Assembly (NCBI GenBank): GCA_023143095.1
Contig: JAGLIF010000008.1
Location: 1-64,000, forward strand
Length of the DNA: 64,000 nucleotides
Source: Candidatus Altimarinota bacterium
GTDB taxonomy: Bacteria; Patescibacteriota; Gracilibacteria; UBA4473
Direction of reading: 5' to 3'
The notes below the pieces were generated by a model, which ran no database searches, was not told the DNA's origin, and was given only the letters and a program-made list of their open reading frames with translations. Within the stretch, counting starts at the first letter, position 1. Every line of letters starts with the position of its first letter. Of this stretch, positions 1 through 64,000 are shown in pieces. Both the position numbers and the translations under genes were made by a program.

Positions 1-222
1 AGTGGACGAACCTCTAGTGTACCGGTTGTCGTGTCAACGGCATTGCCGGGTAGCTACGTTCGGACGGGATAAGAGCTGAAAGCATCTAAGCTCGAAGCCT
101 CTTCTAAGATAAGATTTCTCTGTCTTCGGACAATAAGACCACTGGGAGACTACCAGTTTGATAGGTCTCAAGTATAAGCACAGCAATGTGTTAAGCTGAG
201 AGATACTAATCGGTCGAATGAA
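1..222 (+). rRNA. rrl: 23S ribosomal RNA, 3' end (partial)
   Basis: The first bases match the conserved end of domain VI of 23S rRNA: the segment with GGACGAACCTCTAGTGTACC, then the GGGTAGCTACGTTCGG block, and the terminal AGAGATACTAATCGGTCGA. The gene starts before the window. The 3' end is placed where the conserved sequence gives way to a T-rich spacer and could be off by several bases. Confidence 0.95.
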
Positions 223-348
223 TTTTTTTAATTTTTCTTTACTTACTTGTTTTCTCTTTCGGTGAGTAATTTCAAATGAATTTCAAAAAGTATTATAAGC
301 ACAAACACAAACGACACTGATCACAATTCGCACCAAGAAAGAAGACTT

Positions 349-467
349 GGTGTTGATGTTTCTAGCGAGGAGGGTACACCTGATCTCATTCCGAACTCAG
401 CAGTTAAGCTCCTCAGCGCCGATGATACTTGGGAATCCCTGGGAAAGTAGGTCGACATCAACACTAA
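349..467 (+). rRNA. rrf: 5S ribosomal RNA
   Basis: The interior carries the 5S core (GCGAGGAGGGTACACCTGAT, then CCGAACTCAGCAGTTAAGCTC and a final GGGAAAGTAGGTCG). The ends pair as TTGGTGTTGATG with CATCAACACTAA, and the pairing continues outward to GACTTGG/CTAAGTC. It lies about 125 bases after the 23S gene, the usual bacterial order. The T run directly after the extended stem may make the precursor stem double as a processing or termination signal. Ends are approximate. Confidence 0.93.
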
Positions 468-483
468 GTCTTTTTTTACGTCC

Positions 484-580
484 AGGGGAAACCAGTTTCC
501 CCTAGATATTTCGCCTTCGGCGAAAATACCCCTTCTAAAATAGGAATTTCTTCACTTAGGGAACCCGCGAGACCCTAAGT
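484..580 (+). terminator. Three consecutive hairpins behind the rRNA operon
   Basis: AGGGGAAA/TTTCCCCT with a 4-base loop (484-503), TTTCGCC/GGCGAAA with loop TTC (510-526), and ACTTAGGG/CCCTAAGT (554-580) follow the 5S gene. None has a long T tail, so this may be a processing or termination region of the rRNA transcript and not a single classical terminator. Confidence 0.5.
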
Positions 581-583
581 TCA

Positions 584-883
584 GAAATGATTTTTTTGAT
601 TAAAACTGTTGTTCTTATATTTATAATTGTAGCAAGAGTTCGAACTTGGGGGGCTTAAAGTTCGAACTCTATACAGAAATAAGAAAAGCAAAATATCGTA
701 GATCCTGAAATAAATTCAGGACGACAAAATACATGGCTCCCTGCTTTCGCAGGGATGAGGGAGGAGAAAAAGAATTCGAACTTGGGATGCTTAAAGTTCG
801 AACTCTATTCTTATATTTTCTTTTTCTCTTTGCGAAAATTTTCTATTTCAATACTCTTTTCCAGAAAATAAAAAGTTTTTTAT
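584..883. repeat. Intergenic repeat cluster (families A, B, C) before topA
   Basis: This gap has no gene. It holds family A twice (635-670 and 771-806: AGAGTTCGAACTT, short spacer, AAAGTTCGAACTCT), family B once (691-730: a TCCTGAA/TTCAGGA hairpin inside the frame ATCGTAGA...GACGACA) and family C once (735-763: CCCTGC/GCAGGG). All recur elsewhere in the window. The last 75 bases before topA are AT-rich and probably hold its promoter. Confidence 0.8.
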
Positions 884-3226
884 ATGTCTAAAAATTTAGT
901 AATCGTTGAGTCCCCAGCTAAAGCAAAAACTATCGAAAAATTTCTTGGAAAAGATTTTATTGTAAAATCCAGTTATGGACACATAAGAGATTTGCCCAAA
1001 AAAAAGATGGGAGTCGATATTGAAAATAATTTCGAGCCAACCTATGAGATTTCTCCAGATAAGAAAAAAACAGTAGCTGAACTAAAAAAAGTAGCAAAAG
1101 GTAAAGAAGTTTGGCTAGCGGCCGATGAGGATCGCGAAGGAGAAGCTATTGCTTGGCATGTTTGTGAGGCTTTAAAATTGGATCCAAGAAAAACCAAACG
1201 AATTGTTTTTCATGAAATTACAAAGCCCGCCATTGTAAAATCGATAGAGATGCCAAGGACGGTAAATATGGATCTTGTGGATGCGCAACAAGCGCGTCGA
1301 ATTTTAGATCGATTGGTGGGGTATGAGTTGTCTCCAGTGTTATGGAAAAAGATTCAGGCAGGACTTTCTGCTGGACGAGTGCAATCGGTAGCCGTGCGTT
1401 TGATTGTCGAACGAGAACGAGAGATTGAAGCGTTTAATGCTCATTCCGTTTTTAAAGTAACAGCAGAATTTGATTTAGGAAATGGAAAGGTTTTGAAAGC
1501 CGAATTGTCTCAAACTTTCAAAACACAGGAAGAAGCAAAAGGATTTTTAGAAAAATGCAAAGAAGCGGATTTTACAGTTGAGTCACTGGAAATAAAACCT
1601 GGGAAAAAGTCTCCTGCAGCTCCATTTACGACTTCAACACTACAGCAGGAAGCTTCACGAAAACTTGGGTTTTCGGTAAAGCAAACCATGATGGTAGCAC
1701 AGCGATTATATGAAGCAGGAAAGATTACTTATATGCGTACGGATTCATTGAATCTATCTGATCAAGCTATTGCACAAGCTGCGGTTGAGATAGAAAAAAA
1801 TTATGGAAAACAGTATCTAGAAGTTCGAAAGTATAAAACAAAATCAGCAAATGCACAGGAAGCGCATGAGGCAATTCGACCAACAGATTTTGCTTGCAGT
1901 GAGGTGGTGAAGGGAGAACGAAATGAAATTAGGTTGTATGACTTGATCTGGAAACGAACGATTGCTTCACAAATGGCACAGGCAAAGATTGAAAAAACAG
2001 TCGCAACGATTTCGGTTTCTACCACGGAAGAAAAATTGGTTGCTTTGGGAGAAGTATTGAAATTTGATGGTTTTTTGAAAGTTTATCTTGAGGGCACAGA
2101 CGATGAAGAAAATGCAGAAGAAAAAAACATGTTGCCACCGCTCAAGGAAGGACAAGATTTAGTTTTGGCTTATATGATGGCGAAACAAAATTTCTCAAGA
2201 CCTAAGGCACGATATACAGAGGCTAGTTTAGTAAAAAAAATGGAGGAGATGGGAATTGGTCGACCGTCGACTTATGCACCAACTATTTCTACGATTCAGG
2301 ATCGTAAATATATTGAAAAGAAAGGACTTGATTCACAGCAAAGAGCTGTACAAATTTTGACACTTAGAAAGGGGGATATATCAGAAGAAGAAAAACAAGA
2401 AAATTTTGGCGCTGAAAAAAATAAATTGTTTCCAACCGAAATTGGAAAAATTGTGACGGATTTTTTAGTGAAGCATTTTACATCGGTACTCGATTATGGA
2501 TTTACGGCGAAGGCTGAGGAAGAGTTTGATAAAATTGCTGAAGGAAAAACAAAGTGGAACAAAATGATACAAGGATTTTATGGAGGATTTCATCAGTTGA
2601 TTGAAGATTCGGGAGGGATTTCAAAAGAAGAAGCGTCATCGGTTCGAGAGCTGGGAGTAGATCCAAAATCAAAAAAACCGGTATTTGCTCGAATTGGACG
2701 ATTTGGACCAATGATTCAGATTGGGACGAAGGATGATGAGGAAAAACCAAAATTTGCGTCTATTCCAGAAGACAAAACCATTGAAAAAATTACTTTAGAA
2801 GAGGCTTTGGCACAATTTGAGTTTCCGAAACTGATTGGAAAAACACCTGAAGGTGATGAGATTATGCTGAATTTGGGTCGATTTGGACCTTATTTAAAAA
2901 TAGGAAAACTCAATGTGGGACTTAAAAAAGAAGTTAAGGGTAACGAAGGAGAAGTTATACCAGGAGATAATCCTAACAATCTTTCTTTGACACGAGCGCT
3001 GGAATTATACGAAGAGAAAAAAGAACAAGAAAAAAATCGATATATAGCAGAATGGCCAGACGAAAAAATTTGGGTGCTTAGAGGACCTTTTGGGATTTAT
3101 ATCAAAGCGGATAAAAAGAATGTTCGAATTCCAAAATCAATAGAAGATCCAGAGAAACTTACACTTGAAGCGTGTAAGGAGATTATTGCTGCCGCTCCAG
3201 CGAGCAAAGGACGAAGACGAAAGTAA
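884..3226 (+). CDS. topA: DNA topoisomerase I (type IA)
   Basis: Relaxes negative supercoils by cutting one strand through a 5'-phosphotyrosine link. The N-terminal TOPRIM domain begins with KNLVIVESPAKAKTIEKFLG and has the acidic AADEDREGEAIAWH motif. The catalytic tyrosine is Tyr283 in the family motif ITYMRTDS. GIGRPSTYAPTI follows near residue 460. The C-terminal third has no Cys4 zinc fingers. Instead it has glycine-aromatic repeats (RFGPMIQIG, RFGPYLKIG, GPFGIYIK) of the topoisomerase C-terminal repeat type, and a basic end (KGRRRK). Its 780 residues fit the family. It stands alone between a repeat cluster and a SanA-like gene on the same strand. Confidence 0.97.
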   Translation: MSKNLVIVESPAKAKTIEKFLGKDFIVKSSYGHIRDLPKKKMGVDIENNFEPTYEISPDKKKTVAELKKVAKGKEVWLAADEDREGEAIAWHVCEALKLDPRKTKRIVFHEITKPAIVKSIEMPRTVNMDLVDAQQARRILDRLVGYELSPVLWKKIQAGLSAGRVQSVAVRLIVEREREIEAFNAHSVFKVTAEFDLGNGKVLKAELSQTFKTQEEAKGFLEKCKEADFTVESLEIKPGKKSPAAPFTTSTLQQEASRKLGFSVKQTMMVAQRLYEAGKITYMRTDSLNLSDQAIAQAAVEIEKNYGKQYLEVRKYKTKSANAQEAHEAIRPTDFACSEVVKGERNEIRLYDLIWKRTIASQMAQAKIEKTVATISVSTTEEKLVALGEVLKFDGFLKVYLEGTDDEENAEEKNMLPPLKEGQDLVLAYMMAKQNFSRPKARYTEASLVKKMEEMGIGRPSTYAPTISTIQDRKYIEKKGLDSQQRAVQILTLRKGDISEEEKQENFGAEKNKLFPTEIGKIVTDFLVKHFTSVLDYGFTAKAEEEFDKIAEGKTKWNKMIQGFYGGFHQLIEDSGGISKEEASSVRELGVDPKSKKPVFARIGRFGPMIQIGTKDDEEKPKFASIPEDKTIEKITLEEALAQFEFPKLIGKTPEGDEIMLNLGRFGPYLKIGKLNVGLKKEVKGNEGEVIPGDNPNNLSLTRALELYEEKKEQEKNRYIAEWPDEKIWVLRGPFGIYIKADKKNVRIPKSIEDPEKLTLEACKEIIAAAPASKGRRRK

Positions 3227-3303
3227 CTATTCTCGTCGAAATTGCTGTATTATTTTTCTTTAATTTCTTTCTATTTTAGTATAAAAAAGCTATTTTTTCT
3301 AGG

Positions 3304-3894
3304 ATGAATGCTTGGAAAAAATATTTGTTAGGTTTTTTGGGACTTATTACGCTGAGTGGAATGTGGTCGGCAATATTTGTTATGTGGCATTATGATGAGA
3401 CCTTTCAAGGGACTGTATTGGAAAATGGGACAGATAAAAAGATTTGTGCGGTAATCTTTGGAGCTGCGGTATGGAAAGGTGATAGACCTTCGCATGCGCT
3501 TTCTGATAGACTTTTTACGGGAATTGATTTGTATCAAGAAGGGAAAGTGAATTGTCTTGTTTTATCGGGGAGTGTTTCCGAGTTAGGAGCTAGTCACGAA
3601 GTAGAGATTATGAAAGAATTAGTCCTTGAAAAAAAGATTCCTTTGGAGGATTTAGTATTGGATTTTGAGGGGGAAAATACCCTCGCAACGATAAAAAATC
3701 TTCCTGCAGGAGTTAATTTATTTGTCTTTGTTTCTAACGATTTTCATTTAGCTCGAATAAAATTACTTGCTCAAAAAGAGGGAATAGATGGTTTTTTCTT
3801 GCAAGCAGCAACTTATCAAAAAGCTCGATACACTAAAGAACCCTATTTTTTCTTTCGAGAAGTAGTGGCGAATATTTGGTATGCTTTGTCTTAG
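3304..3894 (+). CDS. SanA/YdcF-like DUF218 membrane protein
   Basis: A 196-residue protein with one N-terminal membrane segment (about residues 8-28), followed by a DUF218 fold outside the membrane. Family signatures are AVIFGAAVWKGDRPSHALSDRL, LVLSGS, and VFVSNDFHLARIKLLAQKEG near the end. SanA and YdcF/ElyC relatives take part in envelope maintenance, but their biochemical role is poorly defined, so no reaction is claimed. Its TAG stop lies at the edge of a family A repeat. The start ATG at 3304 follows an AT-rich 77-base gap after topA. Confidence 0.85.
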   Translation: MNAWKKYLLGFLGLITLSGMWSAIFVMWHYDETFQGTVLENGTDKKICAVIFGAAVWKGDRPSHALSDRLFTGIDLYQEGKVNCLVLSGSVSELGASHEVEIMKELVLEKKIPLEDLVLDFEGENTLATIKNLPAGVNLFVFVSNDFHLARIKLLAQKEGIDGFFLQAATYQKARYTKEPYFFFREVVANIWYALS

Positions 3895-3947
3895 AGTTCG
3901 AACTTAGGAAGTCTGTCCTCATTCCTGCGAAGGCAGGAACCTATTCC
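3893..3947. repeat. Half family A plus family C repeat
   Basis: AGAGTTCGAACTTAGG (3893-3908) is one arm of the family A palindrome, and it overlaps the TAG stop of the SanA-like gene. A family C hairpin, TTCCTGC/GCAGGAA, follows at 3922-3939. The hairpin lies between two convergent genes and may terminate both. Confidence 0.7.
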
Positions 3948-4237
3948 CCCCCTTTTTTTAAGTAATTTTTAATATTTGGAATAAAGAGCACGATAAGCCA
4001 CATTATTAAAACAGGAATTAACATTAATAGACCTAACAATAGACCACTTTTGATTAGACCGTCAGTTTCTAATTCTATAAATGGACCGCCTTCATATCCC
4101 AATAGATGATCAACTAATATCATTATTGTTGCACCCCATAACATCAAACTTAAAAAGTCTAGTTTGTATTCCTTCTTTAGAAGATACCATAGTAAAGTTG
4201 CTATAAGTGCTGAAATGAATGTTGTAATTAGCCACAT
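3941..4237 (-). CDS. Small membrane protein (paralogue of the next gene)
   Basis: 98 residues with three predicted membrane segments (about 3-19, 28-45 and 63-88) and a lysine-rich C-terminal tail. I do not recognise a family. It aligns with the product of the gene just upstream: KEYKLDFLSLMLWGATIMILVDH corresponds to the partner's YHIEWLNTMIWGGVAMLTIEH. Both therefore have an acidic residue plus histidine at the end of a membrane helix. They are separated by about 50 bases and probably share a transcript. Confidence 0.7.
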   Translation of the reverse strand: MWLITTFISALIATLLWYLLKKEYKLDFLSLMLWGATIMILVDHLLGYEGGPFIELETDGLIKSGLLLGLLMLIPVLIMWLIVLFIPNIKNYLKKGGE

Positions 4238-4287
4238 AAGTTTATGTTGTTAGAGAAATGTTGATAAATAAATTTGTATCAAAAAAA

Positions 4288-4647
4288 TTAAGATTTTGAT
4301 ATTTCTTCGGCACGAAGTTGGTCTGTAATTTTCTTTTCATGCATCTTTTCTAAAGTGTTTGCAACCAAAACCATTATTATCCAAACAAAGAAAATAGCAA
4401 TCGTCATTGCTGTACCTATGGTTGCAATTTCTTTAAGCATCATTGGAATTTCAGAAGGGGTTTCCATCGCTGTCAAAAATGGTGGGAATAGAACTATTTC
4501 ACCATGAGCAATATGTTCAATTGTTAGCATTGCAACTCCGCCCCAAATCATTGTATTTAGCCATTCTATATGATATTTTTGGGGGATTTTTTTTCTCAAG
4601 CTTGTTGTTACGATCGCTACTGTTGTTGGTGCCAAAAAACAAGCCAT
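4288..4647 (-). CDS. Small membrane protein (paralogue of the preceding gene)
   Basis: 119 residues with three hydrophobic segments and a charged C-terminal tail (EKMHEKKITDQLRAEE). The central helix ends in LTIEHIAHGE, matching LVDHLLGYE of the neighbour, so the pair looks like a tandem duplication that diverged. No signal peptide cleavage site is apparent, and no family is recognised. The ATG is preceded by a long T-rich stretch on the plus strand (A-rich on the coding strand) without a clear Shine-Dalgarno sequence. Confidence 0.7.
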   Translation of the reverse strand: MACFLAPTTVAIVTTSLRKKIPQKYHIEWLNTMIWGGVAMLTIEHIAHGEIVLFPPFLTAMETPSEIPMMLKEIATIGTAMTIAIFFVWIIMVLVANTLEKMHEKKITDQLRAEEISKS

Positions 4648-5100
4648 TTTTTTTTATTTTTAATGATAAATTACTAAATATTCAAAATCATATAAGATTT
4701 TTATTTTAAAAACAAAATTAAAATTTTTTTAAGAAAAAACTGATTTAATAAACTAGTATTTCTCAACTCTAATTTTTGTCCTATGTATAGAGTTCGAACT
4801 TGGGGGGCTTAAAGTTCGAACTCTTTTTCTCTTCCATCATCTCTGCTTTCCCCTCCCTCATTCCTGCGGAGGCAGGAACCAATGTGTTTTGTCTTTCTGT
4901 ATAAAAAATTGTCTTCCCGTTCTTGAAACGGGATCTACGATATTTGCCTTTCTTATTATAAAAAAAAGACGGAGATTCTGAATCAAGTTCAGGACGACAG
5001 TAGGATCATTCTGCCACCCCCAAGTTCGAACTTAGGGAGCTTAAAGTTCGAACTCTTTTTCCCCTCCCTCATTCCTGCGGAGGCAGGAATCTCTTTTTTT
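4648..5100. repeat. Gene-free stretch with a dense repeat cluster
   Basis: 4648-4788 is very AT-rich and shows nothing further. It is followed by family A (4789-4824), family C (4852-4880), family B in reverse orientation (4911-4945, CCCGTTC/GAAACGGG type), a second family B (4971-5001), family A (5021-5056) and family C (5063-5093). Three palindrome families alternate within 310 bases. Confidence 0.8.
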
Positions 5101-5177
5101 GTATAGAACTTTCCTATATCGTTAAAGTAATGATAGGGGTTGGTAGTATGTGAACTGTGTTTGCGAAATTTGAAAAA

Positions 5178-5206
5178 TTGATTTTGCTTGAATTTTCTGT
5201 TAGAAT
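5178..5206 (+). promoter_or_regulatory. Likely promoter of the 2-hydroxyacid dehydrogenase gene
   Basis: TTGATT (5178-5183), a 17-base spacer, then TAGAAT (5201-5206). The start codon is only 8 bases after the -10 box, so the transcript would be leaderless or nearly so. Confidence 0.5.
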
Positions 5207-5214
5207 GATATGAG

Positions 5215-6177
5215 ATGATTGCTTCAAAAATAGTTTTTCTCGAAGTTGAACCTGAGGATTCGGAAAAAGTTCGACAAAAATTTCCGACGGCAAAAATTGA
5301 AAATATGGTTTTAACGGAAAAAGAAGTTTGGGAAAAATATCCTGATACGGAGATTTTGTGTGGATTTATTTATTCAACATTTTCAAAAAAGTTAATCAAA
5401 AATCTTCCAAATTTAAAACAAATTGTGACTCGGTCTGTCGGTTATGATCACATTGATTTGGCGGCAGCGATGGCACGAAAAATTAAAGTTTGTAATGTTC
5501 CAGATTATGGCGCGCATGTAATTGCAGAACATGTTTTTGCACTTTTACTTTCGACGATTCGTTGTGTTTCAAAAGGTGACAATTTAGTTGAAGAATGTCA
5601 GTTTGATTTTCACGGAATGCGTGGAATTGCACTGAAAGGTAAAACTTTGGGATTGATAGGAACGGGAAAAATTGGAAAAAATGTGGCACGAATTGCGTCT
5701 CTTGGTTTTTTGATGGATGTAATTGCATTTGATAAATTTCCCGATTTAGAATCGGCACGCGAAAACCATTTTCAATATGTAGATAATTTGGACGAAATTT
5801 GGGAAAAATCAGATATTATTTCATTGCATGTTCCGCTTTTACCAGATACCAAACATTTGATTTGTAAAGACTCAATTACGAAAATGAAAGATGGTGTGAT
5901 TTTGATAAATACTGCTCGAGGTGGTTTGATTGAAACAAAATCACTGATTTTAGCTGCGAGATCCGAGAAAATAAAATATGTAGCGCTTGATGTTTTGGAG
6001 CACGAAAAGAATATTAGAAAATATCGTGAATTAATCGAATTACCGAATGTTGTTATAACTCCGCATATTGCTTTTTATGCGGATGATTCAATGAATAAGA
6101 TGTTTTCAGAGGCGTTTGCGTCGATTGATCGATTTCTGAACGGAGAAAAATTAGAACACGAAGTTTTTGGAGTTTAA
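5215..6177 (+). CDS. D-isomer-specific 2-hydroxyacid dehydrogenase
   Basis: NAD-dependent dehydrogenase that interconverts a 2-keto acid and a D-2-hydroxy acid. The nucleotide-binding motif LGLIGTGKIGKNVA lies near residue 145. The catalytic Arg is in INTARGGLIE, the Glu in ALDVLEHE and the His in VITPHIAFY. The N-terminal catalytic half carries TRSVGYDHID. The length of 320 matches D-lactate dehydrogenase and related enzymes. The LDVLEHE and HIAFY segments resemble D-lactate dehydrogenases, but the substrate cannot be fixed from sequence. The gene is alone and has its own promoter. Confidence 0.9.
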   Translation: MIASKIVFLEVEPEDSEKVRQKFPTAKIENMVLTEKEVWEKYPDTEILCGFIYSTFSKKLIKNLPNLKQIVTRSVGYDHIDLAAAMARKIKVCNVPDYGAHVIAEHVFALLLSTIRCVSKGDNLVEECQFDFHGMRGIALKGKTLGLIGTGKIGKNVARIASLGFLMDVIAFDKFPDLESARENHFQYVDNLDEIWEKSDIISLHVPLLPDTKHLICKDSITKMKDGVILINTARGGLIETKSLILAARSEKIKYVALDVLEHEKNIRKYRELIELPNVVITPHIAFYADDSMNKMFSEAFASIDRFLNGEKLEHEVFGV

Positions 6178-6213
6178 TTATCAGAGTCTTCTTAAGGAAA
6201 CACTGAAAAACTC
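6177..6213. repeat. Family D ends, back to back
   Basis: ATTATCAGAGTCTTCTTAA (a right-end type sequence) runs directly into AAGGAAACACTGAAAAACTC (a left-end type sequence). These are the terminal inverted repeats of family D described at 60279-60467, here without an interior. They lie between two convergent genes. Confidence 0.6.
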
Positions 6214-6230
6214 AGAAAATAATAAATTTC

Positions 6231-7145
6231 TTAGTTGGATTTTTTGTATTTTTCTTGAAAATTTTCCTTCAATTTTTTGATATTAAAAATTCCTTCATTT
6301 GTGACAACTCTATGAAATAGTTTTGCGTTAACTCGATCATGTGAATATTTGATTCTATCATATTCAATTGGTTTTGAAGAGTGTTGTCTGGTGTGTTTAT
6401 GAATAAATACACCATGTTCTTTTTTTGATGATTCCCATAAGCTGAATTTTCTAGTATTTATAAAATTATAAATAGGAATATTTGCAAGATGCAATTCTGA
6501 AATTACTCCATGTGTTCCTGGGTCCATAACAAAATCTAGTGTGTTTTTTAGAGTCAATGCTCCGAAAAAAGCGATGTCTATGTTATCACAAATATGAGAA
6601 AGCATATAAGCGGGAACTACCTGAAATGAAATATTTGCTTCATGGAGAATTTCAATATTTGCATGTGTTTTTTCGCTCTCCTGTTCAGCAACAATAACAT
6701 TGAATTTTTGACCAATCTTTTTGAAGTTTATTAAAACATCATGAACACTGTGGCTATGATCATGAATTAATATATTTTTGTTTTTTACATCAATTTTCTC
6801 TGAATGTTTAATTATCAAATTTTTTTGATTATCTATATCTTCCAATAATTCCTGAATTTTATTAATTGTCAGAGTAATTAATTCTTGATCGTGCAGAGTA
6901 CTTTTAGTGTAATCTTTATATAAGTCTCGAAAGCAACTAATTAAAATTCCAAATTTTGGTTTGGTATTAGACATTACATGTACAAGTTGTTTGTATTGAG
7001 TATCCAAATCCTTGATATTTTGGTATTGGAAACTCTTAATTGATTTTAGAAATGATTCTAAAAATAATTTATTCATATCTCTTGTTCCAATATCAGCTTC
7101 AATTTCTCTTGCAAGCTGTGATACGAGGTTAATTTTTGATTTCAT
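6231..7145 (-). CDS. eIF-2B-like (IF-2B/R15P/MTNA superfamily) protein
   Basis: A 304-residue protein with the Rossmann-like core of the eIF2B alpha/beta/delta and sugar-phosphate isomerase superfamily. It shows KNILIHDHSHSVHDVL, NVIVAEQESEKTH (compare VxVxExRP in the family), VVPAYMLSHI, and DIAFFGALTLKN corresponding to the conserved D-x-x-x-x-GAD region. The usual catalytic Cys and the GAD acid are not evident (GALTLKN has no Asp), so enzymatic activity as a ribose-1,5-bisphosphate or methylthioribose-1-phosphate isomerase is doubtful. It probably shares a transcript with the transporter gene 21 bases upstream. Confidence 0.7.
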   Translation of the reverse strand: MKSKINLVSQLAREIEADIGTRDMNKLFLESFLKSIKSFQYQNIKDLDTQYKQLVHVMSNTKPKFGILISCFRDLYKDYTKSTLHDQELITLTINKIQELLEDIDNQKNLIIKHSEKIDVKNKNILIHDHSHSVHDVLINFKKIGQKFNVIVAEQESEKTHANIEILHEANISFQVVPAYMLSHICDNIDIAFFGALTLKNTLDFVMDPGTHGVISELHLANIPIYNFINTRKFSLWESSKKEHGVFIHKHTRQHSSKPIEYDRIKYSHDRVNAKLFHRVVTNEGIFNIKKLKENFQEKYKKSN

Positions 7146-7166
7146 TGTAGATTATTTAGTATTTCT

Positions 7167-8438
7167 TTAAGTGACAAAAAATAAGTAACCGCTACACAAT
7201 ATTAGTACTCCAATTGTTAGAGGAAAACTGAATTTCATGTATTCAAGGAAAGTAATTTTAACTCCATTTTTTTTGGCAATATCAACAGAAACAAGGTTAG
7301 CAGACGCGCCAACAAGAGTAGCATTACCTCCTAAACATGCACCAAGAGATAAAGACCACCATAAGATGCTCGTATCGATAGCAAATTGTGTTTGAATACC
7401 AAGAATTACAGGGATCATTATTGTAACAAAAGGAATGTTATCAAGAATCATAGATACAAAACCAGATATCCATAGAATAAGTAAAGATAAGTAAAAAATA
7501 TTGGAAGTAGAATTTGCAATGAAATGGCTGACCTGTTCAAGGATGCCTGTTTTTTCAATTCCTGCTACCATTATAAATAATCCTGCAAAAAAGAATAAGG
7601 TTGTCCACTCAACGGCTTCAAATGACTTGTGAATTTCAATTCTATTAGAAGTTAAAATGGCGAGAAGAATTGTTGAACCGAAGGCAATTAAGTATGTAGG
7701 AAGCCCAATTTGCTCTTGCATAAAAAAGCAAATAACAGTTAAGAGTAGGATTGCAATTGATTTAATAATAAAATCAATATGCATAGTCTTTTTTATAAAA
7801 GAATATTGGATTTTCTTTATCAGAATATTTGCTATTTGAAGCTTCACTAAATCATTTGTTATTGGTTTAATTTTCTTCCAATATGTAATGCAAAACACAA
7901 TCATAGCAAAAATTGTTGACATTAAGATAGGAATCCAAAGATTTAAGATGAAATCAAGGAAGCTGAATCCAGTTGCTCCGCCGATAATTATATTTGGAGG
8001 ATCACCAATAAGAGTTAAAGCACCACCAATGTTTGAGAAAATTATTTCTGCAAAAACGATTGGTTTAGGATCTTTTCCCATACCTTTAACCAACTGAATT
8101 GTGATTGGGATTATTAGTATTACAGTAGTAACATTATCAAGAAAAGCAGATAAAACGGCTGTAGTAAGTGAAAATAAGATAAAAATCTTAAGTGGATTTC
8201 CTTTTGTGATTGCAGCAATTTTTGTGCTAAGCCAATTAAAAATCCCACTTTGTGAGGAAATATTTACAAGCAACATCATAGCCATCAGGAGGAGAATTGT
8301 TTCGTATTCAACAGCAAAATAAGCTTCTTCAGGTGTTAAAACACCAAAAAAGATCATCAATAAAGCTCCAGCCAATGCTACAACGGACTTGTCATACCAT
8401 TCGAAAATTATAAACAGAAAACTAAGACCGAAGATCAA
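7167..8438 (-). CDS. NhaD/ArsB-type ion transporter (SLC13-like)
   Basis: An integral membrane protein of 423 residues with about 11-12 hydrophobic segments. The family signatures are LSAFLDNVTTVILIIPITI and NIGGALTLIGDPPNIIIG in the first half, and their counterparts SMILDNIPFVTIMIPVI and LGACLGGNATLVGASANLV in the second. This two-fold repeat is typical of the ion transporter superfamily that includes NhaD Na+/H+ antiporters and ArsB. The substrate is not determinable. The listed start is TTG. The frame stays open upstream to about 8547 with coding-like residues (LNYEKILNIITLL) but no ATG, GTG or TTG, so the true start is uncertain. Confidence 0.85.
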   Translation of the reverse strand: MIFGLSFLFIIFEWYDKSVVALAGALLMIFFGVLTPEEAYFAVEYETILLLMAMMLLVNISSQSGIFNWLSTKIAAITKGNPLKIFILFSLTTAVLSAFLDNVTTVILIIPITIQLVKGMGKDPKPIVFAEIIFSNIGGALTLIGDPPNIIIGGATGFSFLDFILNLWIPILMSTIFAMIVFCITYWKKIKPITNDLVKLQIANILIKKIQYSFIKKTMHIDFIIKSIAILLLTVICFFMQEQIGLPTYLIAFGSTILLAILTSNRIEIHKSFEAVEWTTLFFFAGLFIMVAGIEKTGILEQVSHFIANSTSNIFYLSLLILWISGFVSMILDNIPFVTIMIPVILGIQTQFAIDTSILWWSLSLGACLGGNATLVGASANLVSVDIAKKNGVKITFLEYMKFSFPLTIGVLILCSGYLFFVT

Positions 8439-8576
8439 AAGGGTTATGATATTAAGGATTTTTTCGTAATTAAGAGTTTTTTTCGAGACACTAGTCTTCT
8501 TTTTTTTTTGAGCAAGTAAAAATTTATTAAAAACCCTTTTTCCTCATCCTAGCACTCTATGTCTTTATTTCTACGC

Positions 8577-8671
8577 AGGTTAAAATTTATTCTCCACGCT
8601 GCTTTCATTTCATGCAGGTTGAAATTCATTTTCTACTCTCTCCTCATCCCCGCGTAGGCGGGGATCTATTT
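8577..8671. repeat. Family C repeat and degenerate neighbours
   Basis: TCATCCCCGCGTAGGCGGGG (8644-8663, a CCCCGC/GCGGGG hairpin) is family C. Upstream, ACGCAGGTTAAAATTTATTCT (8574 onward) and TGCAGGTTGAAATTCATTTTC are two related half copies. The hairpin lies between two genes of the same strand and may terminate transcription from the AhpD-like gene's downstream side. Confidence 0.5.
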
Positions 8672-8691
8672 TTGCAATGATCTAATTAAAA

Positions 8692-9216
8692 TTACTTTTC
8701 TGGCAAAATTCGCAAAGCGTCATTAAAACGATTGATATAACTAAATAATCCAACGACACTGGTAATTTCTACAATTTGTTCGTCTGTGAAGTTTGCTTTC
8801 AATTTTTTGATTAATTCAGGATCAATTTTATAAGCGTGAGATGCAGTAGCTTTAGCGTATTCAATTGCTATACGCTCTTTTTTACTACAAATTCCTTCAA
8901 TCTCATTCATTGTTTTTTTATCTAATCCAAATTTTTTTAATTGCATTTTAGAAATACTGACACAATATTTACACTTGTTAACTTCTGATACAGCAAAAGC
9001 GATTTTCCATTTTAATAATTTATCTGTTGGTGCATCATCCATAATTGATTTAAAAAGCAAAAAGAATCCAAATAATGTGTCTTCACAATTTGCCATCACA
9101 CGCATCCATTTAGGAACGCTGCCAGTAGAATTTTTAACTTGCTCAAAAATCTCTTTCGCTTCTTTTTTAGCCTTATCATCTGTTACTAGGTGAACGATTG
9201 GATGTAATGTTGACAT
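8692..9216 (-). CDS. AhpD-like carboxymuconolactone decarboxylase family protein
   Basis: A 174-residue all-helical protein of the AhpD/CMD fold. The signature segment is SEVNKCKYCVSISKMQLKKFG with a CxxC pair that in AhpD cycles as a redox disulfide. The histidine that normally follows three residues after the second Cys is absent (CVSISK), so the proton-relay triad is incomplete. The C-terminal ITSVVGLFSYINRFNDALRI is also typical of the family. It may be a peroxidase-related or redox protein, but the catalytic detail is unclear. Confidence 0.8.
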   Translation of the reverse strand: MSTLHPIVHLVTDDKAKKEAKEIFEQVKNSTGSVPKWMRVMANCEDTLFGFFLLFKSIMDDAPTDKLLKWKIAFAVSEVNKCKYCVSISKMQLKKFGLDKKTMNEIEGICSKKERIAIEYAKATASHAYKIDPELIKKLKANFTDEQIVEITSVVGLFSYINRFNDALRILPEK

Positions 9217-9284
9217 GATATTATCAAATTATAAATTATTATACTTTCATTATATTAACTTATTTTTTTTTATCTACTGTAGTG

Positions 9285-9428
9285 ATGTTTTTGGTAGACA
9301 TTTTCGATGATAGATTGAACGAATTCACCAAACAGTTAAAGTCTTACAGTACAAAACGAGTAAACGACTTGTTCGATGTTAATGGTACCAATACTTTAAT
9401 TAAAAGAAAATACGCCACGAGAAATTGA
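9285..9428 (+). other. Possible gene remnant, 47 codons
   Basis: An ATG-started frame of 47 codons (MFLVDIFDDRLNEFTKQL...) ends in TGA at 9428. A second coding-like stretch in another frame, ENTPREIEAFYDL, overlaps its end. The sequence reads like a decayed gene and not a functional one. I do not recognise the family. It lies at the left edge of the accessory patch. Confidence 0.25.
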
Positions 9429-9506
9429 GGCTTTTTATGATCTTTAGGTGAAAATTTTAGTTCCGATATTTACTACAAGAGAAGCAATGAACATTAAAAT
9501 TTATGT

Positions 9507-12500
9507 TTAGGCTTCAACGATCTCCCTAAACCTTTCTGCCCCATTTTTTACAAAGAAGGAAACAATTCGTCGAATATCATTGCGATTATCGTGAATTTCC
9601 CATAAAAATTTAAAAGTCGAAAAAATCTCTTTTTCATAAATTCCGAAGTGAGTTTGAATGCTCGGGACACTTTCGGGCTTCATTAAAATTATCTTTAAAA
9701 TTTCAGTAACTGTTTTTGGTGATTTTTTCGCATAAAATTCGATATTTTTCATCAATTCGTATTCCCATTCAAGTTCTCCGTTTGAACATTGTAAAGTAAG
9801 AAGAAGGTTCTCTAACATTTTTTCTACATCGAACGTCGTTTGGCTAACCCAGTAACAAAATTTACTTAATTCTTTTTGTGAAACGTTCTCTTGTTGGAGA
9901 TACCAATTCCAAAAGTTTAAAAATTTATCCGATGAAAAAGCATTTTTACACCTTTTATCGTTGTCATCACTTCTTTCAATGGTACTTCGTCCCAACCAAT
10001 CAATAAAATGGGCTTTTTTCTCGGAATTTGCGTTTTGGAAAAAATATTTAAACTCGGGACTGTCAAATTCCATAAAATCAAAGGCAAAAGCAATGGCGTA
10101 ATGGTCTCCAATGCTTTTATCAAGTTGGTGTTCCCCCTTCCGTAAAGAATGACTTTTTAAATAATTTCGGCGGGAATAATTTTCAGTATCAACCGATACC
10201 GAAAATTTATAGTATTCAAGCATAAATTCGAACATTTCTTTAGAAAGATTATTCATTAAATAACCTTCCCAAGCCGCCCAAAATAATCTTGGGTTTGTAT
10301 CTTTTGGAAAAATCTTCTTAACATTTTCTTCAAGCCATTTCCTATCAAAAAATAGCCAAGTAAAATATTTTCCGTACAAAATCCGAATGGAGGTAGTGGC
10401 TTCTTTTTTCTCATCTAAATGGTCGTCTAAAACCTTTCTTATTTTAGGAGAAAAAGAATAATTTTTTCGGTCGGGAGAGTTTAAATACTCCCTCCATAAA
10501 AATAGAAACAAAGCCTCAATCGCTCTCCCTCTCAAAGAGTTAATGGCTATGTGTAGGGGGTCGCCTCCCCACGAGTTTTCTTTATCGGCTTTGGTCGGTT
10601 CGTCTTCAACTTTCGGGTCGGGATTATGGGTAAAATATTCGATGACTTGAAAAATCGTTTCTTGGTACTTTAAAAATTCAAATTGGATTTGGTTTGGGGC
10701 AAGCCTTAAAATTTCTTCTACCAAACTTAACATTCCCCGAAATACTTCACTCCAACCGTATAAAATTCCTTCCCAAAAAGTTTCTTTTTCCGCTTCTAAC
10801 GGAAACTTTGAAACATTGTCTCTTTGGACAATATTTAACATTAAATCGAATATTTTTCCGTATTCAATCGGCTCGCTATTTTCGTTTTGCTTTTGTAAAG
10901 ATTTTTGGATTCCTTCAAAAAATGCATAAACATAATCCGAACGAATTTCGGGGTCGGCAAATAACAAGGCGTTTTTAGAAAATTTTGAAGGGTTATTTTC
11001 AACCGCTTGCGTAAGGATTCCTCGTAGTCCGCTAATACTTGGCTCATCTCGTTCTTGCGGAACAATTTTTGTATTTTTCAAATAAGTAACCAATTCGCGA
11101 ACTTCCATTTTCTCTATGTCGCCAAGATTAAGGGGGGCAACCCCACCAACACCCCTTGCTATACGACCAAATTCTTCTTGAGTGTCGATTTCAAAATCTT
11201 CAATAACTTCTATTTTTCGTTTTTTGGCTTCTTCAAAGTGTTGAGAAGTAAGATAGTCCGAAATAATCGAAAGAAGGTTTGATTTTATATGCAAATTTAG
11301 TTCTTCATTTTCACTCCAAGAGGCTTTAAATAAAAGTTCGATGTATTTATTTCTTTGAATTTCCGTAAGACTGGAAAAACAATCTCTTAGTAAAATTTCA
11401 TATTCCCGAAATTCTCCCCTAACTAAAAAATCTCGGTCTAAAAATTCAAATAAAACGTCTTTCAGTCTTCTTTTTAACAACGAGCGGTAAGTATTTAAGA
11501 AGTATAGTTCAAGACGTTTAAAGAGGGAAATATTGGGAAATTTTGAGAAAATTGAATCGAATTCTTTTTGAAACTCGGATTTCCCCAAATTTTTCTTATG
11601 AATTTTGAATTGCTCGGACAAAAACCACTTGATAGTCGAAGCAAGAATTTCTTCAACACGGTAAAGGGAATGATAATCTCCCTTTTTCCCAATTTCTAAA
11701 GAATTAACTGTTTTTACGGTATAATCCAATGGGTCGTCATAGTCGAATACTGGTGTTTTTTTCCCAGATTTTCTTTTTGCCGTTTTTCGTTCGCAAAAAT
11801 TGGTATAAATATTCCCAACTTCTTTTAACACTTCTTCGTAATATTCTTCGGGGATATTCAAGAGGGTTTGGCAAAAATTAGTTATCTCGTAATCGTCAAA
11901 ATATACGGCTCTTTCAGAATATAATTTATCATCTTCGGGAATAGGTTTAAGCGTGAAAAGTGTTTTAAAAAGTCGAAACGAACTTTTTACCTCGCCTCCC
12001 TCTACCAATATTTCCAAAACTTTCTTATACAAAAATCCGTTCCTCAATTCTCCCGCAACCTTAACCCAATTTTCCATACAAATTTTATTAGCAATCGGAA
12101 CTAAAAGTTTCGCGGACATAGATTCTAACGCCCACAAAATACTATTTACAACATTTAAACTGGTTTTGTCCGAAACTTTTATACCCAAAATCACTTTTTG
12201 AAGTGTTTCTGGGGATTGTTCTCCAAGGGTTCTTATATAGGCACATTGAGGGGGGCAAGTCCACCTTTTATCTCCCTCAAATTCTTGGTTTAGAAGTTCT
12301 AATAGTTTCTTAGTTTTTAGAAATTCAAACCAGTCTTCTCCGATGTTTTTGTAGAAATGTTGTCCCGCACTCTGATTAGAGTTTATAAGTTTTCTTAAAA
12401 CTCCCAGATTAACGTTTTTAACACCGTTTTCTATAATCGAATCGATTTTTTCATATACCCCAACTTGGTCTAACAAAAGGTGGTTTAAATAATCTTCAAA

Positions 12501-12941
12501 TTTATCGCAGATAATACGAAAATTTGCCTCGTCTATTTCTGTAAGATTTTGATTTAAAATGTTCTTGGCGGCAACCAATGCATTTTTCTTTTTTTCTTTG
12601 CTATGATGACAAATATTTGTGAAAAAACAGTAATAAAAAATATCGTAGAAGGTATCTGCAGTTTCACTTCCTCCCGTTTTAAGTTTTTGGGAATGTTCTT
12701 TTGCCTTCCCTAAGTTATAAAGAAGTTCCCGAAAACAATGAGCCACTGCGGCTCTCCAATCGGGAAGCATACTTGAAAAATTCGGGTCTAATAAATTTAC
12801 CCCGGTTATAAAAACTTTCGAATCCACGGTTGTTCCTTCGATTCCCCCATATATCCTATCAATTTGGGAAACAATCTCCCTTTGTCTCTTTGTTAGACTG
12901 GGGTTTGGAGGTTCAAAAGAGGCATTTTTATCTTGAGTCAT
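9507..12941 (-). CDS. Very large orphan protein (1144 residues), helical, unknown
   Basis: I do not recognise this protein. It has no signal peptide, no membrane segment, and no Walker A, protease or nuclease motif I can identify. It is rich in Leu, Glu, Lys and aromatic residues in amphipathic patterns, as expected of an alpha-helical repeat scaffold. It opens with TKRQREIVSQIDRIYGGIEG and LPDWRAAVAHCFRELLYNLG. Its codon use differs from neighbours: Pro is often CCC, and CCCGAA and TTCGGG-type strings are common. This suggests acquisition from elsewhere. It sits beside a decayed subtilase gene, in what looks like a small defence or mobile patch. A role in anti-phage defence is only a guess from context. 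Confidence 0.75.
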   Translation of the reverse strand: MTQDKNASFEPPNPSLTKRQREIVSQIDRIYGGIEGTTVDSKVFITGVNLLDPNFSSMLPDWRAAVAHCFRELLYNLGKAKEHSQKLKTGGSETADTFYDIFYYCFFTNICHHSKEKKKNALVAAKNILNQNLTEIDEANFRIICDKFEDYLNHLLLDQVGVYEKIDSIIENGVKNVNLGVLRKLINSNQSAGQHFYKNIGEDWFEFLKTKKLLELLNQEFEGDKRWTCPPQCAYIRTLGEQSPETLQKVILGIKVSDKTSLNVVNSILWALESMSAKLLVPIANKICMENWVKVAGELRNGFLYKKVLEILVEGGEVKSSFRLFKTLFTLKPIPEDDKLYSERAVYFDDYEITNFCQTLLNIPEEYYEEVLKEVGNIYTNFCERKTAKRKSGKKTPVFDYDDPLDYTVKTVNSLEIGKKGDYHSLYRVEEILASTIKWFLSEQFKIHKKNLGKSEFQKEFDSIFSKFPNISLFKRLELYFLNTYRSLLKRRLKDVLFEFLDRDFLVRGEFREYEILLRDCFSSLTEIQRNKYIELLFKASWSENEELNLHIKSNLLSIISDYLTSQHFEEAKKRKIEVIEDFEIDTQEEFGRIARGVGGVAPLNLGDIEKMEVRELVTYLKNTKIVPQERDEPSISGLRGILTQAVENNPSKFSKNALLFADPEIRSDYVYAFFEGIQKSLQKQNENSEPIEYGKIFDLMLNIVQRDNVSKFPLEAEKETFWEGILYGWSEVFRGMLSLVEEILRLAPNQIQFEFLKYQETIFQVIEYFTHNPDPKVEDEPTKADKENSWGGDPLHIAINSLRGRAIEALFLFLWREYLNSPDRKNYSFSPKIRKVLDDHLDEKKEATTSIRILYGKYFTWLFFDRKWLEENVKKIFPKDTNPRLFWAAWEGYLMNNLSKEMFEFMLEYYKFSVSVDTENYSRRNYLKSHSLRKGEHQLDKSIGDHYAIAFAFDFMEFDSPEFKYFFQNANSEKKAHFIDWLGRSTIERSDDNDKRCKNAFSSDKFLNFWNWYLQQENVSQKELSKFCYWVSQTTFDVEKMLENLLLTLQCSNGELEWEYELMKNIEFYAKKSPKTVTEILKIILMKPESVPSIQTHFGIYEKEIFSTFKFLWEIHDNRNDIRRIVSFFVKNGAERFREIVEA

Positions 12942-13048
12942 CTGCCTTCCAAACTATCAAATTTTTGGTAAAAAGTAAACTGAACTACTCTCCACAATTC
13001 TTTCTCCCCACAAAATCATCCCTCCCCTATAACTAGGCGAAATTTTGA

Positions 13049-13899
13049 TGAATCTTTTTTTATTAAACCAGATTTATTGCACTTTGATAGCAACCTAGTA
13101 AGAAGCGGAGACGGTATAGCCTCAGAAGAAAATGGTGTTTATTCTGCGGATATAAATATTGATAAGCTAAAAAGAGACTGTAGTACGAGCTTTGCTGCTC
13201 CCCTAGTTGCACATGACGCGGGGATTCTTCACAATGTATCCAGAGTATAATAATTCTATAAAGGCATTATTGATTCATTTTGCTGAAAAAGTACAAGCAG
13301 ATCAGATTAAACATGAAGGTTTAAAGGGAAGGCTGATGGGGTTCGGAAAAACACATATAGAAAGAGCCCTTCATTCATTAAGTTATTCATCAATATCGAT
13401 AATTGAAGATGAAATTGAAATGAACCAAATAAAGAGAATAAAAATTCCTATCCCCAAAAGCCTAGAAGGTTCTGCAAGGCGAAGAATGCGTCTAAAAAAG
13501 ACACTTGTTTATAATCCAATCGTCGCCCCAAGAGATTCTGATAATTATAATCCGATTAAGATATCAGCCTGTATTATTAGACCGGATGATAAAAAAAAGG
13601 AAAGAGAATTAGAAAGCTTTTCTACCAGAGACAAGCTTTCTGTTGCACATAAAAAATCAAATGTAAAAAAGTACTCTCAGATTGAGGTAAGTACAAACAA
13701 TGGTCATCTAGGTAAATTTTGGGAAATTGAGGTTAGGTGTGAATGTAAAGTTGAAGACTTCGATATTCCAAGTGACTATAAACAAAACTATTCTTTAGTA
13801 TTGACGATTGAAGATATGAATTAGGATGAATCAATTGATATTCATCAGGAAATTTTACAAATGATTGAAGTAGATATTCCAATTGAAGTTCAAATATAA
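13049..13899 (+). pseudogene. Decayed C-terminal part of a subtilisin-like (S8) protease
   Basis: Conceptual translation gives IKPDLLHFDSNLVRSGDG, then STSFAAPLVAHDAGIL. The second carries the serine nucleophile motif GTSFAAP of peptidase S8 with G replaced by S. At about 13240 a one-base frameshift moves the frame to YPEYNNSIKALLIHFAEKV, which continues to a TAG at 13822-13824. Past that TAG the same frame continues DESIDIHQEILQM to TAA at 13899. There are therefore three lesions: loss of the N-terminal half with the Asp and His residues, a frameshift, and an internal stop. The frame opening at 13207 is only the second fragment. The arrangement resembles the S8 proteases paired with AAA ATPases in bacterial accessory loci, but no ATPase partner is present. 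Confidence 0.7.
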
Positions 13900-14161
13900 A
13901 AATTCATCTAAATACACAAGGGAAAGAGTAGGTAGAGGCAATAGCATAAAGACTGTTGCTAGTAGCATAAGTTTCGGTTGATTTCTCGTAAAAAAATCCT
14001 AAATTATAAGGGTACTTTACATGATTTCGATTTTCCCTTGAGCGTATTTTTTGTGTTAATCTAAGGATGGGGCGATTTCTTGTCTTCTCGGATAACCGCA
14101 AGGCTAATCGTGTAAGGTGTAACGAAAGTCACTCCTTTTTTGTTTTATTACTCCTTTTCAA

Positions 14162-14884
14162 ATGAAAACACTTATGAAAATCTTTCTAGGAATGTTCTTA
14201 TTTGGCTTTATTCTGACTTTTTTGTCTAGTGCTCCCGAACCTGTGAATATCCCGCAAACACAAAGTTTCACCCCAAAAAACAAGGAAATAGAATCAATAA
14301 TTACCGAAGCGAAAGATTCCGAAGATAAAATTGTCCCAAAGTTCAAAATTTACAAAGAGATTGATGTAAGTTCAGGTTTTGAAAATACAAAAGTTTCTTC
14401 TCTTCTTTCGGTACCTTATGATCGATTTCGTCTTTTTGTGGAAATTCCAGAAGGTTTAGCGAAGGAACAAGTTAAAATCGTTGCTCAAAAAATAGTTTTT
14501 GATTATCAAGAAAACTCTAATACGGACGCTCTTTATTTGTTTTTCTCGGATTTTGAAAATTTGGATGGATACAATGTAGCGAGCGTAACATGGGACTTTG
14601 TGGGAACGGCAGAAGAAAAGTTTAGCCTTCTTGAAGCGGATGATCATTCAAGAAATACGCTGAAATTTAATGATTTTAAGGTTCCGACCAAAATAAATGT
14701 TTCAAATCAGCAAAGGGGCTTAATAGCAAAAGAAATCTTAGAAATAGAAGAAAGACTCATGAAAGAGATTTCTGTAGAAAATGCAGTGGAGTTGGAAGCT
14801 GCGTTAGAAAAAGAAATGGAAAAACTAAGACTCAAATATAATCTTTCAGAAGATGAGCTTAATATAATTTCTTATGGGTTTTAG
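14162..14884 (+). CDS. Hypothetical secreted or anchored protein
   Basis: 240 residues. An N-terminal hydrophobic segment (about residues 5-23) without a lipobox serves as signal peptide or anchor. The rest is soluble, with a mixed alpha/beta region (FRLFVEIPEGLAKEQVKIVAQKIVFDY... DALYLFFSDFENLDGYNVASVTW) and a helical, charged C-terminal tail (EIEERLMKEISVENAVELEAALE). I do not recognise a named family. It is alone on its strand between the subtilase remnant and a tRNA gene. Confidence 0.7.
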   Translation: MKTLMKIFLGMFLFGFILTFLSSAPEPVNIPQTQSFTPKNKEIESIITEAKDSEDKIVPKFKIYKEIDVSSGFENTKVSSLLSVPYDRFRLFVEIPEGLAKEQVKIVAQKIVFDYQENSNTDALYLFFSDFENLDGYNVASVTWDFVGTAEEKFSLLEADDHSRNTLKFNDFKVPTKINVSNQQRGLIAKEILEIEERLMKEISVENAVELEAALEKEMEKLRLKYNLSEDELNIISYGF

Positions 14885-15039
14885 CCTTATGGGATTTATT
14901 AATAGACTAGAAAAAAACTTCCTCTTAAGATAATTACAATGAAGATAAGAGAGAACTTTGAAGTGGGCAAAAAAAATAAATATTCAATTTTTCAATGTCT
15001 AATATACCAAAAAACCGCATAGATAAGCGATTGGAATGG

Positions 15040-15115
15040 TGGTAGGCCGGGTGGGAGTTGAACCCACCACCAAGGCGTTATGAGCGCCCTGCTCTAACCG
15101 CTGAGCTACCGGCCT
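15040..15115 (-). tRNA. tRNA-Met (CAU anticodon)
   Basis: Read on the minus strand, a full cloverleaf of 76 bases with encoded CCA. The acceptor AGGCCGG pairs with CCGGCCT, the D arm is GCTC/GAGC, the anticodon stem is GGGCG/CGCCT around loop CTCATAA (anticodon CAU), and the T arm is GTGGG-TTCAACT-CCCAC. The A1:U72 pair argues against an initiator tRNA, which has an unpaired 1:72. Elongator Met is most likely. A CAU tRNA modified to read AUA (Ile) is the alternative. Confidence 0.93.
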
Positions 15116-15223
15116 TTTTGAGAAAGAATAACAAGGTTAATAAACAAAATTTAAGATGAGTTAATTTTTATACTTCTCTTGAGAAATTTTATTTATAAAG
15201 AAGAGATTGGCAAGTAATAGATT

Positions 15224-16747
15224 TTAATAACGACTAAGAATATTAACGGATTGTTTTTTCACATAGTTTTGAACTTCTTCGTCTTTATCAAAAAAGAATT
15301 TATGTAAAACTTGAACAGCTTTTTTTCGATTATTTTTTCCTACATAAAAAGAAATTCGTTTTTGTTTTGTCGTATGTCCAACCATAGAAATATTAATTTC
15401 GTAAGCTGCTAAAACGCTTGAAATAGTGGCTAATATTCCAGGATTATTAGTTAATTCCGTTCCAATTATAGAGATATTACCTAGACTGTCTTGTGCCCAT
15501 TCACAGTCAATTCTTTCCGCTTGCCCATCAATTTTTATAGAGACCAGTTTTCTTTGCACTTGTCTGATTCTTTTTCGCAAATCTTCTTTGTCAGCATTAT
15601 CTCTTGGTAAAGGAATAGTAAAACCAATAGAATTTCCTTCTGTAACAACATCATTTACAGAAATATTTTGTTCTTTAAAGATACGAGAGAAATGTTGGAT
15701 TACTCCTGGTTGTCCAGCCACATTTGTAATATCAAGTGTTAAACAATCATGAGGATGAGAAGAGATTGTTTTAAAGGCTTCTCCAGTAGGTATTTGATTT
15801 ATTCCATAGGTTGTTCCTTCTCCATCTGGTTTTTCAATATTTTTTAAAATAAGATTAATTCCAAATTTATGAGCGAGTTCCAAGGCTTGTACATGAAGTA
15901 ATGATGAACCGGCTCGGGCGACTTCTAAAGCTTCCATCAAAGAAATATCAAGGATTTGTTTTGGAACGCTTTTCGTGTCCAAGTCATTTGGATTTGCAGT
16001 AAGCATCCCATCAACATCTTTCCAAAAAATAACACCATCAACTTCTTTTCCTACTTTTTCTAGTGCTACTCCTACATCGACAGCAGTGGTATCTGAATAA
16101 CTGCGACCAATGTCTTGAACTATGCCATTTGGCAAATTAGCGATATGACCTCCAAAAATAAGAAGTTTTTTTCTTATCTCACTGTTTAAATTATCAAGAT
16201 CTTTTAGTCTTTTTTTGATACCTTCTTGTATGCATTTATGTAGATCTGGATTATCAGATTCCAAAATAGCAGACACATCTGGTATAAATTCAGTAGGAAT
16301 ATTATTGGCTTGCAAGTGTGCTTCTAAAACTAAAGCAGCGGTTGATTCACCAAGTCCTATAACTTTATCGCGAATTTGATTTGTATTTTTTCCTACTCGG
16401 AGATTTGAATTTTTAAATTCCTTCAAAGCGGTTTTAACCTTATTTAGTTCATCTTCTACAGTCTTTTTTATTTGTACTTTGATTTTTTCATCAGGATTTT
16501 TTTCAATTTGTTCTGCGAGAAGTTTTTCAACAACTTTAAAAGATTTTTTTAGTGTTTGATCTTCTAAATTTCCTTGTTTAGTAACAAAGTCCATGGCATC
16601 GATAAGGGCATTGGTTACATTGCTAAAAGCAGAAACAACTAATGCTGAGTTTTCTTGATTTTGAGTAATATGTGTTTTTACTAAATCTTTGACTCCATCA
16701 AGTTCACTCATATTTGCGCCACCGATTTTATTAACCGTATAACTCAT
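15224..16747 (-). CDS. lysC: Aspartokinase
   Basis: Phosphorylates L-aspartate to 4-phospho-L-aspartate, the first step to Lys, Thr and Met. The N-terminal amino acid kinase domain has VNKIGGANM (the K-x-GG phosphate loop), LGESTAALVLEAHL and GRSYSDTTAVDVGVAL (family form GRGGSDTTA). FWKDVDGMLTANPND follows, and two ACT domains are at the C-terminus. The ATG at 16747 is preferred because the product then begins MSYTVNKIGG as in the family. A TTG 36 bases upstream would add a non-conserved leader. About 507 residues, somewhat longer than monofunctional enzymes. No other Lys/Thr genes are adjacent, so the pathway role is inferred. Confidence 0.88.
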   Translation of the reverse strand: MSYTVNKIGGANMSELDGVKDLVKTHITQNQENSALVVSAFSNVTNALIDAMDFVTKQGNLEDQTLKKSFKVVEKLLAEQIEKNPDEKIKVQIKKTVEDELNKVKTALKEFKNSNLRVGKNTNQIRDKVIGLGESTAALVLEAHLQANNIPTEFIPDVSAILESDNPDLHKCIQEGIKKRLKDLDNLNSEIRKKLLIFGGHIANLPNGIVQDIGRSYSDTTAVDVGVALEKVGKEVDGVIFWKDVDGMLTANPNDLDTKSVPKQILDISLMEALEVARAGSSLLHVQALELAHKFGINLILKNIEKPDGEGTTYGINQIPTGEAFKTISSHPHDCLTLDITNVAGQPGVIQHFSRIFKEQNISVNDVVTEGNSIGFTIPLPRDNADKEDLRKRIRQVQRKLVSIKIDGQAERIDCEWAQDSLGNISIIGTELTNNPGILATISSVLAAYEINISMVGHTTKQKRISFYVGKNNRKKAVQVLHKFFFDKDEEVQNYVKKQSVNILSRY

Positions 16748-16911
16748 ATTATTTCGTATATATCTTTTTAATAAAAAATTCAAGTTATTTTTATAATTGT
16801 CAAGATGTCTTGATTAGCTTTTTTAAGTATTAGCCTGCTATTGACTTTTGTTTGTATTTAAGGTGTTTTCATGGTACAATGAAGAGAAAGTTTTATAAAA
16901 TATTTTTATTT

Positions 16912-18150
16912 ATGATAGATGAAAAACAAAATGAAATTGATAAAACACAAAATCCTATAGATGAGATTGATAAAATTTTAGATGAAAAAAATAATGCAGA
17001 TCAGCTTTTAACAAGTGTTGATACATTTCAAAAAAACATTCTCATGACGGTGAATGAAAGTGATACTGAAAACAAGGAGAATTCTGATATAAGTAGAAAG
17101 TTTGAAGAAATTCGGAATGATCCAAGTCAACCTGTTTTAACAAGAGATTTATTGAAGGAGGAAAGATTTATGCCAAAAGAGGTTTTAGAGATAGATGGAA
17201 AAAAATTCTATATGGGGGATATTTTTAATACAGAGAAATATGAACAATCAATAATGTTTGTAGAAAGAAATGGAAAAATGATGCCTCGAGTATTTTATAA
17301 ATCAAATTCTGATGGAGGGTGGAGGAGTTGTCTTGGTTTTGTGAATGGAACATATTGCAAAGGAATAAATATACATTATACACAAGAGACAAGACCTCAT
17401 GAAGCTATTTTGGAATATTTTAATAGATTAAAAAATGATGATAAACCTTCATCGGAAGATTTAATTTTTGAGAAGTTTTCTTTTAAAGATAGGGTTCGTA
17501 TGGAAGAAATTTATTCGTTTGATGATGAAGTTTCCAAATATGATGATGATGGTGTATTAAATGGACCACAGCAATATAAACCAGGATTTGGTTTTAGTCA
17601 GGAGTTTAGAATAAGCGAAGGATTAAGTACAAAGGTTGATGTTGCTGATTTTGTTCATTCTTGTGACAATCTTCCAGAAGGATTTATACCAGAATTTAAT
17701 AAAGGACCAAAAAATGGACCAATTCAGGGAGAAAACACTTTATTGGGACAAATAAAAATTGAAACATATGAAAGTGTTTTAAATGGCAGGAAAGTGGATT
17801 GGAAGATGGCTTATGATAAAGAAGGGCGAGTTTGGGTAGATAGTATTAAGTTTACTGATGGGGAAGTAAATAGTTATGGTATTTTTTCAGAAGTGATTGA
17901 TAGTGGCAGTTTGACGAATAAACCGATTGAATATAAAACTCGTACGGATGCTTTAGATTCTACTTCTGCAATTTCATTTAGTTCAGATTATAGTGATATT
18001 ACACCTTTGATTGACCAATTAAGATTTATTAAAGATTTTCGAAAAGCGAGAAAGATTTATCGTTCAGAAGTTGAAGAAGAAAGTTCGACTGATCAAAAAA
18101 ATGATGGGAAATTAAAACATTTTTTTAGACAATTATTAAGGAAACGCTGA
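16912..18150 (+). CDS. Hypothetical charged protein
   Basis: 412 residues from ATG 16912. The frame is open to a start at 16852, but those 20 residues look non-coding. The N-terminal 70 residues are Asp/Glu/Lys-rich and probably disordered. The middle (KKFYMGDIFNTEKYEQSIMFVERNGKMMPRVFYKSNSDGGWRSCLGF) looks like a compact beta domain. There is no signal peptide or membrane segment. I know no family. The last codons, for LLRKR, and the TGA stop come from the left end of a family D repeat, so the C-terminus may have been altered when the repeat inserted. Confidence 0.7.
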   Translation: MIDEKQNEIDKTQNPIDEIDKILDEKNNADQLLTSVDTFQKNILMTVNESDTENKENSDISRKFEEIRNDPSQPVLTRDLLKEERFMPKEVLEIDGKKFYMGDIFNTEKYEQSIMFVERNGKMMPRVFYKSNSDGGWRSCLGFVNGTYCKGINIHYTQETRPHEAILEYFNRLKNDDKPSSEDLIFEKFSFKDRVRMEEIYSFDDEVSKYDDDGVLNGPQQYKPGFGFSQEFRISEGLSTKVDVADFVHSCDNLPEGFIPEFNKGPKNGPIQGENTLLGQIKIETYESVLNGRKVDWKMAYDKEGRVWVDSIKFTDGEVNSYGIFSEVIDSGSLTNKPIEYKTRTDALDSTSAISFSSDYSDITPLIDQLRFIKDFRKARKIYRSEVEEESSTDQKNDGKLKHFFRQLLRKR

Positions 18151-18225
18151 TAAAGTCTTCACTACAAAAAATTCTAGTATTTTTGGTGAACTGTTTTTTT
18201 TCTGAGTTTTTCAGTGTTTTCTTAA
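18136..18225. repeat. Short family D element with both terminal inverted repeats
   Basis: The left end TTAAGGAAACGCTGATAAAG (18136-18155) and the right end GTTTTTCAGTGTTTTCTTAA (18206-18225) are imperfect inverted repeats around a 50-base interior. The first 48 bases match, with few differences, the reverse complement of the right end of the longer copy at 60279-60467. The left end supplies the stop codon of the preceding gene. Confidence 0.7.
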
Positions 18226-18308
18226 GTGGAAAATGAAGATTTTCATAGATAAAGAAGTCTAGGATCAATATTGATTTTTATCATCATTGCCCTACACTCT
18301 TGCTCGAA

Positions 18309-19373
18309 ATGAAAGAAAAAGCTCAAAAACTTCTTGATAACTTTCAAGTGATAGAAATGGATATTCAAAATCCAGAGATTTTTTCAGATCAAAAAAAGTT
18401 TATTGAACTTTCTCAAAAACGAAAAGCGATGGAGTCTAAAGTTGAAATCGCTAAAACATATCTAAAATTTTATCAGCAAAAAACTGACTGTGAGGAGATT
18501 TTGAGAACAGAAAAAGATCCTGAAATGCAAGAAATGGCAAAAATAGAATTGGAAGAAGCTAAAGAAGCTTTGCCTCAAGCTGAAGAAGATCTCAAAATGG
18601 CATTGATTCCAATTGATCCAGATGACATGAAGAATTGTATTATAGAGATTCGTCCTGGTGCGGGGGGTGATGAATCAGCACTTTTTGCTGAAGAAATTTC
18701 TCGAATGATTTTACGATTTATTGAAAATTTGAAATTTAAAGTTGAAATCATGTCCGAAGTAGAAAATGAAGGAGGGGGACTTAAAGAAATTATTTTTCGT
18801 ATAGAAGGATTTGGTGCGTATGGCAAACTTAAATTTGAATCTGGTGTACATAGAGTACAAAGAATTCCCACTACTGAATCACAAGGTCGTGTACATACTT
18901 CAGCGATTTCTGTAGTGGTACTTCCAGAAATAGAAGAAAAAGATATTGAAATAAAAGCTAGTGATGTACGGGTAGATGTTTTTAGAAGTTCTGGATGTGG
19001 AGGACAATCGGTCAATACAACTGATTCGGCAGTACGACTTACGCATATCCCAACGGGATTGGTTGTTTCGTGTCAAGATGAAAAATCTCAGCATAAAAAT
19101 AAAGATAAAGCTTTTACGGTCTTGCGAGCACGACTACACGCTACCCAAGAAGAAAAGAAACAAAAGGAATTAGGAGAAAAACGACTCGCGCAGATTGGGT
19201 CGGGGGATCGATCAGACAAGATACGAACATATAATTTCCCGCAAGACAGAGTGACTGATCATCGTATAGGACAAAATTTTTCTAATCTTCCGAGTATTAT
19301 GGATGGAAATATTGAAAAAATTGTTGAAAGCTTGTCTATTGAAGAGGACAAGTTGCGTATGCAAAAAGCATAA
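18309..19373 (+). CDS. prfA: Peptide chain release factor 1
   Basis: Ends translation at UAA and UAG. The GGQ motif that reaches the peptidyl-transferase centre is in [20 protein letters not shown] (about residue 232). The codon-reading tripeptide is PTT in [18 protein letters not shown], the PxT form of RF1; RF2 would have SPF. The length is about 354 residues. ATG 18309 is preferred; a TTG three codons upstream is possible. An RF1 sequence with normal TGA-ended genes around it supports the standard code, with RF2 encoded elsewhere. Confidence 0.96.
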
Positions 19374-19498
19374 AAAATTTGACCAAATGAATCTTTTTTC
19401 CTATCGTGCATTTTGAAATGAAAAAAAATTTCTTCTCGTATTTCTTTTTTAGATGGACTACCTAGTGTGGCGGGAAGAATTTTTATACTAAAAAGAAT

Positions 19499-19520
19499 CC
19501 GCTGCACGAAGCGGTTTTTT
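19499..19520 (+). terminator. Rho-independent terminator or attenuator before the DAHP synthase gene
   Basis: CCGCT, six-base loop, AGCGG, then TTTTTT (19515-19520). It lies 125 bases after prfA and 20 bases before the next start codon. It may therefore end prfA transcription, or attenuate the DAHP synthase gene if a promoter lies further upstream. Confidence 0.7.
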
Positions 19521-19539
19521 ATTATTAATCAACATTATT

Positions 19540-20583
19540 ATGAGTTACGAAATTCAAAAAGTTTTACCGCGAGTGACATTTGTACGAGACAAACTTCCTT
19601 TGAAGGAAGAATTGAAACAACAAGTAGAACAAGATAGAAAAGAAATTTCAGATATTTTAGCAGGAAGAGATAATAGAAAAATTTTGATTGTTGGTCCTTG
19701 TTCGGCTTGGCCGAGTGAAGCAATACTTGAATATGCAGAAAAACTAAAACCGATTGCCGATAAAGTTTCGGATAAACTTAAAATCGTAATGCGAGCCTAT
19801 ATTCAAAAACCTCGAACGACTGTAGGGTGGGTTGGACCAGTTAATCAACCTGACCCGTATGCAGAACCAGATATTGAGAAAGGTATATTTTATTGTAGAG
19901 AAATGATGATTAAGATTTTGGAATTGGGATATGCTATTGCGGATGAAGCGGTTTATACGCATAAAAAAGGATATTTTACTGATTTGTATTCTTATTTAGC
20001 GATTGGAGCGAGGAGTACAGAAGATCAAGAACACAGAATATTTGCATCAATGGTTGATAATCCTGTTGGTATGAAAAATTCAACTTCTGGGGAAATTGAA
20101 ACAGGAGTGAATTCCATTATTGCTGCTCAGTTTTCACATGTATTTGTGATTGATGGACAACAAATCAAAACTTCTGGAAATTCGTATGCACATCTTGTTT
20201 TACGAGGCGGAGGCGGAAAACCAAATTGTAATGAAAAGACATTGAAAGCTGCTACAGAGATGTTGTATAAAAAACAAGTAAAGAATCCAGCTATTTTGGT
20301 AGATATTTCGCATGATAATTCACTTGATTTAGCAACAGGTAAAAAAGACCCTTTGCTTCAGCCACAAGTACTAGAACAAGTATTGGTTGATATGGAGCAA
20401 AATAAACAACTTGCAACGACTATAAAAGGATTTATGTGTGAAAGCTATCTGCAAGATGGCGGGCAGAACTTAAATTCTTGCAATAAAGCTTCAGAATTAG
20501 AATACGGTAAATCAGTAACAGATGGTTGTTTAGGATTTGAAAAGACAGAGAAAATGATGTTAGCACTAGCTGAGCGTTTGTAA
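19540..20583 (+). CDS. aroF: 3-deoxy-7-phosphoheptulonate (DAHP) synthase, class I
   Basis: Condenses phosphoenolpyruvate and erythrose 4-phosphate, the entry to aromatic amino acid synthesis. Family blocks are LIVGPCSAWPS, MRAYIQKPRTTVGWVGP (PEP site), IGARSTEDQEHR, VDNPVGMKNSTSG, HLVLRGGGGKPN, DISHDNSL and GFMCESYLQDGGQ. The length of 347 matches the AroF/AroG/AroH type. Which feedback class it belongs to cannot be told, so the symbol is provisional. No other shikimate genes are adjacent. The hairpin just upstream suggests possible transcriptional control. Confidence 0.95.
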   Translation: MSYEIQKVLPRVTFVRDKLPLKEELKQQVEQDRKEISDILAGRDNRKILIVGPCSAWPSEAILEYAEKLKPIADKVSDKLKIVMRAYIQKPRTTVGWVGPVNQPDPYAEPDIEKGIFYCREMMIKILELGYAIADEAVYTHKKGYFTDLYSYLAIGARSTEDQEHRIFASMVDNPVGMKNSTSGEIETGVNSIIAAQFSHVFVIDGQQIKTSGNSYAHLVLRGGGGKPNCNEKTLKAATEMLYKKQVKNPAILVDISHDNSLDLATGKKDPLLQPQVLEQVLVDMEQNKQLATTIKGFMCESYLQDGGQNLNSCNKASELEYGKSVTDGCLGFEKTEKMMLALAERL

Positions 20584-20610
20584 GTTATAAATAAACTTAT
20601 TATTTCTCTA

Positions 20611-20640
20611 CCCTCATTCCTGCGTAGACAGGAACCCATT
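20611..20640. repeat. Family C repeat
   Basis: TCATTCCTGCGTAGACAGGA (20614-20633) with a CCTG/CAGG hairpin, between two convergent genes. It is followed by a T run on the plus strand, so it may act as terminator for the DAHP synthase gene. Confidence 0.6.
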
Positions 20641-20661
20641 TTTTGTATGAAACGGTTTTAT

Positions 20662-21237
20662 TTAGTCTTTTGGAAAATATTTGCGTAGTTCTCGCAGGGC
20701 TCGAAGCTGGATAATTCGGACATTGCCTTCGGATTTTCCTGTAATTTTAACGATTTCTTTATTTGAAAACTCTTCCAAGAATTTGAGTTCTAATATCTCA
20801 CGGTGAAGGGGAGATAGTTTTTGTAAGAATTTTTTAATATTTTTGGCTTCTTCTTTTTTTAAAACTTCTTCATCTGGACGCAGATTTTTTTCATCTGGAA
20901 GTGTCATAAAAAAATCATTTTTGTTTTCTTCACCAATTCCAAGAAGTTCTTTTTGTTTTCGATAAAAATCAATGATGGTGTTATGAGCCACTTTAAAGAT
21001 CCATGCCGTAAAACCTGTATTTTTCTGTAATTTATATTTTTTTAAATTTTGAACGATTTTGAAAAAGATTTCTCCTACTAAGTCTTCAGTTTCGGTTGAA
21101 GGAATACGAAAAGAGACATATCGAAAAATTCGATTAAAAAAATAGTCGTACAAAATCGCAAAACTTTTTTCATCGTTCTTTTGCGCCTTTTTTACGAGTT
21201 TTTCAATTTGTTGGAGTGAAAGTTTTTTTTCTTTCAT
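20662..21237 (-). CDS. RNA polymerase ECF-type sigma-70 factor
   Basis: 191 residues with sigma region 2 (FAILYDYFFNRIFRYVSFRIPSTE... EDLVGEIFFKIVQNL, then GFTAWIFKVAHNTIIDFYRKQK). Region 4 carries a helix-turn-helix (LSPLHREILELKFLEEFSNKEIVKITGKSEGNVRIIQLRALRELRK). Regions 1 and 3 are absent, as in ECF factors. There is no adjacent anti-sigma gene. It probably sits at the end of a minus-strand run with ruvX, the binding-protein gene and secG, though 53 bases separate it from ruvX. Its regulon is unknown. Confidence 0.93.
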   Translation of the reverse strand: MKEKKLSLQQIEKLVKKAQKNDEKSFAILYDYFFNRIFRYVSFRIPSTETEDLVGEIFFKIVQNLKKYKLQKNTGFTAWIFKVAHNTIIDFYRKQKELLGIGEENKNDFFMTLPDEKNLRPDEEVLKKEEAKNIKKFLQKLSPLHREILELKFLEEFSNKEIVKITGKSEGNVRIIQLRALRELRKYFPKD

Positions 21238-21248
21238 GAAATAATTCT

Positions 21249-21267
21249 AAAGGAAACCTTGATAAAA
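21249..21267. repeat. Family D half site
   Basis: AAAGGAAACCTTGATAAAA resembles the family D left end, with one short internal change. It lies 12 bases upstream of the sigma factor start codon. A single end only, so this could be a remnant. Confidence 0.4.
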
Positions 21268-21290
21268 AACAAAAATAGTAAAACTATAGA

Positions 21291-21746
21291 TTAATTTTTA
21301 GTGCTAAGATAGAATTCTAATATTTTAGCTGCAGCAAGATCGTCAATGCGTTCATCTTTTTTTCGAAAAAAAGTGTTTTGTGAAGAAAATCGTTCATTTT
21401 GAAATATTATTTTATAGGATTTCTTTTTAAATTTTTCAGCAAATCTACGAATGTCTAAGCAAACTTTATTTTCATAATTATCAGAGGAAAGAGGAATACC
21501 AAAAACAATTTTTTTTATCTTTTTATTTTCTAAAATAGAAAGCATGGATGTATTTAATTCTTCTGTTTTCACGATTTTTAGAGGAAAAACACAGATTCCA
21601 TCTGGAGAAATAGCGATTCCAGAAAATTTTTCTCCATAATCGATTCCCAGAATAGGTGGGCTTTCTACCTCGTCTTTTCTTTTCTTTTGAGACTGAAGTT
21701 CAAGGTTTTGTAAGATTTTAGGATCAACTTTCATTAAAAAATCCAT
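21291..21746 (-). CDS. ruvX: RuvX/YqgF-type Holliday junction resolvase-like nuclease
   Basis: An RNase H-fold protein implicated in Holliday junction resolution and pre-16S rRNA maturation. The three acidic sites of the family are visible: Asp in LGIDYGEKFSGIAIS, Glu in FQNERFSSQNT, Asp in IDDLAAAKILEFYL. The motif IVFGIPLS replaces the usual hvGLPLN. 151 residues with an N-terminal extension of about 30. Its start overlaps the end of the upstream gene, which indicates translational coupling. The gene is essential in many bacteria. Confidence 0.92.
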   Translation of the reverse strand: MDFLMKVDPKILQNLELQSQKKRKDEVESPPILGIDYGEKFSGIAISPDGICVFPLKIVKTEELNTSMLSILENKKIKKIVFGIPLSSDNYENKVCLDIRRFAEKFKKKSYKIIFQNERFSSQNTFFRKKDERIDDLAAAKILEFYLSTKN

Positions 21747-23455
21747 CTAAAAAATTCTATAAATTTAGATTTATTTTCAGGAATATTCCACTTTTTTTCT
21801 TTGTGAAAATGCCATTTTTCTATGCCAAAGAATCGGTGAGCATCTTTTCGAATTTTTCCAAAGGTTTGTTCGAATCCAAAAAGTTTTTTAGAAATGAGCA
21901 AGGAGTATTGAGGTGTTGCAAAAATAATGGAAGGAAGTATTTCATCCAATTTTTCACTAAGGGTAAACCAGTCGGATTGCGCACCAGAAAATCGAATATC
22001 ATCAATCAAAAAATCAGTATCATCTCGAGTGAGATTGGAGAGATTTAGTTTTCCGCTTTGTGAAGAATGCCAAAGAGAAAGCGTATCAAAATTTTCTGAA
22101 AAATTTTGACCAAAAAGAACCAGATCATATTTTCTGGCATGGAGGACTTTTTGAAATTCCTTTGGTTCCAATATTTCAAGATCAACCTCAATATCTAGTT
22201 CTTCTTCCCAGATACGCGCGATGTTTTGTGACATTCGAGAATAAATAGGCGGGTTTGTGGAAGTAATGAATTTTATGGAAATAGCTTTTCCATTTTTTCC
22301 AAAGGTACGAATTTCTTGTTCTTTGTTGTACGGAAAACCGTTGTCACGCAGAAGTTTTCGAGCTTCAATAAAATTAGTTACATGATAATTTGTTTCAATC
22401 TCTTCGAAAAAGAATGGAGAATCAATTCGTTTCCAATCATTTTCCAAGAAATTTTCACCTCCAAATCCGTAAAAAAGGGCTTTTCGAAAAAATGGATTGT
22501 TAACGACTTCTTGATCTAAATTGAAAAAAATACCAGCAAAACGAGGGAGTTCAAATTCAAGAGATTGATACTCTCCAAAAAGGTTCTTTTTAAAACTTTT
22601 TATTTGAGAGAATGGGAATTGAGAAAAAACAGTTGGCCAATTATGGTTGATTTTAAGGTTGTCTAGGGATGGATAAACATAAAAAACGAGTTGTTCTAAA
22701 AGCGGTGGCTTGGCATAAAAATAAGGATTTCTTTCAAGGAAAACTCGAAGACTTCCATCATTATTGGGAACGATATTTTTAAGTCGAAATGCACCAGCTC
22801 CAATAGGTTTTTTATTAAAAGGAAGATCTGGATCGGTGATTTCTTCAATCAAGTTATTCTTAAAATAGATTTTTGGTAAAATAGGTGTGGTGAGGAGTGC
22901 TGGGAAAAACGAATTTTGTTCTGGAAGAGTAAAAGATATAGTTTTTTCATCTATAACATTTAAAGCTACATACTCGAAAGCGTCTTGAAGATTTTTATTT
23001 GAAAAATTGGTATTTTGAATGATTTCTTCAAAGGTAAACAAAACATCTTCAATAGTGACTTTTTTCCCATCTGAAAATTGAGCGGAATCTTTAATTGTTA
23101 GTTCATAAGTTTTTGGATCATCGCTTACTTTAAATTCAGCCAAACCACTTTCTATTTGTTTGGTGAGAGGGTTGTATCTCAAAAGTCCTGCAAAAAGAAG
23201 TTGATGCAAGTCTTTGTCAAAAAGAGAGGAGTTATCTGATAGAGGATTTAGATTTTGAATTTTTCCGATAGTAGCTTCTGTAAAGATGCCGCCTTCTGCG
23301 GGTTCTAGTTTGGAATGTTCGAGAAAAAATTGATGCCAGAGATATGCGAATGTAGTTAGACAAATCAATAAAAACCCACTAACAAACAAAAAAGGATGTT
23401 TCATCCTCCAAACAAGCCACCTAGATTTCGTTAAAGATTTTAGTTTTCGCCGCAT
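21734..23455 (-). CDS. Extracellular solute-binding protein, family 5 (oligopeptide type)
   Basis: About 573 residues. A basic N-terminus and a membrane segment (LFVSGFLLICLTTFAYLW) anchor or export it; there is no lipobox Cys. The body is the SBP_bac_5 fold: FTEATIGKIQNLNPL, LLFAGLLRYNPLTKQIESGLAEF, YELTIKDSAQFSDGKKVTIEDVLFTFEEI and GAGAFRLKNIVPN, then FNLDQEVVNNPFFRKALFYGF and the region from LDIEVDLEIL to YDLVLFGQNF. The start is set at ATG 23455 because the longer frame overlaps secG and the residues before it are not conserved. No permease or ATPase genes are adjacent, so the transporter, if any, is elsewhere. Confidence 0.88.
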   Translation of the reverse strand: MRRKLKSLTKSRWLVWRMKHPFLFVSGFLLICLTTFAYLWHQFFLEHSKLEPAEGGIFTEATIGKIQNLNPLSDNSSLFDKDLHQLLFAGLLRYNPLTKQIESGLAEFKVSDDPKTYELTIKDSAQFSDGKKVTIEDVLFTFEEIIQNTNFSNKNLQDAFEYVALNVIDEKTISFTLPEQNSFFPALLTTPILPKIYFKNNLIEEITDPDLPFNKKPIGAGAFRLKNIVPNNDGSLRVFLERNPYFYAKPPLLEQLVFYVYPSLDNLKINHNWPTVFSQFPFSQIKSFKKNLFGEYQSLEFELPRFAGIFFNLDQEVVNNPFFRKALFYGFGGENFLENDWKRIDSPFFFEEIETNYHVTNFIEARKLLRDNGFPYNKEQEIRTFGKNGKAISIKFITSTNPPIYSRMSQNIARIWEEELDIEVDLEILEPKEFQKVLHARKYDLVLFGQNFSENFDTLSLWHSSQSGKLNLSNLTRDDTDFLIDDIRFSGAQSDWFTLSEKLDEILPSIIFATPQYSLLISKKLFGFEQTFGKIRKDAHRFFGIEKWHFHKEKKWNIPENKSKFIEFFRWIF

Positions 23456-23468
23456 ATATATTCTTTCC

Positions 23469-23690
23469 TTAAAGAAAAACCATGGCATACATTCCACCAC
23501 CAGCAAAAAGGAGAGTCAACAGAATTGTTAAACGATGTAAGAATTTTTCAGCGCCTCTCCGCGTTTGAGCGATTTCTTCACCAGCGTCTTGTCCTGCCAT
23601 GGAGCCAAGTGATGAGTTTTTTTGTTGAAGGAGAATAGTACCAATTAATGCAATAGCGATAACGATCATAAAAAGTGTAAAGGAATCCAT
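23469..23690 (-). CDS. secG: Preprotein translocase subunit SecG
   Basis: 73 residues with two membrane helices around the conserved cytoplasmic loop LLQQKNSSLGSMAGQDAGEE, followed by RRGAEKFLHRLT. This matches the SecG family in order and length. It supports SecYE-dependent export in the cytoplasmic membrane. The gene is 14 bases before the solute-binding protein gene, in the same direction. Confidence 0.92.
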   Translation of the reverse strand: MDSFTLFMIVIAIALIGTILLQQKNSSLGSMAGQDAGEEIAQTRRGAEKFLHRLTILLTLLFAGGGMYAMVFL

Positions 23691-23752
23691 TTTTTTCGAA
23701 ATAATTATACAACTTGCCTAGAGCTTACTATGTTTGAATGTTTTGACAAGTC

Positions 23753-24130
23753 TTAATCCTCAATCCAGTGCAAGATAGAATTTGCGATGGATAAGAAAAT
23801 TCCCGCTAAAAAGTAAGTGGTGAGATCTTTGATTTCAATTGAGGTGCCGTTGATTTCTAAAAAGTTTATTACCTCTTCCCATATCCACAAGAATCCTGCA
23901 TTGAGAAAGATGGAAAAAACGCCCAGAGTCAAAAAGCGAATGGGAAATGTAAGAAGTTTGAGTATTGGTTTAAGGATTGTATTTAATATTCCAAAAATCA
24001 CGGCTGCAAAAGCATATCCGCTAAAACCTCCTGAAATAATAAAGGTTTCTGGAAAAATGTGGGTTGCAATAACCCAAAAGACACCAGCAGTGGCAAGAAT
24101 ATGAAAAATAACCTTTTTGAAAAATCCCAT
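23753..24130 (-). CDS. YvlD-like (phage holin family 4 superfamily) membrane protein
   Basis: 125 residues with four hydrophobic segments. The segment GFSGYAFAAVIFGILNTILKPILKLLTFPIRFLTLGVFSIFLNAGFLWI is characteristic of the family, with the NxxxKPxLxxLxxPxxxxTLGxF pattern. Despite the family name it is a chromosomal membrane protein of unknown role. Upstream of it the strand changes. Confidence 0.85.
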   Translation of the reverse strand: MGFFKKVIFHILATAGVFWVIATHIFPETFIISGGFSGYAFAAVIFGILNTILKPILKLLTFPIRFLTLGVFSIFLNAGFLWIWEEVINFLEINGTSIEIKDLTTYFLAGIFLSIANSILHWIED

Positions 24131-24302
24131 GAGAGAGGATGATAAACAATTGATTAAAATTTAACAAACTCATTATTTTTATTTTGTGATTGATGTCAAA
24201 AGAAATGAGGGTGAAGCGAAACGATTTATTTATAATGGTTGAAAAGGAAAATGAAACTTATTATAGTTCAAGTAACTTTAGCGTACTGCATAATTAATTA
24301 CT

Positions 24303-24746
24303 ATGAAAAACAATAAAAAGAGTTTAATTGTCATGGTATTTTTAGCTCTTATCATAGCTTCTGTCATTATTCTTTTACCTAATTTTTTATTAGATAATTT
24401 TGGTAAATGCCAAGTAGAAAAGAGTGCTTGTTGTAAAAAGTTGGGAAGTTTGTCAACTTGTACTCATATAAATATGGCGTGTGATAATGAAAATGAAGAA
24501 CCTGTTTGGAAGGGTTGTGATAACGACTGCAAACATATTGTTGTGTGCGTTGAAAAATTTAAATCAGAGTTTGGAGATGATACGGAGATAGGTAAAACCT
24601 GTTCTGTTGATTCGGATTGTAAATTACCAATGTCTCATGCTATTATATCCTCTCGTAAATATGAAATAAAATGTATAAATTCCAAATGTACAATAATTGA
24701 TGCCTTGGATGATTTAAGGAATAAAAATAACTCTTTTTCTAAATAA
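24303..24746 (+). CDS. Hypothetical Cys-rich exported protein
   Basis: 147 residues. An N-terminal hydrophobic helix (SLIVMVFLALIIASVIILL) acts as signal or anchor. The exported part carries about a dozen cysteines (KCQVEKSACCKKLG, STCTHINMACDNE, KGCDNDCKHIVVC, TCSVDSDCKL, IKCINSKCTI), which points to several disulfides outside the cell. I do not recognise a family. The CSVDSDCKLP and CINSKCT segments resemble a small disulfide module seen in secreted proteins. Confidence 0.7.
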   Translation: MKNNKKSLIVMVFLALIIASVIILLPNFLLDNFGKCQVEKSACCKKLGSLSTCTHINMACDNENEEPVWKGCDNDCKHIVVCVEKFKSEFGDDTEIGKTCSVDSDCKLPMSHAIISSRKYEIKCINSKCTIIDALDDLRNKNNSFSK

Positions 24747-24861
24747 TCAATTTTATAGAAATATTGATTCATCTTGATTAGTAAGTAGAGGTGAAATTTT
24801 TTGTGAAAGCAAAGTTGTTGAACAAAAAACTAAAATAATTTTATTCTTTATTTAAAAATCT

Positions 24862-25368
24862 ATGAACAAAAGAGAAAATTCAGTTGAAATAACTAATTCG
24901 TTTCCAGATATTCCAAAAGATCAAGCAATTAAAGAAACGATAATATCTGAGGTTGAAGAAATTATCAGAAAAAAAAGAGAAGAATTTGATATGGAAACAA
25001 AAAAGGCATTGAAACTTATAGAAAAAATAAAAACAGATTCAGCTCAACAAACAGAAAATGCAATTAAAACACTTGAAAAGGAGCATACTGAAGTTAAAAT
25101 ACAATATCAAAAAGAAAAAGATGTATTACAAAAACAACGAGATGAATTAAAGGATATTGAAACTGCATTGTCTAAAGTTAGTAAATTGACAAGACTGTAT
25201 TATCGATGGGAAAATAATGGGATAGTGGCTCAATGGTTTGTGGCAAAGTATTTAATAAAACCCTGGGTAGAAAAACATGAAAAGCAGTATGACGAGTTAA
25301 AAAAAACTTACGATGAAAAATGGGATAAAGGAAACACTGAAAAAACAAAAAGTAACATCAAAGAATAG
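24862..25368 (+). CDS. Hypothetical coiled-coil protein
   Basis: 168 residues. Residues about 25-112 form a long, highly charged coiled coil (IISEVEEIIRKKREEFDMETKKALKLIEKIK... KEKDVLQKQRDELKDIETALSKVSKL). It is followed by an amphipathic C-terminal region with WENNGIVAQWFVAKYLIKPW. There is no signal peptide. No family is recognised. The TAG stop is followed immediately by a family C repeat. Confidence 0.65.
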   Translation: MNKRENSVEITNSFPDIPKDQAIKETIISEVEEIIRKKREEFDMETKKALKLIEKIKTDSAQQTENAIKTLEKEHTEVKIQYQKEKDVLQKQRDELKDIETALSKVSKLTRLYYRWENNGIVAQWFVAKYLIKPWVEKHEKQYDELKKTYDEKWDKGNTEKTKSNIKE

Positions 25369-25487
25369 ATTCCTGCTGTTGCAGGAATGATGGAGAGGAG
25401 AATCTTCCCACTCTCATCCCCGCGTAGGCGGGGATCTACAGGAAAAGACAAAATATCGTAGATCCCGTTTCAAGAACGGGAAGACAT
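25368..25487. repeat. Repeat cluster: two family C, one family B
   Basis: ATTCCTGCTGTTGCAGGAAT (25368-25387), CTCATCCCCGCGTAGGCGGG (25413-25432) and a family B copy (25451-25487, CCCGTTTC/GAACGGG within ATCGTAGA...AAGACA). The remaining 170 bases up to the methyltransferase gene hold no gene I can see. Confidence 0.75.
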
Positions 25488-25655
25488 TTTTTCTATTATT
25501 CGAAAGGAAACTAAAAAATGAAGGAAGTGAAATGTGCTAAAAAATCGTATGATTAAAAACAGTTGTTCCAGATGGAAAACAAAAATATTCGGTGGAAGAT
25601 TTTAGATTTTTCGTTATATTGTAAATGTGAAATTTTAATTAAAATTTAAAGTTAT

Positions 25656-27251
25656 ATGAGTACAACAATTTTGCCTAAAAACTTAGTTAATCTTCAAGAA
25701 GCATGTCTATGGGCGACAAAGTTTTTGCATAGAGAAATTTCTCCGACAAATATTTCTTATCTTATTCAATACGGAAAAGTTAAAAAATATGGTGAGAATG
25801 GAAGTACACAAGTAAATATTCGTGATCTCAAAAAATATTATCAGTCTTTTAATGGGAAAAGAGAGGAACAATGGAAAGAAAAACTTGGAAATGATTTAAA
25901 TTGGGAATTGTCATTTGATCACATTCGTGAAAAAGATAGCACAAAACATATTCATCGACTTCATCCATATAAGGGAAAATTTATTCCACAACTTGTTGAA
26001 TATTTTCTCGATGATCACACCGATAAATTTAAAACTCAAAGTTTTTTCAAAAAAGGAGATATTATTTTAGATCCATTTTCTGGTTCTGGAACAGCGCTTG
26101 TGCAAGCAAATGAACTTGGAATGCACGCAATTGGCGCTGATGTTTCAAAATTTAATTGTACAATTACCGATTCAAAGCTTTTGGATTATGATTTTGATTT
26201 ATTGGTTAAAGAAGTTTCAATTCTTAAAAATGTGATTCAAAGTTTTGAAACGAAAAACAATGTTGAACAATTTGAAAGAGAACTTTTAAGCGAACTTTGC
26301 GAATTTAACAAAAAGCATTTTCCATCTCCACAATTCAAAAGGGATGTTTACACGAAAAAAGTGAATGAAAATATTTTTGGAAAAGAAAAAGAAGCTGAGT
26401 TTTTGAAAATTTATAATTCACTTATTGAAAAATACAAAATCAAATTGAGACAAAACAAAAACGATAATTTCCTCGACAAGTGGTATATCAAAAATACACG
26501 AGATGAAATTGATTTTGCTTTTGAACAACTTAAAAAAGTAAAAGATGAAAAAATAAAAAGGATTTTAGCAATTATTTTGAGTCGCACCATTCGCTCGTGT
26601 CGCGCAACAACACATTCGGATTTGGCAACCTTAAAAGAACCGCAACTTACGGCTTATTATTGTTTCAAACACAAAAAAATCTGTAAACCACTTTTTTCAA
26701 TTAAATATTGGTTTGCACGATATGCAAATGATACAATTGTGAGATTAAGAGAATTTTCAAAAATTAGAACAGATTCACATTGGGCGACAATTTCAGCTGA
26801 TTCTCGTACCGTTGATATTTTTGGAGAAATTAAAAAGCGAAGTTCAAAATTTTTTGAGTTTTTACAAAAACAAAAAATTCGTGGGATTTTTTCATCTCCT
26901 CCGTATGTGGGACAAATTGATTATCACGAACAACATGCTTATGCGTATGATTTGTTTGGTTTTAAACGCAAAGATAAACTTGAAATTGGTCCACTTTATA
27001 AAGGGCAAGGAATCGTCGCACGAGAAAGTTACATAGATGGAATCGCAAAAGTTTTACTTAATTCTCGTAAATTTATGGTTGATGATTTTGATGTGTTTTT
27101 GGTGGCAAACGATAAGTGGAATTTATATCCAAGCATTGCCAAAAAAGCGGGAATGAAAATTGTAAATCAATATAAACGACCGGTTTTAAATCGCACAGAA
27201 CGAGATAAAAATCCGTATTCTGAGATTATTTTTCATTTAAAAAAATTGTAA
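25656..27251 (+). CDS. Type II DNA methyltransferase with N-terminal HTH-like region
   Basis: The S-adenosylmethionine motif ILDPFSGSGTALVQANELG begins at residue 137, and the catalytic motif SPPY is at 414-417 (FSSPPYVGQIDYHEQ). SPPY is usual for N4-cytosine and some N6-adenine enzymes. About 270 residues, presumably the recognition domain, separate the two motifs. The first 65 residues (LVNLQEACLWATKFLHREISPTNISYLIQYGKVKKYG) look like a MerR/Xre-type helix-turn-helix, possibly for autoregulation of the operon. It is followed after 2 bases by a small zinc-ribbon gene and further on by the endonuclease gene. Confidence 0.88.
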   Translation: MSTTILPKNLVNLQEACLWATKFLHREISPTNISYLIQYGKVKKYGENGSTQVNIRDLKKYYQSFNGKREEQWKEKLGNDLNWELSFDHIREKDSTKHIHRLHPYKGKFIPQLVEYFLDDHTDKFKTQSFFKKGDIILDPFSGSGTALVQANELGMHAIGADVSKFNCTITDSKLLDYDFDLLVKEVSILKNVIQSFETKNNVEQFERELLSELCEFNKKHFPSPQFKRDVYTKKVNENIFGKEKEAEFLKIYNSLIEKYKIKLRQNKNDNFLDKWYIKNTRDEIDFAFEQLKKVKDEKIKRILAIILSRTIRSCRATTHSDLATLKEPQLTAYYCFKHKKICKPLFSIKYWFARYANDTIVRLREFSKIRTDSHWATISADSRTVDIFGEIKKRSSKFFEFLQKQKIRGIFSSPPYVGQIDYHEQHAYAYDLFGFKRKDKLEIGPLYKGQGIVARESYIDGIAKVLLNSRKFMVDDFDVFLVANDKWNLYPSIAKKAGMKIVNQYKRPVLNRTERDKNPYSEIIFHLKKL

Positions 27252-27253
27252 TT

Positions 27254-27493
27254 ATGAAAGAAAAAAAATCGTTAAATGTTGTTTATGATAAAGATTTAGA
27301 AACTTTATTAAAAAATATCGGAATTTTTGATGATATTTGTGAAAAAAAGAAAAAATGTAAATTTTGCAAAACAGAAATTACAATAGAAAATTTACATTCA
27401 TTATTTCCTGAATCTGACGATATAAAAATTGTTTGCGACAATCCAACTTGTATCAAAAAACTTTCTGAATATTTAAACGATAAAAAATTATGA
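27254..27493 (+). CDS. Small zinc-ribbon-like protein of the RM operon
   Basis: 79 residues. Two cysteine pairs, CKFC (about 36-39) and CDNPTC, are spaced 25-30 residues apart and fit a single zinc-binding knuckle pair. No known family is recognised. It starts 2 bases after the methyltransferase stop and overlaps the next start by 4 bases (ATGA), so it is translated as part of the operon. A controller or adaptor role for the restriction system is possible but only inferred from position. Confidence 0.65.
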   Translation: MKEKKSLNVVYDKDLETLLKNIGIFDDICEKKKKCKFCKTEITIENLHSLFPESDDIKIVCDNPTCIKKLSEYLNDKKL

Positions 27494-28593
27494 TAATAGC
27501 AGATCAATTTTTAGATTGGCTTATCCTTTTCTGGATTTTATTCAAACTATATGGAGGTTGGATACTTTTATTATTTTTTATTCCATATGTCTTATTTTTT
27601 CCTGATCAATTCCAAAAAAATTTAGAATTTATTTTTAAAGGCTTGGAAAAATTAAAAATATTTGGCACTTGGGCAAATAAAAAAAAGATTACTTATGGTA
27701 TACAAGGGAGAATAAACCACTATGTTAATAAGTATCTTTCAAAAGAAATAAAGGATTTTGTGCAATCAAATATAAAACTTGAATGGGTAGATGAAAATCA
27801 AACGGAAGAAAGTTTTAGAGAAAAAGGGAAACTTATTGTTAGAATGAGAGAAAATGATAATCAGAATAAAAATTTTATAAATGCATCAATGGTTTTTATT
27901 TCTAAAAACTTACTCAATAAAGCAAAATTATATATTTCAAAAAAACAACGAGAATCTGTAGATTTATATGTTGCAAAAAAACTTTTTGAAACTGAAAAAG
28001 AAGAGGTTTTGATTCAATTTATTACTGACTTTTTTAAGGAAGGAAATGATGATAAAAAAATAGGAAAGTTTTTAGAGAAATACAATAGAATTGATAAAGC
28101 AGCACTATTTTTCCCAGTTTTTATTCAAGAAATGACATTTTTAGGAGAAAAGGTTTTTGGATCATCATTGCCTAAAAATAAAGTTTTTGATGAAGTTAAT
28201 GGTTTGATTGATTTTTTGTTTGGATGGGCAAAAAGAAAAAGTGGAGATTCCATCAATAATATTTTCACTGGTCAATTTTGCAAATTTGGGGTTATGCTTG
28301 TTGGAATTGAATATAGAATTGAAAATGAAGGAGAAAGCCCCTATAAAAAACATATAAAGTTTTTATTAGAAAAAGAAGTTGAAACAATTTATTTAATCGG
28401 AGATGTGAAACAAGAAGATTTCATAAAAAATCTTTGTTCAGATAATTTTTTAAAAACAAATAATCTATCACTTTTCAATAATAAAAAATATGAAGCAATA
28501 ACTTTTAATAAAAACAATGAAGAAATAAAAGGAAAAACTTATTTAACGGTTTTAAGAAAGAATGAAATTGAACATTATTTTTCTAATATTTAA
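27490..28593 (+). CDS. Membrane-anchored protein of unknown function in the RM operon
   Basis: 367 residues. The first 40 contain a strongly hydrophobic stretch (WLILFWILFKLYGGWILLLFFIPYVLFF), enough for one or two membrane passes. The remainder is soluble and Lys/Glu-rich (ITYGIQGRINHYVNKYLSKEIKDFV... LIVRMRENDNQNKNFINASMVFISKNLLNKAKLYISKKQRES). No nuclease, ATPase or HTH motif is visible, and I do not recognise the family. It is translationally coupled to the gene before it and 3 bases from the endonuclease gene. A membrane protein between methyltransferase and endonuclease is unusual. Confidence 0.7.
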   Translation: MIIADQFLDWLILFWILFKLYGGWILLLFFIPYVLFFPDQFQKNLEFIFKGLEKLKIFGTWANKKKITYGIQGRINHYVNKYLSKEIKDFVQSNIKLEWVDENQTEESFREKGKLIVRMRENDNQNKNFINASMVFISKNLLNKAKLYISKKQRESVDLYVAKKLFETEKEEVLIQFITDFFKEGNDDKKIGKFLEKYNRIDKAALFFPVFIQEMTFLGEKVFGSSLPKNKVFDEVNGLIDFLFGWAKRKSGDSINNIFTGQFCKFGVMLVGIEYRIENEGESPYKKHIKFLLEKEVETIYLIGDVKQEDFIKNLCSDNFLKTNNLSLFNNKKYEAITFNKNNEEIKGKTYLTVLRKNEIEHYFSNI

Positions 28594-28596
28594 ATT

Positions 28597-29634
28597 ATGA
28601 ACAACCTTCAAAAACAACAAATCGCCTCAACCGTCATAAAAGTTTTACTAAAACGCTTTGAGACTTTTCCTATCGATGCTACAAATAATCGAAATGCACC
28701 TTTTCACGAAGCGTTTTTGAATGCTTTTAAAAATAACTTTGATGGCAAAGTTTCCGACATTCCATTTTTTATTAGTTTGAGTAGTTGGCTCCACGGACTT
28801 AATACCACACTTGGACAAACTTTTTTTGAGAAAGTGGCACACATTTTGTCGAACGGAGAAAAACGAGAATACACTTCTAAAAAGTTGGGGAATTTGAAAA
28901 TTTATCAATCGCAAAAAGATAGGATAAATAAAATTATGACAGAACTTTCTAATTCTGAAAGAGTTCCAAATTTAACGCAAGAAAATGCGGAAATATTTTT
29001 TGAAAATTCTGGGAATCTCACAAATGCGATTGATTTCTCAGCGGATCTTTTTATCGAAGATAATGACTCAATTATTGCCATTGAACTGAAATCAGTAAAA
29101 CCAAATTCTGGAGAAATGAAAGGTGAAAAACAAAAAATTTTAGAAGGAAAAATGGCTCTTAAAAAAGAGTTTTTTGGTAAAGAAATTTATTTTTATATTG
29201 GTTTTCCGTTTGATCCAACAAGTAGCGATAAAACCGGATACAACAAAACCCGATTTTTAAATTCAATTATCAATATGACAAAATTTTTTGATCCATCAGA
29301 AACTTTAGTTGCAAGTGAACTTTGGGATAAATTATCGGGGGAAAGTGTAACAATGGAACAAATTTTGGAAATCATAAATACTATTTCTACACCGGATTTT
29401 ATAGAAAAATTTCAATTTTTGAATAATCCAAATAATAGATCAAATTCTAAATATTCAGAATTTTTACAAGAATGGTTTTTATTTTCAGAAATAGAAATTT
29501 TAAAAAACGATAAACACATTCAGGAAGCAATTGAAAATGATAAGAAATTACAAAAAATCTATCATCAACAAATATTCAAAAATGATGAATATAATTGGCA
29601 ACGAAGTGATAAACTATTTAATCTTCTAAAATAA
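28597..29634 (+). CDS. Type II restriction endonuclease (TdeIII-like)
   Basis: 345 residues. A PD-(D/E)xK-type active site is visible as AIDFSADLFIEDNDSIIAIELKSVKPNSGEMKGEKQK, with Asp, then Glu-Leu-Lys. The upstream WLHGLNTTLGQTFFEKVAHILS segment resembles what I recall of TdeIII-family endonucleases; this is recollection and not an alignment. It cleaves DNA lacking the modification of the cognate methyltransferase three genes upstream. It is the last gene of the operon. Confidence 0.7.
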   Translation: MNNLQKQQIASTVIKVLLKRFETFPIDATNNRNAPFHEAFLNAFKNNFDGKVSDIPFFISLSSWLHGLNTTLGQTFFEKVAHILSNGEKREYTSKKLGNLKIYQSQKDRINKIMTELSNSERVPNLTQENAEIFFENSGNLTNAIDFSADLFIEDNDSIIAIELKSVKPNSGEMKGEKQKILEGKMALKKEFFGKEIYFYIGFPFDPTSSDKTGYNKTRFLNSIINMTKFFDPSETLVASELWDKLSGESVTMEQILEIINTISTPDFIEKFQFLNNPNNRSNSKYSEFLQEWFLFSEIEILKNDKHIQEAIENDKKLQKIYHQQIFKNDEYNWQRSDKLFNLLK

Positions 29635-29666
29635 AGAGTTTTAAAAATTTTAAAACGAAAAACAAA

Positions 29667-29749
29667 ATATAGTAGATTTTGTTTCAAGAATAGGAAGATG
29701 TAAATAAGTCTTATTGCTTTATTAGTTTGTTTTTATCAGTGTTTCCTTT
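29667..29749. repeat. Degenerate family B and a family D end
   Basis: ATAGTAGATTTTGTTTCAAG (29670-29689) is a decayed family B copy. TTTATCAGTGTTTCCTTTA (29732-29750) is a family D right end, 12 bases before the start codon of the CDF transporter gene. Confidence 0.55.
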
Positions 29750-29761
29750 AGATTCAGAGTG

Positions 29762-30652
29762 ATGGTCAATCATGAGAATACAAAGACAAAGCGTCGCGCT
29801 ACAAAAATTTCTCTTTTTACGGCACTTTTTTTGGCAATAATGAAACTGATGGTCGGAATATTGACTCATTCTCTAGCAATTTTGGCGAGTGCTGCAGATT
29901 CTTTTTTCGATTTAATTGTAAGTTTTGGAAATTTTTTAGCAGTGAAAAAGGCGGATAGTAATCCAACTAAGAATTTCTCTTATGGGTTTGGAAAACTGGA
30001 GGGGTTGGTTGGGCTTTTACAGGGGTTATTTATTTCGATTTCGGGATTAGTTTTGATGGGGGCGGGTGTGTGGAAGATTTTAAAAGGAGGAGAGGTTTTA
30101 CATTTTGATATTGCTTTTGTGGTTATGGGGGGAGCCTTGCTGATTACTTTTTTCTTGGTTCGGTTTTTGGAACGGGTGGCTCGAGAAACCAAGTCTTTGA
30201 TTTTAGAGGCAGATGCCACACATTATAAATCAGATGTATTTTCAAATTTAGCGGTACTATTGGGTATCGTAGTGATTTATTTTACGCAACAATTTTGGAT
30301 TGATGGACTGATATCTGTGTTGATTTCCTTTTTGATTATTCGGTCTGGGTATGGGATTTTAAAAAAATCAATTTTCTTGTTACTTGATCGGGAGGTACAG
30401 CCTCAAATACGAAAAAAAATAGAGTCTGTTTTAAAAAAATTTAAAAAACAAAAGGATATTTCAGGTTATCATTTTTTAAGAACTCGAAAATCAGGTTCGG
30501 TTATTTTTGTAGATGTGCATCTTGTTTTCAACAAAAAGATATTACTTCAAAGAGCTCATGAAATTTCAGATCAAATTGAAGAAGAATTGGCTGAAATTAT
30601 TGAAGATGGAGAAATATTGATTCATCTTGATCCTGTAGATGATAGTGAATAG
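29762..30652 (+). CDS. Cation diffusion facilitator transporter
   Basis: Divalent-metal efflux protein with six membrane helices and a C-terminal cytoplasmic domain (from about residue 205, KKIESVLKKFKKQKDISGYHFLRTRKSG). The zinc/iron site helices carry LAILASAADSFFDLIVSFG (A-x-x-D-S-x-x-D) and ILEADATHYKSDVFSNLAV (HxxxD). NFSYGFGKLEGLVGLLQG is the family signature after helix 2. 296 residues; the adjacent GTG (29759) would add one residue. The D-x-x-x-D/H-x-x-x-D arrangement fits the FieF/YiiP group. Confidence 0.93.
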   Translation: MVNHENTKTKRRATKISLFTALFLAIMKLMVGILTHSLAILASAADSFFDLIVSFGNFLAVKKADSNPTKNFSYGFGKLEGLVGLLQGLFISISGLVLMGAGVWKILKGGEVLHFDIAFVVMGGALLITFFLVRFLERVARETKSLILEADATHYKSDVFSNLAVLLGIVVIYFTQQFWIDGLISVLISFLIIRSGYGILKKSIFLLLDREVQPQIRKKIESVLKKFKKQKDISGYHFLRTRKSGSVIFVDVHLVFNKKILLQRAHEISDQIEEELAEIIEDGEILIHLDPVDDSE

Positions 30653-30699
30653 AGGTTTGAAATTTTGCTTATTTTAAAGAGATTCTTACAATTATTAAG

Positions 30700-31734
30700 A
30701 TGAAAGATTTACTAGTTTTAAAATTAGGAACATCGACGATTACACAAAAAGACGGAGAGGTGAACGAGACTATTTTAAAAGATATTTGCAGTCAAATTGC
30801 TGTGTTGGGGGAACAGTATGTTTTGATTTTGGTTTCTTCTGGAGCTGTGGGGTGCGGGAAAAGATTTATTAAAAATTTTTCTCAGAAATTAATAGAAAAA
30901 AAGGCGGCGGCCGCTATCGGAAATCCTATCTTGATAGAAAAATATGCTAAGTTTTTGGTACCGAAAGGGATTCCTGTAGCACAAATATTGGTGGAGCGAG
31001 AAAATTTTTCAGATCGAAAGAAATTTTTACGCATTAGAGAGACTTGTGAGGAGCTTTGGAAAAATGGAATATTGCCAATATTTAATGAGAACGATGTTAT
31101 TTCTGATTTTGAATTAAAATTTTCTGATAATGATGAGTTGGCAACTTTGATTTCTGCAGGATTTTCGGCAAAGAAATTATTGTTGGGGACTTCTGTTGAA
31201 GGGTTATTGGATAAAACTGAGAAAGTTGTGCCTTGCATAGAAGATTTTAGTGAGAGGATTTTGTCGTTTGCTACGCATAAAAAAACAGAAGATGGATTGG
31301 GTGGTATGATTTCAAAGCTTAATTGTGCGCGGCTAGCTGCAAAATTAGGTACAGAAGTTCAAATATTTGATGTGAGAGAGGCTGGAAATATTTTAAAAGC
31401 GGAGAAAGGATTAATTGGAACGCGTTGTCCAGCGAAACTTTGTGAGATTTCTGCTCACAAAAAATGGTTGGCGAGCGGGAGTTTAAGTGTAGCGAAAGTT
31501 TTTATCGACGAAGGGGCAAAGAAAGCACTTCAAAATAGAAAGAGTTTATTATATGTGGGGGTAAAAGAAATTATCGGTGAGTTTAAAAAAGGTGAGATTT
31601 TTGAAATTTATACCGAAAAAAATCAACTCCTTTTTGCGGTAGCACAGGCAAAATTGGCTTCTCAAGAACTAAAAACACTAAAAGATTCCAAAGGGGTTTT
31701 CTTGGCTCGGACAGATGAAATTGTAATTATTTAA
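30700..31734 (+). CDS. proB: Glutamate 5-kinase
   Basis: First step of proline synthesis: phosphorylates L-glutamate to gamma-glutamyl phosphate. The kinase domain starts LVLKLGTSTIT and has LVSSGAVGCGKRF, AAAAIGNPILIEKYAKFL, PIFNENDVISDFELKFSDNDELATLIS and KKTEDGLGGMISKLNCARLAAKLG. The C-terminal 75 residues (LSVAKVFIDEGAKKALQNRKSLLYVGVKEIIGEFKKGEIFEI) are a PUA domain, as in full-length bacterial ProB. It is the first gene of a proBAC operon, with proA 4 bases downstream. Confidence 0.96.
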   Translation: MKDLLVLKLGTSTITQKDGEVNETILKDICSQIAVLGEQYVLILVSSGAVGCGKRFIKNFSQKLIEKKAAAAIGNPILIEKYAKFLVPKGIPVAQILVERENFSDRKKFLRIRETCEELWKNGILPIFNENDVISDFELKFSDNDELATLISAGFSAKKLLLGTSVEGLLDKTEKVVPCIEDFSERILSFATHKKTEDGLGGMISKLNCARLAAKLGTEVQIFDVREAGNILKAEKGLIGTRCPAKLCEISAHKKWLASGSLSVAKVFIDEGAKKALQNRKSLLYVGVKEIIGEFKKGEIFEIYTEKNQLLFAVAQAKLASQELKTLKDSKGVFLARTDEIVII

Positions 31735-31738
31735 AAAC

Positions 31739-32989
31739 ATGAAAAACATAAAAACTATACAACCATTATTGTTGCAGACGAAGAAAGCATCTATTTCAAT
31801 TGCTCGATTGAAGAAGGGTGCTCGGAAAAAACTTGTGAAGAATATTGCGGATGCGATTAAGTCAAATCAGTCATTTATTATAGCTGAAAATAAAAAAGAT
31901 GTAGATATAATGGATGATGATGATCCTAAAAAAGATCGACTGATGTTGGACACAGAACGAATAGGATGGATGATTGCTGATGCGAAAAAGGTTGCAGAAT
32001 TAGAGGAGTATACTGGAAAAATATTGATTGAACGAACACTTGAAAACGGCATAAAACTTCAGAAAATATCAGTACCTTTGGGTGTTGTTGGAATTATTTA
32101 TGAATCTCGTCCAAATGTAACTTTGGATGCAATTTGTTTAACCTTGAAATCTGGGAACGGTGTAGTGCTTCGCGGTGGGAGTGATGCGGTGAATTCTAAC
32201 AAGGCTATTGTAAAAATTGTGAATGAAGTTTTGATCAAGGCGGGATTAGATTCAAATATTGTTCAACTTTTACCAATAGAAAGGGTATTTGTTAAAGAAT
32301 TACTGGAAGCAGAAAAATATGTGGATGTGATTATCCCCAGAGGAAGTCAAAATTTAATCAATTTTGTGAGAGAGAATTCCAAAATTCCAACTATTGAAAC
32401 AGGTGCGGGAGTTTGTCACACTTTTGTAGAGAAAACTGCTGATTTAGAAATGGCAAAAAACATTGTGTTAAACGCTAAACTCCAAAGACCTTCTGTTTGT
32501 AATGCTTTAGATACTATTTTGGTTTCAGAGGAAATAGCAGAGACATTTTTGCCAATGATTATCAAAGAATTTGAAAAGGATTCGGTGGGAATTTTTGCTG
32601 ATAAAAAAAGTTTTGAAATTTTAGCTAGATATTCATATTTAAATCATGCGAAAAGCGAAGATTTTGGACGAGAATTTTTGGGGTATGGATGTTCGATAAA
32701 AGTTGTAAAGGATGAGGAAGAGGCTTTGGAGCATATTGCAGAAAACTCATCAAAACACTCGGAGGCAATTGTGACGCAGGACATGGCTTTGGCTGAACGA
32801 TTTTTAACGGAAGTTGATTCGGCAGCCGTTTATCATAATGCTTCGACTCGATTTACCGATGGAGGGATTTTTGGTTTAGGGGCAGAGATTGGTATTTCTA
32901 CTCAAAAATTACATGCTAGAGGACCTTTTGCACTTGAAAAATTGGTAACGGAAAAATGGATATTAAGAGGTGATGGACAAGTGAGATAA
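31739..32989 (+). CDS. proA: Glutamate-5-semialdehyde dehydrogenase (gamma-glutamyl phosphate reductase)
   Basis: NADPH-dependent reduction of gamma-glutamyl phosphate to glutamate semialdehyde, the second proline step. Family motifs are ISVPLGVVGIIYESRPNVTLDAICLTLKSGNGVVLRGGSDA, VDVIIPRGSQNLINFV, the catalytic cysteine in NAKLQRPSVCNALDTILV, and ASTRFTDGGIFGLGAEIGISTQKLHARGPFAL. 416 residues, the usual length. It lies between proB and proC and is co-directional. Confidence 0.97.
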   Translation: MKNIKTIQPLLLQTKKASISIARLKKGARKKLVKNIADAIKSNQSFIIAENKKDVDIMDDDDPKKDRLMLDTERIGWMIADAKKVAELEEYTGKILIERTLENGIKLQKISVPLGVVGIIYESRPNVTLDAICLTLKSGNGVVLRGGSDAVNSNKAIVKIVNEVLIKAGLDSNIVQLLPIERVFVKELLEAEKYVDVIIPRGSQNLINFVRENSKIPTIETGAGVCHTFVEKTADLEMAKNIVLNAKLQRPSVCNALDTILVSEEIAETFLPMIIKEFEKDSVGIFADKKSFEILARYSYLNHAKSEDFGREFLGYGCSIKVVKDEEEALEHIAENSSKHSEAIVTQDMALAERFLTEVDSAAVYHNASTRFTDGGIFGLGAEIGISTQKLHARGPFALEKLVTEKWILRGDGQVR

Positions 32990-33000
32990 AAGACTAAATA

Positions 33001-33789
33001 ATGAAAATATTTTTTATCGGTTGCGGTAATATGGGAGAAGCTTTCCTCAAGATTGGTTTGGAAAAAAAGGTTTTTACGAATAACGAAGTTGTGGTTTTTG
33101 AAAAGTCTTCAGAACGAAAAAAATACTTGAAAGACACTTATTCTATAACTATTGCGGAAAAATTAGAGGATGTACAAGCTTCGGAAGTGGTCTTTTTGGG
33201 AATTAAACCGCAAAATTTAGAGGATTTACTGATACAGAGGTTTGAAGGAAAAATTGTTATTTCTATTTTAGCAGGAACAAGAATTGTAAAAATCATTGAA
33301 AAATTTGTAGGTGCCAAGATTGCTCGGGCTATGCCAAATTTGGGTCAATTTGTAAAACAGGGTATGAGTGGAATCTTCTTTGGTACTACCTTCTCAGTAT
33401 CAGAAAAAGATTTTGTGAAGTCTATCTTTAAAGCTGGTGGAGAAGTCTTGGAAGTCGATAAAGAATTAGATTTGGATAATATTACAGCTATATCTGGAAG
33501 TGGTCCAGCGTACTTTTTTTATTTTACGGAAAAATTAATAGAGAGTGCTTTGGTATTGGGATTTTCCAAAGAAATGGCAGAGGTATTAGTGCGACAAACC
33601 TTTTTGGGATCGGCGGAAATATTGAATCAATACAAAGATGATTCGGTAGCAGATTGGCGAAACAAAGTTACTTCTAGGGGGGGAACTACAGAAAAAGCTA
33701 TAGAAAATTTTGAAAATTCTGATTTTGAAAAAATTGTTTTAGAAAGTGTTCGTGCCGCACAAAAGCGTGCAGAAGAGTTAGGAGCATGA
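33001..33789 (+). CDS. proC: Pyrroline-5-carboxylate reductase
   Basis: Last proline step. The Rossmann domain begins with MKIFFIGCGNMGEAFL and GIKPQNLEDL. The NADP region is followed by RAMPNLGQFVKQGMSGIFFG. The signature AISGSGPAYFFYFTEKLIESALVLGF and the C-terminal VTSRGGTTEKAIENFE complete the family pattern. 262 residues. The three genes proB, proA and proC make the full glutamate-to-proline route. Confidence 0.96.
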   Translation: MKIFFIGCGNMGEAFLKIGLEKKVFTNNEVVVFEKSSERKKYLKDTYSITIAEKLEDVQASEVVFLGIKPQNLEDLLIQRFEGKIVISILAGTRIVKIIEKFVGAKIARAMPNLGQFVKQGMSGIFFGTTFSVSEKDFVKSIFKAGGEVLEVDKELDLDNITAISGSGPAYFFYFTEKLIESALVLGFSKEMAEVLVRQTFLGSAEILNQYKDDSVADWRNKVTSRGGTTEKAIENFENSDFEKIVLESVRAAQKRAEELGA

Positions 33790-33821
33790 AAGAGTGTGGA
33801 GAAAAAATCAAAATTTCTCTA

Positions 33822-33849
33822 TTGACATTTTTCAATGTTTCCAGAGAAT
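33822..33849 (+). promoter_or_regulatory. Likely promoter of the V-type ATPase operon
   Basis: TTGACA (33822-33827), 16-base spacer, GAGAAT (33844-33849), 30 bases before the first ATPase start codon. The same layout occurs before the K and A subunit genes. Confidence 0.55.
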
Positions 33850-33878
33850 CTTGTCGAAAATTTTTTATATTAAAAATA

Positions 33879-34205
33879 ATGACGACTAGTGATGACTTTT
33901 TGACACAGGTGCTTTCAACTGAAAAACAGGCAGAAGAAAAAGTAAAGGAGGCAGAAGAAAAATCAAAAAATAGTTTGATGAAAGTTAAACGAAAATTGAT
34001 GGATGATCAAGAAACAAAACAAAGTGAAGCTCGAGAAGATTTTCGTAAAAAATTGAAAGAGAAACAAGTAGAAGTACGCAAGATTTATGAAAAATTGCTT
34101 CAAGATGGAGAAAAAGAAGTTTCGAATTTAAAAAAAGAAGCGGATGGAAAAATAGAAAAAGCATTACCAGTAGCACAGATGTTTTTCTTAAACGAAATTC
34201 TTTAA
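33879..34205 (+). CDS. V/A-type ATPase peripheral stalk subunit (H/G-like)
   Basis: 108 residues from ATG 33879. A longer frame from 33786 overlaps proC and runs through the promoter, so it is not used. It is almost entirely a charged coiled coil (EKQAEEKVKEAEEKSKNSLMKVKRKLMDDQETKQSEAREDF), with FLTQVLSTEKQAEEKV at the start as in the AhaH/NtpF stalk subunits that pair with subunit E. Its position before subunit I is the usual one. The identification rests on both fold and position. Confidence 0.8.
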   Translation: MTTSDDFLTQVLSTEKQAEEKVKEAEEKSKNSLMKVKRKLMDDQETKQSEAREDFRKKLKEKQVEVRKIYEKLLQDGEKEVSNLKKEADGKIEKALPVAQMFFLNEIL

Positions 34206-34225
34206 TTTGATAGTTTAATTTAATC

Positions 34226-36235
34226 ATGGCAAAGGTAGCTCTCCAAAAAATTCGTGTGATAGGAATGAAAAAACACTATAAAATATTGATGCAAGAATTG
34301 CATCGACAAGGGATTTTGCATATTACACAAAATCTAGATTTTATTAAGAATTCTGAAAATGAAATAGTAGATCATTTTGGTGTTTTTGATTTGGCGCGAA
34401 TTGATTTTGTTATCCGTTTTTTATGTCCGTTTGAATCAGGAAAATCCAAATTAGAAGGAATTCTTTCTGGAGGAAAATTGATTATGACGGAGGAATTGGC
34501 AAAAGAAAAACTAAAAACTTTTTCGGTAGACTCAGAATCAATTATTTCTGATTGTGAAAAACTGAGAGAAAGCTGGGTAAAAGTAAAGAATGAATTAAAG
34601 AAGATTCCTGCTAAAAAAAATATATTGAAAAATTTACTAACTTTCAATGTTGATTTGCAAGTAGATTTTTCAACTAATAAAACAAAAACTTGGATTGGAA
34701 AAGTAGCTTTAAATCAAGAGCATAAATTTGCTTCAGAGCTTTCTAGAGAGTCAAATTTATTAGATATTAATATTTTGGGATCCGATAAAAGATACAGTTA
34801 TTTTCGATTGACAGTACTCAAAGATATTTCAGCAAAGATGGAGGAGATATTTAACTCGTTTGGTGTTGATGTTTTTGATTTTTCTGCGGAGTTTTCGGAT
34901 TTTTTTGGAAAGATGCCAGTAGAGATTTATGCGATACTAGAACAGCAAGAAGTTGATTTAGCAGGACATATTATAAAATTCAAGAAGAAAGCTCGTCGTT
35001 TGGCGGTGCATTTAGATGAAATGAGAATTTTGTATGATTATAATTCGTGGAGAAAAACAAAAAATGATCTCCAATATAAAATTTTTAGATCGAAACACTT
35101 ATTTGCTTTTGAGGCGTGGGTGTCGAAGAAAATAGTAAAAGATTTAACTAAGTGGATAAAGAACGCTTTTGTTGGGGATGTTGAAATAGAATTGATTCAT
35201 AAGGAGAAAGACGAAAAAGTTCCAGTTTTGTTGGATAATGTTGTTGGAGTGTCTTCTTTTGAGGAAATTACAAAAATGTACAGTATGCCATCTAGTACGG
35301 ATATTGATCCAACGGCTATTATGTCGTTTTTCTTTATGCTCTTTTTTGGACTTTGTTTGTCTGATGTAGGGTATGGGCTTACATTGATGCTTTTGTCTGG
35401 TATCTTTTTGTTTTTTGGGAAATTTCCAAAGACAGTCAAAAAATCTATTTTAATGTTGTTTCTCTGTGGAGGATCGGCTACGATTGGAGGAATTATTTTG
35501 GGAGGATATTTTGGGATGACTCCTGCGCAAGCACCAGAGTTTTTAGTTGGTGCGAATGGGATGTTTAAGGGACAATTATTGGATATGACTAATTCAATAG
35601 GACCGCAAATCTTTTTGTATATTGTCTTTGGACTTGGGGCATTTCAGATATTGGTAGGAGTTATTGCCGATTTTGTAAGAAGAATTGGGAATAAGGATTT
35701 TGAGGGAGCTTTTGCAGATTCTGCCGCATGGTTTTTCTTTCTTGTTTCTCTTGTATTGTTAGGAGTGGGAGATTTTATTGGGCTTGATCCTCAATTTACC
35801 ACAAAATTAGCGTTGATTGGAGCGGGAATATTATTTTTAACACAAGGTCGATCACAAAAGAATTGGTTTTTGAAACCGATTTTCGGAATTTTGGGGCTTT
35901 ATAATGTAGTGAATTATTTTTCAGATCTTTTGAGTTATGCTCGGGTGATGGCATTGGGACTTGCAACAGGTGTTGTAGCTTCGGTGATGAATACTATTGG
36001 AATAAAGTTTTATGAAATGATTTCAGGAGCTTCTATCTTGATAGCGATAGTAGTGTTTGTGTTATTTATTATATTTGGGCACTTATTAAATTTTGCCTTA
36101 TCGCTTATGGGAGCATTTATTCATACTGGTCGTCTTCAATTTGTTGAATTTTTTAGTAAGTTTTACGCAGGAGGAGGAAAAGCTTTTATTCCGTTTGAAA
36201 GAGTGAAGAAATATTTACAGTTTGAGGTGCGTTAA
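34226..36235 (+). CDS. ntpI: V/A-type ATPase subunit I (a subunit)
   Basis: 669 residues. A cytoplasmic N-terminal half (to about residue 360) anchors the peripheral stalks. A C-terminal membrane half with about seven to eight helices forms the ion half-channels. Conserved blocks are MFFFGLCLSDVGYGL-like (FFMLFFGLCLSDVGYGLTL), GGYFGM, YNVVNYFSDLLSYARVMALGLATGVVASVMN and HLLNFALSLMGAFIHTGRLQFVEFFSKFYAGGGKAFIPF. The SYAR arginine corresponds to the essential Arg of the a subunit. It follows the stalk gene by 20 bases. Confidence 0.95.
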   Translation: MAKVALQKIRVIGMKKHYKILMQELHRQGILHITQNLDFIKNSENEIVDHFGVFDLARIDFVIRFLCPFESGKSKLEGILSGGKLIMTEELAKEKLKTFSVDSESIISDCEKLRESWVKVKNELKKIPAKKNILKNLLTFNVDLQVDFSTNKTKTWIGKVALNQEHKFASELSRESNLLDINILGSDKRYSYFRLTVLKDISAKMEEIFNSFGVDVFDFSAEFSDFFGKMPVEIYAILEQQEVDLAGHIIKFKKKARRLAVHLDEMRILYDYNSWRKTKNDLQYKIFRSKHLFAFEAWVSKKIVKDLTKWIKNAFVGDVEIELIHKEKDEKVPVLLDNVVGVSSFEEITKMYSMPSSTDIDPTAIMSFFFMLFFGLCLSDVGYGLTLMLLSGIFLFFGKFPKTVKKSILMLFLCGGSATIGGIILGGYFGMTPAQAPEFLVGANGMFKGQLLDMTNSIGPQIFLYIVFGLGAFQILVGVIADFVRRIGNKDFEGAFADSAAWFFFLVSLVLLGVGDFIGLDPQFTTKLALIGAGILFLTQGRSQKNWFLKPIFGILGLYNVVNYFSDLLSYARVMALGLATGVVASVMNTIGIKFYEMISGASILIAIVVFVLFIIFGHLLNFALSLMGAFIHTGRLQFVEFFSKFYAGGGKAFIPFERVKKYLQFEVR

Positions 36236-36253
36236 AAACAGTTATAAAGCACG

Positions 36254-36284
36254 AGAAGAAAGGAAATGAAAGACTTCTTTTTTT
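36254..36284 (+). terminator. Weak hairpin with T run between ntpI and ntpK
   Basis: AGAAG (36254-36258) pairs with CTTCT (36274-36278) across a 15-base loop and runs into seven Ts. The stem is short. Together with the promoter at 36322 it could let the K gene be transcribed independently. Confidence 0.3.
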
Positions 36285-36321
36285 GTATTAGAGACGCATG
36301 AAGGAAAACATGTTTTTATAT

Positions 36322-36349
36322 TTGACATTTTAGAGAAATTCCCAAAAAT
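36322..36349 (+). promoter_or_regulatory. Likely promoter of ntpK-E-C-F
   Basis: TTGACA (36322-36327), 16-base spacer, AAAAAT (36344-36349), 41 bases before the ntpK start. A separate promoter would suit the higher copy number needed for the K ring. Confidence 0.5.
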
Positions 36350-36389
36350 GCATAAGAATTTGATTTTTAATTATTAATTTGCTTAAAAA

Positions 36390-36863
36390 ATGGAAAACGA
36401 AGTAATTCAAATGGCAGGCTCAACATATGCAATTCTTGGAGTGGTTGCTTCCTCTGTTTTAGGGGGAATGGGAACTGCTATTGGTAGTGGGATGGCTGGT
36501 CGAGTTGCAGCAGGAGTTTTGGCAGAGAAGCCGCATCTTTTTACAAAAACACTAGTATTAACAGCTCTTCCAGGTTCGCAAGCTATTTACGGGCTTTTGA
36601 TTGCCTTTTTGATTAATAGTCGGATTGCAGGTGTTACAGATTTGTCAGTAGTTACAGGACAACAGTTTATGTGGGCTGGTATTTTGATGGGAGTAGCAGC
36701 GTTATTTTCAGGAATTTATCAAGGACAAGTTGCGGCAGGCGGTGTTGGGTCACTTGCTCGAGATGAGAGTCTTTTGACACCATCAATTGTATTGGCGGCG
36801 ATGGTAGAAACTTCTGCGATTTTGGGATTGCTTATGGCATTTCTTCTATTGCCTACGGTATAA
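36390..36863 (+). CDS. ntpK: V/A-type ATPase subunit K (ring proteolipid)
   Basis: 157 residues, four helices as two fused hairpins. The residues known to bind Na+ in Enterococcus hirae NtpK have counterparts: Ser63-Gln64 in LPGSQAIYG, Gln111 in YQGQVAAGG and Glu140-Thr141 in MVETSAILG. Only the second hairpin carries the ion-binding Glu, as in the Enterococcus protein. I therefore infer Na+ transport. Whether the enzyme makes or hydrolyses ATP in the cell cannot be told. Confidence 0.94.
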   Translation: MENEVIQMAGSTYAILGVVASSVLGGMGTAIGSGMAGRVAAGVLAEKPHLFTKTLVLTALPGSQAIYGLLIAFLINSRIAGVTDLSVVTGQQFMWAGILMGVAALFSGIYQGQVAAGGVGSLARDESLLTPSIVLAAMVETSAILGLLMAFLLLPTV

Positions 36864-36914
36864 TAGATTTTTTTAAAAGAAGTGTTTTTTAATAATTGGA
36901 ATAAAACATAAATC

Positions 36915-37472
36915 ATGGCTTTACAAGATATACTAAGTAAAATTTTGGAAGAAGCAGACAAGGAAATTGCAAAGATTAATCAAGATTTTGAAGCAAAAAA
37001 GTCTGTTTTGGAAAAAGAAATGGCAACGAAAGAAATAGCAGAACTCTCTGTTTTAAATGCAAAGACGCAAGAAGCATTAGATTCTGTGGAAGAAAAAACC
37101 AGATCAATGGCTCGGCGTGAAAATGCTAAGAGTATTTTGACATTTAAAAGAGCTTTGATAAAAAAATCGTTAGAGGAGTTTCTTGGTTCGTTGGAAATGG
37201 CTTCGGATGATTTATATGGAAAAATAATAGAAAAACTCTTTTCACAACTTTCTTTTACGGAAGGGGAGTTGGTTATTCCTCAAAGGAGAGAGTCTTTGAT
37301 GAAAAATATTACGCCTCAAGGGTTTTCTTTGAAAAGTTCAACAGAGATAGAAGGAGGATTTATTGCTCACTCAAAAGGGGCGACTGTAGACAACTCTTTC
37401 AAAAATTTAGTTTTTTCAGAATTCAGAGATGCATTGGAAATTTATTTTGCGAATCAATTGAAACTTCTTTAA
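36915..37472 (+). CDS. ntpE: V/A-type ATPase subunit E
   Basis: Peripheral stalk subunit that joins the catalytic head to subunit I through heterodimers with the H/G-like coil. 185 residues: an N-terminal coiled coil (LSKILEEADKEIAKINQDFEAKKSVLEKEMATKE) and a C-terminal alpha/beta domain (GFSLKSSTEIEGGFIAHSKGATVDNSFKNLVFSEFRDALEIYFANQL) typical of the family. Position between K and C is standard. Confidence 0.88.
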   Translation: MALQDILSKILEEADKEIAKINQDFEAKKSVLEKEMATKEIAELSVLNAKTQEALDSVEEKTRSMARRENAKSILTFKRALIKKSLEEFLGSLEMASDDLYGKIIEKLFSQLSFTEGELVIPQRRESLMKNITPQGFSLKSSTEIEGGFIAHSKGATVDNSFKNLVFSEFRDALEIYFANQLKLL

Positions 37473-37495
37473 TAGTCTTTTTATAGGCGTGAAAT

Positions 37496-38506
37496 ATGAG
37501 TAATTTTTTATTTGTTAACGGGCAAATTCGAGCACAAGAATCGAAGCTTTTAAATGTGAATCGTTTAGATCGAATGATTGGAGCAAAAACGCCAGAAGAG
37601 GCGTTTCGAGTTTTTGTTGAATTACAGTATTCAGAGTATTTTGATGACAATATTGAACCCAAAGATTTTGCAAAAGTTATTCAACAAGGACTCAAAGAAA
37701 CTCGAAAATTGATTGTATCAGGGACAGAAAATGCTCCTGGATTGCAGATTCTATGGTTGAGATTTGATATTAATAATCTAAAAAGGGCTTTAAAACTCAA
37801 ATACTTAGAGGGAAAAACTTCTATTGAGGATTTTTCTGAAGAAGGAGGGTTTTCAGATTTAGGAAATTTAAACCAGAAATTTTTGGAAGAAGTGGTTTTT
37901 GAGGGAAAAACTCGAAAAGAGCTTCCAGATTTATTGAAAAATGTAGTTGATAGAACAGAAGCAATTTTAGCAGAACACGATAAAGCGTTTCGATTTGTAG
38001 AATATGCTTTAGATCAGGCTTATTTTGCAACTTTAAATATTATTGTTAAAAAATCAATTTCTCCTTTTTTGAAAGAGTTGTTTGCATTTATGGTTGATCG
38101 AATTAATTTTCGAAACTTAGCTAGATCAATTTTCATATTAGAAGAACCATTGGTTGACGCGACATGGATTGGGTTTGGAAATGTAGCCTTTACGAGCATT
38201 CAAGAGATAAAAACAGTTCAAAATTTTATAGCTTGGACTTCTCAGACTCGTTTTTCTGAAATTGGAAAGGAATTAGACGAAACACTATCAAAAGAAGAAA
38301 ATTTGGTAAAGATTGAAAAATCATTGGATGCTGCCTATCAGAAATTTTTGGATCAGTCAGTTTTAGGAGAAATTGGATCTATTCAAATTCCTTTTGCTTA
38401 TTTCGAAAGACGACTTCGGAATGCGAGACTTTTGAGATTTGTAATGTTTGCTAAATTTCATGATATCAACTCAGAAGAAATTTATAAGACTTTGGCACAT
38501 TTTTAA
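37496..38506 (+). CDS. ntpC: V/A-type ATPase subunit C (d-like)
   Basis: Links the central rotor to the K ring in V/A-type enzymes. 336 residues, all helical, with YARIRAMESKLL-like opening (FLFVNGQIRAQESKLL) and ENAPGLQILWLRFDINNLKRALKLKYLEG. It also has KKSISPFLKELFAFMVDRINFRNLARSIFI and a C-terminal IQIPFAYFERRLRNARLLRFVMFAKFHDI with the family's YxxxKExExRNLRxI-type end. It is followed after 3 bases by subunit F. Confidence 0.9.
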   Translation: MSNFLFVNGQIRAQESKLLNVNRLDRMIGAKTPEEAFRVFVELQYSEYFDDNIEPKDFAKVIQQGLKETRKLIVSGTENAPGLQILWLRFDINNLKRALKLKYLEGKTSIEDFSEEGGFSDLGNLNQKFLEEVVFEGKTRKELPDLLKNVVDRTEAILAEHDKAFRFVEYALDQAYFATLNIIVKKSISPFLKELFAFMVDRINFRNLARSIFILEEPLVDATWIGFGNVAFTSIQEIKTVQNFIAWTSQTRFSEIGKELDETLSKEENLVKIEKSLDAAYQKFLDQSVLGEIGSIQIPFAYFERRLRNARLLRFVMFAKFHDINSEEIYKTLAHF

Positions 38507-38509
38507 ATT

Positions 38510-38863
38510 ATGGATAAAAACTTTAAGTTGGCGGTCGTAGGAAACGAAAGTTCAGTGTTGCTTTTTCGTAGTTTGGGGTGTGAAACACATAGTGTTTTTT
38601 CCAAAGAAGAAGCACAGACAATAGTAGAAGAACTATTTCAGGCACATAAGGGTGATGAAGTGAAAACACCAATTTACGCTGTAGTATTTGTAGAAGAATG
38701 TTTTTATAAAAATTTTTCGAACGATGTTACCGAAAAGTTTTCAAAACGAGCGATGCCAGCGATTATTCCAGTACCATCAAGTAGTTCTAAAGACAAAAAA
38801 TTTGCTAGTAATCGTTTGCGAAAGATTGTAGAACGAGCAGTTGGAAGTGATATTTTGGGGTAG
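38510..38863 (+). CDS. ntpG: V/A-type ATPase subunit F
   Basis: A Rossmann-like rotor subunit that binds the central stalk. 117 residues: KLAVVGNESSVLLFRSLGCETHSV at the start, AVVFVEECFYKNF in the middle, and MPAIIPVPSSS near the end, all family-typical. The symbol follows the Enterococcus ntp naming, where this subunit is NtpG; other schemes call it AtpF. It is the last gene before the operon is interrupted. Confidence 0.88.
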   Translation: MDKNFKLAVVGNESSVLLFRSLGCETHSVFSKEEAQTIVEELFQAHKGDEVKTPIYAVVFVEECFYKNFSNDVTEKFSKRAMPAIIPVPSSSSKDKKFASNRLRKIVERAVGSDILG

Positions 38864-38885
38864 GAATCTATTTTTTTTAATAAAA

Positions 38886-38926
38886 AATGTCTTTCCGTTC
38901 TTGAGATGGGATCTGTGATTTTTTGC
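38886..38926. repeat. Degenerate family B repeat
   Basis: ATGTCTTTCCGTTCTTGAGA (38887-38906) is followed by TGGGATCTGTGATTTTTTGC, a reverse-oriented family B copy with a few changes. It marks the left edge of the island between ntp subunit F and A genes. Confidence 0.55.
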
Positions 38927-38999
38927 GTATGCAAGAATGAGGAGTAATAGCAATAATGAGAACAGAGAGAGAAAGAATTCGAATTTAAATAGAAAAAGC

Positions 39000-39027
39000 T
39001 TGACAATGATGAAATTTCCTGTAAAAC
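39000..39027 (+). promoter_or_regulatory. Promoter of the first small paralogue
   Basis: TTGACA (39000-39005), 16-base spacer, TAAAAC (39022-39027). The same promoter, with one difference in the spacer, precedes the last paralogue (41059-41086). It is followed by the conserved leader with ATTAATAATTTTTAAT. Confidence 0.5.
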
Positions 39028-39064
39028 AGCAATTGAAATTAATAATTTTTAATCAATTTGTATT

Positions 39065-39367
39065 ATGAAAAATGAAATTAAAGATGATGTAGTAACAGAT
39101 TCGCAAGCTTCTGGATTGGAAGAAGGTAGTAGTAATGAAGAAAGGGGAAAAAATATGTCAATAAAAATTACGGGAAGGGGAATTGCGGAAAGAGTTGTAA
39201 AAACGCTCAAAATTCGGGAAGCTGTTGAACAACATGAGTTGAGACGATTAGATGGATTTCTCTCTGATCTACAAAATCCAGAAGAAAATATGGACAAACT
39301 TTTCGAAGCTCATTTTGAAGAGGAAGTGCTTGTTTTAGATTTATCTGATGAGGAGAAGAGCGATTAA
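39065..39367 (+). CDS. Small modular paralogue 1 (leader plus body)
   Basis: 100 residues. Residues 1-30 are the leader module MKNEIKDDVVTDSQASGLEE..., shared with paralogues 2, 3, 4 and 6. Residues 31-100 are the body module (IKITGRGIAERVVKTLKIREAVEQ... RLDGFLSDLQNPEENMDKLFEAHFEEE), shared with 2, 5 and 6. An internal ATG at residue 31 (39155) has its own AGGGG ribosome-binding-like sequence, so body-only product is possible. Highly acidic, no signal peptide, no known family. The TAA stop lies inside a terminator hairpin. Confidence 0.75.
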   Translation: MKNEIKDDVVTDSQASGLEEGSSNEERGKNMSIKITGRGIAERVVKTLKIREAVEQHELRRLDGFLSDLQNPEENMDKLFEAHFEEEVLVLDLSDEEKSD

Positions 39368-39428
39368 GGATCGCTTTTTTTAGAAAATTTCCAATATTAC
39401 TTTTTATAGGTAGTGTTGGATTTTTTTT
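39359..39428 (+). terminator. Double terminator after small paralogue 1
   Basis: GCGAT-TAAGG-ATCGC followed by a T run (39360-39381), then CCAATATTAC (39391-39400) pairing with GTAGTGTTGG (39410-39419) and eight Ts. The first hairpin overlaps the stop codon. Confidence 0.75.
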
Positions 39429-39500
39429 ATTCTCAATTTTAATTCGTTTTAGTTTTGGTGTGTATATTCTTTTTAATTCTTGAATATAGTACAAAAGAAT

Positions 39501-39527
39501 TTGACAACAGTGTCAATTTTATATAAA
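39501..39527 (+). promoter_or_regulatory. Promoter with palindromic operator before small paralogue 2
   Basis: The -35 box is the left half of a palindrome, TTGACAACAGTGTCAA (39501-39516). The -10 box is TATAAA (39522-39527) with a 15-base spacer. The paralogue 4 promoter has the same palindrome with a changed centre, TTGACAATAGTGTCAA. Confidence 0.55.
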
Positions 39528-39566
39528 AAGACAATCGAAATTAATAATTTTTAAACAATTTATATT

Positions 39567-39881
39567 ATGAGAAATGAAATATATGAAACTGATGTAAAGG
39601 AAGTAGCAGATTTGCAAGTTTCTGGATTGGAAAAATATAATGGGAATGAGGAAAGTAAAAAAATTATGTCAATAAGAATGACAAAAAGTGGAATTGCGAA
39701 AAAAGTTATAAAAACGATCAAAATTCGGAAAGATGTTGGACAACAAAGTTCGGAAAAATTGGAGGAATTTCTTCATGATTCCAAAAATTCAACAGAAGAG
39801 ATTAATGAGTTGTTTGATTTTGATTTCCAAAATTCAACAGAAGAGATTGATGAGTTGTTTGAACTCTATTTTGGCGTATGA
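39567..39881 (+). CDS. Small modular paralogue 2 (leader plus body, duplicated tail)
   Basis: 104 residues. The leader is MRNEIYETDVKEVADLQVSG and the body starts MSIRMTKSGIAKKVIKTIKIRKDVGQ. The tail contains a tandem duplication: NSTEEINELFDFDFQ is followed by NSTEEIDELFELYFG, encoded by two nearly identical 45-base units (39777-39865). The duplication is recent by its DNA identity. Function unknown. Paralogue 3 begins 57 bases downstream without an intact TTGACA, so the two may be co-transcribed. Confidence 0.7.
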   Translation: MRNEIYETDVKEVADLQVSGLEKYNGNEESKKIMSIRMTKSGIAKKVIKTIKIRKDVGQQSSEKLEEFLHDSKNSTEEINELFDFDFQNSTEEIDELFELYFGV

Positions 39882-39937
39882 TGTCAATTACATAGAAAAA
39901 AGTAATCGAAATTAATAATTTTTAATCTATTTATATT

Positions 39938-40114
39938 ATGAAAAATGAAATACACGAAACTAATGTGGAGGTAGTAGCAGAACCTTGTAATTTGCAAGAA
40001 GATAAAGATTCAACAAATTCAGATCAAGATCTATTTGCAATAATTAATATTGCGATAGAAAAAGTGGGTATAGATGAAGTACGAAAACTAGTAAAGAAAT
40101 ATGTTGAGAATTAA
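39938..40114 (+). CDS. Small modular paralogue 3 (leader plus short alternative body)
   Basis: 58 residues. The leader MKNEIHETNVEVVAEPCNLQ is followed by a different short body, FAIINIAIEKVGIDEVRKLVKKYVEN, shared with paralogue 4 but not with 1, 2, 5 or 6. The start is supported by the conserved leader DNA ending TTTATATTATG. A frame this short would be doubtful alone. The matching DNA and protein in paralogue 4 support it. Confidence 0.65.
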   Translation: MKNEIHETNVEVVAEPCNLQEDKDSTNSDQDLFAIINIAIEKVGIDEVRKLVKKYVEN

Positions 40115-40130
40115 AAAAATAAATGAACAA

Positions 40131-40250
40131 AGTATACTGACAAAATATCAAAACAATGATGATATATACTTATTCTTTTAAAAATCAATTGTTGGATTCT
40201 CTTCAGCAGTGTATTCTTTTTGTTAGAACATTCCATATTTTGGTGTGTAT
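40131..40250 (+). repeat. Duplicated intergenic block, copy 1
   Basis: A 120-base block after paralogue 3, containing AAAAATCAATTGTTGGATTC and TCTTCAGCAGTGTATTCTTT, recurs after paralogue 4 (40543-40664) with few changes. The following block (40239-40365, with TTTGGTGTGTATATTCTTTT) recurs as 39453-39580 before paralogue 2. The array therefore grew by unequal duplication of gene plus flank. Confidence 0.75.
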
Positions 40251-40285
40251 ATTCTTTTTAATTCTTGAATATAGTACAAAAGGAC

Positions 40286-40312
40286 TTGACAATAGTGTCA
40301 ATTTCATATAGA
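40286..40312 (+). promoter_or_regulatory. Promoter with palindromic operator before small paralogue 4
   Basis: TTGACAATAGTGTCAA (40286-40301) carries the -35 box in its left arm; TATAGA (40307-40312) is the likely -10 box. The equivalent site precedes paralogue 2. Confidence 0.5.
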
Positions 40313-40350
40313 AAGTAATTGAAATTAATAATTTTTAATCTATTTATATT

Positions 40351-40542
40351 ATGAAAAATGAAATACAAGAAACAGGAGTGGAGGTAGTGGCAGAATCTTA
40401 TGATTCGCAATTTGATGCTAAAGATTCAACAAATCCATTTCAGGCTATGTCGGAAATGTTTGATACAGCTGTGGAAAAGATAGGTGTAGAGGAAGTATTG
40501 AGGTTAGTAAAAAAATGTATTGATAATGAAAAAAATAAATAA
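40351..40542 (+). CDS. Small modular paralogue 4 (leader plus short alternative body)
   Basis: 63 residues: leader MKNEIQETGVEVVAESYDSQ, then a variable linker and body FDTAVEKIGVEEVLRLVKKCIDN, close to paralogue 3. The body is a predicted amphipathic helix. It has its own promoter with the palindromic -35 region and the conserved 5' leader DNA. No signal peptide, no family known. Confidence 0.68.
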   Translation: MKNEIQETGVEVVAESYDSQFDAKDSTNPFQAMSEMFDTAVEKIGVEEVLRLVKKCIDNEKNK

Positions 40543-40664
40543 GATATATTGACAAAGTACCAAAACAATGATAATATATATTTGTTCTTTTAAAAATCAA
40601 TTGTTGGGTTCTCTTCAGCAGTGTATTCTTTTTGTCAGAACATTCCATATTTTGGTCTGTATCT
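40543..40664 (+). repeat. Duplicated intergenic block, copy 2
   Basis: Second copy of the block at 40131-40250, with AAAAATCAATTGTTGGGTTC and TCTTCAGCAGTGTATTCTTT. After the shared part it diverges into the hairpin leader of paralogue 5. Confidence 0.75.
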
Positions 40665-40679
40665 GACTTTATGTAAACT

Positions 40680-40721
40680 GCTTCCGGGGAACTCAATCCT
40701 TGGAAGCGTAAAAAAAAGGAG
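40680..40721 (+). promoter_or_regulatory. Hairpin and strong ribosome-binding site before paralogue 5
   Basis: GCTTCC (40680-40685) can pair with GGAAGC (40702-40707) across 16 bases. It is followed by AAAAGGAG (40714-40721), 6 bases from the start codon. This is the best Shine-Dalgarno sequence in the array. The hairpin just upstream could regulate or protect the transcript. Confidence 0.5.
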
Positions 40722-40727
40722 AAAAGT

Positions 40728-40937
40728 ATGTCAGAAAAGATAACTGGAAAAGAAATTGCGAAAAGCATTATAGAAACAATCAAAATTCGGGAAGCGATTG
40801 AGCAAGAAAGTTTTAGGCAATTAGAAGGTTTTTTGGCGGATATCCAAGATCCTACTGAGGATGTGGATGAACTTTTTGAACTTTATTTTGGAAAGGGTAT
40901 TTCAGAATTACTTTCTGAGGAGGAGAAAAGCGATTGA
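40728..40937 (+). CDS. Small modular paralogue 5 (body only)
   Basis: 69 residues that correspond to the body module of paralogues 1, 2 and 6 without the leader: MSEKITGKEIAKSIIETIKIREAIEQESFRQ..., ending EDVDELFELYFGKGISELLSEEEKSD. Its ATG aligns with the internal ATG of paralogue 1 at 39155, which supports the idea that leader and body are separable units. It has a strong ribosome-binding site. The end of the gene and the following terminator match those of paralogue 1. Confidence 0.72.
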   Translation: MSEKITGKEIAKSIIETIKIREAIEQESFRQLEGFLADIQDPTEDVDELFELYFGKGISELLSEEEKSD

Positions 40938-40998
40938 GGATCGCTTGTCCTGGAAAATTTTCCAGTACCGTTTTTTATAAGCGGTGCTGGATTTTTTT
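40929..40998 (+). terminator. Double terminator after small paralogue 5
   Basis: GCGAT-TGAGG-ATCGC (40930-40944) overlaps the stop codon. CCAGTACCG (40962-40970) then pairs with CGGTGCTGG (40982-40990) before a T run (40992-40998). It is homologous to the terminator after paralogue 1. Confidence 0.75.
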
Positions 40999-41058
40999 GT
41001 TTGTATCCTTGAGTTTATTTTCTAAAAGATAGGAAAAAAGAACTTATTTAAAAAAGAC

Positions 41059-41086
41059 TTGACAATGATGTAATTTCCTGTAAAAC
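41059..41086 (+). promoter_or_regulatory. Promoter of small paralogue 6
   Basis: TTGACA (41059-41064), 16-base spacer, TAAAAC (41081-41086). It is nearly identical to the promoter of paralogue 1, including spacer bases. Confidence 0.5.
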
Positions 41087-41123
41087 AGTAATTGAGATTA
41101 ATAATTTTTAATCAATTCATATT

Positions 41124-41450
41124 ATGAGAAATGAAATACATGAAACTGATGCGGAGGAAGTAGCTGATTCGCAAATTTCTAGATTGGAAAAAGGTAATAG
41201 CAATGAAGAAAAGAAAAAAATTATATCAATAAAAATTACAGGAAGAGGAATTGCGGAAAGAGTTGTAAAAACAATCAAAAGCAGAGAAGCTGTTGAGCAG
41301 GATGAGTTGAAACGATTAGATGGATTTCTTTCTGATCTCCAAAATTCGGATGAAAAAATGGATGAGTTGTTTGAACTTCATTTTGGAGAGGAGGTTACTT
41401 CTTCATCTTCTGAGAAGGAGAGCGATTGGGGATTGCTTTTCGCTAAGTAG
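41124..41450 (+). CDS. Small modular paralogue 6 (leader plus body)
   Basis: 108 residues, closest to paralogue 1: leader MRNEIHETDAEEVADSQISR, body IKITGRGIAERVVKTIKSREAVEQ... RLDGFLSDLQNSDEKMDELFELHFGEE, then an extended tail (SDWGLLFAK). The internal ATG found in paralogue 1 is here ATA (ISIKITG), so only the full-length product can be made. The 3' end overlaps the convergent LysM-like gene by 8 bases. Confidence 0.72.
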   Translation: MRNEIHETDAEEVADSQISRLEKGNSNEEKKKIISIKITGRGIAERVVKTIKSREAVEQDELKRLDGFLSDLQNSDEKMDELFELHFGEEVTSSSSEKESDWGLLFAK

Positions 41451-43863
41451 AAGTTTTTATAACACTAGTTTCCTTTCTTTTAAGAATGTTTATAATGTCT
41501 TGGTGAGGTCTAATAAGAGTTCGAGGGCGTTTAGCTACTCCGTTTACTGTGACAGTTACTTTATATTTGATTTTGTTTTTATCAATTTTTAATATTTCTT
41601 GTTCTACCTTGTTTCCCTTTCTACTGACGGTAGAAATAATATCTCCTTTTTTCAAATCTTTAAGTGTTGGTTTTTTTGGCAATAGAGGTGTGATTTGTTT
41701 CTCCAATTTTGTTTTTGTTCGATTTAACAATTTAAGTCGTAGTTTTTTTATAGGATGATACCACTTAATAGTTCCTAGATCGTCAATCTTTGTCTGAACA
41801 TCAGTAAGTTTTTTTCTTAAATTTGCTAGTTTTTCAGCAGGAGTTTTTGGTTTTCGCCATTTTTCCCAAGTTTTTCTGAAAAAGTTTTTTCCTTTTGGAG
41901 CAGTAGCAGGAGTTTTTGGCGTTTTTTGCCACCATCTCTTTTTTGGAACATTAGTATCAATTTTTCGAAGTTGTTTTTGAATGGTTTCAATAGCTGTTTG
42001 TAGATTTGTATTTGTAATATCTTTAGACAGTGCCTTACTCCCTTTATCAAACATTCCTCGAAGAACATTTATATCAAGCGTTTCAATAGTTCCAGTTTTT
42101 GTTTTTGAAATTATATCTTTTACTGTGTAGCTTTTGGAAAGATTCCATTGTGCTTTTAACAGCTTTGATCTAGTCTGTTTCATTATTTTTAAGCTTTCTT
42201 TTGCTGCGTTAAGTTTTGTTCCAATGGAACCTGCTTTTTCAGCATTTTTTTGAAGTTGTGTTGAGTATTTTTTTTCTAATTTTGAAATTTTACTTCGCTG
42301 TTTTCTGATATCATGTGTCGTTTGGGTAGTTGCTTTTTTTAATTTTGCTATGCGTTTATCAAAAGGGGATTTAAATAAATTTTTTATTCCTTCCCATCCT
42401 TTTTTTAGTCCATTTCCTATCAATTTAGTTGGAGTTTTAATAATTTTCATTCCAATATTGGAAGTGTTTTTGATAAATTTAGAGTTTTTTAAATTGGTGA
42501 AAATTTTTCCCACACCTGTTTTGACACTTTTAGTAACACCAATGGTTTTTGTGCCTACTTTACTCAAAATCTTTGTTGTTTTTAAAGCGTTAACAGCTCC
42601 TCCAAGAAATATCATTTCAGAAAGAATAGCAAGAGAATCAAATGTTGCAGAAGCCAATCCTTTTTCTCGATATACGGCAGAAAAATTATTAGATATTTTT
42701 TGGTAAGTAGACGGCATTACAAGTCGAGCGAGACCTGGAATTTTAACCCAGCTTTGTCCAGGACGAAGATTTATTCCAATCATATCTAGAAGAGCTGGGT
42801 GTTGTATCCAACTGCCTCCATCTGGCTTAATATTAATTCCAATGAGTGATGGTAGAAGTTCAGCAGTCCGTTCAAGTCCGTAGAGACCACTTGTTAAAAC
42901 CGAGATTCCTCCAATAAAACCGCCCTGTTCTAGAGCATTAGTGAGTGTTCCTCCGCTTAGTTTTCCCACCCAGCTATGTTTATTTATTTCAGTTGCTCTG
43001 TGTGAAAGATGCTGGGCTATTTCAGAACTTTGTTCTGTTTTGAGTGCTTCAAAAAAATCTGCAATAGCTTTTTGTTTATCAGGGGAGAGATTTTTCCAAC
43101 TGCTTTTAACACCTAAAACTTTAAACATTTCATTTATATTAAATGTGTCACCCTCGGTTCCATTCAAAAAGAAATCATCACCTTTTTCTTCAATGGTATT
43201 CCAAAGCTCTTTAGTGTTCATACTAATTGAAGAGAATGTGTCTTTGAGGGTAGAAAGATGGGTTGTTACTCCAGAAGGAAGATTTTCATAATTTATATCT
43301 GTCCATTTATCGAAATTTACTTTTGTAGGAGAAGGAATGGTAGAAAGTGGAGGTGAAATAGGAGCCGCTGTTTTAGGTGGAGTTGTTTTAGGTAGAATAG
43401 GTGCCACTGTTTTAGGTGGAGAAGGAGTTACTTTTTTAGGTAGAACAGGAACTACCGTTTGAGACGGAATAGAAATTATTGCAGCAGGAGTTACGATTTT
43501 TTCTTTCCCTGAAACAATAATTTTATTTCCTTCCATCCAGACATATTCACCAGGGTAGATGAGGTTGGCTTTGATGAGGGGGGATTTTCGGTTATTCTTT
43601 TTCGTATCACGATATTCTACCACTGCGTTCCAGTCGAGTTTTCCAGTAAGACCTTTGAAAATAGCTCCTAAGGTGTCTCCTCGTTGAACCTGCCGGGATT
43701 TTTTTTCGGGAGACTTCTTTTTTTCGGCTTCAAGCTCTTGGGCTAGGGCATTCTGGGCTTTTCTAGACCAGATTTTCGCATCACGCATTTCTTTCCCCCA
43801 ATTGGCGGATGTATCTACCTCTGAGTTTATGACTTCAGAACCGATATGATTTTGTGGTGTCAT
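41443..43863 (-). CDS. Large LysM-like multidomain protein of unknown function
   Basis: 806 residues, very basic. A LysM-like segment (VQRGDTLGAIFKGLTGKLDWNAVVEYRD... NLIYPGEYVWMEGNKIIV) lies at about residues 58-118. A proline-rich linker with repeated VxPxLPKxxxPxxPK follows to about 185. A middle region contains a near repeat (IGINIKPDGGSWIQHPALL, then IGINLRPGQSWVKIPGLA). The second half is a lysine-rich helical coil region. The C-terminal 60 residues (LKDLKKGDIISTVSRKGNKVEQEILKID) look like a small beta barrel. There is no N-terminal signal peptide. A cell-wall or scaffold role is possible. Confidence 0.7.
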   Translation of the reverse strand: MTPQNHIGSEVINSEVDTSANWGKEMRDAKIWSRKAQNALAQELEAEKKKSPEKKSRQVQRGDTLGAIFKGLTGKLDWNAVVEYRDTKKNNRKSPLIKANLIYPGEYVWMEGNKIIVSGKEKIVTPAAIISIPSQTVVPVLPKKVTPSPPKTVAPILPKTTPPKTAAPISPPLSTIPSPTKVNFDKWTDINYENLPSGVTTHLSTLKDTFSSISMNTKELWNTIEEKGDDFFLNGTEGDTFNINEMFKVLGVKSSWKNLSPDKQKAIADFFEALKTEQSSEIAQHLSHRATEINKHSWVGKLSGGTLTNALEQGGFIGGISVLTSGLYGLERTAELLPSLIGINIKPDGGSWIQHPALLDMIGINLRPGQSWVKIPGLARLVMPSTYQKISNNFSAVYREKGLASATFDSLAILSEMIFLGGAVNALKTTKILSKVGTKTIGVTKSVKTGVGKIFTNLKNSKFIKNTSNIGMKIIKTPTKLIGNGLKKGWEGIKNLFKSPFDKRIAKLKKATTQTTHDIRKQRSKISKLEKKYSTQLQKNAEKAGSIGTKLNAAKESLKIMKQTRSKLLKAQWNLSKSYTVKDIISKTKTGTIETLDINVLRGMFDKGSKALSKDITNTNLQTAIETIQKQLRKIDTNVPKKRWWQKTPKTPATAPKGKNFFRKTWEKWRKPKTPAEKLANLRKKLTDVQTKIDDLGTIKWYHPIKKLRLKLLNRTKTKLEKQITPLLPKKPTLKDLKKGDIISTVSRKGNKVEQEILKIDKNKIKYKVTVTVNGVAKRPRTLIRPHQDIINILKRKETSVIKTST

Positions 43864-43997
43864 ATTATCTTACAATAGTACCACAAAACAGGCTGAAAAG
43901 CAAGTATTTTAAAAGGTAAATTAGTTGTTTGTGTAGTTTAATTCTGAAGGTTTTTTTTCTACAAAAGGAGGTAATTCAAAAAATCTAATCTAAAGGT

Positions 43998-44025
43998 TTG
44001 ACATTTCTTCAAAATTACGAAAAAT
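43998..44025 (+). promoter_or_regulatory. Likely promoter of ntpA
   Basis: TTGACA (43998-44003), 16-base spacer, AAAAAT (44020-44025). This matches the promoter of ntpK in both boxes and spacing. It shows how subunit A could still be expressed despite being cut off from the rest of the operon. Confidence 0.5.
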
Positions 44026-44100
44026 CCCCTTGATGAAGATTCTAGAGAAAGTAGTAAGTCTCTAGATCAAACAAAGTAAAATCTTAAATTAATTTCAGTG

Positions 44101-45861
44101 ATGTCAGAAAAAACTCCAGTTATCGTAAAAGTATCCGGTCCGTTGGTGGTGGCAGAAAACATGAGAGATGCGAAAATGTATGAAGTAGTCCGAGTTGGAG
44201 CAGAGAAATTGGTTGGAGAGGTTATTCGACTAGAGGATGGAAACGCTTCGATTCAAGTATATGAAGAAACAGCTGGTGTTGGACCAGGGGAGCCAGTGAT
44301 ATTGACAGGAAAAACCTTGTCAGTAGAACTTGGTCCGGGGCTTTTGGAGTCTATTTATGACGGAATACAAAGACCGTTAGCAGTATTGGAAGAAGAATCA
44401 GGTCATTATATGAGAAGAGGAATTGATGCACCAGGACTTGATCAAACGAAAAAGTGGGATTTTGTGCCAGTAGCGTCTAAAGGTGATAAGATTTCAGAAG
44501 GAGATACGCTTGGAACTGTTCAGGAAACAACATTGATATTGCATAAAGTCATGGTGCCGGTAGGAATCATAAATGCAACGGTTGAAAAAATAGAAGCTGG
44601 ACATTTTAATGTAACGGAAACTATCGCAGTGCTGAAGGATGAATTAGGGAAGATACATGAAGTATCGATGCGTCAATATTGGCCAATTCGGAATGCAAGA
44701 AAGGCAAAAGCTAAACGGATTCCAGATGAACCGCTAAAAACAGGATGTCGATCTATCGATATGTTTTTTCCATTGGTAAAAGGTGGGGCAGCTTGTATTC
44801 CTGGACCATTTGGTTCTGGAAAAACAGTAACACAACAAGGGTTGGCGAAATACTGTGATGCGCAAGTGATTATTTATATTGGATGTGGAGAGAGAGGAAA
44901 CGAGATGACAGAAGTATTGAATGAATTTCCGCACTTGATTGATCCAAATACCAAAGAGCCATTGATGAAACGAACAGTGATGATTGCGAACACTTCGAAT
45001 ATGCCAGTAGCAGCGAGAGAAGCGTCTGTATATACAGGAATTACAATTGCTGAATATTATCGAGATATGGGATATCATGTAGCGCTTATGGCGGATTCGA
45101 CTTCCAGATGGGCTGAAGCGATGCGAGAAATGTCAGGACGACTGGAAGAAATGCCAGGAGAAGAAGGTTATCCAGCGTATTTGGGATCAAAAACAGCGGA
45201 ATTTTATGAACGAGCTGGATCTGTGGAATGTTTGGGGTCAGAAGGAAGATTGGGATCGCTTACGGTTATTGGAGCTGTGTCGCCTCCAGGAGGAGATCTT
45301 TCTGAGCCAGTTAGTCAAAATACTCTTCGAGTAACAAAAACTTATTGGGGATTGGATGCAAAATTGGCATATCAACGACACTTTCCAGCGATTAACTGGT
45401 TGAAATCTTATTCATTGTACATACCAAATATTGAAAAATATCAGAAAGAGAATGTGGCAGCAGATTATTGGACAGTTCGAGAAACAGCGATGTCGCTTTT
45501 ACAGGAAGAATCAAAATTAGAAGAAATTGTAAAATTGGTAGGACCAGATGCTTTGTCAATTCGAGAAAAATTGGTGCTTTTGGTCTCTAAATCAATTCGA
45601 GAAGATTATTTATATCAAGATGCGTTTAGTCCATCTGATGCGTATATTATTCCACAGAAACAATATCAAATGGTAAAAACAATTGTTTCTTTTTACCATG
45701 AAGGAATGAAGTTGGTAGATCGAGAAGAATTTGATTTTACAAAAGTATTGGAATTACCAGTGATTGAAAAAATTGCAAAACTTAAAGAATTACCAGCAGA
45801 TGATATTCTGGCTTTTGAAAACATTCGAGACGAAATTGCAAAAAATTTGGCTACTTTTTAA
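44101..45861 (+). CDS. ntpA: V/A-type ATPase catalytic subunit A
   Basis: 586 residues from ATG 44101 (the adjacent GTG at 44098 would add one). The P-loop GPFGSGKTVTQQ is at residue 235. Other catalytic landmarks are CGERGNEMTEVLNEFP, ADSTSRWAEAMREMSGRLEEMPGEEGYPAYLGS, SVSPPGGD-like GAVSPPGGDLSEPVSQNTLR and INWLKSYSLYI. The non-homologous insertion of V/A-type A subunits is present before the P-loop. Intact. In other genomes it is followed by subunits B and D; here the next genes are an FKBP and a restriction system. Confidence 0.97.
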   Translation: MSEKTPVIVKVSGPLVVAENMRDAKMYEVVRVGAEKLVGEVIRLEDGNASIQVYEETAGVGPGEPVILTGKTLSVELGPGLLESIYDGIQRPLAVLEEESGHYMRRGIDAPGLDQTKKWDFVPVASKGDKISEGDTLGTVQETTLILHKVMVPVGIINATVEKIEAGHFNVTETIAVLKDELGKIHEVSMRQYWPIRNARKAKAKRIPDEPLKTGCRSIDMFFPLVKGGAACIPGPFGSGKTVTQQGLAKYCDAQVIIYIGCGERGNEMTEVLNEFPHLIDPNTKEPLMKRTVMIANTSNMPVAAREASVYTGITIAEYYRDMGYHVALMADSTSRWAEAMREMSGRLEEMPGEEGYPAYLGSKTAEFYERAGSVECLGSEGRLGSLTVIGAVSPPGGDLSEPVSQNTLRVTKTYWGLDAKLAYQRHFPAINWLKSYSLYIPNIEKYQKENVAADYWTVRETAMSLLQEESKLEEIVKLVGPDALSIREKLVLLVSKSIREDYLYQDAFSPSDAYIIPQKQYQMVKTIVSFYHEGMKLVDREEFDFTKVLELPVIEKIAKLKELPADDILAFENIRDEIAKNLATF

Positions 45862-45873
45862 TTTAAAATAAAC

Positions 45874-46386
45874 ATGAAAAAATTATTACCACTATTTGTT
45901 TGTACCTTTTTACTTTTTGGGTGTGAAAAAGAGGAAGAATCACAAATAGCATCAGAAGATGTAATTGTAGAAAAAGATGAAAGCGTAGAATTGGTTTTTG
46001 AAGAGGCTGAAACTAATATAGATTCTAATAATGAAAAAATGACAACTGAAAAACAAGTAACCGAACTAAAAATAGAAATCTTGAAGGAGGGAACAGGAGA
46101 AGAAGCAAAAAAAGAAGACAATCTTAAAATGCATTATACAGGAACTCTTATGGATGGAACAAAATTTGATTCAAGTGTGGATCGAGGAACTCCTTTCAAT
46201 TTCACTCTTGGTGTAGGACAAGTAATTGCAGGTTGGGATGAAGGAATTGTTGGGATGAAAGTAGGTGAAAAACGAAAATTAACTATTCCATATTCTATGG
46301 CATATGGAGAAATGGGATATCCACCTGTTATTCCAGCGAAAGCGATATTGATTTTTGATATAGAATTGATTGAAATCGTGAAATAA
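45874..46386 (+). CDS. FKBP-type peptidyl-prolyl isomerase, lipoprotein
   Basis: Speeds cis-trans isomerisation of proline bonds in exported proteins. 170 residues: signal peptide [17 protein letters not shown] with a lipobox Cys at residue 17, an acidic linker (about 18-65), then a complete FKBP domain ([81 protein letters not shown]). The active-site aromatics and the VIAGWDEG and IPPNATL-like region are kept. Starts 12 bases after ntpA and is probably co-transcribed with it. Confidence 0.94.
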
Positions 46387-46396
46387 CCTAAAGCCT

Positions 46397-46507
46397 AAAG
46401 TCCGGACTTGGAAACATCTGCCCTCATGCCCGCGAAGGCGGGTATCCATTTGATTTTATAAAAAATGTCTTCCCGTTCTTGAAACGGGATCTACGATTTT
46501 TTGTCTT
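46397..46507. repeat. Repeat cluster: family A variant, C and B
   Basis: AAAGTCCGGACTT (46397-46409) is a family A-like palindrome with TCCGGA in place of TTCGAA. Family C follows at 46421-46447 (GCCCGC/GCGGGT) and family B at 46465-46507 (CCCGTTC/GAAACGGG). This cluster separates the ATPase/FKBP genes from the type I restriction operon. Confidence 0.7.
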
Positions 46508-46617
46508 CAAGTTGAAACGCACAAGTTCTCAATAGTATTGCATTTCGAGGTGTTGAAATAATCTGGAAAAGAATCGTATTTTTTTGGTAATTTTGTAAAC
46601 TTTTTTTAACGAATTTA

Positions 46618-46636
46618 TTTATCAGAGTTTCCTTAA
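46618..46636. repeat. Family D right end before hsdM
   Basis: TTTATCAGAGTTTCCTTAA, 9 bases upstream of the hsdM start codon. The equivalent sequence lies at the same short distance upstream of hisA and the CDF gene. Confidence 0.55.
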
Positions 46637-46645
46637 AAATTAACT

Positions 46646-48097
46646 ATGTTTGAACAATCATTTAAAAATATCGACAACATTCTTCACACTGATTCTGGAT
46701 GTGGAACAGAGCTTGATTATGTGGAACAAACTTCTTGGATTTTGTTTTTGAAGTATCTTGATGATTTAGAAGAAACAAAAAAAGCAGAGAATCAGCTTGC
46801 AGGGAAAGAGTATGAATATATTTTAAAACCAGAATATCGATGGGACATGTGGGCATGTCCAAAAACTGATGATGATAAGCTGGATCATCATAAAGCACTT
46901 GATGGAGATGATTTGAAAGAGTTTGTGAATGATGAGCTTTTTCCATATTTAAAACAATTTCGATCAGAAGAGCCAAACACTATTGAATACAAAATTGGGG
47001 AAATTTTTCATGAACTCAAAAATAAAATTTCGAGTGGATATAAACTTCGAGAAATTTTGAATACTGTTGATAACATGCATTTTCGTTTGTATGAAGAAAA
47101 ACATGAACTTTCTCATCTCTACGAAGCAAAAATTGCTAAAATGGGAAATGCTGGACGAAATGGAGGAGAGTATTATACACCTCGTCCGCTTATTCGTACG
47201 ATTGTAAAAGTTGTTGATCCTAAAATTGGAGAGACTATTTATGATGGTGCTTGCGGAAGTGCTGGGTTTTTAGTTGAGGCTTTTAGTTTTTTGACACAAA
47301 ATCAAGTACAATTTTCATCAAGTCAGATGGCTACGCTACAAAATGAAACTTTTTATGGGAAAGAAATAAAATCTCTTGCCTACATTATTGGAATAATGAA
47401 TATGATTCTTCATGGTGTAGAAGCTCCAAACATTCGGCATATGAATACGCTTGCTGAAAACATAAACGATATTCAAGAAAAAGATCGTTACGATATTATT
47501 TTAGCAAATCCTCCTTTTGGTGCAGGTATTGGAAGAGAAATACAACAAAACTTTCCTATAAAAACAGGGGAAACAGCGTCTTTGTTTCTTCAGCATTTCA
47601 TCAAGATTCTCAAAGCAGGAGGGAAAGCAGGAATTGTTATTAAAAATACTTTTTTGAGCAATACAGATAATGCTTCCATTGCGATTCGTAAACTTTTACT
47701 AGAAAATTGTAATTTGCACAGTGTTTTAGATTTACCAGGGGGAGCATTTACGGGGGCAGGGGTAAAGACGGTGGTTTTGTTTTTTAAAAAAGGTGAATCA
47801 ACTAAAAAAGTTTGGTTTTATCAATTGAATTTAGATAGAAATCTAGGAAAAACAAATCCGTTAAATGAAAAAGATTTAGCGGAATTTGTGGAATTACAGA
47901 AAGACAAAAAAGATTCTGAAAATTCTTGGAGTGTTGATGTGGCTGATTTGGATGAATCTACTTTTGATTTATCGGTGAAGAATCCGAACAAGAATGATGA
48001 GGTGGTTTTGAGAGAACCTAAGGAGATTTTGGAGGAAATTGCGGAGTTGAATCGGGAAAGTGGGGAGGTTTTGAGGGAGATTAGGAAAGTTGTTTAA
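46646..48097 (+). CDS. hsdM: Type I restriction-modification methyltransferase subunit
   Basis: N6-adenine methyltransferase subunit of a type I system. The N-terminal helical domain (residues 1-150, EYVEQTSWILFLKYLDDLE-like) is followed by EYYTPRPLIRTIVKVVDPKIGETIYDGACGSAGFLVEA, where GACGSAGF is the SAM-binding motif. The catalytic motif is ILANPPFGAG. The end (LDESTFDLSVKNPNKNDEVVLREPKEILEEIAELNRESGEVL) is typical. 483 residues. First gene of a five-gene operon; the next gene starts 9 bases later. Confidence 0.95.
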   Translation: MFEQSFKNIDNILHTDSGCGTELDYVEQTSWILFLKYLDDLEETKKAENQLAGKEYEYILKPEYRWDMWACPKTDDDKLDHHKALDGDDLKEFVNDELFPYLKQFRSEEPNTIEYKIGEIFHELKNKISSGYKLREILNTVDNMHFRLYEEKHELSHLYEAKIAKMGNAGRNGGEYYTPRPLIRTIVKVVDPKIGETIYDGACGSAGFLVEAFSFLTQNQVQFSSSQMATLQNETFYGKEIKSLAYIIGIMNMILHGVEAPNIRHMNTLAENINDIQEKDRYDIILANPPFGAGIGREIQQNFPIKTGETASLFLQHFIKILKAGGKAGIVIKNTFLSNTDNASIAIRKLLLENCNLHSVLDLPGGAFTGAGVKTVVLFFKKGESTKKVWFYQLNLDRNLGKTNPLNEKDLAEFVELQKDKKDSENSWSVDVADLDESTFDLSVKNPNKNDEVVLREPKEILEEIAELNRESGEVLREIRKVV

Positions 48098-48106
48098 CTT
48101 TGAATT

Positions 48107-50149
48107 ATGATTAAAAATACGACATTTACAGATAAAAGTATTGATCAAATAGGACTTCCAAAGGACTATAAAAAGGCTATATCTGAATATATTAGAAATG
48201 GTTTTGAAGCAGGAGCATCAAAAATAGAAATCAATTTTTCTGGGAATACAACGGGTTTTATTGAGAAATTTGAAATAAAAGATAATGGGAAAGGCATAAA
48301 TTTTAATTTGTTGGATAAATATTTTGGAAGATTATTGGATTCTCATAAACAAAAAGATAAGACCTCTTCTGAAATTCATGGTGGAAAAGGTAAAGGACGA
48401 TTATCGTTTCAAACTTTTTCAAGTAGGGCTAAATGGAAAACTGTATATAAACATAATAAAAACTTTTTTGAGTATACGATTGTGGTTGATAGCAAGAATA
48501 GGAACAAATATGATGATGGATTAGCAGATGAAAAAAGAACTCCACCTAAAAGTGAAATAAAACAAACGGGGACAACTGTTGTATTTGAGAATATTAAAAA
48601 TATTACACTTGATGAGTTAAGCTCTTATGAGCTGAAAAATTTTTTAAATTATAAATTTGGTTGGTTTTTATTACTAAATAAAGAAAAAAATTATCAAATA
48701 TCTATAAATGGGATCAACATTGATTATGAAAGTATTATTGCGGATTTGGTAGAAACGGAAGAAGAAATAGAAGGATTCAATTTTCAAATAAACTATATAC
48801 GTTGGGATAATAAAATTGGAGAAAATGCACTTTACCACTTCTTAGAGGTGTATTCATTGATTGGAGAAAAGCATCGAGAAAATACTGGGTTTAATAAAAT
48901 AGGAGGGGGCGCATATGGTTTTTATCATAGTGTTTATATAAAAAGTGATTATTTTGAAACCTTTCATCTTGCTGAAAATCAAGAAGAACAAGGGAATTTA
49001 CTAAAAAATCATAATCAACATGAAAAAACTTATAAAAAATTAAAAATATTTTTGAATAAATTTTTAAAAGAAAAAAGAAATGACTTTTATCGACTTGGTG
49101 CTAATAAAAAAATCAAAGAGTTTGAAGAAAAAAAAGTATTTCCAAAGTTTGCTGATAATAAATATGACCAAGAGCGGAGGAATGATTTTGCAACTGTATT
49201 CAGAGAAATATATTTGTTAGAACCAATAGTTTTTCAAAATTTAAAACCAATTCAAGAAAAATCTTTACTAGGAATGCTTAATCTTTTATTAGATTCAAAT
49301 GAAAGAGAAAATGTCTTAACTATTGTTGATGGCTTTGTTTCAAATATGGATGCAGATGGACGAAAAAAATTAGCAGAAATCTTAAAAAAGACAAGTTTTA
49401 ATAATATCGTTAGGACTATAAAATTAATAGAAGGCAGGTTTGAATCTATTGAAGTGTTAAAGCGACTTGTTTTCGACCTTAAAGAATTTACAAATGAAAG
49501 AGATCATATTCAAAAAATTATAGAAAATAATTATTGGTTGTTTGGGGAACAATTTCACTTAACTGGTGCGGATGAAAAGTTTGAAATAATGTTAAATAAT
49601 TATATGGCATTTTTAGAAGGAAATCCGACTAAGATAGAAAAGAAAAAATTCAAAGTTGATAAAATAAATAAGAATAGAAGACCAGATATTTTTCTTTGTA
49701 GACAACAGGATCTACCTAGTCCCAAAAGTAATGATGAAAGTATTGAGGAAAATATTATAGTTGAGCTAAAGAGACCGACTGTTCATATTGGTATGGAACA
49801 ATATCGACAAATTGAAGACTATATGAATTTCATCATTAACGAGGATCAATTTAATAGTGAATTAAGGCAATGGAAATTTTATATAATAGGGAATAGAATA
49901 GAGAAAGAGGTTAAACAAAAATATAAAAGTTTTGAAAAAGAGGGGAAAAAATTTCTTGTAAATAAAGTGGAAAATTATGAAATTTATGCCGTATCATGGG
50001 ATGATCTTTTTCAATCATTTAAAAGTCGACATAAATATCTATTGGATAAATTAAATTTTGATAAACAATCAATTAACGAAGAGTTAAAATCAAAAGGGGT
50101 AGATTTCAGTAAAATTGGATCAGATAAGTTATCAAAATTAATAACTTAA
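48107..50149 (+). CDS. GHKL ATPase fused to a PD-(D/E)xK nuclease domain, within the type I RM operon
   Basis: 680 residues. The N-terminal GHKL (Hsp90/MutL/MORC-type) ATPase has the Mg-binding helix EYIRNGFEAGAS (Glu27, Asn31), the DNGKG motif (59-63) and the glycine-rich lid HGGKGKGRLS (91-100). The C-terminal domain (about 500-680) carries RPDIFL (Asp527) and VELKRPT (Glu553, Lys555) followed by EQYRQIEDY, a Shedu/DUF4263-like nuclease pattern. It lies between hsdM and hsdS, 5 bases before hsdS. MORC-like GHKL proteins linked to RM systems are known in general. This fused nuclease may act on invaders that escape the type I enzyme, but that is inference. Confidence 0.82.
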   Translation: MIKNTTFTDKSIDQIGLPKDYKKAISEYIRNGFEAGASKIEINFSGNTTGFIEKFEIKDNGKGINFNLLDKYFGRLLDSHKQKDKTSSEIHGGKGKGRLSFQTFSSRAKWKTVYKHNKNFFEYTIVVDSKNRNKYDDGLADEKRTPPKSEIKQTGTTVVFENIKNITLDELSSYELKNFLNYKFGWFLLLNKEKNYQISINGINIDYESIIADLVETEEEIEGFNFQINYIRWDNKIGENALYHFLEVYSLIGEKHRENTGFNKIGGGAYGFYHSVYIKSDYFETFHLAENQEEQGNLLKNHNQHEKTYKKLKIFLNKFLKEKRNDFYRLGANKKIKEFEEKKVFPKFADNKYDQERRNDFATVFREIYLLEPIVFQNLKPIQEKSLLGMLNLLLDSNERENVLTIVDGFVSNMDADGRKKLAEILKKTSFNNIVRTIKLIEGRFESIEVLKRLVFDLKEFTNERDHIQKIIENNYWLFGEQFHLTGADEKFEIMLNNYMAFLEGNPTKIEKKKFKVDKINKNRRPDIFLCRQQDLPSPKSNDESIEENIIVELKRPTVHIGMEQYRQIEDYMNFIINEDQFNSELRQWKFYIIGNRIEKEVKQKYKSFEKEGKKFLVNKVENYEIYAVSWDDLFQSFKSRHKYLLDKLNFDKQSINEELKSKGVDFSKIGSDKLSKLIT

Positions 50150-50154
50150 TACTA

Positions 50155-51429
50155 ATGACAAAACAGATCCCAAAATATTGGCAAATGAAAAAACTCGGAG
50201 AAGTTTGTGATATAAAATCCAGTAAAAGAGTTCATAAAGTTGATTGGAGAGAAAAAGGAGTTCCATTTTATAGAGCTCGCGAAATAGTTAAGTTGGCTGA
50301 AAATGGATTTGTAAATAATGTTTTATTTATTTCTAAAAATTTATTTGAAGAATTTACAAAATTGAATGGATCACCAAAAGAAGGTGATATTGTTGTTTCT
50401 GCCGTTGGAACACTTGGAAGATGTTATCGAGTAAAAAAAGAGGATAAATTTTATTTTAAAGATGCATCAGTTTTATGGTTTGATAATTTTAAAAATATTA
50501 ATTCAAAATATGTAGAATACTTATTTTTATCAGAATTAGTAAAAAAACAAGTAATGAATAAATCGATGGGGGCAACTGTTGGAACATTAACAATTACTCG
50601 TGCTAAAAACATCCAAATCCCCCTCCCACCTCTCCCCGAACAAATCCGCATTACAAAAATTCTCGATGAAACTTTTGGAAAACTGGAAATTGCCAAAAAG
50701 AATGCGGAGAAAAACTTAAAAAATGCGAAGGAGTTGTTTGAGAGTTATTTGCAGGGGGTTTTTGAGAATGGTGGAGATGATTTCTCCTTCTCTAAGGCTA
50801 CGGAGGACAGGTGGGAGAAGAAGACATTGGGGGAGGTTATAGATTTTTTTAATGGTTATGCATTTAAAAGCAAAAATTTTGTAAAAGAATCAAATACACA
50901 AATAATTAGAATGGGGAATCTATATCAAAATAAACTAGATTTAAATAGACATGCAGTATTTTATCCTGATAATATTTCTAATAAATTAAAAAATTACATT
51001 TTAATTGAGGATGATTTAATTATTTCATTAACAGGAACAACTGATAAAGAAGATTATGGGTACACTGTTCAAGTCCCACTATCAAATAAAACTTTATTAT
51101 TAAATCAACGGATTGCTAAAATAATAGTTTTAGATAAAGAAAAAACTTTAAAGGATTTTTTACTTTATTTATTATTATCTCGTACTTTTTTAGATAAACT
51201 ATATAAAACTGCAAACGGAACTCGACAAGCGAATCTATCGACTGTAACAATGAAAGGCATTCTTGTTAATTTCCCAAAATCTCTCCAAACCCAACAAAAA
51301 ATAGTCAAAAAACTAGATTACCTCTCTACCAACACAAAGAAACTCGAAAAAATCTATCAACAAAAACTGGATGATTTGGATGAGCTAAAAAAATCATTGC
51401 TTCAAAAAGCCTTTGAGGGTAAATTATAA
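50155..51429 (+). CDS. hsdS: Type I restriction-modification specificity subunit
   Basis: Chooses the two half-sites of the recognition sequence. 424 residues with two target recognition domains, each followed by a conserved helical spacer: TITRAKNIQIPLPPLPEQIRITKILDETFGKLEIAKKNAEKNLKNAKELFESYL in the middle, and LQTQQKIVKKLDYLSTNTKKLEKIYQQKLDDLDELKKSLLQKAFEG at the end. The middle spacer is encoded by unusually C-rich DNA (around 50608-50650), unlike its surroundings, as expected if recognition domains are exchanged by recombination at conserved spacers. It begins 5 bases after the GHKL-nuclease gene. Confidence 0.94.
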   Translation: MTKQIPKYWQMKKLGEVCDIKSSKRVHKVDWREKGVPFYRAREIVKLAENGFVNNVLFISKNLFEEFTKLNGSPKEGDIVVSAVGTLGRCYRVKKEDKFYFKDASVLWFDNFKNINSKYVEYLFLSELVKKQVMNKSMGATVGTLTITRAKNIQIPLPPLPEQIRITKILDETFGKLEIAKKNAEKNLKNAKELFESYLQGVFENGGDDFSFSKATEDRWEKKTLGEVIDFFNGYAFKSKNFVKESNTQIIRMGNLYQNKLDLNRHAVFYPDNISNKLKNYILIEDDLIISLTGTTDKEDYGYTVQVPLSNKTLLLNQRIAKIIVLDKEKTLKDFLLYLLLSRTFLDKLYKTANGTRQANLSTVTMKGILVNFPKSLQTQQKIVKKLDYLSTNTKKLEKIYQQKLDDLDELKKSLLQKAFEGKL

Positions 51430-51461
51430 ATAAGTTATATTGACTACATAATTTGAAAATT

Positions 51462-52481
51462 ATGAAATTTACTCGTACAAAAAAAATATTATTTACAAAT
51501 AATAAGGGAGGTGTTGGGAAAACAACACTGGCTTTTAATTGTGCTATGTCTTTTGCAAAGCAAGGTTATAAAACTGTTTTAGTTGATTTAGATCCTCAAT
51601 GTAATTTATCAAGATTGGCTATTGGAGATATTAGATATGAAAAAACATTGTTTTCTTCATCCGAGAAAGATATTTATGATGTATTGAAAGGTGTTATTGA
51701 AGGTGGTTCTGATATTGATTTGAATGTGCCTTTTATCTCAGTCCCAAAAAGTGATGATAATCTTTTTTTAATGAAAGGTAGTGTAAATCTTTCTCTTTAT
51801 GAAAATATACTTGTTACTGCTTATGGGCAAGCAGCATCAGGTCAACAGCTTGGTTATTTTCAAACAAGTGCTATTGATAGATTCCTTAGAAAAAAAGGAC
51901 TTGATGATGAAATAGATGTTTTTGTAATTGATACCTCACCAAGTTTATCATTACTTAATAGAATTATTTTTCTTGGTTCAGATTATTTTATTGTTCCTAT
52001 GATGCCAGATGCTTTTAGTACTCAAGGAATAGAAAATTTAGGAAGTGTTTTTGAAGAATGGAAACAAAATTGGAAAAATACAGGCAAGGCACTTTCTGGA
52101 AATATTGAAAGTAAATATGTTCTTTCAGGTGAAGGTCTATTTGTTGGATATATAATCAATTCGTATAATGTTTATGGTCATCAGCCAATAAAAGATCATC
52201 GCCATTGGATTGAAGAAATTCCTAAAAAAGTAAAAAAACATCTTTCAGAAAAACATTGTCGAAATGGGTTAGTTGAAAAAAGTTGGAATTCCTCATTGGC
52301 AAAAATACAAGATTATGGAAGAATTCCATCTAAGTGCCAAGAGGAAGGTGGAGCTATTTTTGATTTAGATCCATTATCTATAGCAGAAATTCATCAAGGT
52401 ACTAAAGAAAATATTGAAAAAGCAAAGAAAGAGTTTGAAGATCTTTCAAATAATATTTTAGATATATTAAAAGAATATTAA
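51462..52481 (+). CDS. ParA-like ATPase within the type I RM operon
   Basis: 339 residues from ATG 51462 (a TTG at 51453 is less likely). It has the deviant Walker A FTNNKGGVGKTTLAFNCAMSFA, the switch VLVDLDPQCNLSRL, and VFVIDTSPSLSLLNRIIFLGSDYFIVPMMPDAFSTQG, all as in ParA/MinD/Soj proteins. No parB gene or parS-like repeats lie nearby, and the gene is embedded between hsdS and hsdR, 8 bases before hsdR. It may be an accessory of the RM system instead of a partition protein. A similar placement has been noted by me only from this window. Confidence 0.85.
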   Translation: MKFTRTKKILFTNNKGGVGKTTLAFNCAMSFAKQGYKTVLVDLDPQCNLSRLAIGDIRYEKTLFSSSEKDIYDVLKGVIEGGSDIDLNVPFISVPKSDDNLFLMKGSVNLSLYENILVTAYGQAASGQQLGYFQTSAIDRFLRKKGLDDEIDVFVIDTSPSLSLLNRIIFLGSDYFIVPMMPDAFSTQGIENLGSVFEEWKQNWKNTGKALSGNIESKYVLSGEGLFVGYIINSYNVYGHQPIKDHRHWIEEIPKKVKKHLSEKHCRNGLVEKSWNSSLAKIQDYGRIPSKCQEEGGAIFDLDPLSIAEIHQGTKENIEKAKKEFEDLSNNILDILKEY

Positions 52482-52489
52482 TTTTTTCT

Positions 52490-54883
52490 ATGAACGAAGC
52501 AGAAACTCGCGCCGAATATATCGATCCAAAACTCAAACAAGCTGGCTGGGGAAAAGTTGAAAAATCTCGAATTTTGCGAGAAAGAGAATGCAAGATTACG
52601 GATGGAAAAATTCAAGTAGGAGGAACAAGGAGCAAACCTGAAATTGCCGATTATATTTTGGTATATAAAAATAAAAAAATAGGCGTTATTGAGGCAAAAA
52701 AAGATGAACTTGCAGTGGGAGAAGGGGTGGCTCAAGCAAAGTCTTACGCAGAAAAATTACATATTGATTACACCTATTCAACAAATGGAAAAGAGATTTA
52801 TGAAATTTGTCTTAAAACTGGCGAAGAAAAATTAATTGATTCGTTTCCTTCTCCTGATGAACTTTGGAATAAAACTTTCTCTGATCAAAATGAGTGGAAA
52901 GATGAATTTGCCAACCAACCATTTGAAGATATTGGCGGAACCAAGAAACCGAGATATTATCAAGAGATTGCAGTTAATAAAACCCTTGATGCTATTGCGG
53001 AAAAAAAAGACAGGTTATTGCTTACATTGGCAACGGGGACGGGGAAGACATTTATTGCGTTTCAAATTGCTTGGAAGCTTTTTCATGCTCGTTGGAATCT
53101 GAAACGAGATGGACGAAGACGACCAAGGATTTTGTTTTTAGCTGATAGAAATATTTTAGCAGATCAAGCTTTTAATTCTTTTTCTTCTTTTGATGAGGAT
53201 GCTTTGGTGCGTATCAACCCGCTTGATATTCGCAAAAAAGGAGGTGTGCCAATGAGTGGCAGTGTTTATTTTACAATTTTCCAGACTTTTATGAGTGGAA
53301 AAGATAACACGCCTTATTTCGGAGAATATCCACCTGATTTCTTTGATTTCATTATTATTGATGAGTGTCATAGAGGAGGAGCCAATAACGAAGGGAATTG
53401 GCGGGGGATTATGGAATATTTTTCACCTGCTGTTCAGTTGGGATTGACCGCTACGCCAAAAAGAAAAAACAATATTGATACCTATGAATATTTTGGGGAG
53501 CCAGTTTATATTTATTCTCTTAAAGAAGGGATTAATGACGGATTTTTAACTCCATTTAAGGTCAAAAAAATCAAAACGACTCTTGATGATTATGTATATA
53601 TTTCTGATGATCAAATTGTTGAAGGTGAAGTAGAAGAGGGGAAAATTTATGAAGAATCTGATTTTAATCGAATTATTGAAATCAAAGAACGCGAAGCTCA
53701 TCGAGTGCAAATAATGATGAACGAAATAAATCAAAAGGAAAAAACGATTATTTTTTGTGCCACGCAAAATCATGCTTTGGCTGTTCGTGATTTGGTAAAT
53801 CAAATAAAGGAAAATAAAGACCCGAATTATTGCGTACGCGTAACGGCAAATGATGGTGCGCGAGGAGAACAATTTTTGCGAGAATTTCAGGATAATGAAA
53901 AAATCATTCCAACTATTTTAACGACTTCTCAAAAGCTTTCTACAGGAGTGGATGCTAGGAATGTACGAAACATTGTCTTAATGCGTCCAGTGAATTCTAT
54001 GATTGAATTCAAGCAAATCGTGGGGCGTGGAACGAGGGTTTTTGATGGAAAAGAATATTTCACTATTTATGACTTTGTAGAGGCTTATAAACATTTTGCT
54101 GATCCAGAATGGGATGGTGAGCCATTGGAGCCAGAATTATGTTCAAAATGTGGCAAAGATCCTTGTATTTGTGAAAAAACATCTCCTAGACCTTGTAGAG
54201 TTTGTGGGAAAACACCGTGTATATGCGGAAAAAGTATACCAAAAAAATGTCCAAAATGCGGCAAACTTCCATGTGAGTGTATAAAAAAACTAAAAATTAA
54301 GTTGCGTGATGGAAAAGAAAGAGAGATTCAACATATGATCTTGACTTCATTTTGGAGTACTGATGGAAAACCTATTTCAGTAGAAGAATTCATGAATAAT
54401 CTTTTTGGGGCAATGCCAGAATTTTTTGAAACTGAAGAGGAGTTACGAACAATTTGGTCAAATCCAACAACTAGGAAGACCTTTTTAGATAAAATTGCTG
54501 AAATTGGATATGGAAGAGATGAACTTGAAATATTACAAAAAATGATTGATGCAGAAAAAAGCGATTTATTCGATGTTTTGTCTTATGTTTCATTTCTCAC
54601 TATACCTATCTCAAGAGACGAAAGAGTGGCACGAGCTAAAGATAAAATATTTGAAGGATTAGATGAAAAACAGAAAGAATTTTTAAATTTTGTACTTTCA
54701 AAATATGAAGAAAAGGGTGTGGACGAGTTATTTGAAGAAAAATTACCTGTATTGTTGAATATAAAATATCACGCTATTGCTAATGCTGAAAAAAAATTAG
54801 GAAATGTTGATAGGATTCGTTCAATTTTCTTTGCATTTCAGAAAAATTTATATGCGAAAAGTGGAAAATACAAAATGTCGTAG
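52490..54883 (+). CDS. hsdR: Type I restriction endonuclease subunit R
   Basis: Translocates and cuts unmodified DNA. 797 residues: N-terminal nuclease domain with GVIEAKKDELAVGEGVAQAKSYAEKL (PD-(D/E)xK), then a superfamily 2 helicase with TLATGTGKTFIAFQIAW (Walker A), FIIIDECHRGG (box II), LTATPKR (box III) and IVGRGTRVFDG (box VI). After the helicase comes a Cys-rich insertion at residues 551-597: three copies of C-x2-C-G-K-x-P-C-x-C. The C-terminal 190 residues are helical. The stop codon TAG lies inside a family B repeat. Confidence 0.95.
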   Translation: MNEAETRAEYIDPKLKQAGWGKVEKSRILRERECKITDGKIQVGGTRSKPEIADYILVYKNKKIGVIEAKKDELAVGEGVAQAKSYAEKLHIDYTYSTNGKEIYEICLKTGEEKLIDSFPSPDELWNKTFSDQNEWKDEFANQPFEDIGGTKKPRYYQEIAVNKTLDAIAEKKDRLLLTLATGTGKTFIAFQIAWKLFHARWNLKRDGRRRPRILFLADRNILADQAFNSFSSFDEDALVRINPLDIRKKGGVPMSGSVYFTIFQTFMSGKDNTPYFGEYPPDFFDFIIIDECHRGGANNEGNWRGIMEYFSPAVQLGLTATPKRKNNIDTYEYFGEPVYIYSLKEGINDGFLTPFKVKKIKTTLDDYVYISDDQIVEGEVEEGKIYEESDFNRIIEIKEREAHRVQIMMNEINQKEKTIIFCATQNHALAVRDLVNQIKENKDPNYCVRVTANDGARGEQFLREFQDNEKIIPTILTTSQKLSTGVDARNVRNIVLMRPVNSMIEFKQIVGRGTRVFDGKEYFTIYDFVEAYKHFADPEWDGEPLEPELCSKCGKDPCICEKTSPRPCRVCGKTPCICGKSIPKKCPKCGKLPCECIKKLKIKLRDGKEREIQHMILTSFWSTDGKPISVEEFMNNLFGAMPEFFETEEELRTIWSNPTTRKTFLDKIAEIGYGRDELEILQKMIDAEKSDLFDVLSYVSFLTIPISRDERVARAKDKIFEGLDEKQKEFLNFVLSKYEEKGVDELFEEKLPVLLNIKYHAIANAEKKLGNVDRIRSIFFAFQKNLYAKSGKYKMS

Positions 54884-54950
54884 ATCCCGTTTCAAGAACG
54901 GGAAGACAATTTTTTTCTCACGAGTTTATTAAATCAGTGCTTCCTGAAAG
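54872..54950. repeat. Family B and family D repeats after hsdR
   Basis: AAAATGTCGTAGATCCCGTT (54872-54891) starts a family B copy that ends at 54908, and it provides the hsdR stop codon. GAGTTTATTAAATCAGTGCT (54922-54941) continues TCCTGAAAG, a degenerate family D end. The next gene starts at 55022. Confidence 0.65.
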
Positions 54951-55021
54951 AAACAAAAAGTTTTGACATTGGTTTTTTAATTGATAATGTTTTAATACAT
55001 TAGCACAAAGATTAAGAAAAC

Positions 55022-55348
55022 ATGACTGGACTTAAAAAACGGGATTTCAAATTTGATAAGAACTCAGACAAATTGTTTGAAGCAATTTTGAGTCTCAAGA
55101 ATATCAAGGAATGCGAACTATTTTTTCGTGATATTATGACTATTTCAGAACTGCAAGCGATAACAGAACGATTTACGGTTGCTCAAGATTTAAATGAAGG
55201 GAAAAAAACTTATCGGAAAATTAGCGAAGAAACAGGAGTTTCAACGGCGACTATTACACGGATTGCTAATTGGATAGAAAACGGTAAAGGTGGATACAAA
55301 CTTGTGCTAAATCGTTTATTTGGAGCACATCATCATACGAATACTTAA
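55022..55348 (+). CDS. TrpR-like (YerC/YecD family) regulator, probable his operon repressor
   Basis: 108 residues. The TrpR fold is evident: CELFFRDIMTISELQAITERFTVAQDLNEGKKTYRKISEETGVSTATITRIANWI, with the helix-turn-helix KISEETGVSTATITRI. YerC-type relatives are predicted to regulate histidine metabolism in Gram-positive bacteria. Its place immediately before hisG fits a histidine-responsive repressor. Its C-terminus ends GAHHHTNT, three consecutive His codons, 46 bases before an attenuator-like hairpin. I know of no experimental data for this lineage. Confidence 0.85.
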   Translation: MTGLKKRDFKFDKNSDKLFEAILSLKNIKECELFFRDIMTISELQAITERFTVAQDLNEGKKTYRKISEETGVSTATITRIANWIENGKGGYKLVLNRLFGAHHHTNT

Positions 55349-55381
55349 CGACTTTTTTTGGTATGATACTTTATAGGTCGT

Positions 55382-55407
55382 CCAGAGGAAGTCTCTGGGC
55401 TTTTTTT
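55382..55407 (+). terminator. Terminator or attenuator between the yerC-like gene and hisG
   Basis: CCAGAG (55382-55387), loop GAAGT, CTCTGG (55393-55398), GC and seven Ts (55401-55407), 23 bases before the hisG start. Just upstream ACGAC and GTCGT can form a second hairpin (55348-55381) that runs into the first. The position inside the operon makes an attenuator plausible. Confidence 0.7.
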
Positions 55408-55429
55408 AATTTTTTATTTACTACATATT

Positions 55430-56278
55430 ATGAAACTTACACTTGCTATACAAAAAACAGGTCGTCTTGCGGAAGATTCTCTTGAATTGTTGCGTAAATC
55501 TGGATTTAAGTTTGAAATTACGGATAGAAGTTTGACATTTTCTATTAATAATTTCCCGTTAGAAATTATATTTCTTCGGGCAGATGATATTCCAGAGATT
55601 GTTGCTGATAGAGTTGCTGACATTGGAATTTGTGGGCAAAACACTGTAGAGGAAAAAGGATACAAGGTTCGAGAACTAGAAGCCTTGGGGTTTGGAAAAT
55701 GTTCTCTCTGTATGGCTTATCCAGAAAAACAAAAAAAGGTTTCTTTAAGCGGAAAACGGATTGCTACTTCCTACCCTCGACTATTGGGTAAATTCTTAAA
55801 GAAACAAAAGATTTCAGCTGATATTGTAGATCTTTCTGGATCTGTGGAACTCTCTCCAAAATTAAATATTGCCGATTGTATTTGTGATTTGGTCTCAACG
55901 GGATCAACTTTAAAAAATAATGGATTGGTTAAAGGGGAAACAATTTTCAAATCGGAAGCTGTTTTTATTTCAAATGATCAAATATCAACGGAAAAACAAG
56001 CTTTGCTTGATAAACTACTGTTTCGTATTCGGGCAGTATTAACTGCCAGGAAGTACAAATATATCATTATGAATGCTCCGAGAAAGAATCTTAATGAAAT
56101 TCAGAAATGTATTCCAGGTCTTAAAAAACCAACAATTGCGTCACTGTTCGCCGATACTGATTATGTTTCAGTTGCTTCGGTGGTGGAAGAAGATTTCTTT
56201 TGGACAACTATAGAGAGACTCAAAGAAGTTGGGGCAAGTGGCATTATTATATTACCTATAGAAAAGATGATTCTTTAA
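55430..56278 (+). CDS. hisG: ATP phosphoribosyltransferase, long form
   Basis: First step of histidine synthesis, joining ATP and PRPP. 282 residues, the long form with a C-terminal ACT-like regulatory domain (from about residue 210, NAPRKNLNEIQKCIPGLKKPTIASLF). Hence no HisZ partner is needed. Catalytic-domain motifs are LTLAIQKTGRLAEDSLELL, DIPEIVADRVADIGICG, RIATSYPRLLGKFLKK and the PRPP loop ADCICDLVSTGSTLKNNGL. First his gene behind the attenuator-like hairpin. Confidence 0.96.
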   Translation: MKLTLAIQKTGRLAEDSLELLRKSGFKFEITDRSLTFSINNFPLEIIFLRADDIPEIVADRVADIGICGQNTVEEKGYKVRELEALGFGKCSLCMAYPEKQKKVSLSGKRIATSYPRLLGKFLKKQKISADIVDLSGSVELSPKLNIADCICDLVSTGSTLKNNGLVKGETIFKSEAVFISNDQISTEKQALLDKLLFRIRAVLTARKYKYIIMNAPRKNLNEIQKCIPGLKKPTIASLFADTDYVSVASVVEEDFFWTTIERLKEVGASGIIILPIEKMIL

Positions 56279-56287
56279 TTTTAAAAA

Positions 56288-57574
56288 ATGAAAACATATT
56301 TTTATTCAGAACTCTCAGCTGCAAGTTTATCGAATTTGTGTTTACGCAAGAGTATTAATTTTGAAAAGATTTTGTTGCTCACGCGTGAAATGCAAAAAAG
56401 TATTCAAAATCGAGGGGATGATGCTTTGAAAGAATATACAAAGAGATTTGATAAAGTAGAAATAGATTCTTTTCTAGTTTCAGCAGCTGAATTTGAAGTA
56501 GCGCAGATGAGAGTTTCGGATGATTTTAAGCAATCGATAGCAATTGCGGCTCAAAATATTCGAACATTTCACGAGTCACAAATTTCTTCAGAAAAAAAGA
56601 TAGAAACAAGCTCAGGTGTTATTTGTTGGCGTGAAAATCGTGCAATTCAAACAGTTGGACTTTATGTACCAGGTGGGACAGCACCGCTTTTTTCAACTTT
56701 ATTGATGAGTGCTATTCCTGCACAAGCGGCGGGATGTTCCAATATAATTATTTGCACGCCGCCCCAAAAGGACGGCACGGTTACACCAGAAATTTTGTGG
56801 ACGGCGAATTTTTTAGGGCTTAAAAGTGTTTATAAAATAGGTGGAGCCCAAGCAATTTTTGCTCTGGCAGAAGGAACAGAGGAAATTCCAAAAGTAGATA
56901 AGATTTTTGGTCCGGGAAACCAGTATGTGACAGCTGCAAAAATGGTCGCTTCAGAAAAAACCGTTATTGATATGCCTGCTGGACCAAGTGAAGTATTGGT
57001 TATTGCCACAGAAGAAACAAATGTTTCTTTTGCGGCAGCTGATCTGCTTTCTCAAGCAGAACATGGTGTTGATTCTGAAGTGGTGCTTGTTACTAATAGT
57101 CAAAAGATAGCAGAAAATATTTTGGTAGAAGTATCAAAACAGATTCAAAAATTGCCTCGAAAAAACATAGTGCAGGAAGTTTTGGCAAATAGTTTTGTTT
57201 TGATAACAAAAACACTTGAAGAGGCTTTTGATTTCTCAAATCTTTATGCTCCAGAACACCTTATTTTAGGGTTTTCTGATTACGCAAAATGGGTTCGAAA
57301 AATTCAAAATGCAGGTTCAGTGTTTTGTGGGCCGTTGAGTTGTGAAAGTTTTGGTGATTATGCCAGCGGAACAAATCATATTCTTCCGACTTCAGGATTT
57401 GCACGGAGTTTTAGTGGGGTTAGTACAGAATCATTTTTAAAAAAAATAACTTTTCAGGAAATCACAAAGAAAGGATGCAAAAATCTTGGACCAATAGTTG
57501 AAAAATTAGCTGAAAAAGAAATGCTTCAGGCACACAAAAATGCTGTTTCTTTGCGTCTTAATTCTGATAAATAA
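56288..57574 (+). CDS. hisD: Histidinol dehydrogenase
   Basis: Catalyses the last two oxidations to L-histidine, Zn-dependent and NAD-linked. 428 residues with VGLYVPGGTAPLFSTLLMSAIPAQAAGC, KIGGAQAIFALAEGTE, KIFGPGNQYVTAAKMVAS, DMPAGPSEVLVIA, LLSQAEHGVDSEVVLVT and the C-terminal YASGTNHILPTSGFARSFSGVS. All are family blocks, and the Zn ligands (Gln, His of QAEHG, Asp, His) are in place. It follows hisG by 9 bases. Confidence 0.96.
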   Translation: MKTYFYSELSAASLSNLCLRKSINFEKILLLTREMQKSIQNRGDDALKEYTKRFDKVEIDSFLVSAAEFEVAQMRVSDDFKQSIAIAAQNIRTFHESQISSEKKIETSSGVICWRENRAIQTVGLYVPGGTAPLFSTLLMSAIPAQAAGCSNIIICTPPQKDGTVTPEILWTANFLGLKSVYKIGGAQAIFALAEGTEEIPKVDKIFGPGNQYVTAAKMVASEKTVIDMPAGPSEVLVIATEETNVSFAAADLLSQAEHGVDSEVVLVTNSQKIAENILVEVSKQIQKLPRKNIVQEVLANSFVLITKTLEEAFDFSNLYAPEHLILGFSDYAKWVRKIQNAGSVFCGPLSCESFGDYASGTNHILPTSGFARSFSGVSTESFLKKITFQEITKKGCKNLGPIVEKLAEKEMLQAHKNAVSLRLNSDK

Positions 57575-57613
57575 ATTATGTGAAAAAATAATCAATTTTA
57601 TAGAAATAAAGTT

Positions 57614-57634
57614 ATTTATCAGAGTCTCATTTAT
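57614..57634. repeat. Family D right-end-like sequence before hisC
   Basis: TTATTTATCAGAGTCTCATT (57612-57631), a degenerate right end, lies 5 bases before the hisC start codon inside the his operon. Confidence 0.45.
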
Positions 57635-57638
57635 TACC

Positions 57639-58658
57639 ATGAATATAAATAATCTTGTCAGACCGAATATATTAAAGCTGAGTCCTTATAAATCTGCTCG
57701 TAGTGAATGGATAGGTGGATCGGCGATACTTCTTGATGCGAATGAAAATCCATGGGGAGATGGTTTGCAAAATCGTTATCCTGATCCATATCAATCGACA
57801 CTGCGAAAAAAAGTAGCGCAAAGAAATAGATTAATACCTGAGCAAATTTTATTTGGGAATGGCTCTGATGAATTAATTGATTTACTAGTTCGAGTGTTTT
57901 GTGAACCAAAAAAAGACCAGATTGTGATTTGTCCGCCGACTTTTGGGATGTATGGGACAATCGCTTCTATAAATGATATTGAAGTAAAGGAAGTGCCACT
58001 TAAAGACAATTATGAACTTGATGTGGAAATCTTGATGGGAACTTTTGCCAAAATACTCTTTCTTCCGAATCCCAATTCACCGACTGGGAATATTTTTTCC
58101 GTTAAGAATCTTGAGAAAATTATAGAAAACTTTTCTGGTATTGTGGTTTTGGATGAAGCTTATATTGATTTTTCAAATAGTACGAGTTGGGTAAAAAAAT
58201 TGGATAAATATCCGAACTTGGTGATACTTCAAACTTTTTCCAAGTATTGGGCGTTGGCGGGTTATAGAATAGGTATGCTGTTTGCTAATACAGGGATTAT
58301 TTCCTTCTTATCCAAAATAAAACCGCCCTATAATCTTAATAATTTTTCAGCAAGCATGGCATTGGAAGTATTGGAAAATGAAAAGGTAATACGAAAAAAT
58401 GCGAAAATGCTTATTTTGGAGAGAGAAAAATTGAAAAAAACATTAGAAGAATTTTCGTTTGTAAAAAAAATTTATTCATCACAAGCTAATTTTCTTTGGG
58501 GAAAATTTGAAAATGCGTGGGAAATTTACGAATTTTTGAAACGGCAGTCGATTATTATCCGAAAATATACAGATTATCCTGATTTTTTACGCATTTCTGT
58601 CGGTTTACCAGAAGAAAATAATCAACTAATAAAAGTATTAAGAAAATATAAATCATGA
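57639..58658 (+). CDS. hisC: Histidinol-phosphate aminotransferase
   Basis: PLP-dependent transamination of imidazole acetol phosphate. About 339 residues from ATG 57639. A longer frame from 57540 overlaps hisD, and its extra residues are not conserved. Signatures are LDANENPWGDG, YPDPYQSTLRKKVAQRN, LFGNGSDELIDLLVRVFCEP, LPNPNSPTGNIFS, VVLDEAYIDFS and LQTFSKYWALAGYRIGM (PLP lysine in SKYW). The last bases overlap hisB (ATGA). Confidence 0.95.
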   Translation: MNINNLVRPNILKLSPYKSARSEWIGGSAILLDANENPWGDGLQNRYPDPYQSTLRKKVAQRNRLIPEQILFGNGSDELIDLLVRVFCEPKKDQIVICPPTFGMYGTIASINDIEVKEVPLKDNYELDVEILMGTFAKILFLPNPNSPTGNIFSVKNLEKIIENFSGIVVLDEAYIDFSNSTSWVKKLDKYPNLVILQTFSKYWALAGYRIGMLFANTGIISFLSKIKPPYNLNNFSASMALEVLENEKVIRKNAKMLILEREKLKKTLEEFSFVKKIYSSQANFLWGKFENAWEIYEFLKRQSIIIRKYTDYPDFLRISVGLPEENNQLIKVLRKYKS

Positions 58659-59719
58659 AAAAAATTATTTTTGTCGATCGCGATGGAACCATTTTGGTAG
58701 AGCCGCCAAAAACACAGCAAATAAATGGTTTAAATGACATGGTGTTTTTACCAAATGTTATTTCCTCTCTTAAACGCATTACCGAAAATGGGTGGGAGGT
58801 GGTGATGGTTACTAATCAAGATGGATTGGGAACTGCCAGTAATCCAAGAGAAAATTATGATTTGGTGAATCAAAAATTGTTTGAGATTCTCAATTCAGAA
58901 GGGATTGAGTTTCTAGCAGTTTTTGAAGATGGTTCTTTTGCCAAAAATCCGTCGCTTGGAAGGAAACCCTCTATTGGGATGGTGGATAATTTTTTGCGGG
59001 AAAACCAAATTGATTTCACTCGATCATTTATGGTAGGTGATAGAAAAAGTGATATGCAATTTGCTCAAAATATCGGAGTTCGTGGGTTTTTACTCGAAGA
59101 TTGGGATTGGATTTTCCTTACAGAGGAGGTTATAAATCAGCCAAGAAAAGCTGTGATTAACCGTAAAACCAAAGAAACCGAAATAGTGATAGATTTGAAT
59201 TTAGATGGTTCTGGTCAAACCAAGATTGATACAGGATTAAAATTTTTTGATCATATGCTTGATCAATTAGGAAAACATGGAAATTTTGATTTGATGGTGC
59301 AATGTCAAGGTGATCTTGAAATTGATGAACACCACACGATTGAAGATACGGCACTTGTACTGGGAGAAACATTTAGAAAAGCCTTGGATGACAAGAGGGG
59401 GATTGAACGATACGCTTCTGAAAAAATTATTATTATGGATGAAGCTAAGGTTGAGGTGGCTATTGATATTTCAGGAAGACCATTTCTACAATTTGATGAA
59501 AAATTTTCTCGTGAATATGTGGGAGATTTCCCCACAGAAATGTTTCAACATTTTTTACGGAGTTTTTGTGAGCAAGCAGGTATTACTTTGTATATGAAGT
59601 TTTCAGGGGAAAACACACATCATTTGATTGAAGTTGCTTTCAAAGGATTGGCTCGAACGCTTCGAGAAGTGGTTAAAAAAACTTCTTTTTCTATTTCTTC
59701 AACAAAAGGAATATTATGA
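58655..59719 (+). CDS. hisB: Bifunctional histidinol-phosphatase / imidazoleglycerol-phosphate dehydratase
   Basis: 354 residues with two domains. Residues 1-165 are a HAD phosphatase: IIFVDRDGTILVEPP (nucleophile Asp), VVMVTNQDGLGT and RSFMVGDRKSDMQFAQNIGV. Residues 166-354 are the dehydratase: DLNLDGSGQTKIDTGLKFFDHMLDQLGKHG, LEIDEHHTIEDTALVLGE and FEGENTHHLIEVAFKGLARTLR-like SGENTHHLIEVAFKGLARTLR. The N-terminal phosphatase lacks an obvious zinc-binding Cys-His loop. The fusion is like that of Enterobacteria. Confidence 0.95.
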   Translation: MKKIIFVDRDGTILVEPPKTQQINGLNDMVFLPNVISSLKRITENGWEVVMVTNQDGLGTASNPRENYDLVNQKLFEILNSEGIEFLAVFEDGSFAKNPSLGRKPSIGMVDNFLRENQIDFTRSFMVGDRKSDMQFAQNIGVRGFLLEDWDWIFLTEEVINQPRKAVINRKTKETEIVIDLNLDGSGQTKIDTGLKFFDHMLDQLGKHGNFDLMVQCQGDLEIDEHHTIEDTALVLGETFRKALDDKRGIERYASEKIIIMDEAKVEVAIDISGRPFLQFDEKFSREYVGDFPTEMFQHFLRSFCEQAGITLYMKFSGENTHHLIEVAFKGLARTLREVVKKTSFSISSTKGIL

Positions 59720-60291
59720 TTGGAATTATTGATTATGGTAGCGGAAATATGGGATCGATTGAGTATTGTTTAAAGAGAAACAAACTGGATTATTTGATTT
59801 CAGCTAATCCGGAAAAACTAAACAAATGTAAAAAGATTCTCTTTCCAGGAGTTGGAAATGCGGAGTTTGCTATGCAAAAACTAAAAGAAAAAAAACTGGA
59901 TAGATTTCTTATCAGTTGTGAAAAACCCGTCTTTGGGATTTGTTTAGGTATGCAACTTTTAGCAGAATTTTCAGAGGAAGGAAATACTAAATGTCTTGGG
60001 ATTATTCCACTAACCATCAAAAAATTTGATACAAAACAAGTAAAAAGAGTACCTCACATGGGTTGGAATACCATTGATTTTCCAGAATCTGAATTTGATA
60101 AAAACTATTTCTATTTTGTGCACTCGTATTATATGCCATTAGGTGATTGGACAGTTGCAAAATGTGAATATGGGGGACAGTTTTTCAGTGCTGTGGTGCA
60201 TTATAAAAATTTTTGGGGCATACAATTTCATCCAGAAAAATCGGGAGATATTGGGGAACAATTTCTTATTTTCTTACTAAGGAAACACTGA
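59716..60291 (+). CDS. hisH: Imidazole glycerol phosphate synthase, glutaminase subunit
   Basis: Supplies ammonia to HisF. 191 residues: IGIIDYGSGNMGSIEYCLKR at the start, LFPGVGNAEFAM, the nucleophile Cys in VFGICLGMQLLAEFSEEGNT, VPHMGWNTIDF, YFVHSYYMP and the His-Glu pair in WGIQFHPEKSGDIG. The class I glutaminase triad is therefore complete. It overlaps hisB by 4 bases. The last codons (LLRKH) and the TGA stop are inside the left end of a family D element. Confidence 0.96.
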   Translation: MIGIIDYGSGNMGSIEYCLKRNKLDYLISANPEKLNKCKKILFPGVGNAEFAMQKLKEKKLDRFLISCEKPVFGICLGMQLLAEFSEEGNTKCLGIIPLTIKKFDTKQVKRVPHMGWNTIDFPESEFDKNYFYFVHSYYMPLGDWTVAKCEYGGQFFSAVVHYKNFWGIQFHPEKSGDIGEQFLIFLLRKH

Positions 60292-60467
60292 TAAACTCGA
60301 AAAAATAATAATAAAACAAAAAAAATAATTCGCCAAAAATTCGTCTTTTAGGATCTTTTCCCTTAAAAATTGTTTCTATTAGCCTGCTAAAAAGAAAAAT
60401 TTATTAAGAAAAAATCTCTCAAAAATACTGGAATTTTTTATGGCGAAGACTTTATCAGCGTTTCCTT
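60279..60467. repeat. Family D element, 189 bases with terminal inverted repeats
   Basis: Left end AAGGAAACACTGATAAACTC (60279-60298) and right end TTTATCAGCGTTTCCTT (60451-60467) are inverted repeats. The interior is AT-rich, has no coding frame, and shows shorter inner inverted matches (ATTCGCCAAAAATTC against GAATTTTTTATGGCG). It looks like a MITE-type or other non-autonomous element. It separates hisH from hisA, and its left end makes the hisH stop. No target-site duplication is clear. Confidence 0.75.
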
Positions 60468-60479
60468 AAAAAATAGAAT

Positions 60480-61211
60480 ATGAAAACATTTGAATTATGG
60501 CCAGCGGTAGATCTTATAGATGGAAAAGTGGTACGACTTTTCCAAGGAGATTTTAATCAAAAAAAATCGTACGAGGTTGATTTAGAAACACTTCTTAGCA
60601 CTTTTAATACCTTTGCTACTGGAATTCACATAGTTGATTTGGAAGGAGCAAAAATGGGAAGTCCCAAAAACATAGAAATGCTCAAAAAAATAAAGGCGTT
60701 GACTTCGCTTCCCATCCAATTTGGCGGAGGTATTCGAAATAGAATTTCTATTGAAACGGTGCTCTCTTCTGGAGCGGATAGGGTTATTCTCAGTACGCAA
60801 GTGGCGGAATCTCCAACAATATTAAAAGAGTATTTAAAAATTTTTGATAAAACAGAGATAGTGGTTTCGGTTGATGTTAAAGATTCAAAAGTTATGACGC
60901 GAGGTTGGACGCAGGCAAGCGATTTTTCTCTTAATGAATTTTTAAGTCTTATTCAGGAGTTGGGGATAACGAAAACAATTATCACGAACATAAATTCGGA
61001 TGGGACTTTGGGTGGAGTAAAGGAATCTCTTTATCGTAAAGTAAAAAAAATATTTCCAGAGCTTTATATACTCGCGGCGGGAGGGGTTGGCAGTATTGCT
61101 GACATTGAAAGATTGCAAGAAATTGGTATAGCAGGTGTTGTTTTTGGAAAGGCTTTCTATGAAAAACGGATTACCGAAAAAGAACTTAATCAATTTAAAA
61201 ATGTTAGCTAA
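60480..61211 (+). CDS. hisA: ProFAR isomerase (HisA)
   Basis: (Beta/alpha)8 barrel enzyme that isomerises the fifth intermediate. 243 residues: WPAVDLIDGKVVRLFQGDFNQKKSY (catalytic Asp in AVDLIDGK), GIHIVDLEGAKMGSPKN, PIQFGGGIRNRISIETVLSSGADRVILST, and ITNINSDGTLGG with the second catalytic Asp, then AAGGVGSIADIERLQEIGIAGVVFGKAFYEKRI. It lies directly behind the family D element and overlaps hisF by 11 bases. Confidence 0.96.
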   Translation: MKTFELWPAVDLIDGKVVRLFQGDFNQKKSYEVDLETLLSTFNTFATGIHIVDLEGAKMGSPKNIEMLKKIKALTSLPIQFGGGIRNRISIETVLSSGADRVILSTQVAESPTILKEYLKIFDKTEIVVSVDVKDSKVMTRGWTQASDFSLNEFLSLIQELGITKTIITNINSDGTLGGVKESLYRKVKKIFPELYILAAGGVGSIADIERLQEIGIAGVVFGKAFYEKRITEKELNQFKNVS

Positions 61212-61959
61212 ACGAATTATTCCGTGTTTGGATATCCGTGATGGAAGAGTGGTAAAAGGTATACAGTTTAAAAATCACCGAGACATGGGAGATCCAGCCA
61301 AACTTGCAAAATATTATTCTGAACAAGCTGCAGATGAGCTAGTCTTTTATGATATTACTGCAAGTCCAGAAAGGCGTGAAGTTGATATATCATGGGTAGA
61401 AAAGGTGGCTTCTCAAATATCGATTCCTTTTTCTGTGGCAGGAGGCATTCGCTCTGTTGCTCAAGCAAAGCGAGTATTTGAAGCTGGGGCTGATAAAATA
61501 TCAGTCAACACACCTGCTTTAGAGCGACCAGATCTTATAAATGAACTTGTCGACAGATTTGGATCTCAGGCAGTAGTTATTGGTATTGATGTGCGTGGGA
61601 GTGAAATATACGCCAATACAGGCGATCAAAACAAAACACTTAAGACAATCTGGACAGCTTTTGAATGGATAAAAGAAGTTCAAACAAGAGGAGCTGGAGA
61701 ATTAGTTATAAACAGTATGTCTCAAGATGGAGCAAAAAATGGTTATGATATAGATTTTTTGAAACAAGTGTCTGAAATAACCCATATTCCTGTAATTGCT
61801 TCAGGAGGAGCTGGAAATATGGAACACTTTAAATTAGTTTTTGAAAAATCTTTTGTTGATGGAGCTTTAGCAGCAAGTGTTTTTCATTCAAAAACCATAA
61901 AAATTTCTGACTTAAAAGTTTATTTAGCTAACTTTAATATTCCTATCCGTCTCTCATAA
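61201..61959 (+). CDS. hisF: Imidazole glycerol phosphate synthase, cyclase subunit
   Basis: Partner of HisH, forms the imidazole ring. About 252 residues from ATG 61201; the longer frame is hisA-overlapping and non-conserved. Signatures are LAKRIIPCLDIRDGRVVKGIQFKNHRDMGDP (catalytic Asp in LDIRDGRV), PFSVAGGIRSVAQAKRVFEAGADKISVN, ELVINSMSQDGAKNGYDIDF (second Asp) and VIASGGAGNMEHFKLVFE. The last base pair overlaps the start of hisIE (TAATG). Confidence 0.96.
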   Translation: MLAKRIIPCLDIRDGRVVKGIQFKNHRDMGDPAKLAKYYSEQAADELVFYDITASPERREVDISWVEKVASQISIPFSVAGGIRSVAQAKRVFEAGADKISVNTPALERPDLINELVDRFGSQAVVIGIDVRGSEIYANTGDQNKTLKTIWTAFEWIKEVQTRGAGELVINSMSQDGAKNGYDIDFLKQVSEITHIPVIASGGAGNMEHFKLVFEKSFVDGALAASVFHSKTIKISDLKVYLANFNIPIRLS

Positions 61960-62573
61960 TGAAAACATTTAATATTGATTTCGATACACTTAATTTCCAA
62001 AAAAATAATGGTCTAATAACTGCTGTCGTTCAAGATAGTGATTCTGGAACGGTCTTAATGGTGGGCTACCAAAACCGTAAAGCATTGGAACAAACGATGA
62101 AAACTTGTAAGATAACATTTTGGTCTCGTACTAAGGAACGCCTTTGGACAAAAGGTGAAGAATCAGGCAACTTCTTAGAGATGAAAGATGCTCAAGTTGA
62201 TTGTGATCAAGACACGATTTTATATTTGGCAAAAGCTCCAAAAGCCACTTGCCACACTGGTAAATTTAGCTGTTTTGGCGAAGAATCTTCTTTTGGGTTT
62301 TTATCAAAACTGTTTAGAATAATTCAAGATCGAAAAAAGAATATGCCAGAGGGGTCTTATGTTACCAGTCTATTCAATAAAGGTTTAGAGAGGATTGCTC
62401 AAAAGGTTGGAGAAGAGGGAGTTGAAACGGTTATTGCCGCATTGTCCGAAGAAAAAGCGAAATTTATTTCAGAATCAGCGGATTTATTGTTTCATTATTT
62501 GGTTTTGTTGGAGGCAAAGGAAACTTCTTTAGAAGTAGTTTTGGAAGAATTGAAAAAACGCCATAAAGAGTAG
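61959..62573 (+). CDS. hisI: Bifunctional phosphoribosyl-AMP cyclohydrolase / phosphoribosyl-ATP pyrophosphatase
   Basis: 204 residues. HisI domain (1-115): TAVVQDSDSGTVLMVGYQNRKALEQTMKT, FWSRTKERLWTKGEESGNFLEMKDAQVDCDQDTIL with the metal-binding Asp and Cys, and the HTGKFSCF motif. HisE domain (about 118-204): FRIIQDRKKNMPEGSYVTSLFNKGLERIAQKVGEEGVETVIAAL. Together with hisG, D, C, B, H, A and F it completes the pathway from PRPP to histidine. It is the last gene of the operon. Confidence 0.96.
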   Translation: MKTFNIDFDTLNFQKNNGLITAVVQDSDSGTVLMVGYQNRKALEQTMKTCKITFWSRTKERLWTKGEESGNFLEMKDAQVDCDQDTILYLAKAPKATCHTGKFSCFGEESSFGFLSKLFRIIQDRKKNMPEGSYVTSLFNKGLERIAQKVGEEGVETVIAALSEEKAKFISESADLLFHYLVLLEAKETSLEVVLEELKKRHKE

Positions 62574-62607
62574 AAGTATTAAATCTTCTAAATTTTATTC
62601 ATAATAA

Positions 62608-62640
62608 AAAGATGTCTTCTCGTTTTTGAAACTAGGATAA
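62608..62640. repeat. Degenerate family B repeat
   Basis: AAAAAGATGTCTTCTCGTTT (62606-62625) and the following TGAAACTAGGATAAATA form a decayed reverse-oriented family B copy between the his operon and the AbrB-like gene. Confidence 0.4.
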
Positions 62641-62643
62641 ATA

Positions 62644-62820
62644 TTATGCTTCCCAATCTTCAATAACCAATTTTTTACCTCTTTTTGTTACAACTACCTT
62701 TTGTTTTTCTCGCCATTTCAACTTTCGCATATACTCAACTGGAATGGTTATCGAGTAACTCATACTACCAACACGAGTAATTTTTCGAACATTTTCGGAG
62801 CCGACTTTATTTCTAGTCAT
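62644..62820 (-). CDS. AbrB/MazE-type DNA-binding protein
   Basis: 58 residues from ATG 62820. A 15-residue longer frame to 62865 runs through the palindrome and promoter, so it is not used. The swapped-hairpin fold is shown by VRKITRVGSMSYSITIPVEYMRKLKWREKQKVVVTKRGKKLVIEDW, with the S-Y-S-I-T-I-P core. There is no adjacent toxin gene on the minus strand; the gene upstream is hisS on the other strand. It probably represses its own promoter through the palindrome at 62822-62839. Confidence 0.85.
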   Translation of the reverse strand: MTRNKVGSENVRKITRVGSMSYSITIPVEYMRKLKWREKQKVVVTKRGKKLVIEDWEA

Positions 62821-62821
62821 G

Positions 62822-62839
62822 TAATGATTATAATCATTA
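62822..62839. promoter_or_regulatory. Perfect 18-base palindrome overlapping a -10 box
   Basis: TAATGATTA-TAATCATTA contains TATAAT on both strands. For the minus strand the -10 box is at 62832-62827, so +1 is predicted at 62820, the A of the AbrB-like ATG: a leaderless transcript. The plus-strand TATAAT (62829-62834) could serve hisS. The palindrome is a natural operator for a dimeric AbrB-like repressor. Confidence 0.65.
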
Positions 62840-62926
62840 TTTAAATAAGTACATAAAATTATCAAAAAAACTGATTTTTTGCTTTGTCCTCATGCTTGTT
62901 ATTTACTCTAACCTCACAATCTACAG

Positions 62927-62954
62927 AAGTCCGGACTCTATAGAGTCCGGACTT
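62927..62954. repeat. Perfect 28-base palindrome
   Basis: AAGTCCGGACTCTA followed by its exact reverse complement, TAGAGTCCGGACTT. Each arm also contains the TCCGGA palindrome, as in the family A variant at 46397. It lies 46 bases before hisS. Confidence 0.8.
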
Positions 62955-62999
62955 AGTAAAGAAAAAGTAGAGTTTTGTCTTTTTTTAAATAAAATCTAA

Positions 63000-64000
63000 A
63001 TGATGTCTAAAAAATATAATGTAAAGACGCCTTCGGGATTTCCAGAATTTTCACCTGCACAGGAGCAAGTTCGGCAGAGATGGATAAAAACTATTGCGGA
63101 AGTCTTTGAAAAGAATGGATTTTTACCCATAAATACGCCATTGGTGGAACGAGAAGAGAATTTGTTAGGCAAAGGAGGGAATCCTAAAGAAATGTACGCT
63201 CTCAAGCGAATTTTGGATGAAGAGGGGGATATTTCCCATTCTGGTAATGCTTTGAGGTTTGATCACACGGTACCGTTGGCTTTATATGTGGCTCGAAACT
63301 TTAATGATTTAAATTTTCCTTTTCGTCGGTATACGATTGGTCCAGTGTTTCGTGGAGAACGGGCGCAAAAAGGACGATTTCGTCAATTTGATCAATGTGA
63401 TATAGATGTGATTGGCAACGGGAGTTTATCAATTCTCAACGATGCTCAGATGCCTGCTATCATTATTGATATTTTTCGGCAGTTAATGTCGGAAGAGCCA
63501 TTTGTAGTACGAATCAATAATCGAAAAATTTTACTAGGATTTTTTGAGTCTACAGGAGTAGAAGCGGATAAGATAAAAACAGTTTTAAATATTGTGGATG
63601 AGTTGGAAAAGATTGGAGAAACAGCGGTCGGAAAAAAGTTGGAGGAACAAAAAGTGGAAAAAGAGGCAATCAAAAATATTTTAGATTTTATTCAAATTCA
63701 GGGATCAAACGAAACCATTTTGGAAAAACTTAAGGAGATGTCGAATGATAGCGATTTGTTCAAAGAGGGAGTAGAGGAGTTACAATTAGTTGTGAAATCC
63801 ATTGAAAACATGGGAATTGATGAAAAATATTTTAAAGTTGATCTCTGTATTGCACGAGGATTGGACTATTATACTGGAACAGTTTTTGAAACAAATTTAA
63901 TTAATTATTTCGGTCTTGGTTCAATCTGTTCTGGGGGACGATATGAGGATTTGGCTTCGGTTTTTACTGGAAAAGTGATGCCAGGAGTAGGGATTTCTAT
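63000..64000 (+). CDS. hisS: Histidyl-tRNA synthetase (partial, runs off the window)
   Basis: Class II aminoacyl-tRNA synthetase charging tRNA-His. The start is ATG ATG at 63000-63005. The 333 residues shown include TPSGFPEFSPAQEQVRQRWIKTIAEVFEKNGF, motif 1 region PLVEREENLLGKGG, LRFDHTVPLALYVARN, motif 2 YTIGPVFRGERAQKGRFRQFDQCDIDVIG and the histidine-specific CIARGLDYYTGTVFET with SGGRYEDL. HisZ, the non-catalytic relative, is less likely since motif 2 arginines and the RGLDYY loop are intact and hisG is the long form. The gene follows the AbrB-like gene and two palindromes, and ends beyond the window. Confidence 0.93.
   Translation, partial: MMSKKYNVKTPSGFPEFSPAQEQVRQRWIKTIAEVFEKNGFLPINTPLVEREENLLGKGGNPKEMYALKRILDEEGDISHSGNALRFDHTVPLALYVARNFNDLNFPFRRYTIGPVFRGERAQKGRFRQFDQCDIDVIGNGSLSILNDAQMPAIIIDIFRQLMSEEPFVVRINNRKILLGFFESTGVEADKIKTVLNIVDELEKIGETAVGKKLEEQKVEKEAIKNILDFIQIQGSNETILEKLKEMSNDSDLFKEGVEELQLVVKSIENMGIDEKYFKVDLCIARGLDYYTGTVFETNLINYFGLGSICSGGRYEDLASVFTGKVMPGVGIS

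Follow-up and report, generated by a model that had tools for sequence, protein, structure and literature searches.

A gene for a 1144-residue protein, here called the orphan, lies intact on the minus strand at positions 9507–12941 of the window, the whole 64,000-nucleotide stretch of Candidatus Altimarinota bacterium DNA that was analysed. This gene is a horizontally moved member of a patchily distributed, uncharacterised family, and its product carries an N-terminal domain with a conserved arginine and histidine (the R/H domain) in front of a long helical solenoid. We tentatively propose, at somewhat less than even confidence, that the orphan acts against phages as a mobile protein of DSR1-like build in which the effector has been exchanged.

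Integrity, codon use and transfer of the orphan gene

A preliminary description of this DNA reported that the orphan has codon use unlike that of its neighbours. Proline is encoded by CCC at 13 of 35 positions in the orphan, compared with 28 of 497 across the remaining 43 window ORFs that reach 150 amino acids (mechanically delimited), and the string CCCGAA, counted on both strands, occurs 9 times in the 3.4 kb of the orphan and 11 times in the remaining 60.6 kb, an enrichment of about 14-fold. These two features confirm the reported peculiarity. The GC3 of the orphan (0.309) is the highest among the 20 window ORFs of at least 350 amino acids, but its overall deviation in synonymous codon use, expressed per codon, ranks only fifth of these 20 and 23rd of all 44. 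Assembly contamination was rejected as an explanation because the orphan is a single ORF lying within a contig of 98.7 kb.

The sister copy in genome G019 is 84% identical to the window orphan, and the dN/dS between the two is about 0.11; purifying selection acts on the gene. Between the same two genomes, dS is 0.74 for the orphan versus 2.3 (near saturation) for topA, which bears out the transfer that had been suspected. Core-genome homologues with matching codon use, named in the preliminary description as evidence that would count against transfer, were not found: carriers number one among 19 other genomes of the same family and three among 338 genomes of the class, the window's own included. 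A further candidate, G209 (E 0.008), was left out of the counts.

According to blastn, the stretch common to the window and the sister locus extends through the 65 bp 5' of the start codon (12942–13006, minus strand) and has its other end at the stop codon. The flanking segments 9217–9520 and 12936–13100 have three direct 9-base repeats in common but none that reaches 10 bases, and therefore no insertion signature was found. The orphan lies 5.6 kb from topA-ydcF in the window and 3.7 kb from it in G019, but it points the opposite way with respect to topA, and of the G019 ORFs tested from this interval none matched the window significantly. A hotspot shared by the two orphans is possible. On the plus strand beyond the 3' end of the orphan, a frame beginning at 9219 stays open for 69 codons (47 if counted from the first Met) before stops appear. 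This agrees in part with an earlier mention of a short decayed frame on that side; the frame may or may not be a former gene, and it resembles neither IetS, IetA nor any locus with which it was compared.

Domain architecture and relation to DSR1

Scans with Pfam, NCBIfam and PADLOC left the window protein unnamed; no Pfam family was found in it at E ≤ 1, and no SIR2, NTPase or nuclease domain was matched. Residues ~156–1144 (~990 residues; 9510–12476, minus strand) are predicted, from an AlphaFold2 model with a mean pLDDT of 75.2 and from HEAT/ARM-like matches, to form an alpha-helical solenoid that is presumed to be a sensor arm. A single-sequence structure model (pLDDT 40) was set aside. The modelled fold is a generic HEAT/ARM-like one: structurally, the solenoid matches CAND1, importins and PP2A scaffolds best, and Avs4 is one match among many (8dgf; Z 10.0 over 644 residues, rmsd 21 Å). 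DSR2 was not among the best 50 matches listed in either of two PDB fold searches, a result that excludes nothing, and a fold search of viral structures gave no match at E ≤ 0.001. Among PDB sequences, the orphan-family profile had no match, and two collagen chains retrieved with the orphan itself (E 0.05 and 1.8) were taken as chance.

Alignments and predicted helices delimit an N-terminal helical domain at residues ~14–175 (12417–12902, minus strand). Within it, R71 (12729–12731, minus strand) and H112, the first histidine of an HH pair (12606–12608, minus strand), are kept in 10 of 10 rows of one alignment and in 14 of 14 rows of another that includes the Streptomyces relative, the latter despite many pairs being only 20–30% identical. 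The larger alignment omits G163, whose N-terminal domain lies off the contig, and G720, which is decayed and whose N-terminal domain is in the 10-row alignment. In five relatives (G243, G176, G234, G566 and G720) the domain has an ORF of its own, adjacent to and immediately ahead of the one for the solenoid, and it is therefore a module that accompanies the solenoid. The original remark that the protein has no identifiable catalytic motif therefore stands for domain-library matches but not for conserved residues, given the Arg/His pair.

The conserved Arg and His lie ~40 residues apart. The Rx4-6H motif is absent from the window protein and is not conserved in its relatives, with a fitting Arg present in single rows only (e.g. 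G243). A comparison of 10 N-terminal domains with Pfam at E ≤ 10 matched no HEPN family, although fast-evolving HEPN domains can escape such profiles. An hhalign comparison with an AbiU2-like HEPN neighbour was negative (E 0.29), and the best match of the domain profile among PDB sequences, a 14-3-3 protein at E 0.045, was taken as chance.

The PADLOC Dsr1 model (PDLC04166) matches G922 (E 2e-100, model positions 513–1225), G506 (7e-59, with residue 167 meeting model position 295) and G060 (1e-51, model positions 309–1210), as well as the G164 and G321 relatives. Weaker matches (2e-17 to 6e-15) were obtained for G163, G234, G243 and G176, whereas the R-M-linked G187 and G641 gave none at E 0.01 and the window protein gave none even at E ≤ 10. 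The homology of the window protein to Dsr1 is therefore transitive. Five of the 10 rows of the window-led profile A1, some of which are fragments, match the Dsr1 model; the profile and the G060 protein align over almost their whole lengths (E 1.5e-72), and the window protein matches the G321 protein at E 5e-62. Judged from these sequence comparisons, only one branch of the family matches Dsr1 strongly, and that branch shares with DSR1 a homologous C-terminal helical region (about positions 295–1225 of the 1227 in the model).

In contrast with DSR1, no SIR2 domain was found in the orphan. Its N-terminus aligns with a different helical domain, and the R/H domain of ~165 amino acids occupies the place where DSR1 would carry SIR2. 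Other front ends are found in the family: a haloarchaeal relative carries the same arm behind an N-terminus annotated as ATP-binding, and the G321 relative is a fusion with a LexA-type DNA-binding domain (LexA_DNA_bind).

Restriction-modification genes and an adjoining IetS remnant

Orphan-family genes follow restriction-modification (R-M) genes in eight of the 12 loci of the phylum for which upstream sequence is available. The upstream genes belong to type I, II, IIG or III systems, with one small gene intervening in two loci. The four loci lacking this linkage, a further difference from DSR1 being how often it occurs elsewhere in the family, are the window, the sister locus and two others. 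G163, G164 and G234 were outside this count, their upstream regions running off the contig, as were the Streptomyces and haloarchaeal relatives, for which the two neighbourhoods viewed list no R-M gene. Upstream of the G234 gene there is a 97-aa nuclease-like fragment that neither Pfam nor comparison confirmed. In the window, no R-M genes adjoin the orphan, which is not embedded in an R-M operon; a type I operon at 46646–54883 lies ~34 kb away.

Since many relatives sit just behind R-M genes, the orphan is likely to be a new kind of phage-defence protein. Precedent for such linkage comes from PrrC, which is associated with EcoprrI, and from at least 16 R-M-linked HEPN clades described in PMC3710099. 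The orphan family resembles the R-M-linked HEPN proteins PrrC, AbiU2 and ApeA in this placement, seen in many of its members, and in its conserved His, often within an HH or HR pair, but the orphan is far larger and has neither a conserved Rx4-6H motif nor a Pfam HEPN match.

The subtilase remnant beside the orphan matches the PADLOC IetS model (E 6e-10), and tblastn with the intact IetS of G058 resolves it into two plus-strand pieces. One (12996–13238, frame +3) covers IetS residues 445–527 and includes the Ser motif STSFAAP, with the serine codon at about 13188–13190. The other (about 13234–13899, frame +1) covers residues 527–747 and contains a TAG at 13822–13824. Identity to intact IetS is 54–59%, only residues 445–747 of 749 were found, and the window yielded no match N-terminal of residue 445, the side on which the Asp and His of the catalytic triad lie. 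The longest open frame of the remnant starts at 13207, whereas the remnant itself begins ~210 bp closer to the orphan. The previously noted frameshift, internal stop and lost N-terminus are thus real, and the Ser motif is indeed kept. Recoding was rejected as the source of the stop, because G058 reads TGA as a residue, whereas the remnant has a TAG and a frameshift in addition. Although the remnant at 12996–13899 is recognisable as a decayed IetS of an IetAS system (subtilase plus AAA ATPase), the complete Asp/His/Ser triad is absent and no IetA was found in the window (best tblastn match of G058 IetA, E 0.39).

The orphan and the remnant are adjacent (~54 bp apart) and divergent, and the preliminary description had joined them as a single decayed defence locus. 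We consider it very improbable that they are two parts of one system. IetS is partnered by IetA in its relative, and the remnant starts where the orphan unit common to the window and the sister locus stops. No match to the orphan turned up in the genome of G058, which has an intact IetAS, nor does the gene occur in the 10 kb of it that were read, whereas G019 (86% complete) carries the orphan and gave no IetS match. Among 60 genomes searched for both genes, the window alone has both, and the suggested search for loci with homologues of the two thus returned none from the 59 other relatives. What survives of the earlier picture is that a decayed defence gene, IetS, adjoins a large surviving protein that is defence-related by its relatives.

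A candidate mechanism and its alternatives

The same linkage to R-M genes could mean that the protein watches a restriction enzyme, as in the PrrC/EcoprrI precedent, with the R-M complex keeping it silent until anti-restriction proteins set it free, in which case the window copy would be paired with the type I operon within the window. We regard this as rather doubtful, because R-M systems of four unrelated types speak against one specific protein-protein contact, and the window, the sister and two other copies have no such link. A housekeeping or regulatory scaffold, akin to importins or CAND1, would fit the generic fold, the LexA_DNA_bind fusion in G321 and the missing Dsr1 match of the window protein, but is improbable given the very patchy distribution, the recent transfer, the Dsr1 homology of one branch and the relatives found near R-M, recombinase or Tn7-like genes. 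Neighbouring genes also raise the prospect of a cargo protein that guards a mobile element rather than the host, by exclusion or anti-defence: a large serine recombinase gene and a weak terminase-small-like match lie near the sister copy, Tn7-like genes lie near the Streptomyces relative, and an SU10-type capsid gene is ~2 kb from the G506 copy. This, too, seems unlikely, since most loci with context have R-M systems as neighbours and tblastn with the window protein gave no match in plasmid, phage or viral-contig collections at the limits used. Yet more distant relatives are found on plasmids (5 and 9 records), while the G187 relative had no plasmid match, the G060 relative had no phage match, and a PHROGs search returned one match of unknown function (E 0.054).

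For the anti-phage protein with an exchanged effector that we favour, we infer phage sensing, a trigger and an effector activity by analogy with known systems. DSR2 combines an N-terminal module with a long alpha-helical C-terminal sensor (PMC10973363, PMC10981675), and the orphan follows this plan, although it has no SIR2 NADase and no sequence match to DSR2 in PDB searches. Avs4, a STAND NTPase shown bound to a phage portal in 8dgf, has a solenoid arm of similar general shape, but the fold match is weak and non-specific and the orphan has no matched NTPase or nuclease domain. By this analogy, the C-terminal solenoid would serve as sensor, as in DSR-type proteins, and the R/H domain would replace the SIR2 NADase of DSR1 and be kept inactive by the solenoid. 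Release of the R/H domain might then come from a component of the phage, such as a structural protein in the manner of DSR2 and Avs4, or from the loss of restriction activity. Once released, the domain would act as the effector, perhaps as an HEPN-like ribonuclease, and growth of the infected cell would stop. In many relatives the gene stands last in an R-M operon, and the window copy would be a stand-alone derivative set against a decayed IetAS locus.

A search of the open-access full-text literature (subscription journals and preprints being outside its scope) found no title or opening of an abstract that describes the orphan family. A broader reading, which is possible but which we hold with considerable doubt, is that DSR1 belongs, as one branch, to a modular family of immune receptors that combine a single phage-sensing solenoid with swappable front ends: SIR2, an ATP-binding part, a LexA-type DNA-binding domain and, as a new effector, the previously undescribed R/H domain. 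In Patescibacteria the receptor would back up type I, II, IIG and III restriction as a second layer, and the window copy would be a freed, self-sufficient form that spreads between lineages alone. If the explanation that we favour is right, the DSR1 sensor is separable from the sirtuin, and a single sensing arm serves behind several front ends, a reuse that recalls STAND receptors except that no NTPase takes part. R71 and H112 would then be two residues for a mutational test of the new effector, and the arrangement would suggest that restriction in bacteria with very small genomes is reinforced by a guard of the receptor type.

The orphan gene and the neighbouring subtilase remnant

The orphan, on the minus strand at 9507-12941 of the window (contig C10 of a 1.2-Mb genome; small genomes are found throughout its relatives), is an uninterrupted frame of 1144 codons for which scans of Pfam (E<=1), PADLOC (E<=10) and NCBIfam (E<=0.1) gave no match. 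The odd codon use remarked on in the preliminary description was borne out: CCC encodes 13 of its 35 prolines versus 28 of 497 in the rest of the window, and CCCGAA strings are ~14-fold enriched. Its GC3 (0.309) is the highest among 20 large ORFs, although its overall codon deviation ranks just fifth among them. Because dN/dS is 0.11 against the copy in the sister genome G019, the gene is maintained as a working protein.

On the plus strand at 12996-13899 lies a C-terminal part of IetS, the subtilase of the IetAS system. Compared with the intact IetS of genome G058, residues 445-527 and 527-747 are encoded in different frames; a TAG is present near the end and the Ser motif is retained. Neither the N-terminal 60% of IetS nor the ATPase IetA was found within the window. 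Among the 60 relatives searched (own genome counted), IetS matches were confined to the window genome and G058, whereas the orphan is present only in the window genome and G019. The view that a gene of defence type was transferred and lies next to a decaying subtilase stands; its extension to a single system comprising both is unsupported. In G058, a member of the same class, intact IetS (749 aa) stands beside an AAA ATPase (366 aa) taken as IetA (4429-7787 of stretch L042). These IetAS genes read TGA as a residue, and the protein upstream is presumably CoiA-like. This use of TGA and the small genomes of the relatives suggest that the window genome belongs to Patescibacteria. A 69-codon stop-free stretch (9219-9425, plus strand) adjoins the 3' end of the orphan and resembles none of the sequences compared; it is perhaps the short decayed frame described previously.

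The orphan copies of the window and G019, a different genus of the same family, are 84% identical over 1144 residues, with the G019 copy split over two contigs. DNA similarity covers the gene plus 65 bp upstream, ending there and at the stop codon. Given a dS of 0.74 for the orphan versus 2.3 (near saturation) for topA, which is 66% identical, the gene would most simply have moved between these lineages after their split. CCC is used for 13 of 40 prolines in the G019 copy versus 23 of 95 in six neighbours, and therefore the orphan is less odd there. Its GC3 in G019 (0.286) falls under that of all six (0.291-0.392), and the gene matches the codon habits of neither genome exactly. The 4 kb upstream of the G019 copy contain a large serine recombinase as well as a weak match of the terminase-small type (E 0.001).

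Architecture and relation to Dsr1

An AlphaFold2 model of the orphan, built from ten alignment rows (mean pLDDT 75.2, pTM 0.49; pLDDT of 70 or more at 813 of 1144 residues), predicts an all-helical protein with an N-terminal bundle followed by a long superhelix. The top structural matches are CAND1, importins, the PP2A scaffold and condensin subunits, and these indicate fold class, not function. Avs4 with phage portal was the sole phage-defence protein noticed among the best 50 matches of each fold table.

Homologues were found in 15 genomes, window included and one doubtful match left out, across overlapping samples of relatives, phylum and class (60, 379, 379, 13, 328, 45 and 338 genomes). 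The gene is rare in the window's class (3/338, own included), and identity to the most distant members is ~20-31%. The N-terminal domain is fused to the solenoid in the window, G019, G187, G641, G321, G060, G506 and G922, and is a separate ORF directly before it in G243, G176, G234, G566 and G720. R71 and H112 are kept in 14/14 alignment rows, one being a Streptomyces protein and another (G164) starting at a contig end where alignment is uncertain. The conserved His is followed by His or Arg in 12/14 rows. This pair is reminiscent of HEPN domains; however, no Rx4-6H motif is conserved and HEPN profile tests of the domain gave no significant match, and for these reasons we offer a HEPN-like identity as a hypothesis.

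The PADLOC Dsr1 model is matched by the proteins of G922, G506, G060, G164 and G321 (E 2e-100 to 3e-37) and weakly by those of G163, G234, G243 and G176 (2e-17 to 6e-15), but not by those of the window, G187 and G641. A profile led by the window protein can be aligned with almost the full length of the G060 protein (E 1.5e-72) and also with the C-terminal ~900 residues of a haloarchaeal 1510-aa 'ATP-binding protein' (E 1.1e-26). Judged from these sequence matches, the window protein would belong to a Dsr1-related superfamily via intermediates. Since residue 167 of the G506 protein, where its match begins, meets position 295 of the model, its solenoid appears to start where SIR2 would end, with the SIR2 extent borrowed from DSR2, not Dsr1 (residues 1-303 in an excerpt of PMC10973363). 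The G321 homologue (8508-12005 of L021) begins with a DNA-binding domain of the LexA type (Pfam E 4e-15), and so this member may bind DNA or control transcription. A distant homologue, WP_331721222.1, is encoded on a plasmid of Streptomyces sp. NBC_00212 (4699-12702 of L058); Tn7-like genes for TniB, a transposase and TnsA lie close by, with one hypothetical gene between.

Linkage to restriction-modification genes

Upstream sequence is available for 12 phylum loci, and in 8 of these the homologue lies downstream of restriction-modification (R-M) genes in the same direction, with neighbouring ORFs separated by anything from a 29-base overlap to ~66 bases. The upstream genes are DpnII-type R-M (G243), an Eco57I-type methylase with a PLD-SNF2 helicase by Pfam (G176, G187) or a helicase-like ORF judged by eye (G641 and G720), type III Mod/Res with one small gene between (G566), HsdS of a type I operon (G060) and type I HsdR (G922). 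The loci lacking this linkage are those of the window, G019, G321 and G506, the last with a capsid gene ~2 kb away.

Adjacency by chance in most loci is not credible by an informal yardstick, because 149 of 286 genomes of the phylum have Eco57I-type methylase genes, mostly at one to three per positive genome. R-M-linked members fall on both sides of the window/G019 pair in an unrooted tree, which suggests that the linkage is old or recurrent and that this pair is probably a stand-alone derivative.

Several loci carry further features. In G641 (L053), an AbiU2-like HEPN gene (7670-8317; Pfam E 4e-7) lies between methylase and homologue, and a PD-(D/E)XK gene follows the latter. The G720 homologue (5859-9515 of L056) is in several decayed pieces behind the methylase gene; the helical protein is lost and the R-M genes remain, the helicase-like ORF being cut by the stretch end. 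In G060, an ORF that we take to be transposase-like (10808-11488 of L041) separates two apparent hsdM pieces, and the homologue is intact despite it.

The window itself holds an apparently complete type I operon (46646-54883) encoding HsdM, a GHKL/HATPase protein (presumably paraMORC-like), HsdS, a ParA/AAA_31 protein and HsdR. The ATPases inserted among these genes seem unusual, and the orphan could have its partner in this operon. A protein of 531 aa (25656-27251) contains an N6_N4 DNA methylase domain and is followed by a 367-aa ORF with no Pfam match at E 0.001 (27490-28593); together they may be a further locus for R-M or DNA methylation.

A proposed mode of action

In excerpts of two reports, the C-terminal arm of DSR2 senses tail tube protein and switches SIR2 (PMC10973363, PMC10981675), and a structure of Avs4 with phage portal is in the PDB. 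By analogy with these two proteins, the orphan solenoid would most likely be a sensor and the R/H domain an effector. Within R-M operons, homologues might form a second line, as PrrC does behind EcoprrI in an excerpt of PMC3710099. A protein of the phage and the loss of restriction are both candidate triggers, between which sequence cannot choose. The family is unnamed and is best described as DSR1-type arms with a different front end, whose effector and trigger are directly testable.
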